From positions 1-63,095 of the forward strand of contig CALFCI010000031.1 in the NCBI GenBank assembly GCA_937951135.1: DNA of 63,095 nt, written 5' to 3'. Of the stretch, positions 1-63,095 are shown piece by piece. The translations under genes and the position numbers were made by a program. The notes beneath the pieces are model-generated. The model saw only the letters and a program-made list of their open reading frames with translations, had not been told where the DNA came from and did no database searches. The stretch is from an uncultured Aquimarina sp. (GTDB lineage Bacteria; Bacteroidota; Bacteroidia; Flavobacteriales; Flavobacteriaceae). Position 1 is the first letter of the stretch, and every line of letters starts with the position of its first letter.

Positions 1-240
1 TTATTCAATATTAATAACCTCTTCAATCTGAGGCGCATATTTTTTGATCGTCATTTCTACCCCAGATTTTAAAGTCATCTGGTTTACATTGCATCCCACA
101 CAAGCCCCTTGTAACTGGACTTTAACGCGTTTGCTATCTTCAATAGCAACCAAAGCAATATCTCCTCCATCACTTTTTAGAAAAGGTCTAATCTCTTCTA
201 AAGCCTTTTCAACATTACTTCTTAATTCTTCAGCAGTCAT
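1..240 (-). CDS. NifU C-terminal-domain (Nfu-type) Fe-S scaffold/carrier
   Basis: A 79-residue protein consisting only of the NifU C-terminal domain. The signature GACVGCNVNQ puts the two Fe-S-ligating cysteines at residues 47 and 50 (CxxC). Nfu-type proteins hold a [4Fe-4S] cluster at a dimer interface and pass it to apo-enzymes in the cytoplasm. The stop codon is at the very edge of the window, so the gene is complete. It lies 3 bp downstream of the Mrp-family gene on the same strand, so the two are almost certainly co-transcribed, as expected for two Fe-S maturation factors. There is no N-terminal A-type or NifU-N domain. Confidence 0.93.
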   Translation of the reverse strand: MTAEELRSNVEKALEEIRPFLKSDGGDIALVAIEDSKRVKVQLQGACVGCNVNQMTLKSGVEMTIKKYAPQIEEVINIE

Positions 241-243
241 TCT

Positions 244-1383
244 TTATTTTTTTACAGCAGCACATCCTGCCATTGTGGTTATTTTAATTGCTTCCGTAGG
301 AGGTAAATCGTCGTTTCTACGAACAACTTCTTCTACTACATTTTTTGTTAAAGCTTCAAAAGCTTTTGTTATAGGGCTTTCAGCTTGTAATGCTGCTGGC
401 CGACCTACATCACCCGCTTCTCGAATACTTTGTACTAAAGGAATTTCTCCTAAAAAGGGAACATCAATCGTTTCCGAAAGATGTCTAGCTCCTTCTTTTC
501 CAAAGATATAGTATTTTTGATTAGGAAGCTCTTCAGGCGTAAAATATGCCATATTTTCTATGATTCCCAAAACGGGAACATTAATACTCTCTTGTTGAAA
601 CATAGCAACTCCTTTTCGTGCATCTGCCAAGGCTACATTTTGCGGAGTGCTCACGATTACAGCACCAGTAATTGGCAAGGATTGCATGATCGATAAATGA
701 ATATCACCTGTCCCTGGAGGTAAATCGATTAATAGGAAATCCAATTCGCCCCAAGCCGCATCAAATATCATTTGATTTAATGCTTTGGCGGCCATAGGTC
801 CTCTCCAAACCACAGCTTGATCGGGTTGTGTGAAAAAACCAATAGATAAAACTTTAACCCCATAACTCTCTACAGGTTTCATTTTTGATTTTCCATCTAC
901 GGTAACCGATAAAGGGCGTTCACGTTCTATATCAAACATAATCGGTGCAGATGGGCCATAGATATCAGCATCCAATAATCCTACTTTAAACCCCATTTTA
1001 GCTAGCGTAACTGCTAGGTTAGAAGTTACGGTAGATTTTCCGACACCACCTTTTCCAGAAGCCACGGCAATGATGTTTTTCATCGATGGTATCGCTTTTC
1101 CTTTAATGGTTGGTTTAGCTTTTTCTTTTTGAGCCTCCTCGACCTTAATATTTACAGTAATCTTAGCTTTTTCATAAACGTTTTCGTGAATAGCTTTCAT
1201 TACATCAACCTCTGCTCTTTTTCGAATATGTAGTGCAGGTGTAGACAATACCATATCAACTACGATTTCATCTCCAAAAGTGATTACATTTTTTACAGCA
1301 CCACTGGCTACCATATTTTCACCTTCACCCGCTACTGTGATGGTCTCTAAAGCCTTAATAATATCTGATTTTTCTAACTTCAT
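244..1383 (-). CDS. mrp: Mrp/ApbC-family P-loop ATPase, Fe-S cluster carrier
   Basis: A 379-residue protein with an N-terminal MIP18/DUF59-like domain (about residues 5-85) joined to a ParA/MinD-type ATPase. The deviant Walker A GKGGVGKST is at residues 110-118, followed by LLDADIYGPS and LIDLPPGTGD. This is the bacterial Mrp/ApbC family, which carries Fe-S clusters in the cytosol. The CxxC that bridges the cluster in E. coli ApbC normally follows the ENM motif. Here the text after ENMAYFT has no cysteine at all, and the only late cysteine is in the C-terminal tail (AGCAAVKK). The first gene of a two-gene operon with the Nfu-type protein. Confidence 0.95.
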   Translation of the reverse strand: MKLEKSDIIKALETITVAGEGENMVASGAVKNVITFGDEIVVDMVLSTPALHIRKRAEVDVMKAIHENVYEKAKITVNIKVEEAQKEKAKPTIKGKAIPSMKNIIAVASGKGGVGKSTVTSNLAVTLAKMGFKVGLLDADIYGPSAPIMFDIERERPLSVTVDGKSKMKPVESYGVKVLSIGFFTQPDQAVVWRGPMAAKALNQMIFDAAWGELDFLLIDLPPGTGDIHLSIMQSLPITGAVIVSTPQNVALADARKGVAMFQQESINVPVLGIIENMAYFTPEELPNQKYYIFGKEGARHLSETIDVPFLGEIPLVQSIREAGDVGRPAALQAESPITKAFEALTKNVVEEVVRRNDDLPPTEAIKITTMAGCAAVKK

Positions 1384-1441
1384 TTTTCTTTTTCTTTTCT
1401 CTACATTGAAGTACTGCTATACTCTAATTTAATTCTAACTG

Positions 1442-1449
1442 CAAAGATA
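1442..1449 (-). promoter_or_regulatory. Probable -7 element of the mrp-nfu operon
   Basis: Read on the minus strand this is TATCTTTG, a perfect match to the Bacteroidota -7 consensus TAnnTTTG, 59 bp upstream of the mrp start. No clear TTG -33 element is visible at 17-21 bp, so the call rests on the -7 match alone. Confidence 0.45.
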
Positions 1450-1610
1450 CTTTGAATAGTTAAGATTATAAAGTAAGAGTATTGGAAATGAGATGGGCTT
1501 TAAAAAATAAAGTACTGCTTTTTTTAATCCTTGATGTGCAATGGTATAATTCTTGTTAAATGTGAAGTGTTTAATTTTTGTCACGAATCCTGAAATACTA
1601 AGTCGCTATT

Positions 1611-2452
1611 ATGAAAAGAGTTCTATTATTATTGATGCTATGGCTAGGAGTAAGTGTGTCTATTTTTGGGCAAGGGAAATTAGAAAAATCTGAAAAAAGT
1701 TTAACAAAATCATTAGAACAAAAATCAGATGCTATGCATTCTAATGCGGTAACGTCAAGGAACTCTTCGAGTTCGACAGATAATTCTCTTACAGAAGTAT
1801 TTGGAGCTTTTTTGGTAAAATCATTGATGGTAGTTACTTATGGTGTTCTTGTAGAAACCCCTATGGAAAGAGAACATAGGGCTAGTGCTGCTCTTTCATT
1901 ACAAAATATCCATATTACAATTCTAGTAAAGGCAACTATGCCTATGAACAAGGAAATGATAGCCAATTGTTTCGTGTCAAAATTTCTAATCAGTTTATCG
2001 TAGAAAACGGAGACCTTTATGGAAATCATCTTACTGTAGATGCACAGTTTTTAAGAAGAGGAGGGCTAGAAATATCATATCTCCAATTATGGGAAGGAAA
2101 TAAAAATTTTGGTAATAATACGCTCGGAGTATATACTGCCTTAGCAAAATATCACCGGGTTCGAACAGAAAAGTTCAATGCTTGGTGGGGGTTAGGTGCA
2201 ACTTATGTTGCTGGGGAAGTACAAGAATTTGGCTTTGCGTATGGTCTTGGAGCGGAACTTTTTTTAGCAGATCCTCTTAGTTTAGAACTAAATTTCACTC
2301 AATCTTTTATCAATAAAGAAACACTGTATACAGTTGCACCTAAACTAAACTATCATAAGAATCGCTATATTTTTTCAGGAGGATATGAGCATATAAAAAT
2401 AGGAAGTGAGCATTTTTCTATGTTTTCAGTTGGAATTGGAGTTTCTTTATAA
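1611..2452 (+). pseudogene. Secreted conserved hypothetical protein, interrupted by a frameshift
   Basis: The first frame (from ATG 1611) starts with a signal peptide (MKRVLLLLMLWLGVSVSIFG) and runs to a stop at 2003. The biologically sensible continuation is in another frame and ends at 2452: the text KYPYYNSSKGNYAYEQGNDS leads smoothly into a beta-rich domain (ISNQFIVENGD, LEISYLQLWEG, WWGLGATYVAGEV, SVGIGVSL) of outer-membrane or periplasmic character. The second frame is closed upstream by a stop at about 1881, so the indel lies between about 1881 and 1905. The stop-free second half suggests a recent inactivation or a sequencing error. I do not recognise a function. The end overlaps the convergent alkyltransferase-like gene by 6 bp. 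Confidence 0.7.
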
Positions 2453-2785
2453 TTCCCGCATAGGATCCCAAAATACCGTTTTAAAATTTTGAATTTGATG
2501 ATCAATAACGATAATACCTTCATTTTCTAACAATTGCTGCATCAAATTTGTACCTTCAAAATGATGTTTTCCAGTCAGTACCCCTATTCGGTTTACAACA
2601 CGGTGAGCAGGGACATCCTCTAGTCCATGAGCGGCATTCATTGCCCACCCTACCATTCGTGCACTTTTTGCAGCGCCCAGATATTTGGCGATAGCACCAT
2701 AAGAAGTAACTTTTCCATAAGGAATTAAACGAACTACAGCATATACACGATCAAAAAAATTAGGTTCTGTAGTAGTTCTAGTCAT
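2447..2785 (-). CDS. Alkyltransferase-like (ATL) DNA-binding protein of the MGMT family
   Basis: A 112-residue protein with only the DNA-binding C-terminal domain of O6-methylguanine-DNA methyltransferase (FFDRVYAVVRLIPYGKVTSYGAIAKYLG, winged helix). The PCHR active-site motif reads PAHR at residues 59-62, so the alkyl-accepting cysteine is alanine. Known ATL proteins, which have tryptophan at that position, bind O6-alkylguanine without repairing it and flag it for nucleotide excision repair. A similar role is inferred here. It overlaps the convergent frameshifted gene and lies 4 bp downstream of the LysE-type exporter gene on the same strand. Confidence 0.88.
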   Translation of the reverse strand: MTRTTTEPNFFDRVYAVVRLIPYGKVTSYGAIAKYLGAAKSARMVGWAMNAAHGLEDVPAHRVVNRIGVLTGKHHFEGTNLMQQLLENEGIIVIDHQIQNFKTVFWDPMREL

Positions 2786-2789
2786 AGTT

Positions 2790-3419
2790 TTAAGTCCAAG
2801 TGTATATAATTCGTGCTACAGTAATTAATACTAAAACAAGCATTAAGATCCCCATAAAGTAATTCGAATATTTAGTGATTGAAGCTGTTTTTTGTTCTAT
2901 TTTCATAAAGCACAGTACATACAAATATAACGTAGCAAATGTGCCAAAAGCAGCAGCGAGTGTGAATACGGCAATATTGATAATATTATAGTTTACTGTA
3001 CCGCTAACATTAAGACCAGCGCCTACAGCACAAAAATAGGGAATGGGTAACACGTTTATTGCGGATATCATAAGTCCTTTAAAAAAGCTTCGTGCATCTT
3101 TAGTATTGGAGAGTTTTATTTTGGTGCTCCGCTGTTTTGCTTTAACAAAAAAGTAAATTGCCAAACAAAAAAAGATGACGGCTCCAGTACGCAATAGCAT
3201 AACGCGAACAAAAGGATTGTTGAAAATGTATTTAGCCAATAAGATAGCAATTAAAGCTTGAAATAGTACCGTGACAGATGCGCCAATAGCAACTAAAATA
3301 CCGTTGTTTTTACCACGTTCTAAGCATGTTTTCACTACAGTCATATTAATCAGTCCGGGAGGAATGACTCCTACAAAAGCAGCAATAAAAGTGATCAAAA
3401 AAAGTTTTGTTATTTCCAC
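2790..3419 (-). CDS. LysE/RhtB-family amino-acid exporter-like membrane protein
   Basis: A 209-residue integral membrane protein with about six hydrophobic segments. The N-terminus (FVGVIPPGLINMTVVKTCLERGKNNG) matches the LysE/RhtB family's P-G-P-N signature loop, with PPG instead of PGP. The family exports amino acids or similar small solutes from the cytoplasm; the substrate cannot be told. Spacing of 12 bp to the upstream trmB and 4 bp to the downstream ATL gene suggests a trmB-lysE-atl operon. Confidence 0.85.
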   Translation of the reverse strand: MEITKLFLITFIAAFVGVIPPGLINMTVVKTCLERGKNNGILVAIGASVTVLFQALIAILLAKYIFNNPFVRVMLLRTGAVIFFCLAIYFFVKAKQRSTKIKLSNTKDARSFFKGLMISAINVLPIPYFCAVGAGLNVSGTVNYNIINIAVFTLAAAFGTFATLYLYVLCFMKIEQKTASITKYSNYFMGILMLVLVLITVARIIYTWT

Positions 3420-3431
3420 AAGATGATCGCT

Positions 3432-4106
3432 TTAATTGATCTTAAATTGAATATAAGTAATGGCCTTATTGTGTTCTAAATATTGATTCTCATAAAAGGT
3501 TTGAATCGTAGTTACTTCTTCTGGCGAACCCTCATTGTTGTACACATCGTGATTCGCATAGCAAACTTCATGGCCTTCGCCATGCAGTAGTCCTAGGGTG
3601 TATCCATGCATAAACTCACTATCAGTCTTAAGGTGTATAATGCCCTGAGGTTGCAATATTTTTTTATACGATTGTAAGAAAGAGGTATTTGTTAATCTGT
3701 GCTTTGTTCTTTTGTATTTAATTTGAGGGTCAGGAAACGTAATCCATATTTCATCGACTTCTCCTGGGTTGAATATGTGTTCTAGTAACTCAATTTGAGT
3801 TCTTATAAAACCCACATTTTGCATATCATTTTCTATAGCGGTTTTGGCACCGCGCCAAAATCTAGCCCCTTTAATATCGATTCCAATAAAATTTTTGTCA
3901 GGAAATTTTTCAGCTAGACCTACAGTATATTCCCCTTTTCCACAACCTAACTCTATTACTATAGGATTGTTGTTTTTAAAAAACACACTATTCCATTTTC
4001 CTTTTAAATCTAATGTGTTTTCAATAACCTCTTCGCGTGTAGGTTCGATAACGTTATGAAATGTTTTATTTTCATTAAAACGTTTCAGTTTATTTTTACT
4101 TCCCAA
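3432..4106 (-). CDS. trmB: tRNA (guanine-46-N7)-methyltransferase
   Basis: A 224-residue protein making m7G46 in the variable loop of tRNAs. The SAM-binding motif VIELGCGKGEYTVGLAEKFP and the TrmB signature TFPDPQIKYKRTKHRLT are present, with the family's conserved FIGIDIKGARFWRGAK between them. Length and domain order are normal for TrmB. It is the promoter-proximal gene of an apparent three-gene minus-strand operon. Confidence 0.96.
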   Translation of the reverse strand: MGSKNKLKRFNENKTFHNVIEPTREEVIENTLDLKGKWNSVFFKNNNPIVIELGCGKGEYTVGLAEKFPDKNFIGIDIKGARFWRGAKTAIENDMQNVGFIRTQIELLEHIFNPGEVDEIWITFPDPQIKYKRTKHRLTNTSFLQSYKKILQPQGIIHLKTDSEFMHGYTLGLLHGEGHEVCYANHDVYNNEGSPEEVTTIQTFYENQYLEHNKAITYIQFKIN

Positions 4107-4436
4107 AATATCTCTTAATTAATATGCTTAAACGGGTATATATAGCTTAATACCAAAATGAATTAAAGAATGCTCTTTTAATGTCTTTTTGCTATACGAT
4201 ACATTCATTGTTATAGTTAGTGCAAAAATACCATTTTAGATAATCATACATTTATGATTTAAGAAATTAAATTTGAATTGGTAGTACTAGTACTGAAATA
4301 GATGAATTAAAGCTTTCTGCTTTATACAGAATACTTGTAAAATGTTAAAATGTATTTAAAATTAAGTGTTTAATAGCGTAAAAATTTCACATCGTAACTT
4401 AAAAAGCGTATCTTTATTGTCCCAAAGATAAAGTTT
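4107..4436. other. Divergent intergenic region, trmB / T9SS-tail gene
   Basis: AT-rich, with no ORF of note. A TAnnTTTG match on the minus strand (TATTTTTG, 4223-4230) could serve trmB. On the plus strand TATCTTTA (4409-4416) lies about 20 bp before the ATG at 4437 and is a one-mismatch -7 candidate. No hairpin or repeat is obvious. Confidence 0.4.
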
Positions 4437-4790
4437 ATGAAAAAAAAATACCCCTTAATGTTATGCATTGCATTATTTTGCGCTATGTTCTTTAATATAG
4501 AGTCAAATGCTCAATCGATCCCACCTACAAAGGCAGAAGATTCTATAAGAACTTCTATCGAAGGATTAAGTATACTTCCAGCTCCTGTAAAATCAGGAGA
4601 ACCTTTACATATTACTTCAGATTCAAAAAGCTCTAAAATTATTTGTGTATACAATAATTTAGGTGAGAAAATATTATTTAAAGTAATGACAGATTCGAAG
4701 CTTGATACTTCAGATTTAAATCCAGGAATACACATCATACAAGTCACAGAAGATGGTGTTACAGCAACAAGAAAATTAGTAGTGAACTAG
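4437..4790 (+). CDS. Small secreted protein ending in a T9SS type A sorting domain
   Basis: A 117-residue protein: a signal peptide (MKKKYPLMLCIALFCAMFFN, cleavage near SNAQS), a short linker, then a C-terminal domain of about 70 residues (ICVYNNLGEKILFKVMTDSK, DLNPGIHIIQVTEDGVTATR, KLVVN). This matches the Por/T9SS type A sorting domain, which directs proteins through the outer membrane. There is almost no passenger between signal and sorting domain, so either the mature product is tiny or this is the remnant of a larger secreted protein. It stands alone between a divergent housekeeping operon and the LuxE-like cluster. Confidence 0.8.
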   Translation: MKKKYPLMLCIALFCAMFFNIESNAQSIPPTKAEDSIRTSIEGLSILPAPVKSGEPLHITSDSKSSKIICVYNNLGEKILFKVMTDSKLDTSDLNPGIHIIQVTEDGVTATRKLVVN

Positions 4791-5118
4791 AGTGATTTAA
4801 CGATACTTAGTGTTCTAATGCCGCTAAGTCCATGATCAAAAATCATAATGATTTAGTTTTCAGGGATACCCATAGAGTTTCATAAGAAGAAGGATAGTTG
4901 CTTGTTTTTTAGTCTAGGTTCTTGTCTCTTGTCCCGCACCTCGGGGGTTAAAACAGTACGAGAGATTATATGCTAGAAAAAAGTTCTTTAACTACTGTTT
5001 TTTTAGATATTTGTTAATTTTTGTCATATACTAAAGTTCTAATGATATCACTTGCTTTTAATAGACTAGTGTAGCTCTTTTTTATACATTTGTTTTTTAT
5101 ACACTAAGAATACATTTT
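4791..5118. other. Intergenic region with a solo end of the 167-bp repeat and a -7 element
   Basis: 5014-5036 (TTAATTTTTGTCATATACTA) resembles the right end of the repeat copy at 8366-8538 but has no matching left end. A heptamer-like run GGTTCTTGTCTCTTGTC lies near 4917. TACATTTG at 5085-5092, 26 bp before the LuxE-like ATG, is a perfect -7 element for that gene. Confidence 0.5.
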
Positions 5119-6099
5119 ATGCTAGTAGATGCTATATTTTCTATTCGGAATTCTACAGATTTCGAGCGAGTAGCTTTGGAGGTATTTCATTTTCAGTATC
5201 GTAATAACCCGGTATATCATAAGTTTTGTAAGCTTCTTAAGATTTCAGAATCGCAAGTGAGTGCAGTTAAAGAGATTCCTTATATGCCAATTGAATTCTT
5301 TAAAAGTTTTGAAGTGGTGACTACTAAAGCGTCTCCAGAAGCAATTTTTACAAGTAGTGGTACTACAGGGAGTCAAGTAAGTTCACATCACGTAGCAAGT
5401 TTAAGTATATACGAATCTAGTTTTAGAAAAGGTTTTGATCATTTTTATGGTGATATTAGGCAGTATACGATACTTGCATTATTACCTTCATATTTAGAAC
5501 GTCAAGGATCTTCATTGGTCTATATGGCGGATACCTTAATTAAAGACAGTCAGCAAAAAGACAGTGGTTTTTATCTAGATGATATGGATAGATTGATCGC
5601 TACACTTAGGCGTTTGGTAACCGAAGGCAAAAAGGTACTCTTGTTAGGGGTTTCTTTTGCGCTGTTAGATCTAGCAGAATATAATTCACTTCAGTTGGGA
5701 GATGCTGTTATTGTTATGGAAACAGGCGGTATGAAAGGAAGAAAAAAAGAAATGATTCGGGCTCACTTGCATGGACTACTTCAGCAAGGTCTTGGTGTTT
5801 CTCGAATTCATAGTGAATATGGAATGACAGAATTATTAGCACAAGCGTATTCAAAAGGGGATGGTGTCTTTGCGTGTCCTCCTTGGATGAAAATTACGAT
5901 AAGAGATCCTAAAGATCCATTATCTATGCTGCCCAATGGAAAAGTTGGGGGATTGAATTGTATTGATCTTACTAATTTGCACTCCTGTTCTTTTATTGCT
6001 ACACAAGACTTAGGGAAAACACATCCAGATGGTGGTTTTGAAGTTTTAGGTCGATTTGATGATAGTGATTTGAGAGGGTGTAATTTAATGGTTGTATAA
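5119..6099 (+). CDS. LuxE/PaaK-type acyl-protein synthetase-like adenylating enzyme
   Basis: A 326-residue protein of the LuxE acyl-protein synthetase family, a short branch of the ANL adenylating enzymes. The ATP-binding loop reads TSSGTTGSQVSSHH (about residues 73-86), and the later SEYGMTELLAQAYS matches the A5-type motif. LuxE activates a fatty acid and holds it as a thioester; Bacteroidota relatives are annotated as acyl transferases of unknown acceptor. There is no luciferase or LuxC homologue nearby, so bioluminescence is not implied. It heads a compact plus-strand cluster; the next gene starts 3 bp after its stop. Confidence 0.85.
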   Translation: MLVDAIFSIRNSTDFERVALEVFHFQYRNNPVYHKFCKLLKISESQVSAVKEIPYMPIEFFKSFEVVTTKASPEAIFTSSGTTGSQVSSHHVASLSIYESSFRKGFDHFYGDIRQYTILALLPSYLERQGSSLVYMADTLIKDSQQKDSGFYLDDMDRLIATLRRLVTEGKKVLLLGVSFALLDLAEYNSLQLGDAVIVMETGGMKGRKKEMIRAHLHGLLQQGLGVSRIHSEYGMTELLAQAYSKGDGVFACPPWMKITIRDPKDPLSMLPNGKVGGLNCIDLTNLHSCSFIATQDLGKTHPDGGFEVLGRFDDSDLRGCNLMVV

Positions 6100-6102
6100 G
6101 TA

Positions 6103-7122
6103 ATGGCAAGCTCCAAAACTTCAGGGTGCATTGTTTTTCCCGTACTCGTATTAATGTCTGGTATTGGTGCAGGAATCATTCGATTTTTCATGCCGATTTC
6201 AATGGGTACTATTTTTGTAATGCTACTTTTGTTAAGCTCGTGGATTTGGGGTAAAATAAATAGTGATGATCAAGGTAAAACATCGTATCGTTACCTTATC
6301 TATAGTGTAGTTATGTTTGGTGTCTTTTTTGTCTTTCGAAATTTTTCATTCCCAACAGGAATTTTTCCAGATCATTTTTCAAACATTTCTGAAAAAATTT
6401 ATAAAGAAAAACGATATGAAAATGGAGATTCTATTACAATACTAAGTCAAAACAGATCTTGGAAAGATAATTATGGGAATAGATATACCGGTATTTTTTC
6501 AATACGAGAAGAAGATTATTATTCCAATGAGCGTAGTTATCTAAGTCATACGAGAACATACCCCAATTTAAGTTGGAGTGCTTTGTATTCTTATCTTATT
6601 CAGTTAGATACTCCTAAGCTTGACTTGATTTTAGCGTCGCTAACACAAATTAAAGAAACGAAGAAACTCAATCAATTGGAGTTTGCTGAAATGGTAGTTA
6701 CCTTGGTACAGGACATACCCTATTCTTATGTGTTTGATATACCTTGTGAAGCTCCAGAGCGTTATGATACATCAATTCGAAAAGTATTACAAAAATGCCC
6801 AGAGTGTTGTCTTGGAGATATTCCTTACGGAATTCAGGGACCTATAGGTTTTATGGGAAATTTAAAAGGTGATTGTGATACTAGAACGGTATTGATTTAC
6901 GCGGTTTTAAGTTATTTCGGGTATGATGTTGTTATTTTAAATAGTGAGCAGTATATGCATTCTATCATAGGAATTAACCTCCCTGCTACAGGTTCTTACA
7001 AAATATATAGGGGCAAACGATATTATGTTTGGGAAACAACAGGAAAGTATTTTACATTAGGAATGCTTCCTAGGAATATAGATAATATGAATCATTGGAC
7101 AGTTACATTAACCAATCCGTAA
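6103..7122 (+). CDS. Membrane-anchored transglutaminase-like-fold protein
   Basis: A 339-residue protein with three hydrophobic stretches in the first 90 residues, then a soluble domain. Its C-terminal part contains GDCDTRTVLIYAVLSYFGYD, then HSIIGINLP, then YVWETTGKYF. The order Cys-His-acidic in these contexts resembles the catalytic triad of transglutaminase-like cysteine peptidase folds. The CPECC segment before it may bind metal or form disulfides. Substrate unknown. It starts 3 bp after the LuxE-like gene and is followed after 10 bp by a DUF350-like protein, so the three are probably one operon. Confidence 0.6.
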   Translation: MASSKTSGCIVFPVLVLMSGIGAGIIRFFMPISMGTIFVMLLLLSSWIWGKINSDDQGKTSYRYLIYSVVMFGVFFVFRNFSFPTGIFPDHFSNISEKIYKEKRYENGDSITILSQNRSWKDNYGNRYTGIFSIREEDYYSNERSYLSHTRTYPNLSWSALYSYLIQLDTPKLDLILASLTQIKETKKLNQLEFAEMVVTLVQDIPYSYVFDIPCEAPERYDTSIRKVLQKCPECCLGDIPYGIQGPIGFMGNLKGDCDTRTVLIYAVLSYFGYDVVILNSEQYMHSIIGINLPATGSYKIYRGKRYYVWETTGKYFTLGMLPRNIDNMNHWTVTLTNP

Positions 7123-7132
7123 ATTACATAAA

Positions 7133-7648
7133 ATGCAAAATAAATTAATACTATTGGCTTGTATAGAAATTGTGCTATCACTTACAGTATCTGTGCTTAT
7201 TCTTTTTATATCGTTTAGCGTCTTACAAAAACTATTCTTTAAAAAGGTAACCCTTAAAGAGCATAATATGGCTTTTTCTATTTTTGTGGGAGGGGTTATT
7301 GTGTCTATAGGAATGTTAATTAGTGAAATTATTCCATCAATCACTGCGATTATTCGATTGTCTATGTCAGGACATCAAGAGATCACTATGGGGACTGTTA
7401 TTCAATATTCTAGTTTGTATCTAGGGATTGGCTTTTTGTTTTCTATCTTGATTAATGGAGCTGTTTTTGTGCTATTCTCAATGTTAACCAAAGGCATTAA
7501 CGAGTTTAAAGATATTCAGAATAATAATAGTGCTACAGCAATTGTTGTTACGGCGATTTTAATCGCGATCACCCTAATTACAAAAGATAGTATCAGTTTA
7601 TTGATTAGTGCCTTAGTTCCCTATCCAGAAGTGACTAACTTTCTGTAA
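7133..7648 (+). CDS. DUF350-like four-helix membrane protein
   Basis: A 171-residue protein with four predicted transmembrane helices. The segment NMAFSIFVGGVIVSIGMLIS resembles the NxAfAixxgG motif of DUF350, and the duplicated layout (two helix pairs) fits that family. No biochemical function is known to me. The gene is the third and last of the LuxE-like cluster; the following intergenic space carries a copy of the 167-bp repeat. Confidence 0.6.
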   Translation: MQNKLILLACIEIVLSLTVSVLILFISFSVLQKLFFKKVTLKEHNMAFSIFVGGVIVSIGMLISEIIPSITAIIRLSMSGHQEITMGTVIQYSSLYLGIGFLFSILINGAVFVLFSMLTKGINEFKDIQNNNSATAIVVTAILIAITLITKDSISLLISALVPYPEVTNFL

Positions 7649-7672
7649 ACTTTAAATAAGAATATAATTTGT

Positions 7673-7839
7673 CTGAGTACATGACAAAAAATAGTTGTTC
7701 TCAATTCAAAGTTGCATCATTACTTTGTGATCCAGACCTACTAGGTTTCCGAAACCTAGTAGGTCTAACAGTGTCGAACTATAAAAACAATGTTTATCCA
7801 TAGCTTAAAGCATAGCGACTTTTTTTGTCATGTACTCAG
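7673..7839. repeat. R1 element, copy 1 (167-bp inverted-repeat element)
   Basis: The ends are inverted copies: CTGAGTACATGACAAAAAA at the left and its near-perfect complement TTTTTTTGTCATGTACTCAG at the right. The centre holds a 33-bp palindrome (7734-7766) with 15-bp arms AGACCTACTAGGTTT. Two further full copies are at 8366-8538 and 14680-14845. No coding capacity. The architecture suggests a miniature non-autonomous element or REP-type unit. Confidence 0.85.
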
Positions 7840-7907
7840 ATAATTTGTAATATTCTTGTAAGGGTATTTATAATGGATCGACTGATCTAGTGTAAAATAT
7901 ATAATCC

Positions 7908-8357
7908 ATGAACTATTTTTATTTTAGCATCTTTTTTATTGTAACAACAGTAATAAGTGCACAACAAATAGATTATAATACTGATAAAGGTGCTATCGCA
8001 TCAGGATATGATGTAGTATCGTATTTTAAAGGAGATGCAATAGAAGGAGATAAAAAATATAGTACGACTCATGATACGGCACAATACCGATTTTCGAGTC
8101 AGGAAAACTTGAATACATTCAAGAAAAACCCTGAAAAGTACATTCCTCAATATGGTGGATATTGTGCTTATGCTATAGGAGTAAATTCAGAAAAAGTAAG
8201 TATTGATCCTGAAACCTACGAGATTAGAGATGGGAAATTATATTTGTTTTACAATTCTTGGGGAGTAAACACCCTTAAGAAATGGAAAAAAGAAGGCGCT
8301 GAAAAATTAGCAGTACAAGCCGATGTAAATTGGCGTCAAATAAAGACGAAGAAATAG
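7908..8357 (+). CDS. YHS-domain secreted protein
   Basis: A 149-residue protein: a signal peptide (MNYFYFSIFFIVTTVISAQQ) followed by a YHS-type domain (GAIASGYDVVSYFKGDAIEG, YRFSSQENLNTFKKNPEKYI, PQYGGYCAYAIG). Such proteins are periplasmic and small; some YHS domains bind metals, but no function is established for this group. A C-terminal tail rich in Trp and Lys follows. It is flanked on both sides by copies of the R1 repeat and is therefore probably transcribed alone. Confidence 0.85.
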   Translation: MNYFYFSIFFIVTTVISAQQIDYNTDKGAIASGYDVVSYFKGDAIEGDKKYSTTHDTAQYRFSSQENLNTFKKNPEKYIPQYGGYCAYAIGVNSEKVSIDPETYEIRDGKLYLFYNSWGVNTLKKWKKEGAEKLAVQADVNWRQIKTKK

Positions 8358-8365
8358 TAGAATAC

Positions 8366-8538
8366 CTGAGTACATGACAAAAAATAGTTATTCTCTATGT
8401 AAAGTTGGATCATCACTTTGTAATTCAGACCTACTAGGTTTTCAAAACCTAGTAGGTCTAACAGAGCAAGGATCTCTAAAAACGTTGATTATCGCAAATC
8501 GTATCAAACATATCGACTAATTTTTGTCATGTATTAAA
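8366..8538. repeat. R1 element, copy 2
   Basis: Same orientation as copy 1. The left end is CTGAGTACATGACAAAAAAT; the right end is degraded (TTTTTGTCATGTATTAAAG). The 33-bp core palindrome (8427-8459) keeps the arms AGACCTACTAGGTTT/AAACCTAGTAGGTCT exactly, although the sequence between core and right end has diverged from copy 1. Confidence 0.83.
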
Positions 8539-8583
8539 GTAGAATACTTCAAAGTAAATCAGTGGTAAAATTTAAAAAAAAAC

Positions 8584-8611
8584 ACCCTTTCCAAATATGT
8601 TTGGAAAGGGT
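8584..8611 (-). terminator. Rho-independent terminator of rplU-rpmA
   Basis: 12-bp perfect stem ACCCTTTCCAAA / TTTGGAAAGGGT with loop TATG, followed on the minus strand by a T-run (complement of the A-tract at 8573-8582). It lies 28 bp beyond the rpmA stop. Confidence 0.9.
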
Positions 8612-8638
8612 ATTTTAATAGAACAAAGGAACAAATCC

Positions 8639-8899
8639 TTATGCTTCAAAAGGAACTATTGAAACGTAAGATTTGTTGTCTCTCTTTTTTGTAAATTTTA
8701 CAAGACCGTCAACTTTAGCATGTAAAGTATGATCTTTACCTGCGTATACGTTTTGTCCTGGTTTGTGTGCTGTACCTCGTTGTCTAACAAGGATATTACC
8801 AGCAATAGCAGCTTGTCCACCAAAAATCTTAACACCTAAGCGTTTTGATTCTGATTCTCTACCGTTTTTCGAACTACCAACTCCTTTTTTATGAGCCAT
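8639..8899 (-). CDS. rpmA: 50S ribosomal protein L27
   Basis: An 86-residue L27 with the expected N-terminus [20 protein letters not shown] and the core [18 protein letters not shown]. It lacks the cleavable N-terminal extension seen in Firmicutes. Second gene of the rplU-rpmA operon, 33 bp downstream of rplU, followed by a clear terminator. Confidence 0.98.
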
Positions 8900-8932
8900 T
8901 TTCTTACGATTTTATATGAGTACTAAGTTGGA

Positions 8933-9583
8933 TTATTTTTCAATCCCACCATCTAATTTATCTTGCCATACTTTTAATTCATCCCACTGACCAGCGGCAG
9001 CCATTTCAGCTTGTTTTGGCCAAGTATTAGGAACGTGATTTCCACGAACATCTTTGATGAATTCTGCAATTTGTGCTGGATCAGTTTTCGCAAGATCTGC
9101 AAAAGTTACGATACCATTCGCTTTTAAGGTTTCAGCGATTTTTGGACCGATACCTTCAATCTTTTTAAGATCGTCAGCTTTTCCTGTTGCTTTCTTTGGT
9201 GCTGCTGCTTTTGGAGCTTCTTTTTTCGGTGCCGCTTTTTTAGCTTTCGGCTCCGCTTTTTTCGTAGCGCCAGAAGTTGCAATACTTTCGATTACAATTT
9301 CGGTAAGAGATTGACGGTGACCGTTTTTAACACGGTATCCTTTACGTCTCTTTTTCTTAAATACAATAACTTTGTCACCTCTTAGGTGTCTTGTGATTTT
9401 TGCTCCTACTTGAGCTCCATCTATAGCCGGGGCGCCAACAGTTACATTGTCTCCATCTGCAGTAAGAAGTACATTGTCGAAAGATATTGAATCCCCCTCT
9501 TCTCCTGGTAAACGGTGAACAAAAACTTTTTGGTCTTTTGCAACTTTAAATTGCTGCCCTGCTATCTCTACAATTGCGTACAT
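8933..9583 (-). CDS. rplU: 50S ribosomal protein L21 with C-terminal helix-hairpin-helix extension
   Basis: 216 residues, about twice the usual L21 length. Residues 1 to about 103 are a standard L21 (MYAIVEIAGQQFKVAKDQKV, KKKRRKGYRVKNGHRQ). An Ala/Lys/Pro-rich linker of about 30 residues follows. The final 80 residues carry a helix-hairpin-helix-like unit (DDLKKIEGIGPKIAETLKAN) that usually contacts nucleic acid. This fused form recurs in Bacteroidota, where its role is unknown to me. First gene of the rplU-rpmA operon. Confidence 0.96.
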   Translation of the reverse strand: MYAIVEIAGQQFKVAKDQKVFVHRLPGEEGDSISFDNVLLTADGDNVTVGAPAIDGAQVGAKITRHLRGDKVIVFKKKRRKGYRVKNGHRQSLTEIVIESIATSGATKKAEPKAKKAAPKKEAPKAAAPKKATGKADDLKKIEGIGPKIAETLKANGIVTFADLAKTDPAQIAEFIKDVRGNHVPNTWPKQAEMAAAGQWDELKVWQDKLDGGIEK

Positions 9584-9644
9584 AGCGTAACGTTTTGATT
9601 AATTTAATAAAAATAAAACTTCACCTCTTTTATAAAGGCGGGTG

Positions 9645-9674
9645 CAAATATACTGTTTATTAATTAAATAGCAA
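9645..9674 (-). promoter_or_regulatory. Promoter of rplU-rpmA
   Basis: On the minus strand: TTG (9672-9674), 19 bp, then TATATTTG (9645-9652). Both elements and the spacing fit the Bacteroidota -33/-7 promoter (TTG, 17-21 bp, TAnnTTTG). It lies 62 bp upstream of the rplU start. Confidence 0.75.
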
Positions 9675-9736
9675 ATGTTTTTGGCTTGCATTGTTCATTA
9701 AAAGTTATAATGTATTTTCTGATGTGTAATACAAGC

Positions 9737-10210
9737 TTAAGGATGTGCTGAAGGGGTATAATCATTCTTTTTCAAATTCCAACTAGGCTTAAATAATTGC
9801 ATAAAAGAAAGCGTTAATACTAGCGTTGTAGAAAAGCCCATTATAGCTGCTACTCCTATTACGGCACCATTACCAACATGATAGTGTGAGCTCCAGTGGG
9901 TTAGCATCTCTGGCAAGAATTGAGGATTGATGTAGGTCACATAAGTGGCAAAAAAGAACACAAATATTAGAGTGGCATTGCCACCTGTAAATAAGCTGGT
10001 CATAAAGCTGTTTTGATATTCAAAATTTTCCCCTTGCTCTTTCTTATGTTGTTTTAACATGGAGTATAAGCCAATCGCCATAATAATTCCATTTCCTAAA
10101 CTATATAGGGGATTGGTCTGTATGCCGATAAGTGATACCGCTAAAAAATAAAGAATAAGGAGTGTCCCGATTTGGATGCCAAATCGAATGGCGAGTGCAG
10201 ATGTTTTCAT
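9737..10210 (-). CDS. DUF4199-family membrane protein
   Basis: A 157-residue integral membrane protein with four hydrophobic segments. The layout (short N-terminus, HKKEQGENFEYQNSFMTSLF between helices 2 and 3, and helix 4 near TTLVLTLSFMQLFKP) matches DUF4199, a family nearly confined to Bacteroidota. No function is established. It is monocistronic as far as can be seen, between rplU and the M16 peptidase genes. Confidence 0.8.
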   Translation of the reverse strand: MKTSALAIRFGIQIGTLLILYFLAVSLIGIQTNPLYSLGNGIIMAIGLYSMLKQHKKEQGENFEYQNSFMTSLFTGGNATLIFVFFFATYVTYINPQFLPEMLTHWSSHYHVGNGAVIGVAAIMGFSTTLVLTLSFMQLFKPSWNLKKNDYTPSAHP

Positions 10211-10496
10211 AATAAAAGCTTTTAAGTGTGCTTTTTAAGATACGAAAAATAGAATAAATAGCATGTTTTTTAATGTTAATTTATTGATTGTTAATATTTT
10301 ATGATATAAATCTTCTTTTTTTACACAGTTTAGAATTGGTTAAGTATGTTTGTTATCCTGAAAACATTTTTAGGAGAGGTGAGTTTTTTGCTGAGCACTC
10401 GTGTTTTTTAAAGTAGAATCATTCTTAATTATTTTACTGTAAGCGAATAAAAACCGATCTTCACGGGACGAATTGAGATGGTAAAATAATAGTACT

Positions 10497-11822
10497 ATGA
10501 AAAGTGTCTTTCTGTTTTGTGTCAGTATGGTATGTGCGGTGTGGAATGGAAGTGCTCAAAAAATTGAGTTTGTATCCTATGATTTGCCAAATGGTCTTCA
10601 TGTGATTTTGCATCAAGAGGATAAGGCTCCTGTAGTGACTGTTGGTGTGATGTATCATGTAGGATCAAAGGATGAAGAAGAGGGGCGGTCAGGTTTTGCG
10701 CATTTTTTTGAGCATCTTTTGTTTGAAGGTACCCAGCATATCGAGCGAGGAAAATGGTTTACGATTGTATCCGCTTATGGTGGTCGAAATAATGCGAATA
10801 CGACTCAAGATCGCACCTATTATTATGAAACCTTGCCTTCCAATGCTTTAGCTATAGGATTGTGGATGGAATCAGAACGGATGTTGCATCCTATAATTAA
10901 TCAAATAGGGGTAGATACCCAAAACGAAGTCGTAAAAGAAGAGAAGAGACAACGTATTGATAATGCTCCCTATGGCAAGATTACGTACAAAACAGGGATT
11001 CATAAATACCTATTTGAGAAACACCCTTATGCCAAATCAGTTATTGGTGAAATGAAAGATCTAGATGCTGCCAAGCTCGAAGAGTTTATTGCTTTTAAGC
11101 AGAGGTACTACAATCCTAATAATGCGGTACTTGTAGTTGCTGGGGATATCAATATTTCGGAAACCAAAGCATTGATCGCCGATTATTTTGGAACCATCAC
11201 TAACCAATCCAAAGCCATCACACGAACCCCCATTATAGAGGAGCCGATTCAAACAGAAATTAAAGCTGTAGAGTATGATGCAAACATAAAAGTGCCGGGT
11301 AAAGTATTGGCGTATCGTACTCCCAAACAAACAGAAAGAGATGCTTATGTGCTTGATTACCTCGCCACAGTACTAACTGGTGGGAAGAGTTCTAGGCTCT
11401 ATAAAAGCATGGTAGAGGATAAAAAGATGGCATTGCATGTGGCAGCATATACAAGTTCGAGGGAAGATTATAGTACCTATATTATGGCCGCTTTTCCGCT
11501 AGGCGATGTTTCTTTGGAAGCACTTCAGCAAGAAATGGATGTCGAGATTGCCAAATTACAAGAGACTTTAATTTCGGAAAAGGAGTTTCAAAAATTACAA
11601 AATCAATTTGAAAGCGATTTTGTAAATGCCAATGCGAGTATGGAAGGTATTGCCAACTCCCTAGCACGATATTATATGCTCTATGGAGATACAAATATTA
11701 TCAATACAGAGATCGAGATATACCGTTCTATTACTAGAGAAGATATACAGCGTGTTGCTAAAAAATACTTAACCCCCAATAGTCGATTAAATTTAGAGTA
11801 TTTACCGAAACCGACACCTTAG
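10497..11822 (+). CDS. M16-family zinc peptidase, catalytic subunit
   Basis: A 441-residue pitrilysin-type peptidase with a signal peptide (about residues 1-20, cleaving near GSAQ). The inverted zinc motif HFFEH is at residues 69-73 and the third ligand glutamate lies in the downstream NEVVKEEKRQRID segment. Expected in the periplasm or outside the cell. It is followed after 128 bp by an M16 homologue without the zinc motif, the usual arrangement of M16B heterodimers in which one subunit supplies zinc and the other the Arg/Tyr pair. Confidence 0.93.
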   Translation: MKSVFLFCVSMVCAVWNGSAQKIEFVSYDLPNGLHVILHQEDKAPVVTVGVMYHVGSKDEEEGRSGFAHFFEHLLFEGTQHIERGKWFTIVSAYGGRNNANTTQDRTYYYETLPSNALAIGLWMESERMLHPIINQIGVDTQNEVVKEEKRQRIDNAPYGKITYKTGIHKYLFEKHPYAKSVIGEMKDLDAAKLEEFIAFKQRYYNPNNAVLVVAGDINISETKALIADYFGTITNQSKAITRTPIIEEPIQTEIKAVEYDANIKVPGKVLAYRTPKQTERDAYVLDYLATVLTGGKSSRLYKSMVEDKKMALHVAAYTSSREDYSTYIMAAFPLGDVSLEALQQEMDVEIAKLQETLISEKEFQKLQNQFESDFVNANASMEGIANSLARYYMLYGDTNIINTEIEIYRSITREDIQRVAKKYLTPNSRLNLEYLPKPTP

Positions 11823-11950
11823 TCTATAGGTTGTTTCGCATCCAATACCGAATAACGTTTTGTTTTTATCCCTATAATTGTAGTAGAGGATAGAAAATAG
11901 ACTAATAGAGAAGAAAAAGTTAAGCGCTAAAGGCTTAAAACGAATACATA

Positions 11951-13396
11951 ATGAAGCCCTTTATAATACAGATGAAACAGGTTATATTTTATATCATAGT
12001 AGGCATAACGATCAATATACATGCACAAGTGGATCGGTCTATACCACCACCACTGGGGCCTACACCTGTGGTAGATTTAACACCTCCAGATTCTTTTCAA
12101 CTCTCCAATGGGCTTACTGTATTTGTGGTCGAAAATCATAAATTTCCTAAGATTAATCTTAGTCTATCTTTGGATAACCCTCCTTCGATAGAAAATGATA
12201 AAGTAGGGGTGAGTACCTTAGTGTCTAAAATTATGGGAAAAGGTACAACTACCATTTCTAAAACCCTGTTTTATGAAGAAATAGATTTTTTAGGCGCTTC
12301 CCTTAGCGTTGGAATTAATGGGGGGTATGCGCAATCACTATCTAAACATAAAGACAGGATTATTGCGTTGTTTGCGGATGCATTATTACATCCTAATTTT
12401 ATAGCAGAAGAGTTGGCGTTGGAACAAAAGAAAATTAAAGAGCACTTAAAAAATGAAGAAAATAGTTCTGGTGCGATTATGAGCCGTGTTAAGGATGTAC
12501 TTGTCTATGGAAAAACACATCCTAAAGGAGAATACGTAACGGAAGAAACGATTACTAATGTTACCCTGTCAGATTTAAAATTAGTGTATCAAAAACAATG
12601 CATTCCAGATCATGCATATATGGTAATTAGTGGAGACATCACCATGGCAGAAGCAAAGGCAGTAGTTGGACAGTATTTTGAGAAGTGGACTTCTCGTTCT
12701 ATAGCTCCAGAAACGTTTCCAGAAGCACCTAATGTAACACAGCGACAAATTAATTTGATCGATATGCGAGATGCAGTACAAACGGAGATCGTAATTGTCA
12801 ATACTGCAGCGTTACGAACTAATGGTGTAGATCATCACGCAGCGCTATTAGCCAATTATATTTTGGGTGGTGGGTTTACTAGTTATATCAATATGAATTT
12901 GAGAGAACAACATGCGTTTACGTATGGTGCACGCAGTACATTCTCTAGGAGCAGACAGTATAAAGGTGCTTTTAAGATTCAGACTAAAGTGAGAAATGCA
13001 GTTACCGATAGTGCTGTGGTTGAACTCTTAAATGAAGTGAAAAGGATTAGAACAGTACCCGTTACGGATGAAGTACTTAAAAATGCCAAGGCACAATTTT
13101 TAGGCAGTTTTGTTTTAGCTTCAGAAAACGATAAAATTATGGCAGCTCGTAGTATAAAAATGAAAACAGCACAGCTTCCATCAGATTTTTACACCACGTT
13201 TATTGACAAAATTAATGCTGTTACCCCAGCAGATATACAGCGTGTTGCTAAGCAATATTTTAAGCTCGATACCTTTAGAATTGTATTGGTTGGAAAAGCT
13301 TCCGAAATTGCACCAAAACTTGAAGCCCTTACTTTTGACGGTGCCTCCATTCCGATAGTGTATTTTGATAAGAAAGGAAATGCAATAGTAGAGTAG
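11951..13396 (+). CDS. M16-family peptidase-like protein, non-catalytic partner subunit
   Basis: A 481-residue protein of the M16 fold with no HxxEH: the equivalent region reads LVSKIMGKGTTTISKTLFYE. It keeps LREQHAFTYGARSTF, the Arg/Tyr-bearing motif that the partner subunit of M16B dimers gives to the active site. An alternative start at 11972 (MKQVIFYIIVGITINIHAQ) gives a cleaner signal peptide and may be the real one. Partner of the upstream catalytic M16 gene. Confidence 0.9.
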   Translation: MKPFIIQMKQVIFYIIVGITINIHAQVDRSIPPPLGPTPVVDLTPPDSFQLSNGLTVFVVENHKFPKINLSLSLDNPPSIENDKVGVSTLVSKIMGKGTTTISKTLFYEEIDFLGASLSVGINGGYAQSLSKHKDRIIALFADALLHPNFIAEELALEQKKIKEHLKNEENSSGAIMSRVKDVLVYGKTHPKGEYVTEETITNVTLSDLKLVYQKQCIPDHAYMVISGDITMAEAKAVVGQYFEKWTSRSIAPETFPEAPNVTQRQINLIDMRDAVQTEIVIVNTAALRTNGVDHHAALLANYILGGGFTSYINMNLREQHAFTYGARSTFSRSRQYKGAFKIQTKVRNAVTDSAVVELLNEVKRIRTVPVTDEVLKNAKAQFLGSFVLASENDKIMAARSIKMKTAQLPSDFYTTFIDKINAVTPADIQRVAKQYFKLDTFRIVLVGKASEIAPKLEALTFDGASIPIVYFDKKGNAIVE

Positions 13397-13430
13397 GTAA
13401 ATTCTAAAGTAACCAACAAAAGAAATATGT

Positions 13431-13655
13431 TAGCGCTCGTCTGTGACGAGTGCCGTAACGAGTATGAAGAAAAACAGTTCAAAATAAAAAAGCTTCCGTG
13501 CACTAATCAGAACCTTCTAGATATACTTACAAAGGTCAAAGCCCCCATACCATCAGAAAATCAGATCGATATAGTCTCCGGAAGGTTAGGGGTGTTCCAT
13601 ACTAGGGTATTGTTCTGCATCAGCATAAGCTGTACCGACCGAATGCTTCTTAGTT
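13431..13655. repeat. R2 direct repeat, copy a
   Basis: About 225 bp that recur, in the same orientation and with roughly 80% identity by eye, at 17669-17900. Shared blocks include GAGTATGAAGAAAA, CAGTTCAAAATAAAAA, AGATATACTTACAAAGGTCA, CATACCATCAGAAAA and CTGCATCAGCA. The left end contains an inverted GCTCGT/ACGAG motif. A 76-codon open frame crosses this copy but is not conserved in copy b, so it is not treated as a gene. Confidence 0.8.
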
Positions 13656-13696
13656 AGTGTAGCACGTTTTATTAGGTTACATAGAACTACTACTTT

Positions 13697-14614
13697 TTAT
13701 TGTAAATGGGGATTTGTATTAACGAGACTTTCCTCGATTACTTTTTTAAGTAATGAAAGCTTACTATTAGGTCCAATAGTAAGTAATTTAGGGCCGGTGA
13801 TTGGTACTCCATTAAATGGTCGTACAAAGACTTCACCATCTGGATTTCGTTCAAAATAAGTATACCTTTTTTCGATTCCAATTGTAGTGCAGCCTTTCAC
13901 TCGAAGAATACTTTTGGGTAGTGTTTGGCAGATGTAATAAATACAATTTAAGTCCGGTAAATTTGGTAAATCACAAGAGCAAGAAGACCAATGCGCTTTT
14001 TGATGGTTAAATATTTGAGCTTTATTTTTAGAGGGGACAAGTGCTGAAAGAAGCGTAATGTCAATAGCATTCATTGTTAAAATTTTAGCACAAGGATTAA
14101 GCGCTTTTAGCGCTTTAAAAACGAATGCTTGTCTATTCGCTGTTGCTTTTTCAATATGAGTAAGGACAATTAATGAAGATACTTGAACCTGGTTTGCTTC
14201 AAGTTCATTGTGCTCTTCTCGTTTTTGCCAGTTTTTAACATCAACAACAGATAATTGGATAGGTGGTAAAAACCTATCGTTTAGTCCAACACCTAGGAAC
14301 TCCATTAAGGAGCAAGCATCAGAAGTACCATTAGCCTCAATAAAAGTAATCCCATTAGTGCGTTCAGGAATACGATTTACGTAATTTCTCAACTCATTTA
14401 TACCACTACAACAAATACAACTACCAGTAAGCGCTCTAATCCACCTAGGTTCAATTTTATCTGTAAATTGGAGGGCATCAAGGTTTGCATTTTCATAATC
14501 ATTTAAAATGATAAAAGGATTCCAACCATTATCGATGTAATTGGTTATTAAGTGTCTTAATAGTGTTGTTTTTCCTGCTCCCAAAAACCCAACAATCGTA
14601 ATGATAGCTTCCAT
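13697..14614 (-). CDS. COG0523 (CobW/P47K) GTPase, probable zinc metallochaperone
   Basis: A 305-residue G3E GTPase. Walker A GFLGAGKTT is at residues 9-17 and the COG0523 metal motif CxCC at residues 66-69 (GSCICCSG). The usual NKxD is replaced by THIEKA. A Cys/His-rich patch (KAHWSSCSCDLP) lies near residue 210 and could hold zinc. COG0523 proteins of Zur regulons deliver zinc to client enzymes during starvation. FolE, a zinc enzyme and a known client class, is encoded just upstream together with a Fur-family regulator, which supports the zinc assignment. An R1 element separates it from folE. Confidence 0.88.
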   Translation of the reverse strand: MEAIITIVGFLGAGKTTLLRHLITNYIDNGWNPFIILNDYENANLDALQFTDKIEPRWIRALTGSCICCSGINELRNYVNRIPERTNGITFIEANGTSDACSLMEFLGVGLNDRFLPPIQLSVVDVKNWQKREEHNELEANQVQVSSLIVLTHIEKATANRQAFVFKALKALNPCAKILTMNAIDITLLSALVPSKNKAQIFNHQKAHWSSCSCDLPNLPDLNCIYYICQTLPKSILRVKGCTTIGIEKRYTYFERNPDGEVFVRPFNGVPITGPKLLTIGPNSKLSLLKKVIEESLVNTNPHLQ

Positions 14615-14679
14615 ATTTTTTTAAATAGACTTTGTGTATAGGATTTTATGTATTGTTTTACAAGGTTAAGTAACCTGGC

Positions 14680-14845
14680 GAAGTACATGACAAAAACAGT
14701 ATCGATGTTTTAAATTTTGATAACCAATGTTTTATAGTTAGTTGATCTGTTAGACCTACTAGGTTTTGGAAACCTAGTAGGTCTGGATCACAAAGTGATG
14801 ATGTAACTTTGAATCGAGAACAATTATTTTTTGTCATGTACTCAG
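14680..14845. repeat. R1 element, copy 3 (reverse orientation)
   Basis: The complement of copy 1. The right end TTTTTTGTCATGTACTCAG is intact; the left end is slightly degraded (GAAGTACATGACAAAAAC). The central palindrome is at 14752-14784 with arms AGACCTACTAGGTTT. It sits inside the minus-strand folE-to-COG0523 gap, so any transcript running from merC to the COG0523 gene must cross this hairpin. Confidence 0.85.
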
Positions 14846-14883
14846 GGAAAATAGTTATACAATAATTCCATTTTTTTTATTCG

Positions 14884-15537
14884 CTATGAGGATATAAGGT
14901 TTAGAAATTCTTTTCGTTTATTTTTTTTAGAAAAGCACCCGCCATATTCTAAAGTAGTAGTAAAACTATTCTTATCCTTTATCCCTCTTGAAGAAACACA
15001 AAGATGTTTAGCGGAGATCATTACGATTACATCATCTGTTCCTAGTGTGTTTTGTAAGTCTTTTAAAATTTGCAGAGAAAGCCTTTCTTGAACTTGAGGA
15101 CGGTGTGCGTAATAATCGACTAGTCTATTTATTTTTGATAGTCCAATCACTTTGTCTTTTGGGACATAAGCAATATGAGCTTGACCTGTTATTGGTAAAA
15201 AATGATGTTCACAAGAAGAATCAACAGCTATATTTTGTTCCACTACCATTTTCTTATACTCATATTTGTTCTCAAAAACGGATAGTTTTGGTTTATTTTT
15301 AGGGTTCAAACCATAAAAAAGTTCTTTCACATACATTTTAGCAAATCGATAAGGAGTACCAGATAAGCTGTCGTCTGATACATCGAGACCAAGCTCTTCC
15401 ATGATTTTTCCAAAATGAGACTGGATATTTTTAATTTTTTCTTCGTCTGATTTTTCAAATGCATCAACACGTAAAGGAGTATTAATACTCGTTGAGATAT
15501 GATTATCTCCTAATGTTTCAATTTTATTTTTATCCAT
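14884..15537 (-). CDS. folE: GTP cyclohydrolase I, type IA
   Basis: A 217-residue enzyme that converts GTP to 7,8-dihydroneopterin triphosphate (first step of folate/pterin synthesis). The zinc ligands are present: Cys109 and His112 in SSCEHHFLP and Cys180 in KHLCVSSRG, the same spacing as E. coli FolE. The start overlaps the end of the MerC-like gene by 8 bp, indicating translational coupling. The zinc-linked context suggests a second, zinc-regulated folE copy; the rest of the genome would have to be searched to confirm a paralogue. Confidence 0.94.
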   Translation of the reverse strand: MDKNKIETLGDNHISTSINTPLRVDAFEKSDEEKIKNIQSHFGKIMEELGLDVSDDSLSGTPYRFAKMYVKELFYGLNPKNKPKLSVFENKYEYKKMVVEQNIAVDSSCEHHFLPITGQAHIAYVPKDKVIGLSKINRLVDYYAHRPQVQERLSLQILKDLQNTLGTDDVIVMISAKHLCVSSRGIKDKNSFTTTLEYGGCFSKKNKRKEFLNLISS

Positions 15538-15934
15538 TGTGAGTACAGCATGTATTGGTTTTACATTGGCAAAATTTCAAATTATAAATATGGAATATTG
15601 CCAATGTAATAGCGGTTATGTAAATTATAGTTTCAGGTAATGAAATCCATTTTATTTTTTCATTTATGATCAATAGAAATAGCGTAACCCAATTGATCCA
15701 TAATACTGGTTTCATAAAGGTTTTAGACGTGTTTTTTGCTGAACGAGCAACTGCAAAAAATGAAATCATCAAAAAAATATAGTCTAAATTCCTCCACCAA
15801 ACAGGACTCGCTTCACTACCCGTAACTGCGGAAGTATGAACGATAAAAATAAAAGGGGTAGCAAGACAATGAATTATACATAAAGTACTTGCAAGTGCAC
15901 CAAAAATGTCGGACTTTTCTAAAATTAATCTCAC
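15530..15934 (-). CDS. MerC-like four-helix membrane protein
   Basis: Four hydrophobic segments; the first contains the MerC-type CIIHCLATP (Cys-xx-His-Cys) and the C-terminus ends in a cysteine-rich tail (KFCQCKTNTCCTHNG), both suited to binding a soft metal. Homologues beside COG0523 and Fur genes are thought to handle zinc rather than mercury. I chose the GTG at 15934. A longer reading from TTG at 15967 would begin inside the operator, and the -7 element TACTTTTG (15965-15972, minus strand) fits a start at 15934. First gene of the operon with folE. Confidence 0.75.
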   Translation of the reverse strand: MRLILEKSDIFGALASTLCIIHCLATPFIFIVHTSAVTGSEASPVWWRNLDYIFLMISFFAVARSAKNTSKTFMKPVLWINWVTLFLLIINEKIKWISLPETIIYITAITLAIFHIYNLKFCQCKTNTCCTHNG

Positions 15935-15951
15935 TGTATATTTTTTATTAG

Positions 15952-15967
15952 TACAACTCAGTTGCAA
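15952..15967. promoter_or_regulatory. Fur/Zur-type operator 1
   Basis: TACAACTCAGTTGCAA, an interrupted palindrome (CAACT/AGTTG). Read on the opposite strand, the second box (15989-16004) is TACAACTGAGTTGCAA, which differs from this one at a single position, the palindrome centre. It overlaps the -7 element of the merC-folE promoter (minus strand, 15965-15972). Confidence 0.7.
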
Positions 15968-15988
15968 AAGTAATCATATAATTTGGTA

Positions 15989-16013
15989 TTGCAACTCAGT
16001 TGTAGTAAATTTG
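15989..16013. promoter_or_regulatory. Fur/Zur-type operator 2 and -7 element of the regulator gene
   Basis: TTGCAACTCAGTTGTA (15989-16004) is the mirror copy of operator 1, centred 37 bp away. TAAATTTG (16006-16013) is a perfect plus-strand -7 element. It ends only 3 bp before the ATG at 16017, so the regulator transcript may be nearly leaderless. Binding here would repress both divergent units. Confidence 0.65.
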
Positions 16014-16016
16014 TTT

Positions 16017-16397
16017 ATGGGAATTATTAGAAAAACGCAATCTGTTGAAGTTTTACTTGCCGAATTTAAGAGTACTACAGAAGCTGTTTCTGCCATAGCG
16101 TTAATCAAACGATTGGATTCAAAGCTTAATAAAACTACGGTTTATCGGGTATTAGACAAGCTTGAAGATGATGGAGTTTTACATTCTTTTCTTGACAAAA
16201 ACGGAATTAAGTGGTATGCAAAATGTAATGCATGTACCTGTTCTAAACATTTTGATGCACATCCACATTTTCAATGTTTAAGTTGTGGTAAGGTCGATTG
16301 TGTAGTAATTGATGTTCATATACCTAACATTCCTAATAGAGAAGTAGTGGTCTCTCAAGTTTTAATTCAAGGAAAATGTGAAGATTGTTTTGTTTAA
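16017..16397 (+). CDS. Fur-family metalloregulator, probably Zur
   Basis: A 126-residue Fur-family repressor: an N-terminal winged helix (SAIALIKRLDSKLNKTTVYR, recognition helix), then a dimerisation domain with HPHFQCLSCGKVDCV and a terminal CEDC, the two CxxC pairs of the structural zinc site. The start at 16017 is chosen over an upstream in-frame one at 15906 because the protein then begins at the family's usual place and because the operator lies just before it. The divergent merC-folE genes and the COG0523 gene point to zinc as the signal, which is inference. Confidence 0.87.
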   Translation: MGIIRKTQSVEVLLAEFKSTTEAVSAIALIKRLDSKLNKTTVYRVLDKLEDDGVLHSFLDKNGIKWYAKCNACTCSKHFDAHPHFQCLSCGKVDCVVIDVHIPNIPNREVVVSQVLIQGKCEDCFV

Positions 16398-16579
16398 TGG
16401 ACTACAACGATAGCTGTATGAGTTGTGGCAAAGCAAGTACTCCTAAACTATCCCTACATACTGTGCCTATTTAAAGATATAAAAAGTATGCGCCATCCCA
16501 AACAGAAAATGACCTTTCGATCTAGCCCATAGATGCTATGACTTCATATAGGCTGTTGTAGCAAGTGCTTTGCGTTCTG

Positions 16580-16975
16580 CTATGCCGTTTGCAATAAATT
16601 TATTTCAGAAAGTTCTTGTCCGATTTGGTGTATTCCGCTCAATATTTTTTCGGTTTGTTTCGTCGATGGTTTTTTGTGCCCTTGAACATATTGAGACAAT
16701 AAAGTTGCATTCATTCCAATTTTTTCCGCAAGAAATTTGGCATTTATCACTTTATAAAACTTGAAAAACTGTTTAAAATCAATTTCAAATTTTATATCAT
16801 TATGCTTAATTTTTATTGATTCCTCCTCAAAATAAAATTCAGTCGCTTCATATGTATTGTTAATCAATTCAGGAATGGATTGACCAGTCGTAAAAATTGA
16901 ATACTCCTCTGAAAACGCTGAAAATCCCGTATCGGTTTTCTCAACGGTCATCGTTATTTTTTTCTTTTTAGTCAT
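16580..16975 (-). CDS. hicB: HicB-like antitoxin with C-terminal helix-turn-helix
   Basis: A 131-residue protein. The N-terminal half (ITMTVEKTDTGFSAFSEEYS, GQSIPELINNTYEATEFYFE) is the HicB partial RNase H-like fold; the C-terminal half (FLAEKIGMNATLLSQYVQGH, KKPSTKQTEKIL) is an XRE-type DNA-binding domain used for autoregulation. It follows hicA by 4 bp on the same strand. Together they form a type II toxin-antitoxin pair inside the repeat-bracketed 13.4-17.9 kb segment. Confidence 0.88.
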   Translation of the reverse strand: MTKKKKITMTVEKTDTGFSAFSEEYSIFTTGQSIPELINNTYEATEFYFEEESIKIKHNDIKFEIDFKQFFKFYKVINAKFLAEKIGMNATLLSQYVQGHKKPSTKQTEKILSGIHQIGQELSEINLLQTA

Positions 16976-16979
16976 AATC

Positions 16980-17168
16980 CTATTTTTTAATTCCAGCGTC
17001 TTTTAGAATTTTCTTTTCCAGTCCTTTACCCATTTCTTGGCTACCATGATTTGGAAAGATAATAGTTCCTTTTTTTGTTTCATGTCGCATTTTTACGTGT
17101 GAACCTTTTTGAGATACCGCATACCAACCATCTTTTGTCAATATTCGGTAAAGTTGGGAACATTTCAT
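16980..17168 (-). CDS. hicA: HicA mRNA-interferase toxin
   Basis: A 62-residue dsRBD-like HicA. The catalytic histidine is His24 in QKGSHVKMRHE; the basic C-terminus GKGLEKKILKDAGIKK is typical. HicA cleaves mRNAs independently of ribosomes and is neutralised by HicB. Toxin-first order is the classical hicAB arrangement. Confidence 0.9.
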   Translation of the reverse strand: MKCSQLYRILTKDGWYAVSQKGSHVKMRHETKKGTIIFPNHGSQEMGKGLEKKILKDAGIKK

Positions 17169-17265
17169 TCAATTCAGCTTTGACCTTAGAACTCAAAGGT
17201 AAATTATTATTTACTTTTATGCAAATAAAATTTTAATACTGTCACAGATTTATTGTAACCAGTTA

Positions 17266-17571
17266 TTATTTCACTTTAAAGTATGTTAATACAGCAATTA
17301 AAATCATAATAGAGTAAAACCCTAATGAAAGGTTTAAATATAAATTCAAGTATATTTTTTTAAAAGGGACAAAAGTTTTTTGAATATTTAATTTAAGTAA
17401 GTAAATAAAAATAGCAGGGAATAATGAAAATAAAGGAATGACTATAATAGATGCTATTAATGACGTAGATATTTCATCATAAGTAGCATTAATTCCTATT
17501 TTTTCAGTTAGAGAGTAATAGCTAATAAAATTTAAAGCAATTAAAATAATTATGAGTAGTATTTTTTTCAT
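17266..17571 (-). CDS. Small three-helix membrane protein, unknown
   Basis: 101 residues with three hydrophobic helices (MKKILLIIILIALNFISYYS; STSLIASIIVIPLFSLFPAI; SLGFYSIMILIAVLTYFKVK). I do not recognise a family. It lies upstream of hicA on the same strand, separated by 97 bp, and just left of the second R2 repeat, so it belongs to the bracketed cassette region. Confidence 0.55.
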   Translation of the reverse strand: MKKILLIIILIALNFISYYSLTEKIGINATYDEISTSLIASIIVIPLFSLFPAIFIYLLKLNIQKTFVPFKKIYLNLYLNLSLGFYSIMILIAVLTYFKVK

Positions 17572-17668
17572 TTGTTATTTTTAGAAAATGTAAATTCCAT
17601 ATTAAGTTTAAATTCGTTATTCTTCATTTCTTTTTTGGTTTTTCCCACTGCTGGGCGAGTAAAACTAA

Positions 17669-17900
17669 ACGCTAGTGCGAGCGTCACGCTCGTACCGTAC
17701 CGAGTATGAAGAAAACAGTTCAAAATAAAAAGACTTCCGTGTACTAATTAGAACCTTCCAGATATACTTACAAAGGTCAAAGGAATCCTCTCATACCATC
17801 AGAAAATAAAACCGGTGTAGTCAATCCCGAAGGCTTGCTACATTCTGGGGTACTGATCTGCATCAGCACAAGCTGCACCGACCGCAAGAATGCTTAGTTA
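17669..17900. repeat. R2 direct repeat, copy b
   Basis: Second copy of the unit at 13431-13655, same orientation, starting in a GAGCGTCACGCTCG palindrome and ending exactly at the stop codon of the next minus-strand gene (17901). Small indels separate the two copies (for example GGAATCCTCT here against GCCCC in copy a). Confidence 0.8.
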
Positions 17901-18356
17901 TTAGCTGCTGACTTTTTCTAGTTTTTTATTCACAATATATTCGATTGCACCAGTTCCAATAATCGTTTCACCTTCACAAAATTCAAATTCCATTCCTTCA
18001 TCTAACTGTTCAGTATAAAATTCAGTAGATGAGATTTTAATTTTAGCTTTAACATTCTCTCCAGGGTTTACCACTTTTTTATCAATGAAAGTTTGCTGCC
18101 CTGAAGTTTTCATCTCAGTAAACTTAAATTTTATTTGCGGTCTATACCCTGAAATTGCTTGGGTTTTTCTTCCTCCCATTTCTTCAGAGTAATATTTCAA
18201 TTCAGCAATAAAATCCACAGTTTTGAAGTGATTTTTATAATATAAAATAATACGTTCTAGGATTTTATCAAAATCAGATTCTTCAAATTCTTTTTTAGAT
18301 AATTTAATTAAATTTTGAATTGAAGCTCCGGATTCAAGCTTCCAAGCGTCATCCAT
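17901..18356 (-). CDS. Orphan EF-Tu domain-3-like protein
   Basis: A 151-residue protein without a G domain. Residues from about 50 on align by eye with EF-Tu domain 3: AELKYYSEEMGGRKT resembles the ALxxxEGGRHT strand, GYRPQIKFKF matches GYRPQFYFRT, VNPGENVKAKIKI matches VMPGDNVKMTVEL, and EGMEFEFCEGETIIGTGAI matches EGLRFAIREGGRTVGAGVV. The first 45 residues are a short helical leader not found in EF-Tu. The start overlaps the stop of the upstream 73-residue gene by 8 bp. Its role is unknown; a decoy, immunity factor or EF-Tu-partner binder are possibilities, none shown. Confidence 0.72.
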   Translation of the reverse strand: MDDAWKLESGASIQNLIKLSKKEFEESDFDKILERIILYYKNHFKTVDFIAELKYYSEEMGGRKTQAISGYRPQIKFKFTEMKTSGQQTFIDKKVVNPGENVKAKIKISSTEFYTEQLDEGMEFEFCEGETIIGTGAIEYIVNKKLEKVSS

Positions 18357-18570
18357 ATTTTAAGTCTTTCCTAGAAATTCCTTTAATAGATATAGGTATT
18401 CCGAAGTATTCTTTAAGTTCAAAAATATAATCTGCTATTTTATGATTGAATGTCGGCCAGTCGTACATAGCTTCTAAAAATAGAGTTGCCATTTTCTTTA
18501 TTTCAGAATCATTATCATCAATATCAACTAAACACCAAAGAGTATCATAAGTCAAAACTTTATTATCCAT
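18349..18570 (-). CDS. Small hypothetical protein coupled to the EF-Tu domain-3 orphan
   Basis: 73 residues, acidic and helical (IDDNDSEIKKMATLFLEAMY; FNHKIADYIFELKEYFGIPI). No family recognised. It overlaps the downstream gene by 8 bp, so the two are translationally coupled and probably act together. No signal peptide or membrane helix. Confidence 0.6.
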   Translation of the reverse strand: MDNKVLTYDTLWCLVDIDDNDSEIKKMATLFLEAMYDWPTFNHKIADYIFELKEYFGIPISIKGISRKDLKYG

Positions 18571-18648
18571 TTTTTATGTGCTTACAGGTAATGATTGATG
18601 TATGAGGTAGGGCATCATGACTTCATACATTCGTGTTACAAACAGTTT

Positions 18649-19299
18649 TTAGAGTTTATATCCAAGTCCTACATTCAGAACAGAAGATTTGATTGTATTA
18701 TTTCTTTCGATCAAACCAGCAAAATATCTTACATTGATATTAATCCGCTCAGATACGATATAACCTAACCCTAAAGCTCCACCAAAATCAAATTTATCAC
18801 AAGAAGAACAATTTTCACTAACACCAAAAGGGCTTCCAAATTCAACAAAAGGGTCATTAGTCACTTTTTCTTTTCGAGCAATAATATATCCGATTTGTGG
18901 ACCTAATTCAAAATAAAATTTTTCAGATGGGTATAGTTGTAGCATAACAGGAATAGAAATTGTCGATTCTGTAATACTTGTTTTAAATTTTCCAACTACA
19001 GGAGCCTCATTTACTGAAGGCCTTAGCTCAATTTCTGATGAAGTATTACTTCCTTGTAAGGCAAACAATAATTCGGGCTGAAGTTTTAATATATCTGAAA
19101 ACCCAAAACGGATATAACCGCCAGCATAAAATCCAAACCTTCCATTAAAATCTAAAATTTCAACTCCACCAATTTTAAGATTTGGTGTGTATTTCGAATA
19201 ATTTAGTCCAGCTTTTAGTCCATATTCTGTTATTGTTTCTTGTCCAAAAACATTTGTTATTAATAATGCTAATCCAATAATCAATGTAATTTTTTTCAT
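18649..19299 (-). CDS. PorT-type outer-membrane beta-barrel protein
   Basis: 216 residues from the ATG at 19299, which gives a clean signal peptide (MKKITLIIGLALLITNVFGQ). The upstream extension to 19374 carries no signal peptide and reaches into the R3 repeat, so it is rejected. The mature part alternates short beta strands and Gly/aromatic turns (YGLKAGLNYSKY, GFYAGGYIRFGF, FYFELGPQIGYII, LGLGYIVSERINI, SSVLNVGLGYKL), typical of PorT-like eight-stranded barrels. Function unknown. A CSSC near residue 170 may form a loop disulfide. Confidence 0.8.
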   Translation of the reverse strand: MKKITLIIGLALLITNVFGQETITEYGLKAGLNYSKYTPNLKIGGVEILDFNGRFGFYAGGYIRFGFSDILKLQPELLFALQGSNTSSEIELRPSVNEAPVVGKFKTSITESTISIPVMLQLYPSEKFYFELGPQIGYIIARKEKVTNDPFVEFGSPFGVSENCSSCDKFDFGGALGLGYIVSERININVRYFAGLIERNNTIKSSVLNVGLGYKL

Positions 19300-19354
19300 T
19301 TGTACTTTTTGTCCTGAGATGTTCGTTAATAAAAATAGATTGGTTGTGACAATA

Positions 19355-19444
19355 GGATATGTGTACTGGTACATATACCATTATATTTATATAAACATAA
19401 TGAATTTTTAATAGACTTAAAATTTATGTATAGCAACGTGAGTA
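19355..19444. repeat. R3 direct repeat, copy a
   Basis: About 90 bp repeated at 21480-21572 in the same orientation. Common blocks: the palindromic GGATATGTGTACTGGTACATAT (one base varies), then TTTTTAATAGACTTAAAA, then TTATGTATAGCAA and GAGTA. The two copies bracket exactly the AbiE gene pair and its upstream region. Confidence 0.78.
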
Positions 19445-19491
19445 CATATTCCTGTTGTTTTTGTACTACTATGCACTAAAAGGTATTATAT

Positions 19492-20598
19492 CTATTTTTG
19501 TGTTGGAGCGATTATTTGAATTGCTTGATACCAATAGTAGAACCCTGATTTATCAGGCTGCCTTTTTAGTCTGTTCAAGAAATTCCAATCTGGATCTTCA
19601 ATGTTTAATTCCTTTATATTTTGTCCCTGAAAATATCCGATAGGTGATAAATCTTTATGCAATAGTTTAGCTGATAAATAGGCAATACGTGCAGCAGCAG
19701 GAATTGCATCATCAATTCTGAAATTACCAACCATTAAGAAGCCTGTACCAAAAGCTCTTATTCCTTTTTGTAGTGCAATGAATTTTGATTTTTCGTCTGC
19801 TGAACCGCTTCCTTTTTTTGCAAGAATTACGCAAGTATCTATTGTGTCTTGCAGCACTTTTTCTGGTGTTAAATCTGATGTGTCAGTCTTACGGTATTCA
19901 ATTTCTTGTATCGCAAAGGCTTCAAAACTTTGAGCGACAATTTCCATATTTTCTATTCTTTCAAAGAGTTTGCTTAAATCAAATAACTGCTTGCAAATCT
20001 CCATAGAAAATGATTGTTGGTCTTTCCCTTTAAAATAGGGGATTCCAACAGTATTTGGAGCAAATGCTGTAAGCTTGTCTCCTGTTATAGCATCAATAGT
20101 GGGTACTGTAATGTTTGTTTTCCCTTCTGTTTCAATCCATTTCGTTTGAACCGGTTTTTCCGTTAACTTAGGATAAATCGAATCTTCAATCAACACATCT
20201 AACAAAATGGTTCCAGAATATTTTCCTTTCGCTGCTGAATCAAAAGCAAAAGAATAATGTGCTTTGGGAACACCTGCTTTATAACTGCGGTGTTCATCTA
20301 GTTCAAATGATTTAAAATTAGATGAATCAACAACCTTGTTTAATATCTTCTCTAGAGTCTCTCTATCTGAATTACAAATGATGTCAATATCAATAGAGAA
20401 TCTATTTCCTTCTTCAAGTAAGAGCACTAAGCTGGTACCACCTTTGAAAATAAAATCGAGTCCATTGGCTTTAATACGTTCTAATAGATGAATTGCATAA
20501 ATCATTTTTTCGAGAATAGCTTTATCTATTCTCTTATGCGCTGCTTGTTTTTTGAAAGTATCTAACCATTCTACCGTAAAGCAATGTTCTTTTATCAT
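19492..20598 (-). CDS. AbiEii/AbiGii-family nucleotidyltransferase toxin
   Basis: 368 residues. The nucleotidyltransferase signature is intact: FKGGTSLVLLLEEGNRFSID continues into IDII, giving the GG(T)S and RxSxDID motifs that bind NTP and metal. AbiEii toxins modify tRNA or act as GTP-dependent nucleotidyltransferases and underlie abortive phage defence. Its start overlaps the stop of the upstream antitoxin-like gene by 4 bp (ATGA type). Flanking direct repeats suggest the pair moved as a unit. Confidence 0.9.
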   Translation of the reverse strand: MIKEHCFTVEWLDTFKKQAAHKRIDKAILEKMIYAIHLLERIKANGLDFIFKGGTSLVLLLEEGNRFSIDIDIICNSDRETLEKILNKVVDSSNFKSFELDEHRSYKAGVPKAHYSFAFDSAAKGKYSGTILLDVLIEDSIYPKLTEKPVQTKWIETEGKTNITVPTIDAITGDKLTAFAPNTVGIPYFKGKDQQSFSMEICKQLFDLSKLFERIENMEIVAQSFEAFAIQEIEYRKTDTSDLTPEKVLQDTIDTCVILAKKGSGSADEKSKFIALQKGIRAFGTGFLMVGNFRIDDAIPAAARIAYLSAKLLHKDLSPIGYFQGQNIKELNIEDPDWNFLNRLKRQPDKSGFYYWYQAIQIIAPTQK

Positions 20599-21359
20599 TC
20601 TATAACATCTTTTACTAGGTGATACATAGTGTTGGACATAAACTGCTTTATCTCTTGTTCTCGGTCTCTGCGTTTAGCATAACTGAATAACTTAGTGTAA
20701 TTAAGCGTATAGTTTTTTAAAGCATTTTCATACAGATGTATTAATTCAGCGCCTTGGTAGAAATAGAATAGTTTGTTTTCTATGAAAAGGTCTACTAGTA
20801 TTTTTTCGAGAAGGGGAGTATAGAACTTAATTCTCTTCTCAGTCCTTTTTGAAATAGGTGATCTAGTAATCAATTTTTTTATGATCACTGGATTTTGACT
20901 TTCTGAGATATAAAAGTCTATTGCTTTTTCATCAGGATTCAGATAGATGTCAAATCGAAAAGAGTCTTTCAGTTCATAATAGAGTGATTCAACAAAATCC
21001 TTTTCAATTTCAATAATGATTAATTTTTTACCTGATTGATGTTGTGAAAACTCATTCATCCAATCCGTATCCCAAAGACAATATTTTACATCTTCAAATC
21101 GATCAGAAATCACTTTGGCAAGTTTTAAAAGCGCTCCAGAAATCTCAGGTTTGTAATTGGGCTTGTGTGAAATGGTATAATAACCTCTTTGGATCGATTT
21201 AATAATGTTCTTTTTTTTAAGATCATAAATCCTCCATCCAAAGGTGCCTTCTTTCAGGTTTGGCTCGAAATACCTGAAAAAGTCAAACAGATCTTCTCTT
21301 GAGAAAGTACCACTATCTTTAAATTCTTCTATGAGTCTATTTTCAATGATTTTAGGCAT
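20595..21359 (-). CDS. AbiEi-like antitoxin/regulator (DUF6577-type)
   Basis: 254 residues. The N-terminal ~60 residues form a winged-helix-like segment (DSGTFSREDLFDFFRYFEPN; GWRIYDLKKKNIIKSIQRGY); the rest contains KLITRSPI and a C-terminal helical domain. Position directly before the AbiEii gene, with 4-bp overlap, and DNA-binding N-terminus identify it as the antitoxin and autoregulator of the pair. It is closer to the DUF6577 group than to classical streptococcal AbiEi. Confidence 0.78.
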   Translation of the reverse strand: MPKIIENRLIEEFKDSGTFSREDLFDFFRYFEPNLKEGTFGWRIYDLKKKNIIKSIQRGYYTISHKPNYKPEISGALLKLAKVISDRFEDVKYCLWDTDWMNEFSQHQSGKKLIIIEIEKDFVESLYYELKDSFRFDIYLNPDEKAIDFYISESQNPVIIKKLITRSPISKRTEKRIKFYTPLLEKILVDLFIENKLFYFYQGAELIHLYENALKNYTLNYTKLFSYAKRRDREQEIKQFMSNTMYHLVKDVIE

Positions 21360-21377
21360 TTAAAATCTAATTTATGC

Positions 21378-21454
21378 CAAATATAGTAAAAAATGGCGAA
21401 TATTAGAAATCAAAAAAACGCCAGTAAATGGAGTTACTGGCAAATATTAGAAAT
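21378..21454 (-). promoter_or_regulatory. AbiE operon promoter and candidate autoregulatory operators
   Basis: TATATTTG on the minus strand (21378-21385) is a perfect -7 element 19 bp before the antitoxin start. Upstream are two copies of GGCRAATATTAGAAAT (21395-21410 and 21439-21454) and a hairpin GCCAGTAA/TTACTGGC (21420-21441). Repeated operators before the antitoxin gene are the known pattern for AbiEi autoregulation. Confidence 0.55.
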
Positions 21455-21479
21455 TGTATCGTAGAGCGTTGAGGGAAGT

Positions 21480-21572
21480 GGATATGTATACTGGTACACA
21501 TATATCCATTATAGTTGCACAAATCTAAGAGATTTTTAATAGACTTAAAACTTATGTATAGCAATAGGAGTA
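21480..21572. repeat. R3 direct repeat, copy b
   Basis: Matches copy a (19355-19444) with a small insertion in the middle (GTTGCACAAATCTAAG against TTTATATAAACATAAT). It begins with GGATATGTATACTGGTACAC and ends GCAATAGGAGTA. Confidence 0.78.
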
Positions 21573-21582
21573 TAACTTCACA

Positions 21583-22407
21583 CTATTCCAACACTATTTT
21601 CAATTCATCATAATACTGCTTGGAAATATAAATGCCATTATGACCAGCACCTTCTATGAGGGAGTGTTGTATTTTACTAGGATACAGTTGCAATAAACGT
21701 TCAGAGTTTTCTTTGGGTTTGATTAAAAAATCACGAGACCCATGAAATATGTGTATTGGGCACTGTGCTTTTTTTAAAAATTTGTAGATCGGAATTTCAT
21801 ATTTGATCAGTGCTTTAGGCATAGGAGAAATAGCGGTAATAAATTCATCCCAAGCGTAGTATGGAGCTTCAAGGATCAGTAGTCTTGGCTTATTATGGGC
21901 TGCTGTATATGCGGCAAATCCTGTTCCTAATGAATACCCTAAGACAACGATACGATCTTCGCGATATCGGGTCTTTAGATAGTCATATACCGTCTGTGCA
22001 TCGGTATAGAGTTGATCCTCTTGTGTATACGAACTATCACTTTTGCCGTATCCTCTATAGTCTACAAATAATACATCGTATTGGTTATCGGTATATAAAC
22101 TTGCGCGTTTCCCCCAATCGTGTATGGCACCGGCATTACCATGAAAATATAGGATCACTCCTTTACTTAAGGTGTCTGTTTTAAACAGCAGCGCATTAAG
22201 GTTAATATCGGTGGTTACAGGGATGTTAATTTCTTCAAAGGATTGATCAAAAGTATACACATAGTCTTTGTCTAGTATTTTTGGATTAAAGAAAAAACGT
22301 TCTTGTTTGAGGTATGCAAAAATATAGCCGAATAGTATAAGGATGAGTATTCCGATAGTGATGCGGAGTAGTACACGTCCAATTTTTTTAAGATTGATGT
22401 TGCGCAT
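21583..22407 (-). CDS. Membrane-anchored alpha/beta hydrolase
   Basis: 274 residues with one N-terminal transmembrane helix and an alpha/beta-hydrolase fold. The nucleophile elbow is GYSLGTG, the oxyanion-region HGNAGAIHDW precedes it, and the acid and base are in GSRDFLI and GAGHNG. This resembles the BEM46/ABHD13-type serine hydrolases; substrate unknown. The start overlaps the end of the upstream glycosyltransferase gene by 20 bp, so they are co-transcribed. Confidence 0.87.
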   Translation of the reverse strand: MRNINLKKIGRVLLRITIGILILILFGYIFAYLKQERFFFNPKILDKDYVYTFDQSFEEINIPVTTDINLNALLFKTDTLSKGVILYFHGNAGAIHDWGKRASLYTDNQYDVLFVDYRGYGKSDSSYTQEDQLYTDAQTVYDYLKTRYREDRIVVLGYSLGTGFAAYTAAHNKPRLLILEAPYYAWDEFITAISPMPKALIKYEIPIYKFLKKAQCPIHIFHGSRDFLIKPKENSERLLQLYPSKIQHSLIEGAGHNGIYISKQYYDELKIVLE

Positions 22408-23788
22408 AAATAGAAGGTAAAGAGATCAATGTTGTGTTTTTGATAATTTCAACCATAAAAATACCAAATACAACTAGGTATTCTAAAGCAACCATCCATA
22501 AGTTTTCAGAAAATTGAGGGTGTATGTATGCGGTATAGCTGAGTATAATCGTGAGTGACCATAGTATAGGGAATTTATAGCGTGTAAAAATGCATAGGGA
22601 TAAAGGTACTGCAAGATACCATGGGTGTACTGTGGTGGATAAAAAATAATAGGTACAGACACCTAGCATCAGTACTGTAATGAGTTGCACTGTAGTTTGG
22701 TTTTTTCTGAAAAAACTAAGTATCAATAGTATTCCAATAACCACCAATGGCAAAATCTTGCCTACCGTTCCAATGATGTTCCATCCTATGGTTTGATAGC
22801 CAATCCATCTAATCATGTAATAGATGCTGGCATTGAATTCAAAATTCTGAAACCAAAGACTAATGGTTTTGCTGAAGTTTGCTAAAAACTCAATAGATAG
22901 AAATGGCAAAAATAAGACGAGTATAGTACCAAGCGTTATTGTATAAAATCCTAAAGCAACTCCTATACCTTGTAGGCTAAAGTGTTTGTTTTCTTTTTGA
23001 GCACCTAGTGTTAGCAATTTTTGAAAGAGTAAAGGTAAAAACAATAAAGGAATTAACTTTACAGTTACAGATAATCCTAGCGCAACAGCAGCCCAATACC
23101 AATATCCTTTATGCAATAGGTAGAGTGCCCAAATGATAAAGAATACCATGACCGCTTCAAAATGAAGGTTGCCTGTCAATTCAATAATGACAAAAGGATT
23201 GAGGATATACCAAAAAATATTCTTTTCAGGGAGTTGCAGTGCTTTTAATAATTTTCTACCAAAGAAAAACGTACCCACATCGGCAGCAATGATTAAGAGT
23301 CTTAATACGAAAGCTCCTCCTAGGATGCTTTTTCCAGCAAAAAACGCAGCAATACCATAACAAAACTGGCTGATAGGAGGGTAATTGGTAAAGTGACTGC
23401 CATTTAAAGTACCCATACCATTATATAATTCTTGTGCTTGCGCAATGGGTGTGTTTCCTTGTGAAATCCATACTTCGGGAAGTGATAAATACGGATTGTA
23501 TCCCGCTAATAGTAGTCTTCCATCCCAAAGAAATCGATAAAAATCTTGAGATAAATTGGGAATCGCCAATACAAATAGCATTCGAAATCCCAAAGCAGCT
23601 AATGCAAGGGAATTGATAGTAGTATTACGGGCTATAAGGTAATAAGTGCTAGCAAACAGTGTAATCCAAATTGCAATGACAAGGTACACATCTGTACGTG
23701 ATATTGCATACGCAAAGGTACTGTAGAGCACGCTTATGAGTATGAATAGCATTATGGAAATTCGATGTTGTTTCCAAAGGGTTTGCAT
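22388..23788 (-). CDS. Polyprenyl-phosphate-dependent mannosyltransferase-like membrane protein
   Basis: 466 residues with about 11-12 hydrophobic helices of the GT-C fold. FYRFLWDGRLLLAGYNPYLS near residue 85 supplies the loop-1 acidic residue, and FTNYPPISQFCYG matches the conserved NYPP motif of DUF2029/mannosyltransferase-type enzymes. It would use a polyprenyl-phosphate sugar on the outer face of the inner membrane. A neighbouring dolichol-phosphate-mannose-synthase-like GT2 (25415-26107) could supply the donor. Confidence 0.8.
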   Translation of the reverse strand: MQTLWKQHRISIMLFILISVLYSTFAYAISRTDVYLVIAIWITLFASTYYLIARNTTINSLALAALGFRMLFVLAIPNLSQDFYRFLWDGRLLLAGYNPYLSLPEVWISQGNTPIAQAQELYNGMGTLNGSHFTNYPPISQFCYGIAAFFAGKSILGGAFVLRLLIIAADVGTFFFGRKLLKALQLPEKNIFWYILNPFVIIELTGNLHFEAVMVFFIIWALYLLHKGYWYWAAVALGLSVTVKLIPLLFLPLLFQKLLTLGAQKENKHFSLQGIGVALGFYTITLGTILVLFLPFLSIEFLANFSKTISLWFQNFEFNASIYYMIRWIGYQTIGWNIIGTVGKILPLVVIGILLILSFFRKNQTTVQLITVLMLGVCTYYFLSTTVHPWYLAVPLSLCIFTRYKFPILWSLTIILSYTAYIHPQFSENLWMVALEYLVVFGIFMVEIIKNTTLISLPSIYAQHQS

Positions 23789-23880
23789 TGTAGTGTTGAT
23801 TACATGACAAAAATAAATATCTTTAAAATAAACTAAAATAGTATTCGAGAATAGCCATCCATGCTCCGGAATATTGGTTA

Positions 23881-23940
<60 letters not shown>

Positions 23941-23942
23941 AC

Positions 23943-25415
23943 TTACAGCTTAGACGTAATAGATTTGAAAAACACAAAACCAAAGCCTAAAAATAGCATA
24001 ATATGAAACAAGAATAAACCAAAGTCTTGAAGTACGAAAGCACTATAGAGTGCAAAACCAAAATACCCCATAAGTAGTGCCTCGATGATCGTGTTTCCTG
24101 AAATATTTTTAGTAATGTATTTATTATCTTTCCAAGAATCCTTCAGCAGTTCTACATTAAATTTTGGAGTACGTACAAATTCACTTTTCTTACCAAAATG
24201 ACCTTCTAAAACAGCCATCGAATTATGTACAGAAAAGCCCATGGCAATAGAGAAAAAAGTAAAAAACATTTTTATAAATTCAATAAAATTCCAAAACCCT
24301 TTTCCGTGAATATTTTTAAAGGTATGCCAATAACAAAAGAAAAAGATAACAGTGCTTAACGCAAATCCAGCAATCACATTGAAATACCAACTAAACATAG
24401 GATTGTTGTTTTTAATATAAAGTATAGGTACACTTAATACAGCCACCAATAATACCAGCAAAAACATGCTGCTATTTAATAAGTGGAAAAAGCTATGAAA
24501 CTTTGTTTTAAAAGGAACGGTTTTATCTTTTAAAAGCTTCCAATATAATTTTTGAAAATTTTCAGCAGCCCCTTTGTTCCAGCGGAACTGTTGTGAGCGT
24601 GCAGCACTAATTATAATAGGTAGTTCTGCGGGTGTTTCTACATCTTCTAGATACTTAAACTTCCATTTTTTAAGCTGTGCCCTATAGCTCAAATCTAGAT
24701 CTTCAGTTAAGGTGTCTCCTTGCCAGTTACCAGCATCTTCGATACAGGTTTTTCTCCAAATCCCCGCGGTACCATTAAAATTGATGAAATGATCTTTAAA
24801 ATTACGGCCTACCTGTTCCATGGTAAAATGAAAATCCAAGGCAAAAGCTTGAATCTTGGTAAGCATAGAATATTCTCTATTGATATGTCCCCATCGGGTT
24901 TGTACTACACCAATGTTAGCGTCTATAAAATACGGAACAGTTTGTTGCAGCCATGCAGCACCCGGTAAAAAATCAGCATCAAAAATAGCAATGAACTCTC
25001 CTTTGGCGATTGCTAATCCTTCTTTAAGCGCACCAGCTTTAAAGCCAGTTCTGTTGGTACGACAAATGTGTTTGATATCAAGACCTGTAGCTTTCAGTCT
25101 TTCGATATGTGCGGCAGTACGCTGTGCAGACTCATCTGTAGAATCATCCAAAACTTGAATTTCTAATTTATCTTTAGGGTATTCTAGCAACGCAATATTG
25201 TTAAGGAGTCGATCCATAACATACATTTCATTGTATACCGGCAGTTGTATGGTCACCGTAGGAATCTCTTCTGCTTTAGAAAAATCATATTTAGGAGAAG
25301 TGTCCGTTTGCTTTCTTGATTTTAGATAATTAAGGAGCAAATTCAATTGTGCCAAACTGTATAAAAAAATTACCAGTAAGGCTAAAGTGTAAATGATAAT
25401 AATGGCAATATCCAT
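23943..25415 (-). CDS. Processive GT2 glycosyltransferase (cellulose-synthase/CgmA-like)
   Basis: 490 residues: an N-terminal helix, a GT-A domain and four to five C-terminal helices. Catalytic motifs of processive family-2 enzymes are present: LDDSTDES, FDADFLPG (DxD), TEDLDLSYR (base Asp) and QQFRWNKG (Q-x-x-R-W type). It makes a polysaccharide or glycolipid at the inner membrane; product unknown. The stop/start junction overlaps the upstream GT2 by one base at 25415, indicating a tight operon. Confidence 0.9.
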   Translation of the reverse strand: MDIAIIIIYTLALLVIFLYSLAQLNLLLNYLKSRKQTDTSPKYDFSKAEEIPTVTIQLPVYNEMYVMDRLLNNIALLEYPKDKLEIQVLDDSTDESAQRTAAHIERLKATGLDIKHICRTNRTGFKAGALKEGLAIAKGEFIAIFDADFLPGAAWLQQTVPYFIDANIGVVQTRWGHINREYSMLTKIQAFALDFHFTMEQVGRNFKDHFINFNGTAGIWRKTCIEDAGNWQGDTLTEDLDLSYRAQLKKWKFKYLEDVETPAELPIIISAARSQQFRWNKGAAENFQKLYWKLLKDKTVPFKTKFHSFFHLLNSSMFLLVLLVAVLSVPILYIKNNNPMFSWYFNVIAGFALSTVIFFFCYWHTFKNIHGKGFWNFIEFIKMFFTFFSIAMGFSVHNSMAVLEGHFGKKSEFVRTPKFNVELLKDSWKDNKYITKNISGNTIIEALLMGYFGFALYSAFVLQDFGLFLFHIMLFLGFGFVFFKSITSKL

Positions 25416-26107
25416 TATGAGAAACTGTATTTAAAAATCCAACTTAAAATCTTAATGCCTGCAAAGATAGCACCTTTTATGGTTCCTGAAACTTTTGATG
25501 TCCCTATTCTCTTTTTATAGGACACAGGTACTTCAGTATAGGTGTACTTTTTTTTGAGTACTTTGAGCTGCATTTCTACAGTCCAGCCATAGGTTTTATC
25601 TTGCATGTGCAACGCTACAAGGGTAGTATACTTAATTGCTCTAAAAGGGCCTAGATCCGTAAATGTAGCTCCAAAAAACAATCGCATTAATCGTGTGGCA
25701 AGCCAATTCCCAAAAATTTGAGGAATCGTCATCGATCCTTTTTCTCGTAATTGTTCATCTCTAGCACCAATAACAAGGTCAATGTCGTGCTCTAAAATAG
25801 GAGCGATGACTTTGATCAATTCTTTAGGGTAATCACTATAATCTCCATCTAGAAAAACAACAATATCAGGTTTTTCTTTTTGCTGTGCTATGTAGTCAAG
25901 ACCTTTTAAACAAGCGTACCCATATCCCATGCGTTCCTCATGGAGCACTGTCGCACCTGCTTGTTTTGCCATAGTAGCTGTAGCATCCGTAGAGTTATTA
26001 TTCACTACGATGATTTCAGAAACTACTTCAGGGATTTCTTTAATTACAAAAGGTATCGATGCTTCCTCATTATAGGCAGGAATGATAACAATAATTCTGG
26101 TACTCAT
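25415..26107 (-). CDS. GT2 glycosyltransferase, polyprenyl-phosphate-sugar synthase-like
   Basis: 230 residues of the dolichol-phosphate mannose synthase-like group: PAYNEEASIPFVIKEIPEVV, the nucleotide-sugar motif VVFLDGDYSDYP (DxD) and KKRIGTSKVSGT near the C-terminus. A C-terminal amphipathic or hydrophobic segment could touch the membrane. Probable donor-lipid supplier for the GT-C enzyme encoded downstream in the same operon. Confidence 0.88.
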   Translation of the reverse strand: MSTRIIVIIPAYNEEASIPFVIKEIPEVVSEIIVVNNNSTDATATMAKQAGATVLHEERMGYGYACLKGLDYIAQQKEKPDIVVFLDGDYSDYPKELIKVIAPILEHDIDLVIGARDEQLREKGSMTIPQIFGNWLATRLMRLFFGATFTDLGPFRAIKYTTLVALHMQDKTYGWTVEMQLKVLKKKYTYTEVPVSYKKRIGTSKVSGTIKGAIFAGIKILSWIFKYSFS

Positions 26108-26605
26108 TTATAACGAAGCATTAGGGTTGTCTTTTTTAAAGCTAAAAATATCAGTCCATTCTCCCATTTTTTGGCCATTACTATATCTTTCAGCTTTAAA
26201 TAATATATCATTTTTATACAGTAAACAAAATCCGTTCTTTTTACCATTGTGATACTGGTACTTTCTTACAATAGTTCTTTCTGAAATTGAAGTAGCAATA
26301 TCGTAAATTATCCACCATTTTTCTGCTTTATTCTGTATAAAATGGCCTTCTTTAATTAATTGTTTTTGAGGCGTATAGAAATACCAATAGCCCTCTTTTT
26401 TAGTATGATTTAGCATTCCTTTTTTAGCAATGCTTCCATTGGTATGATAAAAATACCAATAGGCTGTAGCTTGACCGTTAACTTTCCAGCCTTCTGCTTT
26501 TAGTGCTCCAGTAGGATAATAGTCGCGATAATATTCTTTTTGAGAAATCCCTTGATAACTACTAAATATAGTAATGCATAAGACCAAAAGTAAGTTACGT
26601 ATCAT
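26108..26605 (-). CDS. Secreted MORN-variant repeat protein (YwqK-like)
   Basis: 165 residues: a signal peptide (MIRNLLLVLCITIFSSYQGI) then at least four MORN-like beta-hairpins (YYPTGALKAEGWKVNGQATA, HTNGSIAKKGMLNHTKKEGY, KQLIKEGHFIQNKAEKWW, YHNGKKNGFCLLYKNDI). Such proteins are often labelled YwqK-family antitoxins, but the signal peptide makes a periplasmic or outer-membrane scaffold more likely. It is the first gene of the glycosyltransferase operon, ending right at the next gene. Confidence 0.82.
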   Translation of the reverse strand: MIRNLLLVLCITIFSSYQGISQKEYYRDYYPTGALKAEGWKVNGQATAYWYFYHTNGSIAKKGMLNHTKKEGYWYFYTPQKQLIKEGHFIQNKAEKWWIIYDIATSISERTIVRKYQYHNGKKNGFCLLYKNDILFKAERYSNGQKMGEWTDIFSFKKDNPNASL

Positions 26606-26789
26606 AAGATGTTCATTGTGTTGCCGTTTAGACGAAAGCGTTTAGAGAAACTAACAAAAGTAGGTGTAATCCAACGTATGATGATTCATTGTCTTATATG
26701 CTATGGAATAGATGTCTCGCCCTTAGTATTGAAAACAGCAGGAGTAAACAGCGGATGTTGTATCATAAATATCCGCCGTATACTTACAA

Positions 26790-27000
26790 CCTGAGTTCGA
26801 CATAAGGATTAAAATTTAAAAACCGTCAAATCGAGTGTTTTTTCGTAGTGAAACGAAGAAAAAATGTATCGAGATTAGCTTTTTTGCAACGAAAACCACT
26901 GGTCATCTTGAGATTGATAGCCTGTCCTGAGCCTGACGAAGGAAAAGGCTCGATAGTCAAAGAAATCGAATTGACGTGATTAACTTACATCGAACTCAAG
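26790..27000. repeat. 211-bp inverted-repeat element (MITE-like)
   Basis: Left end CCTGAGTTCGACATAAG (26790-26806) and right end CTTACATCGAACTCAAG (26984-27000) are inverted copies with two to three mismatches. Inside is a hairpin with arms TTTTTTCGT/ACGAAGAAAAAA near 26840-26865 and the phrase GCCTGTCCTGAGCCTGACGA. A solo end (ACTGAATTCGACATAAG) lies at 48492-48508 beside an IS30-family remnant. No gene inside. Confidence 0.65.
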
Positions 27001-27075
27001 TTTACAGTATATTTTTTGTATTAACTCCTGCCTCTAGTATCTCACTTCGAATAGCGAAGCGGTCTAAATTCTAAA

Positions 27076-28656
27076 TTACTTCTTATTTACAAAATTCATT
27101 AAATCAACATCATTTCCTAGTAATACTTCCGTAGGATTGATACGTCCTGTTTCTGGGCCGTTCTCTAATTTTAATACGCCTCTTGGACATACCGCAGAAC
27201 AGATTCCACATCCTACACAACTAGAGCGTACAATATTCTCCCCTTTTTGGGCATACGCACGAACATCAATACCTTGTTCACAATAGGTAGAGCAGTTACC
27301 ACAGGAGATACATTGTCCTCCATTGGTCGTAATTCTAAATCTAGATTTGAAGCGTTGTACTAAACCTAAATAAGCCGCTAATGGGCATCCAAAACGACAC
27401 CAAGTACGGTTTCCTAATATAGGATAGAATCCAGTACCAATCACTCCAGAGAACCAAGAACCAATCAATAATCCGTACCAATATTGTATGTTCTGTGTTT
27501 TGATGCCTAATACGGTATCTGCTTCGGTAAAGAAGCTATATAAAGTAGCTGCGGTCATTACTAAAGAAAATACTAATACCCCATGGATTAACCAGCGTTC
27601 TAGTTTCCATGCTACTAATCGTTTGTCTGACAGTTGACGATACGGATCACCTAGGGTTTCGGCAAGACCACCACAACCACATACCCAGGAACAATACCAT
27701 CGTTTTCCAAAGAAATAGACCATTACAGGTACAATCACAAGGGTTAAAACAATACCCCATACGAGCATAAATACTCCTAATCCTCCGCTATTGATTAAGA
27801 TATTGATGTTCCAATCAAAAAAGAAATCATAATCTAATGGAAACGCATTCTTAAAATCATAATAGGGCTGATTAAAACGTACTAAGATTTCTGGAATTAA
27901 AAAAGCAAATCCAATCTGAAAGAATAGTACCGAAGTAGTACGCACAATCTGATAGCGATTATGTCTGTATTTAATATACATACGGACTGCCATTACCGTC
28001 ATAATCGTACAATATAAAAATCCATAGACAAACCATTGGCTAGCCAATCCACCACTAAGGCTTTGACTAATCGGGTCTAAAATATAGGTCCAGTTTACAA
28101 TAAGGTCTGGAAAGAAATATAATAATAAGTAAAATGCAACCAGATATACGAATACCAGTATACCAATCCACCCTTTATTGGTAGCTGAATTAAGAAATAT
28201 ACCATCATTTTTAATGCCTGGAGGACCTAACAAAATGACATTAGGAAGTATAAAGAGTAATCCACCAATGATTCCTAATCCAAAAGTAAGCCACCAAAAG
28301 ATCCCTTTATTATCTTGTACAGTACCTTTTCCAGCGGGTTTTATAAAATCATAAGCAATGTTATGTGACTTTCCCCAAATGATTTTATCCCATTCTTGAT
28401 TGGTCTCATGTGTCGTATTCACTGTTTCTAGAATGGAGCGAATATCAGCCGATAACTGTACTTGGGAGGTATAGGTTTTACCTACAATTTTTTCTTTAAA
28501 AGTGTTTATGAATAGCTCACTTTTGACTCCTTTATTCGATATAAATGTATCAAATATTTCTGAGGTTACTTCATATTTACCCATAAAGAGTAGTGCCGTG
28601 AAGATAGCAAGACCTGTGATGAAAATAACGAGGCCTGTGTATTTTATACCTTTCAT
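27076..28656 (-). CDS. Polyferredoxin-type membrane electron-transfer protein (NosR/NapH/CcoG-like)
   Basis: 526 residues. Two N-terminal helices flank a periplasmic domain (about 25-110), then several helices carry the CxxxCP-like motifs CSWVCGCGG and WCRFGCPLAAYLG. The C-terminus holds two ferredoxin motifs, CISCGNCSTYCEQG and CVGCGICSAVCPRG, for two [4Fe-4S] clusters on the cytoplasmic face. This architecture matches NosR/NapH/CcoG-type quinol or copper-linked electron carriers, but the NosR FMN domain is absent. An FAD oxidoreductase gene lies upstream on the same strand and may be its partner. The true start could be a few residues downstream. Confidence 0.83.
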   Translation of the reverse strand: MKGIKYTGLVIFITGLAIFTALLFMGKYEVTSEIFDTFISNKGVKSELFINTFKEKIVGKTYTSQVQLSADIRSILETVNTTHETNQEWDKIIWGKSHNIAYDFIKPAGKGTVQDNKGIFWWLTFGLGIIGGLLFILPNVILLGPPGIKNDGIFLNSATNKGWIGILVFVYLVAFYLLLYFFPDLIVNWTYILDPISQSLSGGLASQWFVYGFLYCTIMTVMAVRMYIKYRHNRYQIVRTTSVLFFQIGFAFLIPEILVRFNQPYYDFKNAFPLDYDFFFDWNINILINSGGLGVFMLVWGIVLTLVIVPVMVYFFGKRWYCSWVCGCGGLAETLGDPYRQLSDKRLVAWKLERWLIHGVLVFSLVMTAATLYSFFTEADTVLGIKTQNIQYWYGLLIGSWFSGVIGTGFYPILGNRTWCRFGCPLAAYLGLVQRFKSRFRITTNGGQCISCGNCSTYCEQGIDVRAYAQKGENIVRSSCVGCGICSAVCPRGVLKLENGPETGRINPTEVLLGNDVDLMNFVNKK

Positions 28657-28815
28657 TAGAATGAAATTTTAATTGTTATATAGTTTTTGTTAATAGCGTG
28701 TTATCGATGTTCAAGAAGCGTTTCCGAATGTTGGTACTGATATTATTTACAATAGCAGTCTAGGTTCTTGTTTCTTATAGTGTGCCATCGGCAAGCGATC
28801 TTGGTTCTTTAGAAG

Positions 28816-30159
28816 TTATGCTTTACTAAAAATCCGTTTCCAACTTTTAGGTTTTGCCGTGATAGTAGTATTGTTTTCTGTATTAAAAGCATCAATAATT
28901 TGAGTTTCATACGAAATATAAAGCTCAGGATCAAAATTGGCATCTTTTAAATGTTCCATAACATACTCAACCGATTTTCCTGCGGTAAGCCATCGGTCAA
29001 AAATTTCATGTCGCATTCGAATTCCAAAGGTGTTGATTCCTATAAATAAGTGCGTATCCTTATCATACGCTATAGTAATACACTTAGCGTGATCTTCATG
29101 TTTCCAATGAAAGTGATTTTCATTTTCTTTAGGTTTCGCAAATACCCAACCGTAGGTTTGATATTCGATATCCAAAAACTTAGCACTATTAAACCAATGT
29201 CCAGGTTTGTATTCAATTCTGTTTCCACATATAGTTTGAGCTACGGTTTCTCCCATCATGCGTCCGGTATACCAAACCGCTTCAATTGGTCTTCGACTGC
29301 CAATAGGCTCATGCTGTTCAGCACAATCACCAATAGCATAGATGTTAGGAATATTGGTTTCTAAAAATCTATTGACTTTAACACCTCTACCCAATTCGAT
29401 TCCAGAATCTTTTAAGAAATCGATGTTAGGAGAGACTCCAGCCGTCAACCCTACAAGGTCGCATTCAATTACTTCATCTGTTTCCTGTATTACGATAGCT
29501 TTTGCTTTCCCATGTTCATCGGCAATGATTTCTTTAAGGTTTGTGCCTAATCGCAAATCAATATGATGTTCTTTGATGTGGTCATTAATCAAAGCAGATT
29601 CTCCAGCAGGTAAGACCCCATTCCAAAAACTAGATTCTCTTACCAAAAAAGTAACCGGAACATTTCGAGAACGTAACATTTCTGCTAGTTCGATACCAAT
29701 CAATCCACCACCTACAATTACAGCACGTTTACAGGTTTTGGGATCGGGAGCATACTGGGTTACCCGTTCTAGATCTTGTTTATGATATAATCCTGTTACC
29801 CCATCAAGATCTTGCCCAGGCCACCCAAATTTATTGGGTTTAGACCCTGTAGCAATAATAAGTGTATCATAAGATAAGGTTTCCTCGTTTTGAAAAATAA
29901 GTTGATTTTGAGCGTGGTCAACAGCAGTCACAAATCCTTTTTTAAGGGTAATCCTGTTTTTCTTCCAAAACCAATCTTCATAAGGCTGCGTATGTTCAAA
30001 TTTCAGATGTCCCATATACACATACATAAGCGCAGTACGAGAAAAGAAGAAATCCGTTTCTCCAGAAATAATAGTGATTTTTTTATCAGATAATTTCCGA
30101 ATATGTCGGGCGGCAGTAACTCCAGAAATTCCATTGCCAATGATTACGATGTGTTCCAT
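28816..30159 (-). CDS. NAD(P)/FAD-dependent pyridine-nucleotide oxidoreductase
   Basis: 447 residues, two Rossmann folds: FAD-binding IIGNGISGVTAARHIRK at the N-terminus, NAD(P)-binding VIVGGGLIGIELAEMLRSRN in the middle and the FAD-closing IYAIGDCAEQ. Closest in layout to rubredoxin/nitrite-reductase-type reductases (NirB N-terminal half, nitric-oxide reductase FlRd). The C-terminal domain (about 320-447) is longer than in simple ferredoxin reductases. It is encoded 159 bp upstream of the polyferredoxin gene, divergent from the DUF547 gene. Confidence 0.87.
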   Translation of the reverse strand: MEHIVIIGNGISGVTAARHIRKLSDKKITIISGETDFFFSRTALMYVYMGHLKFEHTQPYEDWFWKKNRITLKKGFVTAVDHAQNQLIFQNEETLSYDTLIIATGSKPNKFGWPGQDLDGVTGLYHKQDLERVTQYAPDPKTCKRAVIVGGGLIGIELAEMLRSRNVPVTFLVRESSFWNGVLPAGESALINDHIKEHHIDLRLGTNLKEIIADEHGKAKAIVIQETDEVIECDLVGLTAGVSPNIDFLKDSGIELGRGVKVNRFLETNIPNIYAIGDCAEQHEPIGSRRPIEAVWYTGRMMGETVAQTICGNRIEYKPGHWFNSAKFLDIEYQTYGWVFAKPKENENHFHWKHEDHAKCITIAYDKDTHLFIGINTFGIRMRHEIFDRWLTAGKSVEYVMEHLKDANFDPELYISYETQIIDAFNTENNTTITAKPKSWKRIFSKA

Positions 30160-30444
30160 AAAATAAAGAATATTGATTGGTCGTACGATATACTATAGTG
30201 AAGTACATTTCATAGAGTATGTCGTATCTAAAGATAAGAACTTATAGGGTGTGTTTAATTTAGAATTAATCTAAAAAGCAAGGTTTTTGTAAGGAAAACA
30301 GCTCATTTTCGAACGCTAAAAAATGTTAAAAATCTTGTAAGTGTATCGAAAATGCTTCGACTCAATGTTCGAACATCGCGATATAAATTTTATTATAATC
30401 AAATCATAATTAGCTTCTTGGTAGAAGTTTTTAAAAATAGAATC

Positions 30445-31152
30445 ATGAAAAAAGTAACCACATTAATTTTAGTACTCACGTTTAGTATAGGATTTGCTCA
30501 GGACACAAAATCATTTTTTGATAAGGCAGATGTCTTTTTTAAAACCTATGTACAAAATGGTAAAGTAGACTATAAGAGTATCCAAGAAAATCCTGAATCC
30601 TTAAAAGAGTTAATGATACTAGTAGGTACAACAAGTATCAATAAAAGCGATCCTAAAACGCATCAGGCATTTTATATTAATGCATATAACCTTAGTGTAA
30701 TCCAAGGAATACTATACCGATACCCAGTGAAATCACCATTAGATATTCAAGGTTTTTTTGATAAGAAATCATATATCATAGCAGGAGAAGACATCACATT
30801 AAATACGCTAGAGAATACCAAGTTACGAGCAAATTATCCTGAAGAAGGACGTTTTCACTTTGTTTTAGTATGTGCCGGTTTGGGGTGTCCTCCAATCATT
30901 GCTGAAGCCTATACGCCTAGTGCATTAGAAGCGCAATTAGAACGCCAAACGAAATTAGCCCTTAATAATCCTAGTTTTATTAAAGTAAAAGGTAGTAAAG
31001 TACAGATTTCTATGATTTTCAAGTGGTATAAAGAAGATTTTACACATAATGGATCTGAAATAGAGTATATCAACAAATTCAGAAAAACACCTATTCCAAC
31101 GAGTGCTAAAGTATCATACTACACTTATGATTGGACATTAAATCAGTTATAA
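30445..31152 (+). CDS. DUF547-family secreted protein
   Basis: 235 residues from ATG 30445, chosen because it gives a signal peptide (MKKVTTLILVLTFSIGFAQ); the longer reading from 30352 adds a non-signal extension. The body (HQAFYINAYNLSVIQGILYR; HFVLVCAGLGCPPIIAEAYT) carries the conserved N-AYN and C-A--CP motifs of DUF547. Function unknown; the family often sits beside redox or envelope genes. Divergent from the FAD oxidoreductase gene. Confidence 0.88.
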   Translation: MKKVTTLILVLTFSIGFAQDTKSFFDKADVFFKTYVQNGKVDYKSIQENPESLKELMILVGTTSINKSDPKTHQAFYINAYNLSVIQGILYRYPVKSPLDIQGFFDKKSYIIAGEDITLNTLENTKLRANYPEEGRFHFVLVCAGLGCPPIIAEAYTPSALEAQLERQTKLALNNPSFIKVKGSKVQISMIFKWYKEDFTHNGSEIEYINKFRKTPIPTSAKVSYYTYDWTLNQL

Positions 31153-31222
31153 TTTAGGGTTGCCTATTAAAGCTATTTTATCTAACAACTGTTCAATGCC
31201 CTTAGGTAATAATAAACTACCT

Positions 31223-31333
31223 CGAGGCAGAGCCTCGGAGTATCAGAGATAAGACCGCTTCGCTACAAGAACCAAGAAACAAGACGCTATTTTATCTTGA
31301 ATCTGGTAGATACACCCGAGGCAGAGCCTCGGG
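31223..31333. repeat. Pair of GC-rich REP-like palindromes
   Basis: CGAGGCAGAGCCTCG at 31223-31237 and CCCGAGGCAGAGCCTCGGG at 31315-31333 share the same hairpin (CCGAGGC AGA GCCTCGG). Between them is a heptamer-like run on the minus strand (CTTGTTT, CTTGGTT, CTTGTAG; 31262-31284). The 31153-31476 gap holds nothing else recognisable. Confidence 0.65.
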
Positions 31334-31476
31334 GAATTTTATTGATTAAAAAGAATTTAAGTGACTCCTCTTTACTTTGTTATAATGTCAAGAAAGAAAT
31401 CGTAATGCATAATAATTTAATTCATCTGTACTCAAAAAAGGAAGTACAGAAAAAAATAAACACAAAAAATAAAGGA

Positions 31477-32391
31477 ATGAAGTTTCAAAATAAAATACTA
31501 ACCGCTATTGCATTTTTCATCGTTACATTGGGATTTGCTCAAGAAGAGAATGCTTCAAGCAGTACTTCGAATGTACAAGAGTTTACTCCATCAAAATTGT
31601 TGAATAAGGGACAATGGGATATTAAATTTTTTAATGGACTGTATACACAAACGAAATCAGCAAACGAGAATGGAGATGTAAGTGATGTAACTAGAGGTAC
31701 TTTTTTTACGAATACTACCGAAATTTATACAGGGATTAGCAAATCATCTAGAGTAAATATTGGTTTGATTTTACAGGCACGTTCTAATAAGAATGGTGGG
31801 GATGCTTTAGATGTGTTTAGTTTTGAAAATGATGGAATAAGCACACGAAGTGGATTGACAACTATTGCACCATCGATACGCGTTCAACCCTTCAAAAACA
31901 TAAGTAACTTTTCATTTACCAGTTCGCTTTATATTCCGGTATTTAAAGATAAGCCTAATGCAACGTATTTGGATAAGCGAAGCCTCTTTTGGGAAACAAA
32001 ATTTTTCTATGACAAAACTTTTGGAGGAGATAAATGGCAGGTATTTGGAGAAGTAGATCTTGGTTTCAACTTTGGAGAAAAAGCAGCAGATGCTGATCCA
32101 AATACAGAAAACATAGGAGAGCGTTTTGCAAACAATAGTGCTTTTGTGCCTGTAAGCGCATTTTTAAGTTATTTTCCAACTTCAAAGTCAACCGTCTTTG
32201 TAAATGCACAGCAAGCTTTTTTAGTGGATTTAGGAAATGATTTCAATCAAGAGTATACACAGTTAGGGTTTGGAGGAAAATACCAGATTACAGAGGTACT
32301 TAATATAGAAGCTTCCTATGGTACTTTTGTGAGAGGAACAAGTACAGGTCTAGGACAAACGTTTAGTATTGGATTAAGAGCATTGTTTTAG
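31477..32391 (+). CDS. Outer-membrane beta-barrel protein, transporter-like
   Basis: 304 residues from ATG 31477, which supplies a signal peptide (MKFQNKILTAIAFFIVTLGF, cleaving after AQ); the frame is open back to 31297, but that part lacks signal features. The mature chain has alternating amphipathic strands, no plug and no POTRA (WDIKFFNGLYTQT, SRVNIGLILQARS, SFTSSLYIPVFKD, QVFGEVDLGFNFG) and ends with a C-terminal aromatic (GLRALF). Resembles phenol-pathway/FadL-like or generic OMPs; substrate unknown. Confidence 0.78.
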   Translation: MKFQNKILTAIAFFIVTLGFAQEENASSSTSNVQEFTPSKLLNKGQWDIKFFNGLYTQTKSANENGDVSDVTRGTFFTNTTEIYTGISKSSRVNIGLILQARSNKNGGDALDVFSFENDGISTRSGLTTIAPSIRVQPFKNISNFSFTSSLYIPVFKDKPNATYLDKRSLFWETKFFYDKTFGGDKWQVFGEVDLGFNFGEKAADADPNTENIGERFANNSAFVPVSAFLSYFPTSKSTVFVNAQQAFLVDLGNDFNQEYTQLGFGGKYQITEVLNIEASYGTFVRGTSTGLGQTFSIGLRALF

Positions 32392-32403
32392 TATGTAGTC
32401 CAT

Positions 32404-32439
32404 AATACCTACTAGGTTTTTAAAAACCTAGGAGGTATT
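32404..32439 (+). terminator. Hairpin after the outer-membrane protein gene
   Basis: 17-bp arms AATACCTACTAGGTTTT / AAAACCTAGGAGGTATT with a 2-nt loop and one mismatch, 12 bp past the stop. The centre shares CCTACTAGGTTT with the R1 core palindrome. There is no strong T-run after it, so it may be a repeat hairpin rather than a terminator. Confidence 0.5.
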
Positions 32440-32521
32440 GCGTTAGAATACGGGCAATTTGAAAAGTATTAAAAAATAAATTGAGAAACCTCATAGTATA
32501 ACCAAAGAACGTTTATTTTTA

Positions 32522-32598
32522 ATACCTGATACCTGATACCTGATACCTGATACCTGATACCCGATACCCGATACCCGATACCCGATACCCGATACCCG
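32522..32598. repeat. 11-unit heptamer tandem repeat before the GH113-like gene
   Basis: Five exact ATACCTG units (32522-32556) then six exact ATACCCG units (32557-32598), 77 bp in perfect 7-bp register, ending 8 bp before the ATG at 32607. It occupies the place of the ribosome-binding region and probably part of the promoter, so changes in copy number could alter expression. Confidence 0.97.
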
Positions 32599-32606
32599 AT
32601 ATTACT

Positions 32607-33617
32607 ATGAATACAATATTCAAATCCCTCATCGTTATACTAAGCATTTTATGCAGCAGTTGTTCAGGACAAAAATCCAAGATAAATGGAGTAAGTTTTG
32701 TAGGTGCGCCTACAGCAATTAAAGCTTCGTCAGTTACTCCTGTTGTAGCAGTCAATGCCAATTGGGCTGCAGTGATGCCTTTTGGGTTTATACAAAACTT
32801 GAATGCTCCTACGGTAATTTTTAATGCTGAAAAGCAATGGTGGGGAGAACGACTAGAAGGTGTTAAAACAACCATACAGTTTTTACAGGCAAAACAAATT
32901 AAAGTAATGCTCAAGCCTCAGATATGGGTGAAGCAAGGAGTATTTACAGGGAATATTAAAATGCATTCTGAAAAAGATTGGAATACCTTGGAAGCTTCTT
33001 ATGAGTCATTTATTTTATTATATGCGCAATTAGCGAATGAAATGGAAGTTCCAATTTTTTGTATAGGAACAGAGTTGCATACGTTTGTAAAACAACGACC
33101 GGAGTTTTGGAAGCAGTTGATTGTAAAAGTACGCGCGATATATACAGGGGAATTGACTTATGCTGAAAATTGGGATCAATATGATAACGTACCTTTCTGG
33201 AAGCAATTGGATTATATAGGTATTGATGCTTATTTTCCTGTAGCAACACAAAAAACACCCACGATTGCTAATCTAAAGAAAGGTTGGCAATCCCATAAAC
33301 GCAGCATCTATAAACTCCATAAGGAAATACAAAAACCAGTGCTATTTACAGAATATGGATATCGTAGTGTATACTATACCGGAAAAGAGCCTTGGGATTC
33401 TAGTCATAGTACTGCAAATGTAGATCTAGTTGCACAATCCAATGCATTAACGACAATTTATGAAGAGTTTTGGAAGGAGCCTTGGTTTGCTGGTGGCTTT
33501 TTATGGAAGTGGTTCCACAATCATAATGAAGTAGGAGGGGCTCAGGATAACCGGTTTACAGTTCAAAATAAACCTGCTGAAAACGTAATACGCTCCTTGT
33601 ATACTAAAAACAAATAA
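32607..33617 (+). CDS. GH113-like glycoside hydrolase lipoprotein
   Basis: 336 residues with a lipoprotein signal (IVILSILCSSCSGQ; lipobox LCSSC). The TIM-barrel text follows GH113 (beta-mannanase family): ISFVG at the start, IKVMLKPQIWVKQGVF, IFCIGTEL with the acid/base Glu, TYAENWDQYDNVPFWKQLDY, IGIDAYFP, VLFTEYGYRS with the nucleophile Glu, and WFAGGFLWKWF. Expected at the outer membrane acting on beta-mannose-type glycans. Preceded directly by the heptamer repeat; next gene starts 37 bp downstream. Confidence 0.87.
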   Translation: MNTIFKSLIVILSILCSSCSGQKSKINGVSFVGAPTAIKASSVTPVVAVNANWAAVMPFGFIQNLNAPTVIFNAEKQWWGERLEGVKTTIQFLQAKQIKVMLKPQIWVKQGVFTGNIKMHSEKDWNTLEASYESFILLYAQLANEMEVPIFCIGTELHTFVKQRPEFWKQLIVKVRAIYTGELTYAENWDQYDNVPFWKQLDYIGIDAYFPVATQKTPTIANLKKGWQSHKRSIYKLHKEIQKPVLFTEYGYRSVYYTGKEPWDSSHSTANVDLVAQSNALTTIYEEFWKEPWFAGGFLWKWFHNHNEVGGAQDNRFTVQNKPAENVIRSLYTKNK

Positions 33618-33654
33618 TAGTTTAAAGAAATAGAGATCATTACGATTAGAAATC

Positions 33655-34911
33655 ATGAAAAAAAGTATGCAAATTTTGTTAGTGTTGTGTTGTGCTATTG
33701 CAACAGCTCAGGAGTATCGAGTTACTGACTTTATAGTTCAGGGAAACAAAAAAGCAAAAACCGAAGCTATTGCAAAGTTGTGTACTATCAAACAGGGGAG
33801 TGTTTTAGATTCGTTACAAATTGAAAAAGATATGATTCGATTGAAGCGATTACCATCAATTGCCCATGCATATTACGAAGTATCTTCAGGTACCGAAGGG
33901 TATAAAGTAGTCTATGGCGTGCAAGAAAATTTCACTATTATTCCTTCTGCCAATGTATATACGACCAATGATGATGAATTTGCATATCGAGTAGGTGTAT
34001 ATGAATTTAATGCTTTGGGTCGCAATATTACTATAGGTGCGTATTATCAAGATGATATTTATAGCTCTTTCGGTGCCAATTTTAGAGCACCTTTTTTGTT
34101 TCATAAGAATTTTGGAATTGCCTTGAATTATCAAAATTTGACGACCCAAGAACCTGTTTTTTTAGAGAATGGTATTGCAGATTATAAATACAATAATACA
34201 TCTTATGAGCTTTTAGGATTATATCAGTTTGACTTTAAAAATCGGATAGAGGTAGGAATTAATTACTTTAACGAAGAGTATTCGTATAAAAGTGGGGCTA
34301 CTGCACCAGAAGTTCCGCAAGAGTTTGATGTAGATAAACTATTGTATAAATTAATTTATGAATATACTACATTAGATTTTCACTTTCAATATGTATCTGG
34401 GTTTAAAAGTGTATTCAATTTTCAATATGTAGTGAGTACAGCAGCAGTACTGCCTGATTTTGTAATTGGGTGGAATGATTTTTTATATTATCAGCGGATT
34501 GGTAAAAAAGGCAATTGGGCTTCTCGATTGCGATTAGGATTAGCAACCAATGACGATTCTCCATTTGCTCCATTTACAGTAGATAATAACCTGAATGTGC
34601 GAGGAGTAGGGAATATAATTGATAGAGGAACAGGAGTGGTGGTATTGAATACGGAATATCGCCATACTGTATATGAAAAAGATTGGTTTGCACTGCAAAG
34701 TAATATTTTTGTAGACGCAGGAAGTTGGCGAAACCCAGGGGGTGATTTTGGAGATTTTAGCGATAGTAAAAATGTAAGGATATATCCAGGTGTTGGATTA
34801 CGATTCATTCATAAAAAGATTTTTAACGCCATTTTTAGAATTGATTATGGATATGGTGTTACCGATGATGCTACACGTGGATTGGTGTTTGGGATTGGAC
34901 AATATTTCTAG
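33655..34911 (+). CDS. Omp85/TamA-type outer-membrane protein with one POTRA domain
   Basis: 418 residues: signal peptide (MKKSMQILLVLCCAIATAQ), a single POTRA domain (about 20-90, YRVTDFIVQGNKKAKTEAIA; SLQIEKDMIRLKRLPSIAHA), then a 16-strand-like barrel ending in aromatic GIGQYF. NVRGVGN and GVVVLNTEYRH resemble the (V/I)RGY-type loop-6 region. BamA-related proteins insert or translocate outer-membrane proteins or lipids; with one POTRA this is a minor family member. It may share a transcript with the GH113-like gene. Confidence 0.85.
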   Translation: MKKSMQILLVLCCAIATAQEYRVTDFIVQGNKKAKTEAIAKLCTIKQGSVLDSLQIEKDMIRLKRLPSIAHAYYEVSSGTEGYKVVYGVQENFTIIPSANVYTTNDDEFAYRVGVYEFNALGRNITIGAYYQDDIYSSFGANFRAPFLFHKNFGIALNYQNLTTQEPVFLENGIADYKYNNTSYELLGLYQFDFKNRIEVGINYFNEEYSYKSGATAPEVPQEFDVDKLLYKLIYEYTTLDFHFQYVSGFKSVFNFQYVVSTAAVLPDFVIGWNDFLYYQRIGKKGNWASRLRLGLATNDDSPFAPFTVDNNLNVRGVGNIIDRGTGVVVLNTEYRHTVYEKDWFALQSNIFVDAGSWRNPGGDFGDFSDSKNVRIYPGVGLRFIHKKIFNAIFRIDYGYGVTDDATRGLVFGIGQYF

Positions 34912-34932
34912 AGACGCAAAATTTTGCGTCTC
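34911..34932. repeat. 22-bp perfect palindrome at the gene end
   Basis: GAGACGCAAAA followed at once by its complement TTTTGCGTCTC, starting at the last base of the preceding stop codon. A degenerate second arm (ATTTTGCATCTCT) follows near 34951. Could act as a terminator or be a dispersed repeat. Confidence 0.8.
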
Positions 34933-35023
34933 CACGCTTTGTATATCAATATTTTGCATCTCTATTATTGGTATATTGTAATTGATTTTATAGACTACAA
35001 ATAATCTTTATTAAAACAATAGT

Positions 35024-35320
35024 ATGGCAAACCAAATAAAACAAATCATTGGCATTATTATGCTAATCATTATGTGCATTGCATGTACGAATACACATGA
35101 GTACCCAGCAGAAGCGGTGAGCACGTTTAAGGCTTCTTGCGTATCTAGTAGTGGTAATAAACAAATGTGTGCTTGTGTTTTAGAGAAAATACAAGAAAAA
35201 TATAGCTATGAAGACTTTTCAAAGATCGAAAAAGCTATTGGAGTAGGAGGGGATACCGTTGATTTTATGGCTTTCGTTGAAGAGGTTAAAAGAACTTGTG
35301 CGACAGTACCTGCACCATAA
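35024..35320 (+). CDS. Small cysteine-containing lipoprotein
   Basis: 98 residues with a lipoprotein signal (IIMLIIMCIACTNTHEY). The mature part has conserved-looking cysteines (FKASCVSS, QMCACVLEKIQEKYSYEDFS, KRTCATVP). The F--C-----------C-C---k-----y pattern recurs in short envelope proteins of other bacteria, but I do not know a function. A bidirectional-type terminator follows at 35459. Confidence 0.75.
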   Translation: MANQIKQIIGIIMLIIMCIACTNTHEYPAEAVSTFKASCVSSSGNKQMCACVLEKIQEKYSYEDFSKIEKAIGVGGDTVDFMAFVEEVKRTCATVPAP

Positions 35321-35458
35321 TAATAGTTTCATACACATTGTGGAGTCTAATTCTCTGAGGCTTGCCTCGATAGTAATGGGATAGTGAATCTGTTTCACAG
35401 CTCCCGCTATCTCTAGTGGCGCTATGAGTAAGTGATACAGCTATGTGATCATAAACAT

Positions 35459-35494
35459 AAAAGCAGTTACACCCCTTGGGGTACAACTGCTTTT
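35459..35494. terminator. Bidirectional terminator
   Basis: AAAAGCAGTT ... AACTGCTTTT with an inner ACCCC/GGGGT stem, flanked by A- and T-tracts on both sides. It separates the small lipoprotein gene (plus) from the convergent beta-helix lipoprotein gene (minus). Confidence 0.9.
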
Positions 35495-35538
35495 TATTGT
35501 GCCAATTCCTGTCCTTATGTTGGTATAAAGGAGTTAGA

Positions 35539-36861
35539 TTAGAAACGGGTCCAATCTGAAGTCCAGTTATCCCCTTCTTGTAATGCTCCAGCATAATTCG
35601 CAGGATCAAAGAACGAATTTAGGGTAGAAGGGTCAAAATTATCTACTCCATCTATAGCAGTTGTATATTGATAAGTACCTCTAAATCCACTAATTTTAAA
35701 ATCAGCAGGAACAGCAGTTCCTGTACTATTAAAAGGATCTCCAGCGCCGTCTATGGTAAAATTGTTGAAGGTTGTAAAGTCAGCAAGATCTACAGTTGCT
35801 CCGCCATGATCTAGATCAAATGATTTAGGATTATCAATAATAGAATTGCGAACGATCACGGCACTAGCATTAAGGTTAATTAAGGTTTGATCATCATCTA
35901 CTTCGATTCCTTTTCCAGGAAAAGAGGTAATAATAGCGTTGTATAAAGTCACCTTTGTACCCGCTCTAAACTCGATACCTTTATTTTCACCATCACCATC
36001 ATCCGCACCGATTAAGGTGATATTTGATAGGGTAGGATTAGAGAACGGTGCTGCATCTGGTGTAGCAGATAAGTTATCGGCTTCAATACCTTTATCTCCG
36101 GCTACAGAAGTTTGCTGTGCTATCCAAAATTGACCATTACCAACCCACCCATCAGTCCAATCAAAAGAATCATCACCAGCACCCGTTACAAGCGCATATT
36201 TAAGGTTTACGGTACCTCCAAAAAACTCGATACCATCATCATTACCATTAAAAGTCTGGATATACTCCAATGTAGTTCCATTGCCTACACCATATAATGA
36301 AAGCCCATTGTACTCTGCATCATCATTAATTTTACCTCCAGTATATTCTAAACGCACATACCGCAATACTCCAGAGTTATCTGTAGCATCGGTACCTCCA
36401 TAGGTTAAATTGGCAACTTCTGTAGTCGCTACAGTTCCTCTATTAATAGGAGCTCTACCTGCCAAAAGTAATCCTCCCCAATCTCCTGCATTTGGAGTAC
36501 ATTGATTAGAAGTAAAAACAATAGGCTGACTAGCTGTGCCTTCTGCCATGATAGTGGCACCTTGTTCGATAGCTAAATAAGAGAATACACCTCCAGTGTT
36601 ACCTGCAATAATTTTTGTACCAGCTTCAATGGTTAAGGTAACACCGTCTAAGACAGATACTCCTCCTTGTAATTCATAGATTTCATCAGCAGTCATATTA
36701 AAATCTTGTGAAATCTCACCTTGTAGTATGACAGTTCCGGCATTATCTCCACAACTTTCTTTATTAATGATAACATCACCAATTGAATCCTCTTTAACAG
36801 TACAAGAATTACATAATAAGGCAAAAACACATACGGTTAGTAATACTTTTTTAATTGTCAT
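35539..36861 (-). CDS. Right-handed beta-helix lipoprotein
   Basis: 440 residues with a lipobox (FALLCNSCTVKED). The body has parallel beta-helix text (GVTLTIEAGTKIIAGNTGGV; GTASQPIVFTS; GDWGGLLLAGRAPINRGT; NGLSLYGVGNGTTLEYIQTF; NDDGIEFFGGTVNLKYALVT). Such proteins are often misannotated as multidrug transporters and are usually surface-exposed. It follows the TonB receptor gene after 27 bp on the same strand and is probably its surface lipoprotein partner. Confidence 0.85.
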   Translation of the reverse strand: MTIKKVLLTVCVFALLCNSCTVKEDSIGDVIINKESCGDNAGTVILQGEISQDFNMTADEIYELQGGVSVLDGVTLTIEAGTKIIAGNTGGVFSYLAIEQGATIMAEGTASQPIVFTSNQCTPNAGDWGGLLLAGRAPINRGTVATTEVANLTYGGTDATDNSGVLRYVRLEYTGGKINDDAEYNGLSLYGVGNGTTLEYIQTFNGNDDGIEFFGGTVNLKYALVTGAGDDSFDWTDGWVGNGQFWIAQQTSVAGDKGIEADNLSATPDAAPFSNPTLSNITLIGADDGDGENKGIEFRAGTKVTLYNAIITSFPGKGIEVDDDQTLINLNASAVIVRNSIIDNPKSFDLDHGGATVDLADFTTFNNFTIDGAGDPFNSTGTAVPADFKISGFRGTYQYTTAIDGVDNFDPSTLNSFFDPANYAGALQEGDNWTSDWTRF

Positions 36862-36888
36862 TTTGATTATATTTTTATTGTTTTTGTA

Positions 36889-39693
36889 TTAAAGTTTATA
36901 CGTCAATCCTAAGCTAAAATTTACTCCATTGTTGAAATTATACGTAGTAAATTCTTGTCCTAAATCTTCTTGGTTTTGGTAGCGTTTTATCGCTGGATTT
37001 AATAAATTTTTGGCTTTCAGGCTAATTTCGATATGCTCTCCAATTTTATCTTTGATATTAAAATTCAATGTGCCAAATCCTTGTTCAAAAATATCACCTA
37101 CACCATTTCCACCTGCCGAGTATACACGATCTCCAAAGATGTTGAAATCTATAGTAGCGTTAATATTATGTCCTTCTAATTGTTTAGCATAGGATACATT
37201 GGCGTTGATTAAGTATGGAGAAGCCCCTTGTAGTTGACGTTCTAAATTGGTAGGGGCAATATTTGAACCATTAAATGTAGTTATCTCAGGGTTTAGTGTC
37301 ACTTGCGTATACATTAAGGTTCCATTTACGCCAGCAGTAAAGTCATTCCAAACAGATTCTTCTTGCTTAAATAGATTTCCAATATTTTTTTTATATTCTA
37401 ATTCAACGCCTATAATAGTTGCTTCATCAGAATTGATAAACGTATTTACATTAGAAGCCGAAGCCACAAACACTTTTTCGATAGGATTATCAATATATTT
37501 TCCAAATACAGTAGCCGTAACAAGCTCGCCAGAATGTTCGGGAAAGTATTCCCATTTTAAGTCTACATTATAGTTATCGGAGTTGGTTATAATAGGATTT
37601 CCTAAAGTAGTTTCGGTAACGTCTTCATCTAAGAAAGGGGCAACTTCTGTAAATTTTGGTAAGGTTACCGTTTTACTAGCGGCAAAACGAAGGTTGGATG
37701 TATTATTGATCGCATATTTTAAACTTAAACTCGGTAAAATAAAAGTATCTTCTAACTGTTGTTGTCTAAATGGAATCGTTTCTAAGTCTTGTTGTTCCCT
37801 ATAGAATACATTTTGTTCGAACACCTCTACACGCACACCGCCATTAATAATTACCTTGGGGGATACCGCATATTGTAAATTCGCAAAACCGCCTAGCGTT
37901 AATAGATCGGCTTCATATAGCCGTACAGGGTTTAAATTTTCTAGGACAGTATACTCACCATTTAGAAAATTAACTTCATTCAATACTGCATCTGGATTAT
38001 CGAAGTCTACGTTTGTATTTCTAAGCGTATTAAGATTGTAATTTAATTGGTTTGATTCAAAATCTCGGTCTTTTTTACGAGCTGCAATTCCTAGATTTAA
38101 TTTATGTTTGAATGTATCATCTTCATCCTTACCAAAGTTAATGTCAACGTTTAACCTTCCTGAAAAATCCGTTTCATTTAATTCTTGATAAAAGCGTTGG
38201 TTATTCGCTAAATCAGGACTTGTGCGATTTCCTAAAACCAAGTTGCCATTTTGTAATGCTGTAAACACTAATTGTCTACGATCTGGAATTAATCCTTGAG
38301 CAACATTATAGGCACCACCCCAGCTTAAAAGGTATTTGTTGTCTTTTAATTGATGTTCTCCAGTCAACTGCTGTGTAAACAAATTGTTCTGTTCGTAAGT
38401 ACCTCTTCGCAATTGAATGTTAACATCAGTATCTTCGCTGCTGACCCCATCTGTGAATTCTCGAAGTTCATCTTGAGTATCGTTTACAAATAATGTAGTC
38501 GCTAGTATTTTGTTATTACTGTTCCAACGGTATCCGATGCTTCCTAGTACAGTAGTATTCGTTTTATATTGGTAACGATCTACGTTTTCAAAATTACCTA
38601 AGCCTGTTATGCTTTCACCTTGAGAGTTAAAAGCAGCTTGTTTTCCACCTAAAGCTGTTCTGTGGTTTTGACTAAACGAAGCTGAAACCAAAACATCTAA
38701 CTTTTTATAGTCTCCAATGGCAAAACTTTTTCCTCCGATTACATCAAACCCACCATCTGGAGCATTAAATCTTTTTTGAGGATTAAAAGAAGTGTCAAAT
38801 GGATAGTAGTTAATATCAGTACTCGTATAGTTGTAGTTTGGGATATCTAAGAAGACTGGAACCCTTCTAGATCCATCATCCAATCCCCAGTCATCATATT
38901 GACCTCCGTTTAAGAGGTAAAAGTTATTTCCTATCGCATTACTATTGACTCCTGTTTTAAAACCGATTTCAAAAAAACCTTTTCCTGGGCGATCTTTAGT
39001 ATCAATATTTACACTTGCACCTGCAAAATCTCCATAAAGGCTTGGATCATACGTTTTGTAAATCCCTAAATTTTCTACGATATCAGTTGGAAAAATACCA
39101 AGGTCAATCATTTTTAATTTTGGGTTTAATGAAGGAATCGGTAGTCCATTTAAGTAGGCGTTATTATAACGATCTCCTAGACCTCGTACATATAGTTTAT
39201 TGCCTTCTTTAGAGATTCCGGTAGCTTTGGTTAGTCCTGTAGCTACGTCACTTACTCCAATTTTTGACAATTCCTGAGCACCAATCTTTTGTTGTATAGA
39301 CACCGCATTTTTTTGTTCTAATAAGATAGCAGTCTCCGATTCTTTTTTGATGGTGGTTCTTATGATGACATCATCCAATTGTGCAGCGCTAGAGCCTAAA
39401 CTAGTATTTAGAGTAGTGGTTTGGTCTGCATTTACAATGATGTTTTCAATTTCTTTAGTTTCATATCCGATAAAGCTAAACTCTATAGTATAGGTGCCGG
39501 GATCGATGTTGTCTATCGTATAGAGGCCATCAAAATCTGTTTGCGAACCTTTAGCAGTTTCTTTAATAATAACATTGGCAAAAGGTAAAGGGCCATTGGC
39601 TTCTTTATCCATTAATAACCCTGAAATTGATCCAGTTTGTGCAGCAACGATATTCACAATGCATATCGCTACTAGGGTGAAAATTTTTTCCAT
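36889..39693 (-). CDS. TonB-dependent receptor with carboxypeptidase-regulatory-like domain
   Basis: 934 residues from ATG 39693 (the longer frame starts at a TTG). Signal peptide MEKIFTLVAICIVNIVAAQ, then a CarboxypepD_reg-like domain (GSISGLLMDKEANGPLPFAN; TIEFSFIGYETKEIENI), a plug (IGAQELSKIGVSDVATGLTK; KLYVRGLGDRYNNAYLNGLP) and a 22-strand barrel ending in FSLGLTYKL. It is not a SusC (no SusD follows; its partner is the beta-helix lipoprotein). Substrate unknown. The divergent AraC-type gene is a candidate regulator. Confidence 0.93.
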   Translation of the reverse strand: MEKIFTLVAICIVNIVAAQTGSISGLLMDKEANGPLPFANVIIKETAKGSQTDFDGLYTIDNIDPGTYTIEFSFIGYETKEIENIIVNADQTTTLNTSLGSSAAQLDDVIIRTTIKKESETAILLEQKNAVSIQQKIGAQELSKIGVSDVATGLTKATGISKEGNKLYVRGLGDRYNNAYLNGLPIPSLNPKLKMIDLGIFPTDIVENLGIYKTYDPSLYGDFAGASVNIDTKDRPGKGFFEIGFKTGVNSNAIGNNFYLLNGGQYDDWGLDDGSRRVPVFLDIPNYNYTSTDINYYPFDTSFNPQKRFNAPDGGFDVIGGKSFAIGDYKKLDVLVSASFSQNHRTALGGKQAAFNSQGESITGLGNFENVDRYQYKTNTTVLGSIGYRWNSNNKILATTLFVNDTQDELREFTDGVSSEDTDVNIQLRRGTYEQNNLFTQQLTGEHQLKDNKYLLSWGGAYNVAQGLIPDRRQLVFTALQNGNLVLGNRTSPDLANNQRFYQELNETDFSGRLNVDINFGKDEDDTFKHKLNLGIAARKKDRDFESNQLNYNLNTLRNTNVDFDNPDAVLNEVNFLNGEYTVLENLNPVRLYEADLLTLGGFANLQYAVSPKVIINGGVRVEVFEQNVFYREQQDLETIPFRQQQLEDTFILPSLSLKYAINNTSNLRFAASKTVTLPKFTEVAPFLDEDVTETTLGNPIITNSDNYNVDLKWEYFPEHSGELVTATVFGKYIDNPIEKVFVASASNVNTFINSDEATIIGVELEYKKNIGNLFKQEESVWNDFTAGVNGTLMYTQVTLNPEITTFNGSNIAPTNLERQLQGASPYLINANVSYAKQLEGHNINATIDFNIFGDRVYSAGGNGVGDIFEQGFGTLNFNIKDKIGEHIEISLKAKNLLNPAIKRYQNQEDLGQEFTTYNFNNGVNFSLGLTYKL

Positions 39694-40205
39694 TTTTTGT
39701 TTTATCAATAGGGGTCAAAACTATAATTGTTGTGGTGTTCTACCGAATATTTTAGATTAATTGTTTGTTGGTCTAAGGTTAATAAATTGTTACTCGTTTC
39801 CTTAAATAATAGGGGTATCTAAACTTAATGTTAAGAAGTGCTATGCAGCAATTGCTGTAAAACCATTGATACTAGGTGGTTTGTTGGTTTTTGAAAGAAT
39901 AGTTTGATCGTTTGGTAATTGCATTCCGAATAGCAGTGAAAGTAAAATGGAGATCGTATTAGCATTTGGGTGATACATTTTTTGAAGGAGTATCGCATGA
40001 GATAAAAAATAGGGTAGCCCTATTTTTTTTGCTATTTTTGAATGAAGTGGTTTAAGCGTTTTGGATTGAGGCGAAAATTCATGATTTTTTACCATTTTGA
40101 AGCCTTTTTTGAGTTGCATAGCATGGCTACGGAAGGATAAAAAGTCGAGAAAGTGTGAGAAATCATCATTTTTTAGCCAATTGAAAACGTTTAAACCACT
40201 TCAAT
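39694..40205. other. Intergenic region between the TonB receptor and the AraC-type gene
   Basis: TAGTTTTG on the minus strand (39716-39723) is a perfect -7 match 23 bp before the receptor start. The remainder holds one doubtful small ORF (39841-40119, minus). No clear inverted-repeat operator was found by eye. Confidence 0.45.
39841..40119 (-). CDS. Doubtful small ORF, unknown
   Basis: 92 codons from ATG 40119 (or 84 from 40095, MVKNHEF). The product has one hydrophobic stretch (ISILLSLLFGMQLP) and a Lys-rich N-terminus (KTLKPLHSKIAKKIG). No family recognised. It is open for longer than expected in AT-rich non-coding DNA and lies upstream of the TonB receptor on the same strand, but codon use is not distinctive. 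May be spurious. Confidence 0.3.
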   Translation of the reverse strand: MQLKKGFKMVKNHEFSPQSKTLKPLHSKIAKKIGLPYFLSHAILLQKMYHPNANTISILLSLLFGMQLPNDQTILSKTNKPPSINGFTAIAA

Positions 40206-41051
40206 ATGAAACTAGAGTATGTAAGTCCTAAAGACGAAAGTTGTTTTACACTCACCGATTTTAATTGTGAGCCTTCGTTACAACTATTAAAAGATAAAGG
40301 GTTATATAAAATTTTATGGTGCAAAACGGATACAGCTTCTATAGTAGTAGATGGGTATAGTCTGACCCTCAAAAAAAATCAAGTAGTGTTTTGTACACCA
40401 CTTAATATCTTAGAAATATCGGTGTCATCAAGTTTTATAGCCACTGTTTTTAATAGAGAGTTTTACTGCATACAAGAGCATGATGCTGAGGTTTCTTGCC
40501 AAGGCTTTTTGTTTTTTGGTTCCTCATTACCTCCGGTGATTACATTATGTGAGAAGGATGTTCAACGTTTTGAGACGATATTTTTTATTTTTCAGGAAGA
40601 GTTTGAAACCAAGGATCATATCCAAGGAGAGATGCTGCGTGTAATGCTAAAGCGATTACTCATACAATCTACTAGATTAATGAAGAAAGAGACCATACCA
40701 GTAGCTATGCCTAATGCTCAATTGGATATTGTACGTCAGTATCACATATTGGTTGAGAAATACTTTCGGGAAGAACATCAGGTTGCGGGGTATGCAGATT
40801 TGTTATTCAAATCTCCTAAAACATTGTCAAACCTTTTTAAACAACTAGGAAATAGGTCTCCATTAAAAGTGATCAATGACCGTATCATTTTAGAAGCAAA
40901 ACGTTTATTACTGTACTCTAATAAAACGGCTGAAGAAATTGCCTATGAATTGGGATATAAAGAAGCGGCACATTTTTCTAAGTTTTTTAAAAACCAAGTA
41001 GGAGAACCTCCAGTAGAGTTTAAGAAAAATAAGATAACGGTGGCTAAATAG
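40206..41051 (+). CDS. AraC-family transcriptional regulator
   Basis: 281 residues: an N-terminal cupin-like sensing domain and a C-terminal AraC DNA-binding domain with two helix-turn-helix units (HQVAGYADLLFKSPKTLSNL; NKTAEEIAYELGYKEAAHFS followed by KFFKNQVGEPPVEFK). Divergent from the TonB receptor gene, which makes it the natural candidate regulator of that system. Confidence 0.92.
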   Translation: MKLEYVSPKDESCFTLTDFNCEPSLQLLKDKGLYKILWCKTDTASIVVDGYSLTLKKNQVVFCTPLNILEISVSSSFIATVFNREFYCIQEHDAEVSCQGFLFFGSSLPPVITLCEKDVQRFETIFFIFQEEFETKDHIQGEMLRVMLKRLLIQSTRLMKKETIPVAMPNAQLDIVRQYHILVEKYFREEHQVAGYADLLFKSPKTLSNLFKQLGNRSPLKVINDRIILEAKRLLLYSNKTAEEIAYELGYKEAAHFSKFFKNQVGEPPVEFKKNKITVAK

Positions 41052-41191
41052 GGATATAGCTTCGAACCTAAAAACAGACCTTGTTTCTCTATTAAAAGTA
41101 GTCTTAAGGTAGAGTATAATAGTTACTTATCTTTTATTATACATACAATTAGTTTTATGTACTTATATATTTTTACGACTCACTGATCATT

Positions 41192-41764
41192 ATGGAAAAA
41201 CTCTTAGCCGAAATACAACACTGTACGCTTTGTGAAAAACAATTGCCACTTGGGCCTAGACCTATTGTAGCCGCACATTCCAAAAGTAAGATTCTTATTA
41301 TAGGACAAGCACCGGGATCAGTAGTGCACAATACAGGAGTGCCTTGGGATGATAAAAGTGGAGAGAACTTAAGAAAATGGATGGGTATTGATGCTGCTAT
41401 TTTTTATGATGCTGAAAAAATAGGGTTGATTCCTATGGGATTTTGCTATCCTGGTCGTGGTAAATCGGGTGATAACCCTCCTACAAAAGAGTGTGCCCCA
41501 AAATGGCATGCTCAACTTTTAGAACAAATAGAACAACCTGAACTTATACTACTGATAGGGAGGTATGCTCAAGACTATTATTTAGGTAAGCAATTAAAAC
41601 GAACATTAACCGAAACGGTTAAGAACTATGATGCTTATCTACCTGATTATTTTGTATTACCCCATCCTTCGCCAAGAAATAATATTTGGCAAGCCAAAAA
41701 TGAATGGTTCAAGATTGAAGTGCTTCCGGTATTACAATCAAAAGTGGCTGAATTACTTTTTTAG
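41192..41764 (+). CDS. Uracil-DNA glycosylase-superfamily protein
   Basis: 190 residues. The N-terminal CTLCEKQLPLG is followed by IIGQAPGSVVHNTGVPWDD (motif A-like GQAPG) and ends with FVLPHPSPRNN (motif B-like HPS). The family removes uracil or related bases from DNA; this branch (UDG-like) is common in Bacteroidota and its specificity is not settled. It stands between the AraC-type gene and the glycerol genes; followed by a terminator. Confidence 0.9.
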   Translation: MEKLLAEIQHCTLCEKQLPLGPRPIVAAHSKSKILIIGQAPGSVVHNTGVPWDDKSGENLRKWMGIDAAIFYDAEKIGLIPMGFCYPGRGKSGDNPPTKECAPKWHAQLLEQIEQPELILLIGRYAQDYYLGKQLKRTLTETVKNYDAYLPDYFVLPHPSPRNNIWQAKNEWFKIEVLPVLQSKVAELLF

Positions 41765-41803
41765 GAAACACTTTGCGATATAATATTCAGTTATTGAGTA
41801 ATA

Positions 41804-41843
41804 AAAAAAGCCCTTGTACACTAGAGTTTACAAGGGCTTTTTT
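41804..41843. terminator. Bidirectional terminator, UDG-like gene / glpK
   Basis: 15-bp arms AAAAAAGCCCTTGTA / TACAAGGGCTTTTTT with a 10-nt loop. It serves the plus-strand UDG-like gene (ends 41764) and the convergent glpK (ends 41879). Confidence 0.93.
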
Positions 41844-41878
41844 GCTTTTAATTCTACTACAAATGGTGTTCTCTAGGT

Positions 41879-43381
41879 CTATTTTGAATTATTATTTGTC
41901 CAATACTCCAAAGCATCAATTGCTCGGTACCATCCTTTGATATTTTTCTCAACTTCGGTTCTATCCTTTTTTGGGTTGAATGTCTTATCGGTTTTCCATA
42001 TCTTTTCAATTTCTTCCGCATTCTTCCAATATCCAACTGCCAATCCAGCCAAAAATGCTGCTCCCATTGCAGTAGTCTCTATTATTTTTGGTCTTATGGT
42101 TATGGTGTTCAATACATCTGCTTGAAATTGCATTAACATATTGTTTATTGTAGCGCCACCATCTACTCTTAATTCTTTAATTGAAATACCGGCATCTGCT
42201 TCCATAGCTTTTAAAATATCCATAGTTTGAAAAGCAATAGACTCTAAAGAAGATCTGGCAATATGCGCATCAGTACTTCCCCTTGTTAATCCGAAAAGTG
42301 TTCCTTTAGCGTGCTGATTCCAATACGGCGCACCTAAACCTGCAAATGCTGGTACAAAATATACCCCCTCAGAACTCTCGATTGATGATGCCAAAGCTTC
42401 GACATCTGAAGAGTTTCGAATGATCTTTAGACTATCTCTTAGCCATTGTACAACTGCACCCGCAATAAAAACACTTCCTTCGAGCGCATAAGTGGTTTCT
42501 CCGTTGATTTTCCAGGCCACTGTTGTCAATAGATTATTTTTTGAAACAATGGGTTTTTTACCAATATTCATTAGCATAAAACAACCAGTCCCATAAGTAT
42601 TTTTTACCATGCCTGGATTGGTGCACATTTGTCCAAATAATGCCGCTTGTTGATCACCTGCAATTCCTGCAATAGGAATTTTAGCATCATGAAACATTGA
42701 AGTCGTGTACCCGTATATTTCACTGGACTGTTTTACTTTTGGCAACATGCTTTTTGGAATTGTAAGTAATTCCAATAGCTCATCATCCCATTCCATTGAA
42801 TTGATGTTAAATAGTAAGGTACGTGATGCATTCGTAACATCTGTAATATGTTGCTCACCTTTAGTAAAGTTCCAGACTAACCAAGTATCAATCGTACCCA
42901 TAATTAAATCGCCAGATTCAGCTTTCGCTCTTGCGCCTTCAACGTTATCTAGAATCCATTTTACTTTGGTTCCTGAAAAATAGGAATCAATAACTAGACC
43001 TGTTTTACTTTTTATAAGTTCGCTTTTACCTTCTTTTTTAAGTTGGTCACAGTACTCTGATGTTCGCTTATCTTGCCATACAATCGCATTATAAACTGGC
43101 TTTCCTGTATTTTTATCCCAAACAACAACAGTTTCTCGTTGATTAGTAATACCAATAGCTGCAATATTTTTGGTTTCTAGACCTTTTGTAGCAATGGCTT
43201 CGGCTGCAATCCCTGCTTGTGTGGACCAGATCTCTTGTGGATCATGCTCCACCCAACCTGGTTTAGGAAAATGTTGCGTAAATTCTTTTTGTGCCATGGA
43301 CACAATATTGCCTTTTTTATCGAATACAACGGCTCTAGAGCTTGTGGTGCCTTGGTCTAATGATAGGATGTATTTCCCCAT
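41879..43381 (-). CDS. glpK: Glycerol kinase
   Basis: 500 residues, FGGY kinase. N-terminal phosphate-binding [31 protein letters not shown], the glycerol-site [10 protein letters not shown], and the C-terminal [20 protein letters not shown] are all present. Phosphorylates glycerol to sn-glycerol-3-phosphate in the cytoplasm. Downstream of glpD by 41 bp, same strand, so probably one operon; no glpF (facilitator) lies between or beside them. Confidence 0.97.
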
Positions 43382-43422
43382 AATTTTTTTATTTTCTCAA
43401 AGAGATACTTCAGGTTATTTTT

Positions 43423-44994
43423 TTATTTCAAAACATACTGCTCGGCAATCTCAATAAAATTTGAAATTTGTTGCCCTTGCCATTCGGCTGTTTCGTTTAA
43501 TTCCTTGCGTAAAAGTTCGCCAACTATTGGAGCAATTTCAATAGCAGCTTTCGCGTCTAAAAATAATACACGAACACGCCTAGCTAAAACATCTTCGATA
43601 GTTCTTGCCATTTCATTTCTGACTGCAAAAACAACTTCAGCTTTCGTGAATTCCAACCGTGGGTGTAAGAGCTCCGCTAAAGTAGGGTCCTCTTTTTTAA
43701 TTTTTTCAATCTCCTTGCTATCCGTTCCATAAATAGACAAATGACTAGAAGAATGGTCAACCGTTCCGTTAGCGCCATGGATTAACAAGTCTGCTGTTTT
43801 ACATTGAGCATCGGGGATCTTATTTAACTGTATGATTTTATTGACAGTATCTTGAGCCATACGTCTGTACGTAGTCCATTTTCCTCCTGTAATCGTTATC
43901 AATTCTGAATCTGAAACAATAATCTTATGGCTACGCGAAATTTCTTTGGTTTTTTCAGATTTGTCTTTAGGAGCTGCTAACGGTCTTAATCCTGCAAAAA
44001 TACTTAGGACATCATCTTTTGATACATTTTTGCTCAAATAGCGATTGGCTGTTTCTAATATGAAATCCACTTCACTATCCAATGCTTTGGGCTCTAAACT
44101 GTGGCTATTCAAAAGCGTATCTGTGGTACCAACCACCACTCTGTTGTGCCATGGTACAAGAAATAAAACGCGTCCATCATCGGTTTTAGGAATCATGATG
44201 GCATCATTTCCAGGTAAATATGACTTGTCAAAAACCAAATGAATACCTTGACTTGGCTGAATTCGATTTTTTGCCGAAGCGTCATCCATTTTTAATACCT
44301 CGTCTCCAAAAACACCAGTGGCATTGATAATAGCTTTAGCATTTAAGCTGTATTCTGAATTTGTCTCTACATCAATGGCTACAACACCATCTACAATACC
44401 CTTGTCGTTTTTTAGCAGATTTTTTACCTTAAAATGATTTAAAACAGTGGCTCCGTTTTCGATACAACTTTGCGCGATATTGACTGCCAATCTTGAATCA
44501 TCAAATTGTCCATCATGATAAACAACACCACCTTTCAGTTTGTTTGTTTCTAGGGTTGATAATCGTGAAATCGTTTCTTTTTTCTTAATTCTAGTAGACT
44601 TTCCAAAGCTTAATTTTCCAGATAAAAAATCATATACTTTTAACCCTACAGCATAAAAGAAGTTATCCCACCAGCTATAGTTTGGAATAATAAATGACTG
44701 GTTACGGACTAGATGTGAAGCGTTTTTTAATAATAATCCTCTTTCATATAGTGCTTCACGGACTAAGTCTATATTGCCTTGTGCCAAATATCGAACTCCA
44801 CCATGTACTAATTTTGTACTCCTGCTGGATGTGCCTTTAGCAAAATCAACCTGTTCTAATAGCAATGTCTTGTAGCCTCTAGTGGTACAATCTAAAGCCA
44901 CTCCTAATCCCGTTGCGCCACCACCAATAATGATTACGTCCCAGTTTTCGGTAGTTTTTAATTTGTTAATTAGGTTTTTTCTTTCAAACATCAT
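43423..44994 (-). CDS. glpD: Aerobic glycerol-3-phosphate dehydrogenase
   Basis: 523 residues. FAD-binding DVIIGGGATGLGVALDCTTR, substrate/FAD region KLVHGGVRYLAQGNIDLVRE, RVLFLVPWHNRVVVGTTDT and the C-terminal DAO domain (ITGGKWTTYRRMAQDTVNK). Oxidises glycerol-3-phosphate to dihydroxyacetone phosphate and passes electrons to quinone at the inner membrane. Same operon as glpK; its upstream region is shared with glpR. Confidence 0.96.
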   Translation of the reverse strand: MMFERKNLINKLKTTENWDVIIIGGGATGLGVALDCTTRGYKTLLLEQVDFAKGTSSRSTKLVHGGVRYLAQGNIDLVREALYERGLLLKNASHLVRNQSFIIPNYSWWDNFFYAVGLKVYDFLSGKLSFGKSTRIKKKETISRLSTLETNKLKGGVVYHDGQFDDSRLAVNIAQSCIENGATVLNHFKVKNLLKNDKGIVDGVVAIDVETNSEYSLNAKAIINATGVFGDEVLKMDDASAKNRIQPSQGIHLVFDKSYLPGNDAIMIPKTDDGRVLFLVPWHNRVVVGTTDTLLNSHSLEPKALDSEVDFILETANRYLSKNVSKDDVLSIFAGLRPLAAPKDKSEKTKEISRSHKIIVSDSELITITGGKWTTYRRMAQDTVNKIIQLNKIPDAQCKTADLLIHGANGTVDHSSSHLSIYGTDSKEIEKIKKEDPTLAELLHPRLEFTKAEVVFAVRNEMARTIEDVLARRVRVLFLDAKAAIEIAPIVGELLRKELNETAEWQGQQISNFIEIAEQYVLK

Positions 44995-45419
44995 AGTTGC
45001 TTATTGTTTCGATTATCTTCATAAAGTTTCAAATATAGTGATTTTTTATTAAAACGAAACTATTGTTTCTAATTTAGTGCAAAACAAAATTTTAAAGTTC
45101 AGTACATTATTTCATAATTTGAAGGTCTCTAAACAAGAAAAAAGATAATTATTTTTAAGATGAAAAGCCTTTTAGCAAGGACTGAACAGTTTAAAATAGA
45201 TTTGATTTTAAAGAGTTTTTGAAAGGATTTAAAGGGGTTGGCGCTTGTTTTTACTATAGATTTAGAGTATTAGTCGTCAAATACGGGAAGATTTTTTAGG
45301 AATCCATACTTTATATAGCGCAATAGTATCTACTGTCTCAAACATTAATTTTATGATGTGACTCTTGGGGTTCATGTTGCTTTTTTCATTTTGTTTCATT
45401 TTGTTATCTTTGTAAAGAC
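44995..45419. promoter_or_regulatory. Divergent glpD / glpR control region
   Basis: TATATTTG on the minus strand (45030-45037) is a perfect -7 for glpD. GAAACTATTGTTTC (45056-45069) is a 5-4-5 palindrome next to it, a candidate GlpR operator. TATCTTTG (45405-45412, plus) is a perfect -7 for glpR and is preceded by TTTCATTTTGTTTCATTTTG, a direct repeat of the same TTTC core. The middle of the region holds nothing recognisable. Confidence 0.6.
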
Positions 45420-46178
45420 ATGAAAAGACATCAAGACATATTAAAGCGACTCGCTGTAGAAAAATATATAGACGTTTTAGATTTATGTGAAAGCTTAGAT
45501 GTTTCTGCTGTAACTATAAGAAAAGACCTGAAGTTTTTAGAACAAAAAGGACTATTGTATAGAACTCATGGCGGTGCATCTTTAGAAAATCCATATATCA
45601 ATGAACGGACACTAATCGATAAAGAAAAAATTTCGGTTGAACAGAAAAATGGTATAGCACAGATGGCAGCGAATTGTATTGTAGAAAATGATTCCATTAT
45701 GATTGCTTCTGGAACGACAGTACAAGCACTCTCTAAACTGATTAAGGCAAAGAATAAATTAACGGTAATTACTTCTTCGCTTCCTGTAGTGTTAAATTTA
45801 ATTAATGATAGTAATATTGAGATTTTACAACTTGGAGGGTATATAAGGCACAGTTCTGTTTCTGTAATTGGCAATCATGCTGAATACATATTAAAAAATG
45901 TGTCCTGTAGTAAGCTGTTTTTAAGTGTAGACGGAATCGATTTAGACTATGGACTCTCTACAACAAATTCGGAGGAGGCTGAATTAAATAAAAAAATGTT
46001 AAACGCAGCTCAAAAAGTAATTTTGCTTGCGGATTCTTCAAAATTTGGTAAAAAAAGTTTTGCAAGGATATGTGATTTATCGAAAGTTGACGAAATTATA
46101 ACCGATAGTGGTATCTCTTCTACAGTAAAGGAGAAACTTGAGGAAAAAGAAATTAAAGTTATTATTGTTGAGAGCTGA
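45420..46178 (+). CDS. glpR: DeoR-family repressor, probable GlpR
   Basis: 252 residues. N-terminal DeoR winged helix (RHQDILKRLAVEKYIDVLDL; DVSAVTIRKDLKFLEQKGLL) and a C-terminal sugar-phosphate-binding domain (IMIASGTTVQALSKLIKAKN; LFLSVDGIDLDYGLSTTNSE; KVILLADSSKFGKKSFARI). Divergent position to glpD-glpK identifies it as the likely glycerol-3-phosphate-responsive repressor. Confidence 0.9.
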   Translation: MKRHQDILKRLAVEKYIDVLDLCESLDVSAVTIRKDLKFLEQKGLLYRTHGGASLENPYINERTLIDKEKISVEQKNGIAQMAANCIVENDSIMIASGTTVQALSKLIKAKNKLTVITSSLPVVLNLINDSNIEILQLGGYIRHSSVSVIGNHAEYILKNVSCSKLFLSVDGIDLDYGLSTTNSEEAELNKKMLNAAQKVILLADSSKFGKKSFARICDLSKVDEIITDSGISSTVKEKLEEKEIKVIIVES

Positions 46179-46190
46179 TATCGTGTATAA

Positions 46191-46235
46191 TACCATTTTA
46201 TGTTTTAATTGAGCAAATTCAAACATAAAATGGCA
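46191..46235. repeat. Inverted repeat after glpR
   Basis: TACCATTTTATGTTT (46191-46205) and AAACATAAAATGGCA (46221-46235), 13-14 paired bases with a 15-nt loop, directly before the terminator at 46243. No T-run of its own. Confidence 0.6.
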
Positions 46236-46242
46236 TAACAAA

Positions 46243-46272
46243 AAAAGCTTCTCAAAAAAATGAGAAGCTTTT
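46243..46272. terminator. Terminator between glpR and the tRNA-like remnant
   Basis: AAAAGCTTCTCA / TGAGAAGCTTTT with a six-A loop. It ends glpR on the plus strand. On the minus strand it stands 7 bp beyond the tRNA-like remnant, the same arrangement as the terminator of the tRNA-Leu at 63036. Confidence 0.85.
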
Positions 46273-46278
46273 CGTTTT

Positions 46279-46366
46279 GTGCGGGTGGAGAGAATCGAAC
46301 TCTCACGCCTTTCTGCTCTAACGTATATTAGTCACTATAACTATATTGAGTTTGAGACTTGACCCG
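46279..46366 (-). pseudogene. Decayed tRNA-Leu-like sequence (3' part conserved)
   Basis: On the minus strand the last ~35 bases (GCGTGAGAGTTCGATTCTCT, then CCACCCGCA) match the variable-arm, T-arm and acceptor of tRNA-Leu at 63036, differing at a few positions only. The T-loop TTCGATT and 5-bp T-stem are intact. Upstream the similarity fades: there is no GG-containing D-loop and no 7-nt anticodon loop with a proper T33. An ACGGGTC at 46360-46366 could pair partly with the acceptor and gives a tRNA-Leu-like total of 87 nt. I read it as a non-functional remnant, perhaps an attachment-site relic. The GH63 stop codon follows directly at 46367. Confidence 0.6.
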
Positions 46367-48307
46367 TTATTCTTTAATTTCTTGTATTGGCAGTTCTGGT
46401 GATGGCACATGACCTTTCTCTATAAGCCCTATATAACTTAGTAAAGCGCCCCAATGATAATATTTGTCACTGTTTTCTATATCATCTCCCTGTCCTGTTT
46501 CTGAATTGTAGTTTTCATAGATATGATTTTCTTTCAGCCATGATTTTAACAATAATGTTTCCGATTTTTCCACAATATCTTTTCTTGCCTTTGGCAGTTC
46601 GTAGTTTCTAATTCCCAAATAGACGAGAAAATTCATAGGAGCCCATATTCTGCCTCTCCAATAATTATTGTCCTTAAAGGCAGTATCATTTCTTGCGATA
46701 GAGGGTAAAATGTACGCTCCCCAAAATTCTTGAGGATTGTAAAAATGCTCCGCTATCATGCGATTTGCCTGTGCATCATCTGGTACTTTAGCTAAAAGAG
46801 GATAAAATAGGGTAGGGCTAAGTCTATAGCTAAATTCACCTGTGGCCAAATCTTTATTGAGGTACAGACCAAATTCATCGTTCCATAATGTTTTTAGTTT
46901 GTTTCTATATTTTGATTCACGCACCTTTAGTTCTTCTGCAATATCAGACTTGCCTAATTCTTCTGCTATTTCGGCCAAACTTTGACAATCCAAAATGTAA
47001 AGACTCATTAGACCAACATCTGCCAATTGCATAATATGGTTTTCCGCATCAAAACTTGCATCATCGTACATTGGAGAATTGTCTAGACCTGACTCCCACA
47101 ATGCCGCTTGTTTTTCACCGTTTTTTTGAGTCAACCATTCTGGATTATCCCCAGGATCGTAAGGATTGGATCCCCAGCAAAGATATCCATCAACATCTCT
47201 ATTTTTTTCCCACCAACGATTCCAACTCAGCAATTCATTGAATACTTCATGCAATAGCCATTTTTCTTTATGCTGCTTATAGATCTGTTTTATAATGTAG
47301 GATCCCACAGGAGGTTGTGAACGATCCTTACTCTTGGTGAAACCACAACTCCAATTTGGAATAAAACCTCCCTCGGTAATGTCCTTCGTAATCGCAAGGG
47401 CATTAGAATATGCTAGTTCTTTATTGTCTAAAGAAAGCATATAGGCAGCAAAATAGGTATCCCAATCAAATAACACCCATCCACCCCAAGTGGTATTCCA
47501 TATACGGCTTACTGGTGTAATGACCCTGTTATTGGTTGGTTCATAAATCAGATCCCATGCCAAGACGGACTGCGTGGAATTATACAATTCCGAAGATTCA
47601 CCATAGTTTGTTTTTATCTCGGCAAAAGCTGTCCTTGATTCTTTCATTATCTTTTCGATGTCCTCGACACTTTTATCCTTATCAGTAGAAATTGCGATAG
47701 GTTGATCCAAGGACGTTAAAATGGTATCAGAATTGGCCTCCCATTGATGCCCTACTACATAAGCTGTAATGGTTTTTGAAGGGGTTTGTGCCGTAATATT
47801 ATTTTCGATACTGACTACACCTTCTTTGTCCCATAACATTTTTGGATTGATGATCAACGAATCTCCATTAGTCGCCTTTATTGGAGTGACCAATACATAG
47901 AGCATATCATTTTTTGTTGCACTTTGGACTTGAACGGTAATATCTCGCCATTCCAATTTCAAGGAAGTATAGGAGCCATCATACGCATGGAAACCTGGAA
48001 TAACACGCTCTACATTATCTCCTCGTCTTCCTATCAATGCTTCTTCCAAAATATCGCCAGACTTGTTATCTTTTAACTGTAAGTCAATCGCAAAGCTTTC
48101 GGGAAGCAATACGTGTGACAACACACTTCTGGTATTCCAAGTGTTCCATCCCTTTGCAAGTTTGGTGGTTAAATCAATCATTTCATTCCCTGTAGGCTCA
48201 TTTTGCACTTCAGATTGTAATTCAGGTATTTTTTTAGGGGAATCTGCACAATTGAAAAACGGAAGAAATAAACATGCCGTTAAAATTTTTATTATCCTTT
48301 TGTTCAT
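46367..48307 (-). CDS. GH63/MGH1-like glycosidase lipoprotein
   Basis: 646 residues with a lipobox (LFLPFFNCADSPK). The (alpha/alpha)6-barrel text is that of GH63/YgjK-type exo-glucosidases: WNTTWGGWVLFDWDTYFAAY, GFIPNWSCGF, LWESGLDNSPMYDD (catalytic-acid region), YWRGRIWAPMNFLVYLG, and KYYHWGALLSYIGL near the end. Predicted periplasmic or surface alpha-glucosidase/mannosidase-type activity. It is separated from the haloperoxidase operon by an IS30 remnant, so it may not belong to that operon by origin although it is on the same strand. Confidence 0.88.
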   Translation of the reverse strand: MNKRIIKILTACLFLPFFNCADSPKKIPELQSEVQNEPTGNEMIDLTTKLAKGWNTWNTRSVLSHVLLPESFAIDLQLKDNKSGDILEEALIGRRGDNVERVIPGFHAYDGSYTSLKLEWRDITVQVQSATKNDMLYVLVTPIKATNGDSLIINPKMLWDKEGVVSIENNITAQTPSKTITAYVVGHQWEANSDTILTSLDQPIAISTDKDKSVEDIEKIMKESRTAFAEIKTNYGESSELYNSTQSVLAWDLIYEPTNNRVITPVSRIWNTTWGGWVLFDWDTYFAAYMLSLDNKELAYSNALAITKDITEGGFIPNWSCGFTKSKDRSQPPVGSYIIKQIYKQHKEKWLLHEVFNELLSWNRWWEKNRDVDGYLCWGSNPYDPGDNPEWLTQKNGEKQAALWESGLDNSPMYDDASFDAENHIMQLADVGLMSLYILDCQSLAEIAEELGKSDIAEELKVRESKYRNKLKTLWNDEFGLYLNKDLATGEFSYRLSPTLFYPLLAKVPDDAQANRMIAEHFYNPQEFWGAYILPSIARNDTAFKDNNYWRGRIWAPMNFLVYLGIRNYELPKARKDIVEKSETLLLKSWLKENHIYENYNSETGQGDDIENSDKYYHWGALLSYIGLIEKGHVPSPELPIQEIKE

Positions 48308-48340
48308 AGTATCGACTTTTGTAGTAATTCTGGGTTAAAG

Positions 48341-48487
48341 TCATAAGTGCGAAAAATTAATTTCGTTGACTTTTTGAGCAAATATATGTATTGGAGGCTT
48401 AAATCCAAATCTTTTTTGAGGTCTTCGATTTACTTTATCAGTTATTTCATCAATTATAGTACTTGTAAATAGTCGAAAGTCTGTTTT
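48341..48487 (-). mobile_element. IS30-family transposase C-terminal remnant
   Basis: A short open stretch of 48 codons, closed upstream by a stop at 48488-48490, reads KTDFRLFTSTIIDEITDKVN then RRPQKRFGFKPPIHIFAQ and ends KVNEINFSHL. This matches the end of IS30-family transposases (…D.LN.RPRK.L.Y.TP.E.F…). Only the C-terminal tail survives, so it is an old, inactive fragment. A MITE-like solo end (ACTGAATTCGACATAAG, 48492-48508) abuts its 5' side. Confidence 0.78.
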
Positions 48488-48517
48488 TTAAACTGAATTC
48501 GACATAAGCCTAATTCA

Positions 48518-49423
48518 TTATTTTTTTAGTGGTAAATATATTTCCGCCTTCCAGTTAAGATCATCACCTCCAGAATGGGGGTCATTTAAAAAAACTTCCG
48601 TAGGCAAAATGTCTACTTTTATAGTATTCCTTTCAGCATAATCTATTAATGTATACCAACCTCTATCTGAAATACCATAGTGGCCATTGAATATCAACTT
48701 CAGTGCTTCTTTTTCATTGGTGCTTTTAACCTTTATTACGTCTGATTTAGGGTAATTATCTTCTTTTGATATTGGAAAACAAAAATCAAAAGTGATGCGA
48801 TCTTCATTTAAGTTCCAATCTGTGATTTCCAAAAAAGGATCTCCATTAAGCATAAGTTCATTAGTTTTAATATATTTCATAATAACAGATGTATACTTCA
48901 TCATTGCTTTTGCTTTTTCATGAAGTTTACAACTAGCTGTTATGTAAACCACATTTTTCTTAGGAAATATGGTTTTTTCTATTGATGAGACTTTATATTT
49001 TTTTTCATGAATCTTCAACACTTCTTTAATATTTTTAACCATAAGAATACTTCGATCAACAAATGCGGTTTTAAGAAAAGGAACTCTTAGTTTTTGAAAT
49101 AAACTATTTTCTTTATCCTTAAAAAAAGCAGTTACTTTCGTTATAGAATCAGATTTTTTTTGAATACACCAATCTATTTCAACAATGGAGTCAAAAACCT
49201 CTAGCTTATGAGACACTTCTGAAAAAGGTTTTTTAGCACGTATTGAGACCACTTTTTTAGATTTAGGTTCCCAATTGTTCCACCTCACCAAAGTATTGTA
49301 AACCACTCCTGGAGGATGATTTGTTTCAAAAGTTACTTTATAATCATAATCTTTTATGAAAAGATACCATAAAAGTGACATGGATACTACTGCTAAAAAA
49401 CCAAATAAGAATACTTTCTTCAT
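48518..49423 (-). CDS. SRPBCC-domain plus GyrI-like effector-binding protein, membrane anchored
   Basis: 301 residues: one N-terminal helix (VFLFGFLAVVSMSLLWYLFI), an SRPBCC/START-like domain (about 28-150; YKVTFETNHPPGVVYNTLVR, WNNWEPKSKK) and a C-terminal GyrI-like domain (about 155-300; NGDPFLEITDWNLNEDRITF; ALKLIFNGHYGISDRGWYTL; GDDLNWKAEIYLPL). GyrI-like domains bind hydrophobic small molecules. The start codon directly follows the stop of the haloperoxidase-like gene, so it is the last gene of that operon. A binder for the substrate or product is an inference. Confidence 0.75.
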   Translation of the reverse strand: MKKVFLFGFLAVVSMSLLWYLFIKDYDYKVTFETNHPPGVVYNTLVRWNNWEPKSKKVVSIRAKKPFSEVSHKLEVFDSIVEIDWCIQKKSDSITKVTAFFKDKENSLFQKLRVPFLKTAFVDRSILMVKNIKEVLKIHEKKYKVSSIEKTIFPKKNVVYITASCKLHEKAKAMMKYTSVIMKYIKTNELMLNGDPFLEITDWNLNEDRITFDFCFPISKEDNYPKSDVIKVKSTNEKEALKLIFNGHYGISDRGWYTLIDYAERNTIKVDILPTEVFLNDPHSGGDDLNWKAEIYLPLKK

Positions 49424-50767
49424 TTATAAATGTTTCATGTTTATTTTTTCGATTACAAATGAGCCTAGTTTTCTTCCTTGTTTAAGCCCTTCGTCTATTG
49501 CTGCTCTATAATGAATACCTCCATATAACCTACTTATTGCAGCTTCATCGGCTGCATTGTTAAATGATGTAAAGGTTCTAAGTGGCAGTCCATAAGGAGT
49601 TTCTGTGTCGTCTATAAAAATAAAATTGTCTCCAAAAATAGAGGTCAAAATAGTTGATGCTGACCCTGAAACAACGGAGTGACCGCTAGTATATTCAGGA
49701 AATGGTGGTGTTTGTAAAATAGGCATCCATTTTTCATCAATAAATTGATTTATTAGCGTCTCTGGTCGTATAAGGTTACTTCTGTATTTTTCGTCCCAGC
49801 AACTTATAAAAGCTTCAAAAATCCCTATGGATGTTTTTGTATAGGTATAAACAGCTTCTTCAAAACTGAAATTATTTTTTTTGCATGCAATTTTAGTAAT
49901 GCCGATCCAATGTGCGCCAGGGGTTATTTTTTTTTTTGCAAACATTAAATGACCTCTAGTAACGGAAACATACGGATTGCAATCCCAGAATTGTGCGATT
50001 TCAATCTCTTCACTTCCATCACCACGTTTAGTAATATCTTGAGTTACAGTGTAAACGTCTATAAGTTCTTTATAAAAATCGGAATCCTTTTCCATCGAAA
50101 ATTTTGGTGGTGGTATTGGTTTAAATTGTGAAGCAGAATCTAAAACCATAGTCCTAATTTTTTTCCAATGTGGTTCAATCCCATCCATATATGCAGGAGG
50201 TGTCGGTTGCCATCGAGACGGGTCATCAGTTTCTATAGTATACTTAGGCATGGTTCTCGTTTGGCTATAATTATCTTTATTCATCCATCCCTTAATATGA
50301 TTTGCAACTTTTAGCCCATAAGCTTCAGATGCTCTAAACTCTACTTCATTCTGATCTCTCCATAAATCATATATGCTATCTCTAAAGTGTATTACTTTAT
50401 CTTCAGAGAATACTAGTTCCTTGCTTAATTCCATGTGAGCGACTAAAGCTGATACATTAAAATTAACGGCATCATTATCGGCCTTAGGAATAGCCTTTAA
50501 ATCCTTTAATTGTCCAGCTAATGGTTTATAAATTGTACTATTTTGAGATAGGATCTCAAAAGCTGCAATATTAGGATATACATAAATTCTGCTGGCTACT
50601 GGTGGCGAAAAAATATCATGTACCATGATTTGGGTCACCATATCTATCGTACTGTAAAGATCATTGGAAGTCACTATTATAGGGTCTTTTTTAGGAGTAC
50701 ACCCTTGTAATATTACACATCCAAAAATGATTATAAAGACATTATTTAACTTGATATATTTGAACAT
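49424..50767 (-). CDS. Vanadium-haloperoxidase/PAP2-superfamily lipoprotein
   Basis: 447 residues with a lipobox (CVILQGCTPKK). All phosphate/vanadate-site residues of the superfamily are visible: Lys327 and Arg334 in KYRSNLIRPE, Ser361-Gly-His363 in PEYTSGHSVVSGSA, and Arg413 and His419 in SRLYGGIHYRAA. The protein could be a vanadium haloperoxidase or an acid phosphatase; sequence alone does not decide. The start lies 26 bp inside the preceding FG-GAP gene, so translation is coupled. Confidence 0.85.
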   Translation of the reverse strand: MFKYIKLNNVFIIIFGCVILQGCTPKKDPIIVTSNDLYSTIDMVTQIMVHDIFSPPVASRIYVYPNIAAFEILSQNSTIYKPLAGQLKDLKAIPKADNDAVNFNVSALVAHMELSKELVFSEDKVIHFRDSIYDLWRDQNEVEFRASEAYGLKVANHIKGWMNKDNYSQTRTMPKYTIETDDPSRWQPTPPAYMDGIEPHWKKIRTMVLDSASQFKPIPPPKFSMEKDSDFYKELIDVYTVTQDITKRGDGSEEIEIAQFWDCNPYVSVTRGHLMFAKKKITPGAHWIGITKIACKKNNFSFEEAVYTYTKTSIGIFEAFISCWDEKYRSNLIRPETLINQFIDEKWMPILQTPPFPEYTSGHSVVSGSASTILTSIFGDNFIFIDDTETPYGLPLRTFTSFNNAADEAAISRLYGGIHYRAAIDEGLKQGRKLGSFVIEKINMKHL

Positions 50768-53700
50768 TATCGTTATTAATTAGAGCGATTAAGTATATAT
50801 TGTTATTGACGGTTATTGTTCTTAATTTAGAAACTGCCTTGTTGAAAAAATCTAGTCCAATAGCATTCCCTAACTTTATATTGTTTTGGTCTAAAATAAG
50901 TGCTCCTGAAAAACTATCAAACCGACCATGATAAGGCTTAATACCAAAATAATTTCCTGCACATAAAACAGTTTCGTTTCCGCCGATGTTTATTTTAGTA
51001 AAACAATTAATTGGAGCTACTTGCAATTGATTTTGAAACGCTTCAAAAACAAATTTACCATTTTCATTTTTCAATATACCAGAAGCTAAAGTATGTACTT
51101 TAAAAACTTTTGCCTTGCTTAGAATCGTATCATCAAAAACGTTATTAATTGGTAATCCAGCAAAACTTTTATATGTGGTAAACTTTTTTTTAGTGAGACT
51201 TATAAGTTGAGCACTTAATTCATCTAAGTCTTCTATAGGATAGTATTTTTCTTTTTTCTCAACAGCAATAATAGTTTCTGTTTTGCCATTGTTATCAAAA
51301 TCTGAATAATACATTAATAAGGGATACTCTTGAGTTGCAGTAAACTTAGTATTTGTACCCCAATTTCCAAGAAGATAATCTAAGTCACCATCTTTATCGA
51401 TATCAAAAGGTATAATAGCACGCCATAAACCGTTTAAGGGTTTGGAAAGATATTTTTCTGATACATCAACAAAATCGCCATTGTTATTTTGTAAAAATAG
51501 AGGAGACATCCATTCTCCAACAAGTATTAAATCTGGTTTTTTATCGCTATTAAAATCTGTGACGGAAACATCTCTTATCATGCCTATATTTCCTAAGGTT
51601 CTTTTTACAAAAACTCCCTTTTTGTTTTCTAATATATAGCTTTCAGGAATATTACCAAAATCATTTGGCATCGTTGCATTACCGATGAATACATCTTGGT
51701 CACCGTCTAAATCAAAATCAAAATGTTTTACAATAGCTGTATCTTCGTAACCTTCGGGCATCTCAAATTCTTTGATACCATCACTAGTAATTTTAAATAA
51801 ATTATTTTGAAGTGCCGCAGATTTGCCAAAAAACTCACCACCTCCTGAACCAATAAACAATTCATTTTTGTTATCGTTGTCAAAATCAGCAATGGTTGCA
51901 CTGCCTTCCTCTATTATAGCCTTATTTTTAAAAATTGAATCTTCTAATTTTATAAATCCAGATTCGCTTTGAAGATAGATCTCAGATTTTTTATGCTTTC
52001 CATTGCCAAAAAAAACATCTTCTTTCCCATCATTATTTAAGTCACCAACAGCAATAGCTGGACCTCTATCTGAAATTTGATAAGGGATAAGTTTATGCCG
52101 GTTTGAGTCGATGTAGTTGTTCTCTGAATGGGTGTACTGAATCCCTAAATTATCTTTAGTTTTATAAAATATGCTATCCTTTTTTGAATGTAAAAAGGTA
52201 TAATTGAACTCTTTTTCTTTTGGATTAACGGAGACTGTTAAAGTTTGATTAACAGGGACATCTTTTAATATTTGAAATGTTTTGTTGGGCCAAATAACCT
52301 TAATAGAATCTATTTTTTGTAGGGTATCTAATCCAAAATGGAGTAGGGGTTGGCAAGATGATTGAAAACCTCTTTGAGTAAATAATTCTTTATATTGAAT
52401 GTTCTTATTTTGATATAAAAAGACCTTGGTTCCTATGCCAAAATAATTTTTTTGAAGGTAATTAAATTTTAATTGGATATAATTTTTTGTTGCATTTGTA
52501 TTATTTATGTAAATACTGGCAGGAGCATTTATGTTATTCGTTACAACATCTAAATCACCATCGTTATCTAAATCAGCATATGCAGAACCATTGGAATAGG
52601 TAGCGTTCTGTTCCACCCATTTATCGGTTGTATTTTCAAACTTCAAATCTTCATTGCCTTGAAAAAAGATGTTTTTCAACTTTCCATCTGGCATATAATT
52701 TAAAGCCTCTTTATCAATCAAATTAGTAGTTTCTATTTTTTTCTTAACTTGATCGTTGGAAATGTATTTTATATAATCTAAATCGTTTGGCCTTTTTGGA
52801 ATACCATTGGCAATAAAGACATCTTGTTTTGTATCTTGATTATAATCTGCAATTAAGGCACTCCAGCTCCAATCTGTAGCAGCAATAGTACTTAGGAAAG
52901 CTGTTTCCGTAAAATGACTTGCTGCTTGGTTGATTTGAACCATATTTCTAGCATACTGATGATGATACCCATATTGTTTAGTGCGTAAATTTTGAATTTG
53001 AATATTACCATCTCCAACAGAAGATTTTAATACTTTTTCTTCTTCTGGCAACATATCTAAAGTGATCAAATCGGTAAACCCATCGTTATTAATATCGGCG
53101 GCATCATTACCCATCGAAAATTTACTGGTATGTCCAAAATGCACTTTTAAACTTTCAGTAAATGTACCATCTCCATTATTTAAATAATAGTAGTCATCTT
53201 CATGAAAGTCATTACTCACATAAATATCTGGATATCCATCATTATTAAAATCAGAAATAGCCAGACCAAGTCCATAGCCGCTTGCGCTGCCATAAATACC
53301 CGCACTTTCACTTACATCTATAAATTTGTTATTGTCATTTCTAAAGAGCTTATCTCCACTTTGGTAATTTCTCTTGTTTCTAATACTAGCTTTACCAAAT
53401 GACTCCTCAGTATGTATAGCATGATTAAGTAAATACATATCTAAATCACCATCTAAATCATAATCAAAAAAAGAGACAGATGAACTATAATTATCGATAT
53501 CTAAACCATACGCATGTGCCTGTTCTGTAAATGTTAGATCACCATTGTTGATAAACAATTCATTTTGACCTACAAAACCATTGGTCCCTGTTACGGCGCA
53601 AACATAGATGTCTAATAAACCATCGCCATTCACATCTGCCATAGCCACGCCAGTATTCCAATCACTAGAACTATCGACATTAGCTTTAGCTGTTATGTCT

Positions 53701-53984
53701 TCAAATTTTAGATTTCCTTTATTTAGATATAACTTGTTTTGCTGTTGATTAGATGTGAAATAGATATCTGGAAGGTTATCGTTATTAATATCTCCTATTG
53801 CCACGCCTCCACCATTATAATAATAAAGATAGTCTAGGATAGTCTGACCTAATGTATCTTTTAAGGTATTATTAAAATAAATTTCTGAATCTTTAGCTTG
53901 TAAAATAGTAAATAGCTTGTCAGGCTTTTTAGTACAACCAATCAACAGCAAAAGGATACTAATATGTAACGTATATTTAATCAT
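50742..53984 (-). CDS. FG-GAP/VCBS-repeat plus ASPIC/UnbV lipoprotein, second of a tandem pair
   Basis: 1080 residues, lipobox LLLLIGCTKKPD. Many FG-GAP/VCBS blades with Ca-binding DxDxDG-type loops (GGGVAIGDINNDNLPDIYFT; YADLDNDGDLDVVTNN; DFDLDGDQDVFIG). A central ASPIC/UnbV module (FGIGTKVFLYQNKNI; RGFQSSCQPLLHFGLDTL) splits two beta-propeller halves. Strongly similar to the gene before it, hence a tandem duplication. The 8-bp overlap with that gene and the 26-bp overlap with the haloperoxidase gene show one transcript. Likely a surface-exposed propeller binding a ligand or scaffold. Confidence 0.9.
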   Translation of the reverse strand: MIKYTLHISILLLLIGCTKKPDKLFTILQAKDSEIYFNNTLKDTLGQTILDYLYYYNGGGVAIGDINNDNLPDIYFTSNQQQNKLYLNKGNLKFEDITAKANVDSSSDWNTGVAMADVNGDGLLDIYVCAVTGTNGFVGQNELFINNGDLTFTEQAHAYGLDIDNYSSSVSFFDYDLDGDLDMYLLNHAIHTEESFGKASIRNKRNYQSGDKLFRNDNNKFIDVSESAGIYGSASGYGLGLAISDFNNDGYPDIYVSNDFHEDDYYYLNNGDGTFTESLKVHFGHTSKFSMGNDAADINNDGFTDLITLDMLPEEEKVLKSSVGDGNIQIQNLRTKQYGYHHQYARNMVQINQAASHFTETAFLSTIAATDWSWSALIADYNQDTKQDVFIANGIPKRPNDLDYIKYISNDQVKKKIETTNLIDKEALNYMPDGKLKNIFFQGNEDLKFENTTDKWVEQNATYSNGSAYADLDNDGDLDVVTNNINAPASIYINNTNATKNYIQLKFNYLQKNYFGIGTKVFLYQNKNIQYKELFTQRGFQSSCQPLLHFGLDTLQKIDSIKVIWPNKTFQILKDVPVNQTLTVSVNPKEKEFNYTFLHSKKDSIFYKTKDNLGIQYTHSENNYIDSNRHKLIPYQISDRGPAIAVGDLNNDGKEDVFFGNGKHKKSEIYLQSESGFIKLEDSIFKNKAIIEEGSATIADFDNDNKNELFIGSGGGEFFGKSAALQNNLFKITSDGIKEFEMPEGYEDTAIVKHFDFDLDGDQDVFIGNATMPNDFGNIPESYILENKKGVFVKRTLGNIGMIRDVSVTDFNSDKKPDLILVGEWMSPLFLQNNNGDFVDVSEKYLSKPLNGLWRAIIPFDIDKDGDLDYLLGNWGTNTKFTATQEYPLLMYYSDFDNNGKTETIIAVEKKEKYYPIEDLDELSAQLISLTKKKFTTYKSFAGLPINNVFDDTILSKAKVFKVHTLASGILKNENGKFVFEAFQNQLQVAPINCFTKINIGGNETVLCAGNYFGIKPYHGRFDSFSGALILDQNNIKLGNAIGLDFFNKAVSKLRTITVNNNIYLIALINNDNVQIYQVK

Positions 53985-56900
53985 TGTTTATCTGGAATAT
54001 CTTTGGCTTTTTATTATTAACACCTACTAATATGAATGTTTTATCTGTATTTTTTAAAGTTGAAATATTTTTAACTTCACCCTGTACGAAAAAACCTGAT
54101 TTTGAATAGTCTACCCAGCTAAATTCTCCTTTTCCATCTCCTAAAAGTAAACTACCGTCATTTGCATCTAATCGTCCATATTGCGGTTTGAAACTGTATT
54201 CATTTCCTCCTAACAAAATATCTAAGTTTCCGTCAGTGTTTATATCTATGACGGAAATGGCATTGACACTTGAAAATTGAACTTGATTGGGTAATGGTAT
54301 CATCTTAAAATCACCTTCTTTTGTGTTTAGCAAAACAACGGACTGAGATATCGTAACTTCTCTAACTATAGATTGCGCAATAACTTCTTCAGAAAAAAGC
54401 TCTTGAATAGATTTAGTAGCATAATCTGAGAACTTTAAATTTTTCTTTTTTAAAGATACTATTTGAGACGTAAGTTCATTTTTAGTTAGTACAGGAATAT
54501 CTTTTGTGCCTATGGTTTCTGTAACAATTTGCTCTATAGTTCCATTGTTATCAAAATCATTAATGTATATTTTAATAGGTTTTTCTTGCGTAGGTTTATA
54601 GGGTATGTTTAAACCACTATTTCCGACTATTAAATCTGGTAGCCCATCGTTATTTAAATCTGCAACCTCAATAGTGTTCCACCAGCCTTGTACAGTACTT
54701 AAATTAGAGTCATAATGAATTAGTTGCTTCCCTGTATTTTTAAATATTGTTGGAGTTCCCCAATCCGTAACAATAATTAAATCCTTTTTTCCATCATCAT
54801 TAAAATCGTGCCATTTTGCATCTGTAACCATTCCTATATTTTTCAACGCATAGGCTTTACTATTGGTGATATTTCTAAAATTACCTTTCCCATCATTTTC
54901 CAACAATTGATGTTTTGCATTAATACCATACACTGCTGGCATGCTTCTACTTCCAACAAATACATCTACATCACCATCATCATCAAAATCAAACGGTGCT
55001 ATTATAGCGGTATTATTAAACGTTGAAGGAATTGGTTCTTGTCGTTTCGAGAACGTCCCAGTGCCATCGTTTATATATAATCTTGTTTTATACTGTTTCT
55101 CATCTTCTATTTCGTTACCACCAGAACCGATCATAAGGTCAATATCTCCATCATTGTCAGCATCAAAAAATGCCGATGCGGTATCTTCTAAATTAGTGTC
55201 TTGACTAAAATTTTGGCTTTTATTAAGCTTAAATTTGCCTGAGGTTGTTTGAAAGTAAAGTTTTGCAACCTGTCCTTTAGCACCACCTATAAAAACATCT
55301 TCAAGCCCATCATTATTGATATCACTAACAGCTATAGTTGGCCCTTCTTTTGAAGTCATTTGTTGTATTAGGCCTTCATAATTAAAATCTACATGATTGT
55401 TTTCTTTATGTAGGTCAAAAGAAGAACCTGTTAATTCTGAAAAATAAGGAGCTTGTTTCTTAGAAATCAAAGATTTTTTTAATGCATCTTCTTGCTTAAG
55501 AATATATTGTTTGTTTGGTGTGATCTCCTTTACAGTTTGCGATGTGCCATCTGACCATAAAACAGTAAGTGAGTCAATTTTTTTGTTGCCAATTCCAATG
55601 GTTTGAATATAATCCATAGAGGATTGAAATCCTCTTGAAGGAATAACTTCTTGTAGAATAATTTCATTATTTGTATAAAGTTTGATTGTACTTCCAATAC
55701 CAAAAATATTAGTTTGATTACCTTTCAACTTTATCTTTATATACTTGTTTTTTGTAAGTAAGTTTGTATTGTTTCTATACACTAAAGCATGTTGATTTAC
55801 ATTGTTGATTACTAAATCTAAATCACCATAAGCAGCACCGTTAGAAAACGTGAGTTTATTGAATCCCCAAGAAGATGTTTCGTTACTGAATGTAAGGTTT
55901 CCGGAGTTTTTGAATGCGTAGTTACTGATAGCTGTACTTGGCATTTTGTTTATAATATTCTCAACTTCCTCCTTTTTACCCGTGATCACCATATTTTGAA
56001 TAATCTCATCTGCAAAAAAATTCATAAAATCTAGGTTGGTTAAATCGCGATAGATACCATTACAAACAAATATGTCTTTATACCCATCATTATCCATATC
56101 AAACATTAGTGCTCCCCAACTCCAATCTGTTTTTGAAACACCACTAAAACTTGCAATTTCATTTAACTTATTAGTACCACTATTAAGCTGTAATGTGTTT
56201 TGCATGTATTGATGATAAAAATCTAAATTTTGTTTTCTTCGATATAGATCATAATTTTCAAACTGAGTGGTTTCTTTTAAGCGTTTATTTTTTTCTGGAA
56301 GCATATCCGTAACATAAACATCTGGTTTTCCATCATTATTAATGTCTGCCATATCGGCTCCCATTGAAAAATGGCTGGTATGTTTCATCCACTCTTTAAT
56401 AGATTCTTTATAAGTACCGTCTTGATTATTAATATAGAGGTAGTCTCGTTCATAAAAATCATTCGAGACATAAATATCTGGGTAATTATCATTATTAATG
56501 TCTCCAACCGTTACACCAAGGCCAAAACCGATTAAACTACCAAAAATTCCAGCTTCTTCACTCACATCCACAAATTTTCCATTGTCATTACGGAAAAGCT
56601 TATCTCCGCCGCCCTTAAGTAATTCTGGCACATCCCAATCTTCATCACGTAATTCTCTTTTATTAGAATAATTTAATAAGTTAGCTGGAATAAAACTATT
56701 ATTGAGTATATAAGCATCTAAATCGCCGTCCTTATCATAATCAAAAAAAGCTGCATGAGTAGTTAATCCAGTTTCAGCTAGATTATATTCTTTAGCTTTT
56801 TCAGTAAAAGTCAAGTCGCCATTATTAATGAATAATTCATTTTTTAAATTATTTCCTTTAACGTTTCCGGCGTTACAGACGTAGATGTCTAATAAACCAT

Positions 56901-57306
56901 CGGTATTGATATCTACCATAACAACTCCTGTAGACCAAGTGTTTTTACCTTCAATATGTGCAGATTCTGAAATATCTTGAAATTTTAAATTTCCTTTGTT
57001 AAGAAATAATTTGTTTTTGGATTGATTGGCAGTAAAATAAATATCTGGTAAACCATCATTATTGATATCACCTATGGCAACACCGCCACCATTATAAAAA
57101 TTTCGATAGGTGAAAATATTGAAGTCTTTTTGATTCTCTATTGAATTCATAAACGCTATGCCTGTAGTATTAGGGTCTAGGTTTGTAAATAATAAATCTA
57201 ACTTATTGTTAGTAGGTGTTTCTTTATTGCATGAAAAAAAGCATAGGCATAAAAAAAAGAAAATAATCTTTTTCCAAATCATTATAAATTGATGTTTAGT
57301 AAGCAT
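53977..57306 (-). CDS. FG-GAP/VCBS-repeat plus ASPIC/UnbV lipoprotein, first of a tandem pair
   Basis: 1109 residues with the same layout as its neighbour: lipobox CLCFFSCNKET, FG-GAP blades (GGGVAIGDINNDGLPDIYFT; SFDYDKDGDLDAYILN-type loops) and an ASPIC/UnbV module (FGIGSTIKLYTNNEI; SRGFQSSMDYIQTIGIG). The ATG at 57282 (MIWKKIIFFF) gives a tidier signal sequence than 57306. One blade is damaged: the loop reads GAAYGDLDLVINN at about residues 491-503, where the sister gene has YADLDNDGDLDVVTNN, i.e. six residues including the Ca-binding turn are missing. Function of the family is unknown. Confidence 0.9.
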   Translation of the reverse strand: MLTKHQFIMIWKKIIFFFLCLCFFSCNKETPTNNKLDLLFTNLDPNTTGIAFMNSIENQKDFNIFTYRNFYNGGGVAIGDINNDGLPDIYFTANQSKNKLFLNKGNLKFQDISESAHIEGKNTWSTGVVMVDINTDGLLDIYVCNAGNVKGNNLKNELFINNGDLTFTEKAKEYNLAETGLTTHAAFFDYDKDGDLDAYILNNSFIPANLLNYSNKRELRDEDWDVPELLKGGGDKLFRNDNGKFVDVSEEAGIFGSLIGFGLGVTVGDINNDNYPDIYVSNDFYERDYLYINNQDGTYKESIKEWMKHTSHFSMGADMADINNDGKPDVYVTDMLPEKNKRLKETTQFENYDLYRRKQNLDFYHQYMQNTLQLNSGTNKLNEIASFSGVSKTDWSWGALMFDMDNDGYKDIFVCNGIYRDLTNLDFMNFFADEIIQNMVITGKKEEVENIINKMPSTAISNYAFKNSGNLTFSNETSSWGFNKLTFSNGAAYGDLDLVINNVNQHALVYRNNTNLLTKNKYIKIKLKGNQTNIFGIGSTIKLYTNNEIILQEVIPSRGFQSSMDYIQTIGIGNKKIDSLTVLWSDGTSQTVKEITPNKQYILKQEDALKKSLISKKQAPYFSELTGSSFDLHKENNHVDFNYEGLIQQMTSKEGPTIAVSDINNDGLEDVFIGGAKGQVAKLYFQTTSGKFKLNKSQNFSQDTNLEDTASAFFDADNDGDIDLMIGSGGNEIEDEKQYKTRLYINDGTGTFSKRQEPIPSTFNNTAIIAPFDFDDDGDVDVFVGSRSMPAVYGINAKHQLLENDGKGNFRNITNSKAYALKNIGMVTDAKWHDFNDDGKKDLIIVTDWGTPTIFKNTGKQLIHYDSNLSTVQGWWNTIEVADLNNDGLPDLIVGNSGLNIPYKPTQEKPIKIYINDFDNNGTIEQIVTETIGTKDIPVLTKNELTSQIVSLKKKNLKFSDYATKSIQELFSEEVIAQSIVREVTISQSVVLLNTKEGDFKMIPLPNQVQFSSVNAISVIDINTDGNLDILLGGNEYSFKPQYGRLDANDGSLLLGDGKGEFSWVDYSKSGFFVQGEVKNISTLKNTDKTFILVGVNNKKPKIFQINND

Positions 57307-57356
57307 AAAAAGATGGTGTCATCAGAAACAATTAAAATTCGAATACATGTTAAAGT

Positions 57357-57388
57357 AAAAAAGGGGGGTATATACCCCCCTTTTTTTT
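57357..57388. terminator. Terminator of the SusCD operon
   Basis: A 32-bp near-perfect palindrome: AAAAAAGGGGGGTATA and its complement TATACCCCCCTTTTTTTT. It lies 38 bp after the susD-like stop and before the UnbV operon. It implies separate transcription of the downstream operon, or attenuation. Confidence 0.93.
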
Positions 57389-57425
57389 ACTCTGAGAACA
57401 GAGGTTAAACTAATTTAAAATAACC

Positions 57426-58946
57426 TTAATACCCAGGGTTTTGTACTAAATTTGGATTAGTACTTAACGCTGGAGCTGGTATTGGATATATTAATCTTGT
57501 TCTATCTGATGTGTTAGATTTTTGTTGCACTGGATCTAGGAATGTTCCAAAACGAATTTGGTCATTACGTCTCCATCCTTCCCAATACAACTCTCTAGAA
57601 CGTTCATCTAAAATATCATCTAATGAAGTTCCTGTATAAACAGCATCAACACCCCTTGCAGCTCTTAACGTAGTTAATGGTGCTGTAGGATCACCGCCCA
57701 TTCTTGCCATGGCTTCCGCTTTCATTAAATATACATCTGCAAGTCTAAAAAATACGTAATCATTTGCTGGTCTCTCAAAATTAGTCAAATCAGGCACGTA
57801 TTTTACCACACGAATTCCTTTCGAATCCGCTGAGTTTGCGATGTCAAAATCTCTAGTAAAATTCATTAAGTCACCTGGCCTATCAAAAAGATTATTACCA
57901 TCTTGATCAAGTTGCTGTCCAATTAAAAATCCTACATTCAATCCAGTTACATCTGTAACACCCGTGTAGCTTCCACCTATTCTTGGATCCGTACTATCAA
58001 ATTTATCATATAAATCTGTTAAAGTGACAAACCCATTCCAACCGCCAGGATTATGATTTTCATTTAAGGTCATATAATGCATTCTTCTCAACTCACCTCC
58101 GGTGGTATTATCATTTTCCGAAACAAATATATTTTCGGTAGCTATGTCTGTATTATTTGCTGCAAAACTATCAAAGTAATTGGCTTGCAATGTAAAAGGT
58201 CCGCCTATAACGATATCACAGTAGTCAATTGCTTTCTGCATATCAGCACTGTCAAAAGTATATGGTCCTACCTGAGGTGTTCCATCTTCATCTGTAGCTT
58301 TGTAAACGGCTTTATTTAAATACAACTTAGCCAATAATGTTGCTGCAACATATTGATTTACAGTATTATTTGCTGAAGAATTTGGCAAATCAGCAAATAC
58401 ATCTTCTAATTGAGAAATAGCTAAATCTATTGCTTCTGCTCTTTTTAGAACAATAGGAAGGTCTGCATAGCTAGAACCTGGTTCTCTATACGGTACTTGT
58501 CCCCATAAATCGATGTTATAGAACATATAAAAACTAGAATAAAATGTAGCTACAGCTTTTTGTTCAGTTGTGGGATCATTTGATAATGCATCAATTGCAG
58601 CAAATAACCCTCCCAAGTTTTGATCCCAAGAACCTATAATTACAGAATGTGAAGAATTCCATTCATGTAAATGAAGGTCTCTCCATATACCACCATCATC
58701 CCAATTGGGTCCTCTAGTAGGTCCTGCCATTTCATCAGTAGGGTGTTCTAACAAAGCAAATTGAAAACTACTTGAATTCTGGAATGCCCTTAGTTGAGTG
58801 TAAGCAGCTGATAGTTGTCCTGTAACTACTGTTTGACTACTTAGACCACTTTCTTCAAAAACTCCGTCTAAATCTTCCTCTAAATCGGTACACGAAAAGA
58901 GGAATAAGGTACTAATTGTAAAAACTATATATTTTTTCATAATCAT
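57426..58946 (-). CDS. SusD/RagB-family nutrient-binding surface lipoprotein
   Basis: 506 residues, lipobox LFLFSCTDLEED. The typical SusD text is present: LSAAYTQLRAFQNSSS near the N-terminus, four TPR helices, and the C-terminal RSRELYWEGWRRNDQIRFGTF with YPIPAPALSTNPNLVQNPGY. It caps the SusC barrel and binds the imported ligand. An ATG two codons on (58940) is an equally good start. It ends the SusCD operon before a strong terminator. Confidence 0.94.
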   Translation of the reverse strand: MIMKKYIVFTISTLFLFSCTDLEEDLDGVFEESGLSSQTVVTGQLSAAYTQLRAFQNSSSFQFALLEHPTDEMAGPTRGPNWDDGGIWRDLHLHEWNSSHSVIIGSWDQNLGGLFAAIDALSNDPTTEQKAVATFYSSFYMFYNIDLWGQVPYREPGSSYADLPIVLKRAEAIDLAISQLEDVFADLPNSSANNTVNQYVAATLLAKLYLNKAVYKATDEDGTPQVGPYTFDSADMQKAIDYCDIVIGGPFTLQANYFDSFAANNTDIATENIFVSENDNTTGGELRRMHYMTLNENHNPGGWNGFVTLTDLYDKFDSTDPRIGGSYTGVTDVTGLNVGFLIGQQLDQDGNNLFDRPGDLMNFTRDFDIANSADSKGIRVVKYVPDLTNFERPANDYVFFRLADVYLMKAEAMARMGGDPTAPLTTLRAARGVDAVYTGTSLDDILDERSRELYWEGWRRNDQIRFGTFLDPVQQKSNTSDRTRLIYPIPAPALSTNPNLVQNPGY

Positions 58947-58951
58947 TATTT

Positions 58952-61900
58952 TTAGAAATTTAAATTTAATCCGAATGAGAATGAGCGCGATCTTGGGTAT
59001 CCTGAATATTCAATACCAAAAGAAGGAACTCCTCTTAATTGCTTATTTGCATTTACTTCAGGATCAAAACCACTATAAGGTGTGATTATAAACAAGTTTT
59101 GACCTGTTATAAAAAAACGAGCGTTGCTTAAATATTTACCAACCTTACCTAGCTTTTCAGTATTTATTGTATAGCCAATAGTTGCATTTGAAAGCCTAAA
59201 GAAATCTCCAGACTCTAAGAATCTTGTTGAAATAGTTGGGCTTGAACCAGGGTCTTCTCCATTACCAGGAATATTAGTAGTAACATTTCCCCCACTATTA
59301 AAAGCAGAAGCATTAAATAATGCATTGGCCGTATTGTTATATATTTCATGACCATAGGCCCCGTAACCATTTAGAGATAGATCCCAGTCTTTATAATTTG
59401 CTCTTATAAATAATCCAATATTAAGATCTGGATTAGGATCACCAACAAATTGTCTATCACTCACACCCCCAGGTTGATCGAAATTAGTATTTACTACACC
59501 ATCTCCATTGGTGTCCGCATAAATAGGTGCACCACTAGTAGAGTCAAATCCTTCGAATACAGGAAGATAAAACGCATATAGCGGTTGATCATCAAACAAT
59601 AATTGTAAAGTCTGACCTGAAAGCCCTTGACCATTTACAGCTCCTGTTAGGGTTCCAGAATTAGCAAAAGCTTCTTTACCATTAATTTCATTCTTTAGGA
59701 AAGAAACATTACCACCAATTTCAAGTGTAAAATCATCGTTTTCAATGACTTGGTAATTTAATCCAACTTCAACTCCTGAATTTATAATCTCATCGCTAAA
59801 GTTTGCCCAAGAGAAAGATCCAACGGGACCAGGTTGTGCAACTGATAACCTAAATAATAAGTCATCTGTATTCTTTCTAAAATAATCTATATTACCTGAA
59901 AATCGACCATCATTAATTTCAAAATCTAAACCAAAGTTTAATTGCGTAGTGGTTTCCCATTTCAAATCAGGGTTTCCAATATTTAAACGTGTAACACCAC
60001 CGCCATCTAAAGGAGCAAAAACTTCTCTTGACGCTTCTGCATTAAACTGTTGATTACCAGTTTGACCCCATCCAGCTCTAAGTTTCAATTCACTAATCGC
60101 TTCTGGTAAAAATCCTTCTTCATGAACTTTCCATGCTGCAGCAAAAGCTGGGAAATAACCATACTTATTATTCGTACCAAATCTACTAGAGCCATCAGCT
60201 CTTACCGTTGCCGTTAGAATGTATTTGTTTTTGATGTTAAATATTCCACGGGCAAAAAATGACTGTAATGAAATGGGTACAAATCCTACTTGGTTTGTTG
60301 CCGCAGTACCAGCTGCCGCTATAGGTGAAGGTGGAATATAAGAAGCAGATGAATAATCAAGTCTTTCAACTGTATTTCCAGCATAAATATTATCTAAATA
60401 AATTGATTGATCATCAAAATCAAAATCCCGTATCGTAAGATTTTCTCCACTCCCAGTATATTCTTCATAAGAGTGTCCAACAACCGCATTTATTTTAAAA
60501 TTATCACTAATTTCCTTATCAAAACTCAGCGTATTAGAAAACAATTGATTTGTAAATCTATTGTTTTGAATATTTGCATATCCTCTGTCTAGACTAGTAG
60601 GTGATACAAACAGTCTTGAAATAGCGATACCTCTTCTTGTATTTGTTCTGTCAAAACCATACGTAAATTGATATTTTAAGTAATTCGTGAAATTAATAGT
60701 AGCTTTAACATTTCCAAATAATTTTGTGGTTTCTGTATCATCACTGAAATAGTCTAAAAGTGCTACCGGATTTCTCTCATTATTTGATTGTTGATTATAT
60801 GTTCCATCTGGATTGGTAAAAGACCGAGTTGGATTCCATCTTAATGCAGATAATAATAAATCTCCATTTGCTCCACTAGTTTCAGATAAAGCTGTTGCCT
60901 CACTTTCAATTTGTGAAGCCGTTATATTTGCAGATATTTCTAGAATATCGTCAAAAAAGTCTTGAGATACACTCGTATTTAATGTGTATTTATCTAAATC
61001 TGTATTTTTAATAATACCTTCCTGATTAAGAACTCCTAAAGACACTCGATATTTACCTTTGTCTGACCCACCAGCATAAGATAAATTATGTTCAGTAGTA
61101 ATAGCAGTTCGTAGAATTGCATCAAAAGCATTTACATCTGAGCCTTCATTCGCAGCTGGATTACCAGCAGCAAACTCTGAAGCACTTAAAAGATCATAGT
61201 CATTTGCTACCGATGCAGTGGTGGTTGTAAAAGAATAGTTAAGTTTAGGATCTCCTCTTTTACCTGATTTAGTCGTAACTATTATTACTCCATTCGCTGC
61301 ACGTGAACCGTATATAGCTGTTGAAGAAGCATCTTTAAGTATCGAGATCGACTCAATATCATTAGAGTTAATAAAGTTTAATGGGTTTTTTGCACTACTT
61401 CCCCCAAGAAAAGTACCTGTACTAGCACCCGGAGAATTACTACCATCATTAAAAGGTACTCCATCAATAACATATAGTGGATTGTTACCAGATCTTACAG
61501 AAGAAGAACCTCGAATTCTTATGGTAGCACCAGCTCCTGGCTCTCCACTAGAGGTAGTAACTTGAACACCTGCAGATCTACCTTGTAGTAATTGCTCTGG
61601 TGAGGTAACTACACCCTTGTTAAAACCTTCAGCGCTAACAACAACAACAGCACCAGTAGCATCTTTCTTAGAAGCAGTACCATAACCTATAACAACAACT
61701 TCACCAAGGCTTGATGCATCTTCTTCCAATGCTATGTTTAAATTGCTTTGCCCATTAACGGGTACTTCTTTGATTGCAAAACCGATATAAGAAACCACTA
61801 AGATTGGGTTGTCTCCATTAACCGTAATGGAAAAATTTCCATCAAAATCTGTGATTACTCCATTCGTCGTATCTTTTTCAAGAATACTAGCTCCTGGAAG

Positions 61901-62119
61901 TGGCTGACCTGATGCATCAACTACAGTACCATTTATTTCTGACTGTTGGTTGTTTACGGTTTCACTTGAATTAGTATCTCTTTTGTTTTCATTAGCGTAT
62001 GAATTGTTTGGTGTTATACCAAATACAGTCGTACATAATAAGAATATAAAAGTTCTCATAATCATGACTAGCGCCCGTTTTCCCAGAAGGGGACGAACTT
62101 TTTTTAATTTAAATTTCAT
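58952..62119 (-). CDS. SusC/RagA-family TonB-linked outer-membrane transporter
   Basis: 1055 residues: a long signal region (hydrophobic core MIMRTFIFLLCTTVFGI from residue 19), a CarboxypepD_reg-like domain (INGTVVDASGQPLPGASILE), the SusC linker LGEVVVIGYGTASKKDATGA, a plug (SPEQLLQGRSAGVQVTTSSG; IRIRGSSSVRSGNNPLYVID) and a large barrel ending SFSFGLNLNF. Imports an oligomer with its SusD-like partner, encoded 5 bp downstream. No sugar-specific enzymes are in the same transcript, so the ligand is unknown. No anti-sigma/sigma pair or SARP-type regulator lies nearby. Confidence 0.95.
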   Translation of the reverse strand: MKFKLKKVRPLLGKRALVMIMRTFIFLLCTTVFGITPNNSYANENKRDTNSSETVNNQQSEINGTVVDASGQPLPGASILEKDTTNGVITDFDGNFSITVNGDNPILVVSYIGFAIKEVPVNGQSNLNIALEEDASSLGEVVVIGYGTASKKDATGAVVVVSAEGFNKGVVTSPEQLLQGRSAGVQVTTSSGEPGAGATIRIRGSSSVRSGNNPLYVIDGVPFNDGSNSPGASTGTFLGGSSAKNPLNFINSNDIESISILKDASSTAIYGSRAANGVIIVTTKSGKRGDPKLNYSFTTTTASVANDYDLLSASEFAAGNPAANEGSDVNAFDAILRTAITTEHNLSYAGGSDKGKYRVSLGVLNQEGIIKNTDLDKYTLNTSVSQDFFDDILEISANITASQIESEATALSETSGANGDLLLSALRWNPTRSFTNPDGTYNQQSNNERNPVALLDYFSDDTETTKLFGNVKATINFTNYLKYQFTYGFDRTNTRRGIAISRLFVSPTSLDRGYANIQNNRFTNQLFSNTLSFDKEISDNFKINAVVGHSYEEYTGSGENLTIRDFDFDDQSIYLDNIYAGNTVERLDYSSASYIPPSPIAAAGTAATNQVGFVPISLQSFFARGIFNIKNKYILTATVRADGSSRFGTNNKYGYFPAFAAAWKVHEEGFLPEAISELKLRAGWGQTGNQQFNAEASREVFAPLDGGGVTRLNIGNPDLKWETTTQLNFGLDFEINDGRFSGNIDYFRKNTDDLLFRLSVAQPGPVGSFSWANFSDEIINSGVEVGLNYQVIENDDFTLEIGGNVSFLKNEINGKEAFANSGTLTGAVNGQGLSGQTLQLLFDDQPLYAFYLPVFEGFDSTSGAPIYADTNGDGVVNTNFDQPGGVSDRQFVGDPNPDLNIGLFIRANYKDWDLSLNGYGAYGHEIYNNTANALFNASAFNSGGNVTTNIPGNGEDPGSSPTISTRFLESGDFFRLSNATIGYTINTEKLGKVGKYLSNARFFITGQNLFIITPYSGFDPEVNANKQLRGVPSFGIEYSGYPRSRSFSFGLNLNF

Positions 62120-62589
62120 AAATTTAGATTGTGTTAATTAGACATTCAGTTTAGTTATTTGCACTCTAGAGGAACGAAGTTGATTCACCGGAAAATGTTT
62201 GTCTTCGCTCCTTCTTTCTTTATTTCAATATACTGGTTTTATTGATGATTTCATAGTCTGTTATAATTTCAAAATCTGTACTCTATATTTTGCGCTTTAC
62301 CCAATACACCATTACATCTTTATATATTTAAGTAAAGTGTCCAAAAGTTGTTACAAAACTGATTTACTAAACCACCAATTTTTTATCAATTTTTTTAATA
62401 TTTCAATAAAATACAGATGGTAAATATATGATATTTGTTTTAAATTCATAAATTTGGAAGAATATTTTTAGTATGTAAGTTAAAATTTGTGATTTATTAT
62501 GACAAAAACCTAACGTTTTAAAAACATTTTAGATTTAATTCACCAGTTAAAAAAAGGAATAAAGATGTTTGTATTTGTAGAAAGACCGT
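62120..62589. other. Upstream region of the SusC-like gene
   Basis: 470 bp, AT-rich, with no convincing TAnnTTTG promoter on the minus strand and no gene. The short plus-strand frames near 62199 are low-complexity and not coding. Expression of the SusCD operon may depend on a promoter I cannot recognise or on read-through. Confidence 0.45.
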
Positions 62590-62975
62590 TTCTTTCTCTC
62601 TCTTGTAGACAGGCTTTAGGTTTTGATTTCTATGCAAAATAAGAAAACGCATGTTTTTTCCTGCTTTTCGTTCTATGGACTGTAATAACAAATAGTTTAT
62701 AAGAACAAATAGATTTGCGACTTCATCGCATTTTCCGAAGTGCCCAAAAAAGTTTTGATTTGCAAGTTTTGTTTTAGGGCTTTGAAAAAGAGTTCAATAT
62801 ACCAACGTTTCTTATACAGGTCGGTAATGGTTGGGGTACTCCATTGCAGTTGATTGGTAAGATAGTGTTTTTAGGAAAGGCCAATTATAGCAAGCCATAA
62901 AGGTCATGTAGCTTAGCTGGGTAGTATTATCCTTCCAGTTAGTAGTATACAAGACGTTGGCATCACAAAAAGGTA
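62590..62975 (-). mobile_element. IS4-family transposase remnant
   Basis: On the minus strand: LTNQLQWSTPTITDLYKKRW then YIELFFKALKQNLQIKTFLG, TSENAMKSQIYLFL and a stop; after a one-base frame change INYLLLQSIERKAGKNMRFL follows. This is the conserved YREK-type C-terminal part of IS4-family transposases (IxxLYkxRWxIElfFKxiKQnLxikxFlGtSxnA). Several frameshifts and internal stops mean it is inactive. It borders the tRNA-Leu at 63036. The segment 62940-62975 is less certain. Confidence 0.8.
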
Positions 62976-62998
62976 TGGTCTATTATATGGCCCCAAAT

Positions 62999-63031
62999 AA
63001 AAAAGCTGAATCTTTCGATTCAGCTTTTTTT
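62999..63031 (-). terminator. Terminator downstream of tRNA-Leu
   Basis: AAAAAAGCTGAATC / GATTCAGCTTTTTTT, 13-14-bp stem with a 4-nt loop, followed on the minus strand by a T-run. Starts 5 bp past the tRNA 3' end. Confidence 0.9.
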
Positions 63032-63035
63032 GTTG

Positions 63036-63095
63036 TGCGGGCGGAGAGACTCGAACTCTCACACCTTGCGGCACTAGATCCTAAGTCTGGTATAT
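63036..63095 (-). tRNA. tRNA-Leu (anticodon UAG), 3' part, truncated by the window end
   Basis: On the minus strand: anticodon arm with loop CTTAGGA (anticodon TAG), long variable arm TGCCGCAAGGTGTG as in class II tRNAs, T-arm GAGAGTTCGAGTCTCTC and acceptor CGCCCGC plus discriminator A. CCA is not encoded. The D-arm and 5' acceptor lie beyond base 63095. One anticodon-stem pair appears mismatched (C-A), which should be checked in the full sequence. Confidence 0.85.

What the first reader, a model, noticed from the sequence alone, without database searches (positions are those of the whole stretch)
48518..62119. SusC/SusD plus tandem UnbV propeller lipoproteins plus haloperoxidase-like lipoprotein: candidate undescribed surface system
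Six minus-strand genes in tight order: SusC, SusD, then (after a strong terminator) two giant FG-GAP/ASPIC-UnbV lipoproteins, a vanadium-haloperoxidase/PAP2-type lipoprotein with every oxyanion-site residue, and an SRPBCC+GyrI-like small-molecule binder. The last four are chained by overlaps of 8 and 26 bp and by abutting stop/start codons. Five of the six carry lipoprotein or outer-membrane export signals. No glycan-specific enzyme is in the operon, so this is not an ordinary polysaccharide locus. My inference is capture, chemical modification (halogenation or dephosphorylation) and import of a non-sugar or phosphorylated ligand. The pairing of UnbV proteins with SusCD recurs, as far as I recall, in Bacteroidota but without an assigned role.
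Basis: partly seen in the sequence, partly recalled or inferred. Interest (0 to 1): 0.72.

Follow-up and report, generated by a model that had tools for sequence, protein, structure and literature searches.

The report
Sugar-uptake operon carrying an iodoperoxidase
Many marine Flavobacteriaceae carry, inside a gene cluster for taking up and breaking down small sugars and starch-like glucans, a fixed set of giant propeller lipoproteins plus an enzyme of the iodine-oxidising type, which ties a bacterial enzyme of unknown purpose to sugar feeding and makes that purpose testable.

Summary
In 60 hand-picked related loci, SusC-SusD lies upstream of the haloperoxidase (VHPO) gene in 47, an FG-GAP/UnbV gene directly 5' in 51, the SRPBCC/GyrI gene directly 3' in 37. 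VHPO was found in 133 of 299 Flavobacteriaceae genomes. UnbV-VHPO adjacency recurs outside the family (11 of 20 loci). The VHPO aligns end to end with the crystallised Zobellia enzyme 4CIT/4USZ; active-site residues are kept in 140 of 140 aligned sequences. Best reading: an alpha-glucoside/alpha-glucan locus with an added envelope oxidation module (UnbV, iodoperoxidase, SRPBCC/GyrI). A phosphatase role is less likely: the PAP2 aspartate is absent from all 140 aligned sequences. Surface exposure of UnbV and VHPO is unproven. The oxidant's purpose is inferred, not shown. My literature searches listed no description of the combination.

The parts
58952..62119 (-). SusC/RagA TonB-dependent transporter, 1055 aa
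   Evidence: TIGR04056 722 bits; best solved relative 8AA4 (384 bits), next the levan SusC family 5T3R (345 bits); PMC7618045 lists 8AA4 as the dextran utilisome
57426..58946 (-). SusD-type substrate-binding lipoprotein, 506 aa, LFSC|TDLEED
   Evidence: PF07980; best solved relative by single sequence is SusD 3CK7; acidic residues after Cys
57364..57380 (-). terminator-like hairpin between susD and the first UnbV gene
   Evidence: 5 G-C pairs followed by a T run
53977..57306 (-). FG-GAP/UnbV lipoprotein UnbV1 (position -2 from VHPO), 1109 aa
   Evidence: PF13517, PF07593; 12 DxDxDG-type loops; clade of position -2 proteins
50742..53984 (-). FG-GAP/UnbV lipoprotein UnbV2 (position -1 from VHPO), 1080 aa
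   Evidence: PF13517, PF07593; AlphaFold model pLDDT 85.8, best PDB fold CRTAC1 9ETN E 5.5e-26; clade of position -1 proteins
49424..50767 (-). VIPO1-type vanadium haloperoxidase lipoprotein, 447 aa
   Evidence: 4CIT/4USZ E 2.9e-204 over residues 12-444; catalytic residues kept in 140 of 140 aligned sequences
48518..49423 (-). membrane-anchored SRPBCC-like + GyrI-like protein, 301 aa
   Evidence: PF06445; model with N-terminal helix 2-23; Foldseek hits to rhodamine-, closthioamide- and albicidin-binding proteins
46367..48307 (-). GH63/GH37/MGH1-type glycoside hydrolase lipoprotein, 646 aa, 210 nt downstream; likely part of the locus
   Evidence: PF22422, PF01204, PF03200; 2Z07, YgjK, trehalase relatives; a hydrolase with the same Pfam domain (PF22422) between UnbV and VHPO in locus L281
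46242..46273 (-). terminator-like hairpin after the hydrolase gene
   Evidence: 13-pair stem, 4 of them G-C
45420..46178 (+). DeoR-family regulator, possible regulator of the flanking glycerol genes
   Evidence: PF00455, PF08220; same DeoR-GlpD-GlpK set near VHPO in G350 and G229
43423..44994 (-). glycerol-3-phosphate dehydrogenase (GlpD-like)
   Evidence: PF01266, PF16901; relatives near other VHPO loci
41879..43381 (-). glycerol kinase (GlpK-like)
   Evidence: PF00370, PF02782; GlpK relative directly after the SRPBCC/GyrI gene in 6 of 16 same-genus loci

Best explanation
It is an alpha-glucoside/alpha-glucan utilisation locus (a PUL of the Sus type) with a dedicated envelope oxidation module. 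SusCD imports short alpha-linked sugars or glycosides; nearby hydrolases cleave them. The UnbV double-propeller lipoproteins act as Ca2+-dependent scaffolds or glycan-binding accessories in the place that SusE/F-like proteins take elsewhere, and hold the VIPO1-type enzyme. That enzyme uses H2O2 to oxidise iodide (perhaps bromide) to hypohalous acid at the envelope during sugar feeding, which removes H2O2 and makes a short-range biocide or iodinating agent. The inner-membrane SRPBCC/GyrI protein binds aromatic, probably halogenated, by-products. Shown here: gene order, conservation, sugar-gene linkage, intact active site, predicted folds. Inferred: iodide oxidation by this very protein (from its relative), Ca2+ binding, scaffolding, the by-product role, the biological purpose.
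For: Order conserved: SusC-SusD upstream in 47 of 60, UnbV directly 5' in 51 of 60, SRPBCC/GyrI directly 3' in 37 of 60; whole order in 15 of 16 same-genus loci fetched, 14 of them with a GH13-labelled gene directly before SusC. UnbV positions -1, -2, -3 fall into separate clades, 6 label changes against a shuffled mean of 45. Sugar linkage: 26 of 47 SusCD loci have GH13/32/37/65/97/100 within the ~34 kb read, 29 LacI, 40 some sugar gene in a broad sense. Trehalase is single-copy in the 25 genomes that have it, of 30 tested, yet lies in 16 of 60 loci (binomial 3e-19 at a 34 kb in 3.7 Mb background, relatedness ignored). The best GH65 gene lies 9-30 kb from VHPO in 15 of 16 named genomes tested. 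SusC/SusD nearest solved relatives are glucan binders, by a modest margin. Enzyme: 4CIT/4USZ, residues 140 of 140. UnbV in 133 of 133 VHPO+ genomes against 101 of 166 others.
Against: No activity, expression or localisation data for this organism. In 21 of 47 SusCD loci no such hydrolase was seen in the stretch read; 13 of 60 loci have VHPO without an upstream SusCD. In 14 of 32 other genomes of the same genus no VHPO match was found at E 1e-20, so the module is dispensable. The flanking sugar genes change from locus to locus: the closest relative, L026, has a xylulokinase-like gene, xylose isomerase, a sugar transporter and a melibiase-like gene instead. The acidic surface-export stretch is not typical of UnbV or VHPO, so both may face the periplasm. 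SusC's second-best solved relative is a fructan (levan) system, and two other SusDs outrank 3CK7 with the family profile. Whether the window SusD keeps the starch-binding residues was not tested. The 60 loci were picked by hand from 144 matches.
Confidence: 0.5

Rival explanations
1. The PAP2-type lipoprotein is a phosphatase that strips phosphate from phosphorylated glucans or sugars before uptake.
For: Pfam calls it PAP2; phosphatases and vanadium haloperoxidases share the oxyanion site (recalled); the locus is a sugar locus.
Against: Best relative by far is an enzyme deposited as a vanadium-dependent haloperoxidase, and the 2014 paper titled on the Zobellia vanadium iodoperoxidase is cited in PMC9296495 (reference list seen). 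The aspartate four residues after the last His, part of the PAP2 signature (recalled) and present in 1QHB (alignment), is Ala in 139 of 140 aligned sequences and Gly in one.
Confidence: 0.12
2. One reading: surface capture, halogenation and import of a non-sugar ligand.
For: Haloperoxidase type and an aromatic-ligand type GyrI fold are both present; the window interval itself holds no hydrolase.
Against: Sugar-gene neighbourhood in many relatives, glucan-type SusC/SusD relatives, hydrolase 210 nt downstream.
Confidence: 0.1
3. The VHPO is an H2O2- or halogen-stress shield, merely co-regulated with sugar uptake because algal sugars and algal oxidative bursts come together; UnbV proteins serve glycan binding only.
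For: PMC9296495 reports induction of ROS defence and of vIPO3 on Ascophyllum (passages seen). UnbV with SusCD also occurs without VHPO.
Against: VHPO is tied to UnbV even without SusCD in the stretch read (single UnbV-VHPO pairs in G199, G233, G322) and in other Bacteroidota families; 133 of 133 VHPO+ genomes have UnbV, which suggests joint work of the two proteins.
Confidence: 0.2
4. Neighbouring genes without functional link.
For: Flanking sugar genes vary between loci.
Against: Tight gaps (median UnbV-UnbV -8, UnbV-VHPO 4, VHPO-SRPBCC/GyrI 6 nt), order kept over many genera and families.
Confidence: 0.02

Closest known systems
Zobellia galactanivorans vanadium iodoperoxidase VIPO1 (PDB 4CIT, 4USZ)
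   Same: Near full-length homology, same active-site residues by alignment; relatives in Z. russellii and Z. uliginosa sit in the order UnbV-UnbV-UnbV-VHPO-SRPBCC/GyrI, and in Z. amurskyensis the same order holds with UnbV2 and VHPO in one long ORF
   Different: Described as an enzyme; I saw no account of its gene neighbourhood (the 2014 paper itself is not held)
alpha-glucan PUL with open-type SusD, Muricauda sp. MAR_2010_75 (PMC11093988)
   Same: GH13, GH65, SusC, SusD close together by locus tag (sections 7 and 11 read); in 10 of 10 named Flagellimonas/Muricauda/Allomuricauda genomes tested a GH65 gene lies 17-26 kb 5' of VHPO, room for the same layout
   Different: The paper's main text holds none of haloperoxidase, FG-GAP, VCBS, CRTAC; that its locus continues into UnbV-VHPO-SRPBCC/GyrI is my inference
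Bacteroides Sus and dextran/levan utilisomes (PMC7618045)
   Same: SusCD with accessory lipoproteins and hydrolases as one uptake unit (passages seen)
   Different: No UnbV or haloperoxidase in those systems as recalled
CRTAC1 / ASPIC-UnbV family
   Same: FG-GAP propeller plus UnbV domain; best PDB match by sequence (UnbV1) and by fold (UnbV2) is CRTAC1 9ETN
   Different: Bacterial protein is a lipoprotein about twice as long, with a further beta-rich half
Iodine uptake of Arenibacter sp. C-21 (PMC5064120)
   Same: Marine flavobacterium; iodine uptake needs glucose, O2 and Ca2+ and is H2O2-linked; genome has at least five 4USZ homologues (whole text read)
   Different: No genes were assigned there; the link to this operon is my hypothesis

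Membership tests
Polysaccharide/oligosaccharide utilisation locus (PUL) | adjacent susC and susD | tested here: met
   TIGR04056 and PF07980, 5 nt apart
Polysaccharide/oligosaccharide utilisation locus (PUL) | linked carbohydrate-active enzymes | tested here: met
   GH63/37/MGH1-type gene 210 nt downstream in the window; GH genes in 26 of 47 SusCD relatives
Polysaccharide/oligosaccharide utilisation locus (PUL) | induction by a glycan | not testable with these tools
   needs RNA-seq or proteomics
alpha-glucan-binding SusD | starch-binding residues of B. thetaiotaomicron SusD | not tested
   only overall similarity: 3CK7 is the best single-sequence hit, third with the family profile
VIPO1-type vanadium haloperoxidase | K, R, SGH, R and H of the vanadate site | tested here: met
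   140 of 140 sequences aligned, window included
VIPO1-type vanadium haloperoxidase | iodide oxidation | not testable with these tools
   inferred from 4CIT/4USZ
PAP2 phosphatase | Asp at His+4 of the third motif (recalled signature) | tested here: not met
   Ala in 139 of 140 aligned sequences, Gly in 1
ASPIC/UnbV (CRTAC1-like) | FG-GAP repeats plus UnbV domain | tested here: met
Surface-exposed Bacteroidota lipoprotein | acidic export stretch after the lipid-bearing Cys | tested here: inconclusive
   two or more acidic residues at +2..+6: SusD 83%, UnbV 39%, VHPO 41% (rough lipobox finder)
GyrI-like small-molecule binders | GyrI-like fold | tested here: met
   PF06445; Foldseek E 3.3e-9 to a rhodamine-binding protein
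SRPBCC superfamily (N-terminal half of the last gene) | family hit or fold match | tested here: inconclusive
   no Pfam hit; order of predicted elements fits; only weak Foldseek matches to ARO/CYC proteins, TM 0.23-0.28

The most novel reading that the evidence does not exclude
The UnbV-VHPO-SRPBCC/GyrI module is the gene basis of the sugar-, Ca2+- and H2O2-dependent iodine oxidation and accumulation seen in marine Flavobacteriaceae such as Arenibacter C-21. Sugar taken up or released by the same locus feeds a sugar oxidase that makes H2O2, the Ca2+-binding UnbV propellers hold the iodoperoxidase, and oxidised iodine is fixed or imported: sugar feeding coupled to iodine chemistry. Weak hints in favour: a kinase-6PGD fusion (kinase half gluconokinase-like by inference) and a GntP-family permease directly beside the cluster in G072/L027, and a GMC oxidoreductase with a gluconate-dehydrogenase subunit in 3 of 60 loci. 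Against: the one Arenibacter locus seen, L075, has VHPO and UnbV, but no SRPBCC/GyrI gene or linked GH65 was found there.
Probability: 0.15. Interest if true: 0.85.

Novelty: new variant of a known kind. Interest (0 to 1): 0.56.

Why it matters
A bacterial iodoperoxidase of this type has a solved structure but, as far as I know, no established physiological role. Finding one in 133 of 299 Flavobacteriaceae genomes, locked to UnbV proteins and often placed in sugar-uptake loci, gives it a genetic context and simple tests (grow on glycogen, trehalose or sucrose with iodide; delete the gene). It also gives UnbV double-propeller lipoproteins a definite partner and suggests that published alpha-glucan PULs may end too early. 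If the iodine reading holds, marine sugar turnover would be tied to iodine chemistry.

Tried and rejected
Rejected: chance clustering; phosphatase as first choice; non-sugar ligand. An early guess of mine that the recurrent 550-aa ORF was masked sequence was wrong: it is a sodium:solute symporter. The cluster label 'GlpD' (c50) for the gene after SRPBCC/GyrI in six same-genus loci was wrong: it is glycerol kinase. One distant locus (L274) first seemed to lack UnbV and VHPO because long antisense ORFs hid them; mended by an unpruned scan.

Led nowhere: paper searches for UnbV with SusD/haloperoxidase, CRTAC1/SusC and UnbV/TonB, for haloperoxidase with PUL and for VIPO1 locus tags listed no paper on this combination; searches matched hundreds of papers each, of which only the top 8-25 were shown. 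The open library lacks most subscription journals, so absence there proves little.

Limits: the 60 loci (57 genomes) were chosen by hand from 144 matches, favouring long contigs and different genera, with several low-identity ones on purpose. The 140 aligned VHPOs include the window, 60 unnamed and 79 named loci that partly come from the same genomes (e.g. L027 and G072), so they are not independent. Gene calling was a longest-ORF script, so small or antisense-masked genes may be missed. The 30 genomes were picked with trehalase-bearing loci first (15 of the 25 trehalases found lie near VHPO); the 16-of-60 figure does not depend on that pick. GH65 distances come ranges and positions; contig identity was taken from matching coordinates. 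The one miss of 16 is Arenibacter (L075); Cellulophaga (L073) has GH65 on the 3' side, about 9 kb away; three genomes have a second, weaker GH65.


Full report
WHAT IS THERE. Families: SusC (TIGR04056), SusD (PF07980), two FG-GAP/UnbV proteins, a PAP2-superfamily protein, a GyrI-like protein. The window is a whole contig (63,095 bases) of a 3.1 Mb assembly, 78% complete, in which only these two UnbV domains were found. The closest named relative is an uncultured Maribacter contig (L026, VHPO 94% identical). The contig ends 976 nt before susC, so what lies further upstream cannot be seen.

THE ENZYME. The PAP2-type lipoprotein aligns over residues 12-444 with PDB 4CIT/4USZ, deposited as a vanadium-dependent haloperoxidase (E 2.9e-204). 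The 2014 paper titled on the Zobellia vanadium iodoperoxidase appears in a reference list that I saw but is not held. The vanadate-site residues are identical in 140 of 140 aligned sequences, window included. The aspartate four residues after the last histidine, which PAP2 phosphatases have (recalled) and which 1QHB has in the alignment, is Ala in 139 and Gly in one. This favours a peroxidase over a phosphatase.

THE UNBV PROTEINS. The AlphaFold model of UnbV2 (pLDDT 85.8) is a long, mostly beta protein whose best PDB match is CRTAC1 (9ETN, E 5.5e-26). UnbV1 and UnbV2 carry 12 and 9 DxDxDG-type loops, the usual Ca2+ site of FG-GAP repeats (recalled). In a FastTree tree of 99 proteins from canonical loci, positions -1, -2 and -3 before VHPO fall into separate clades with few exceptions (6 label changes where 2 is the least possible; shuffled mean 45.3). 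The window has lost, or never had, the third.

THE LAST GENE. The 301-aa protein has an N-terminal helix and two globular parts (model pLDDT 92.6). The C-terminal part matches proteins that bind rhodamine, closthioamide and albicidin; the N-terminal part fits SRPBCC only by its order of elements. Its orthologue (E <= 1e-39; next match 5e-16) occurs in 84 of 133 VHPO+ genomes and in 2 of the other 166; 80 of 86 lie directly 3' of VHPO.

HOW WIDESPREAD. VHPO (E <= 1e-100) is in 133 of 299 Flavobacteriaceae genomes. Within the window's genus it is patchy: 18 of 32 other genomes have a match at E 1e-20, one of them weak. In 80 named loci, kept from 389 found, UnbV is seen in 74 and the SRPBCC/GyrI gene in 72, some loci being cut by contig ends. 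In 16 same-genus loci fetched, SusC-SusD-UnbV-VHPO-SRPBCC/GyrI is kept in 15, with a gene of the GH13 (SusG-type amylase) cluster directly before SusC in 14. In 60 hand-picked loci: SusC-SusD upstream 47, UnbV directly 5' 51, UnbV anywhere 58, SRPBCC/GyrI directly 3' 37. In 20 loci from 17 other Bacteroidota families, UnbV lies on the same strand within 105 nt of VHPO in 11, and one gene away in two more; in seven none was seen. All 133 VHPO+ genomes also have UnbV, against 101 of 166 without VHPO (Fisher p 2e-20, relatedness not corrected). UnbV is not bound to VHPO: in six genomes without VHPO 25 of 60 UnbV genes follow a SusD, though none in two of the six.

SUGAR CONTEXT. In the window, a GH63/GH37/MGH1-type hydrolase gene follows after 210 nt, then a DeoR regulator, GlpD and GlpK. 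The same DeoR-GlpD-GlpK set stands near VHPO in G350 and G229, and GlpK directly follows the SRPBCC/GyrI gene in 6 of 16 same-genus loci; a glycosyl-glycerol is a fair guess for the local substrate. In locus L281, from another family, a hydrolase with the MGH1-like domain sits between UnbV and VHPO. Among the 47 SusCD-bearing loci, 26 have GH13/32/37/65/97/100 genes, 29 LacI, 10 xylose isomerase or xylulokinase, 40 some sugar gene in a broad sense (regulators and symporters counted); of the 13 without SusCD one has such a GH gene and 8 some sugar gene. Trehalase is single-copy in the 25 of 30 genomes that have it yet lies in 16 of 60 loci (expected about 0.6). In 16 named genomes (Flagellimonas, Muricauda, Allomuricauda, Zobellia and others) the best GH65 gene lies 9-30 kb from VHPO in 15. 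SusC's best solved relative is 8AA4, the dextran utilisome, with the levan SusC family not far behind; SusD's is SusD 3CK7, though with the family profile two other SusD homologues rank above it. A 2024 study describes in Muricauda an alpha-glucan PUL with GH13, GH65, SusC and an open-type SusD; its main text mentions no haloperoxidase, FG-GAP, VCBS or CRTAC protein. It also reports that SusC and SusD there were highly expressed on glycogen and on xylan alike, which speaks for a broad rather than a glucan-specific induction. I infer that it is the left half of this locus.

HOW IT MAY WORK. Shown: composition, order, conservation, sugar linkage, intact active site, predicted folds. Inferred: the SusCD pair imports alpha-glucosides; UnbV proteins replace SusE/F-like accessories and hold VHPO; VHPO oxidises iodide with H2O2 during feeding; the SRPBCC/GyrI protein handles aromatic by-products. 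Where VHPO and UnbV face is open: the acidic surface signal is common in SusD (83%) but not in UnbV (39%) or VHPO (41%). The boldest reading links this to Arenibacter C-21, whose iodine uptake needs glucose, oxygen and Ca2+ or else an H2O2 source, with a proposed glucose oxidase and haloperoxidase. Gluconate-type genes beside the cluster in G072/L027 and a GMC oxidoreductase near three loci fit but are few.

VERDICT. New variant of a known kind (a PUL), interest 0.56.

Noticed in passing
window 63036-63095: The contig end reads like a truncated tRNA-Leu gene on the minus strand (by eye); ARAGORN reports no tRNA in the window, and the contig stops at 63095.
   Followed up: partly
L039:16858-18051 and relatives (cluster c5, 21 of 60 loci): A gene with an HD domain and a Pycsar-effector transmembrane domain (PF18967) is a stable neighbour of the cluster in many genomes; possibly a defence or signalling gene.
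   Followed up: no
L076:12833-16546 and relatives (cluster c4, 21 of 60 loci): A 1237-aa protein joining a metallophosphoesterase and a ShlB-like barrel, stable neighbour of the cluster.
   Followed up: no
L276, L277, L279: In other Bacteroidota families the order is SusC, SusD-like_2, a ~194-aa protein (redoxin-like in L277), a ~440-aa protein (weakly copper-monooxygenase-like in L277), UnbV, VHPO: a redox-flavoured variant of the module.
   Followed up: partly
loci such as L033, L097, G240, G212: VHPO stands close behind xylulokinase-like, xylose isomerase and sodium:solute symporter genes, without UnbV directly between.
   Followed up: partly
window 32607-33617: GH113-type glycoside hydrolase gene elsewhere in the window.
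   Followed up: no
window 36889-39708: A second TonB-dependent receptor gene with a 440-aa neighbour (35539-36861) that has no Pfam match.
   Followed up: no
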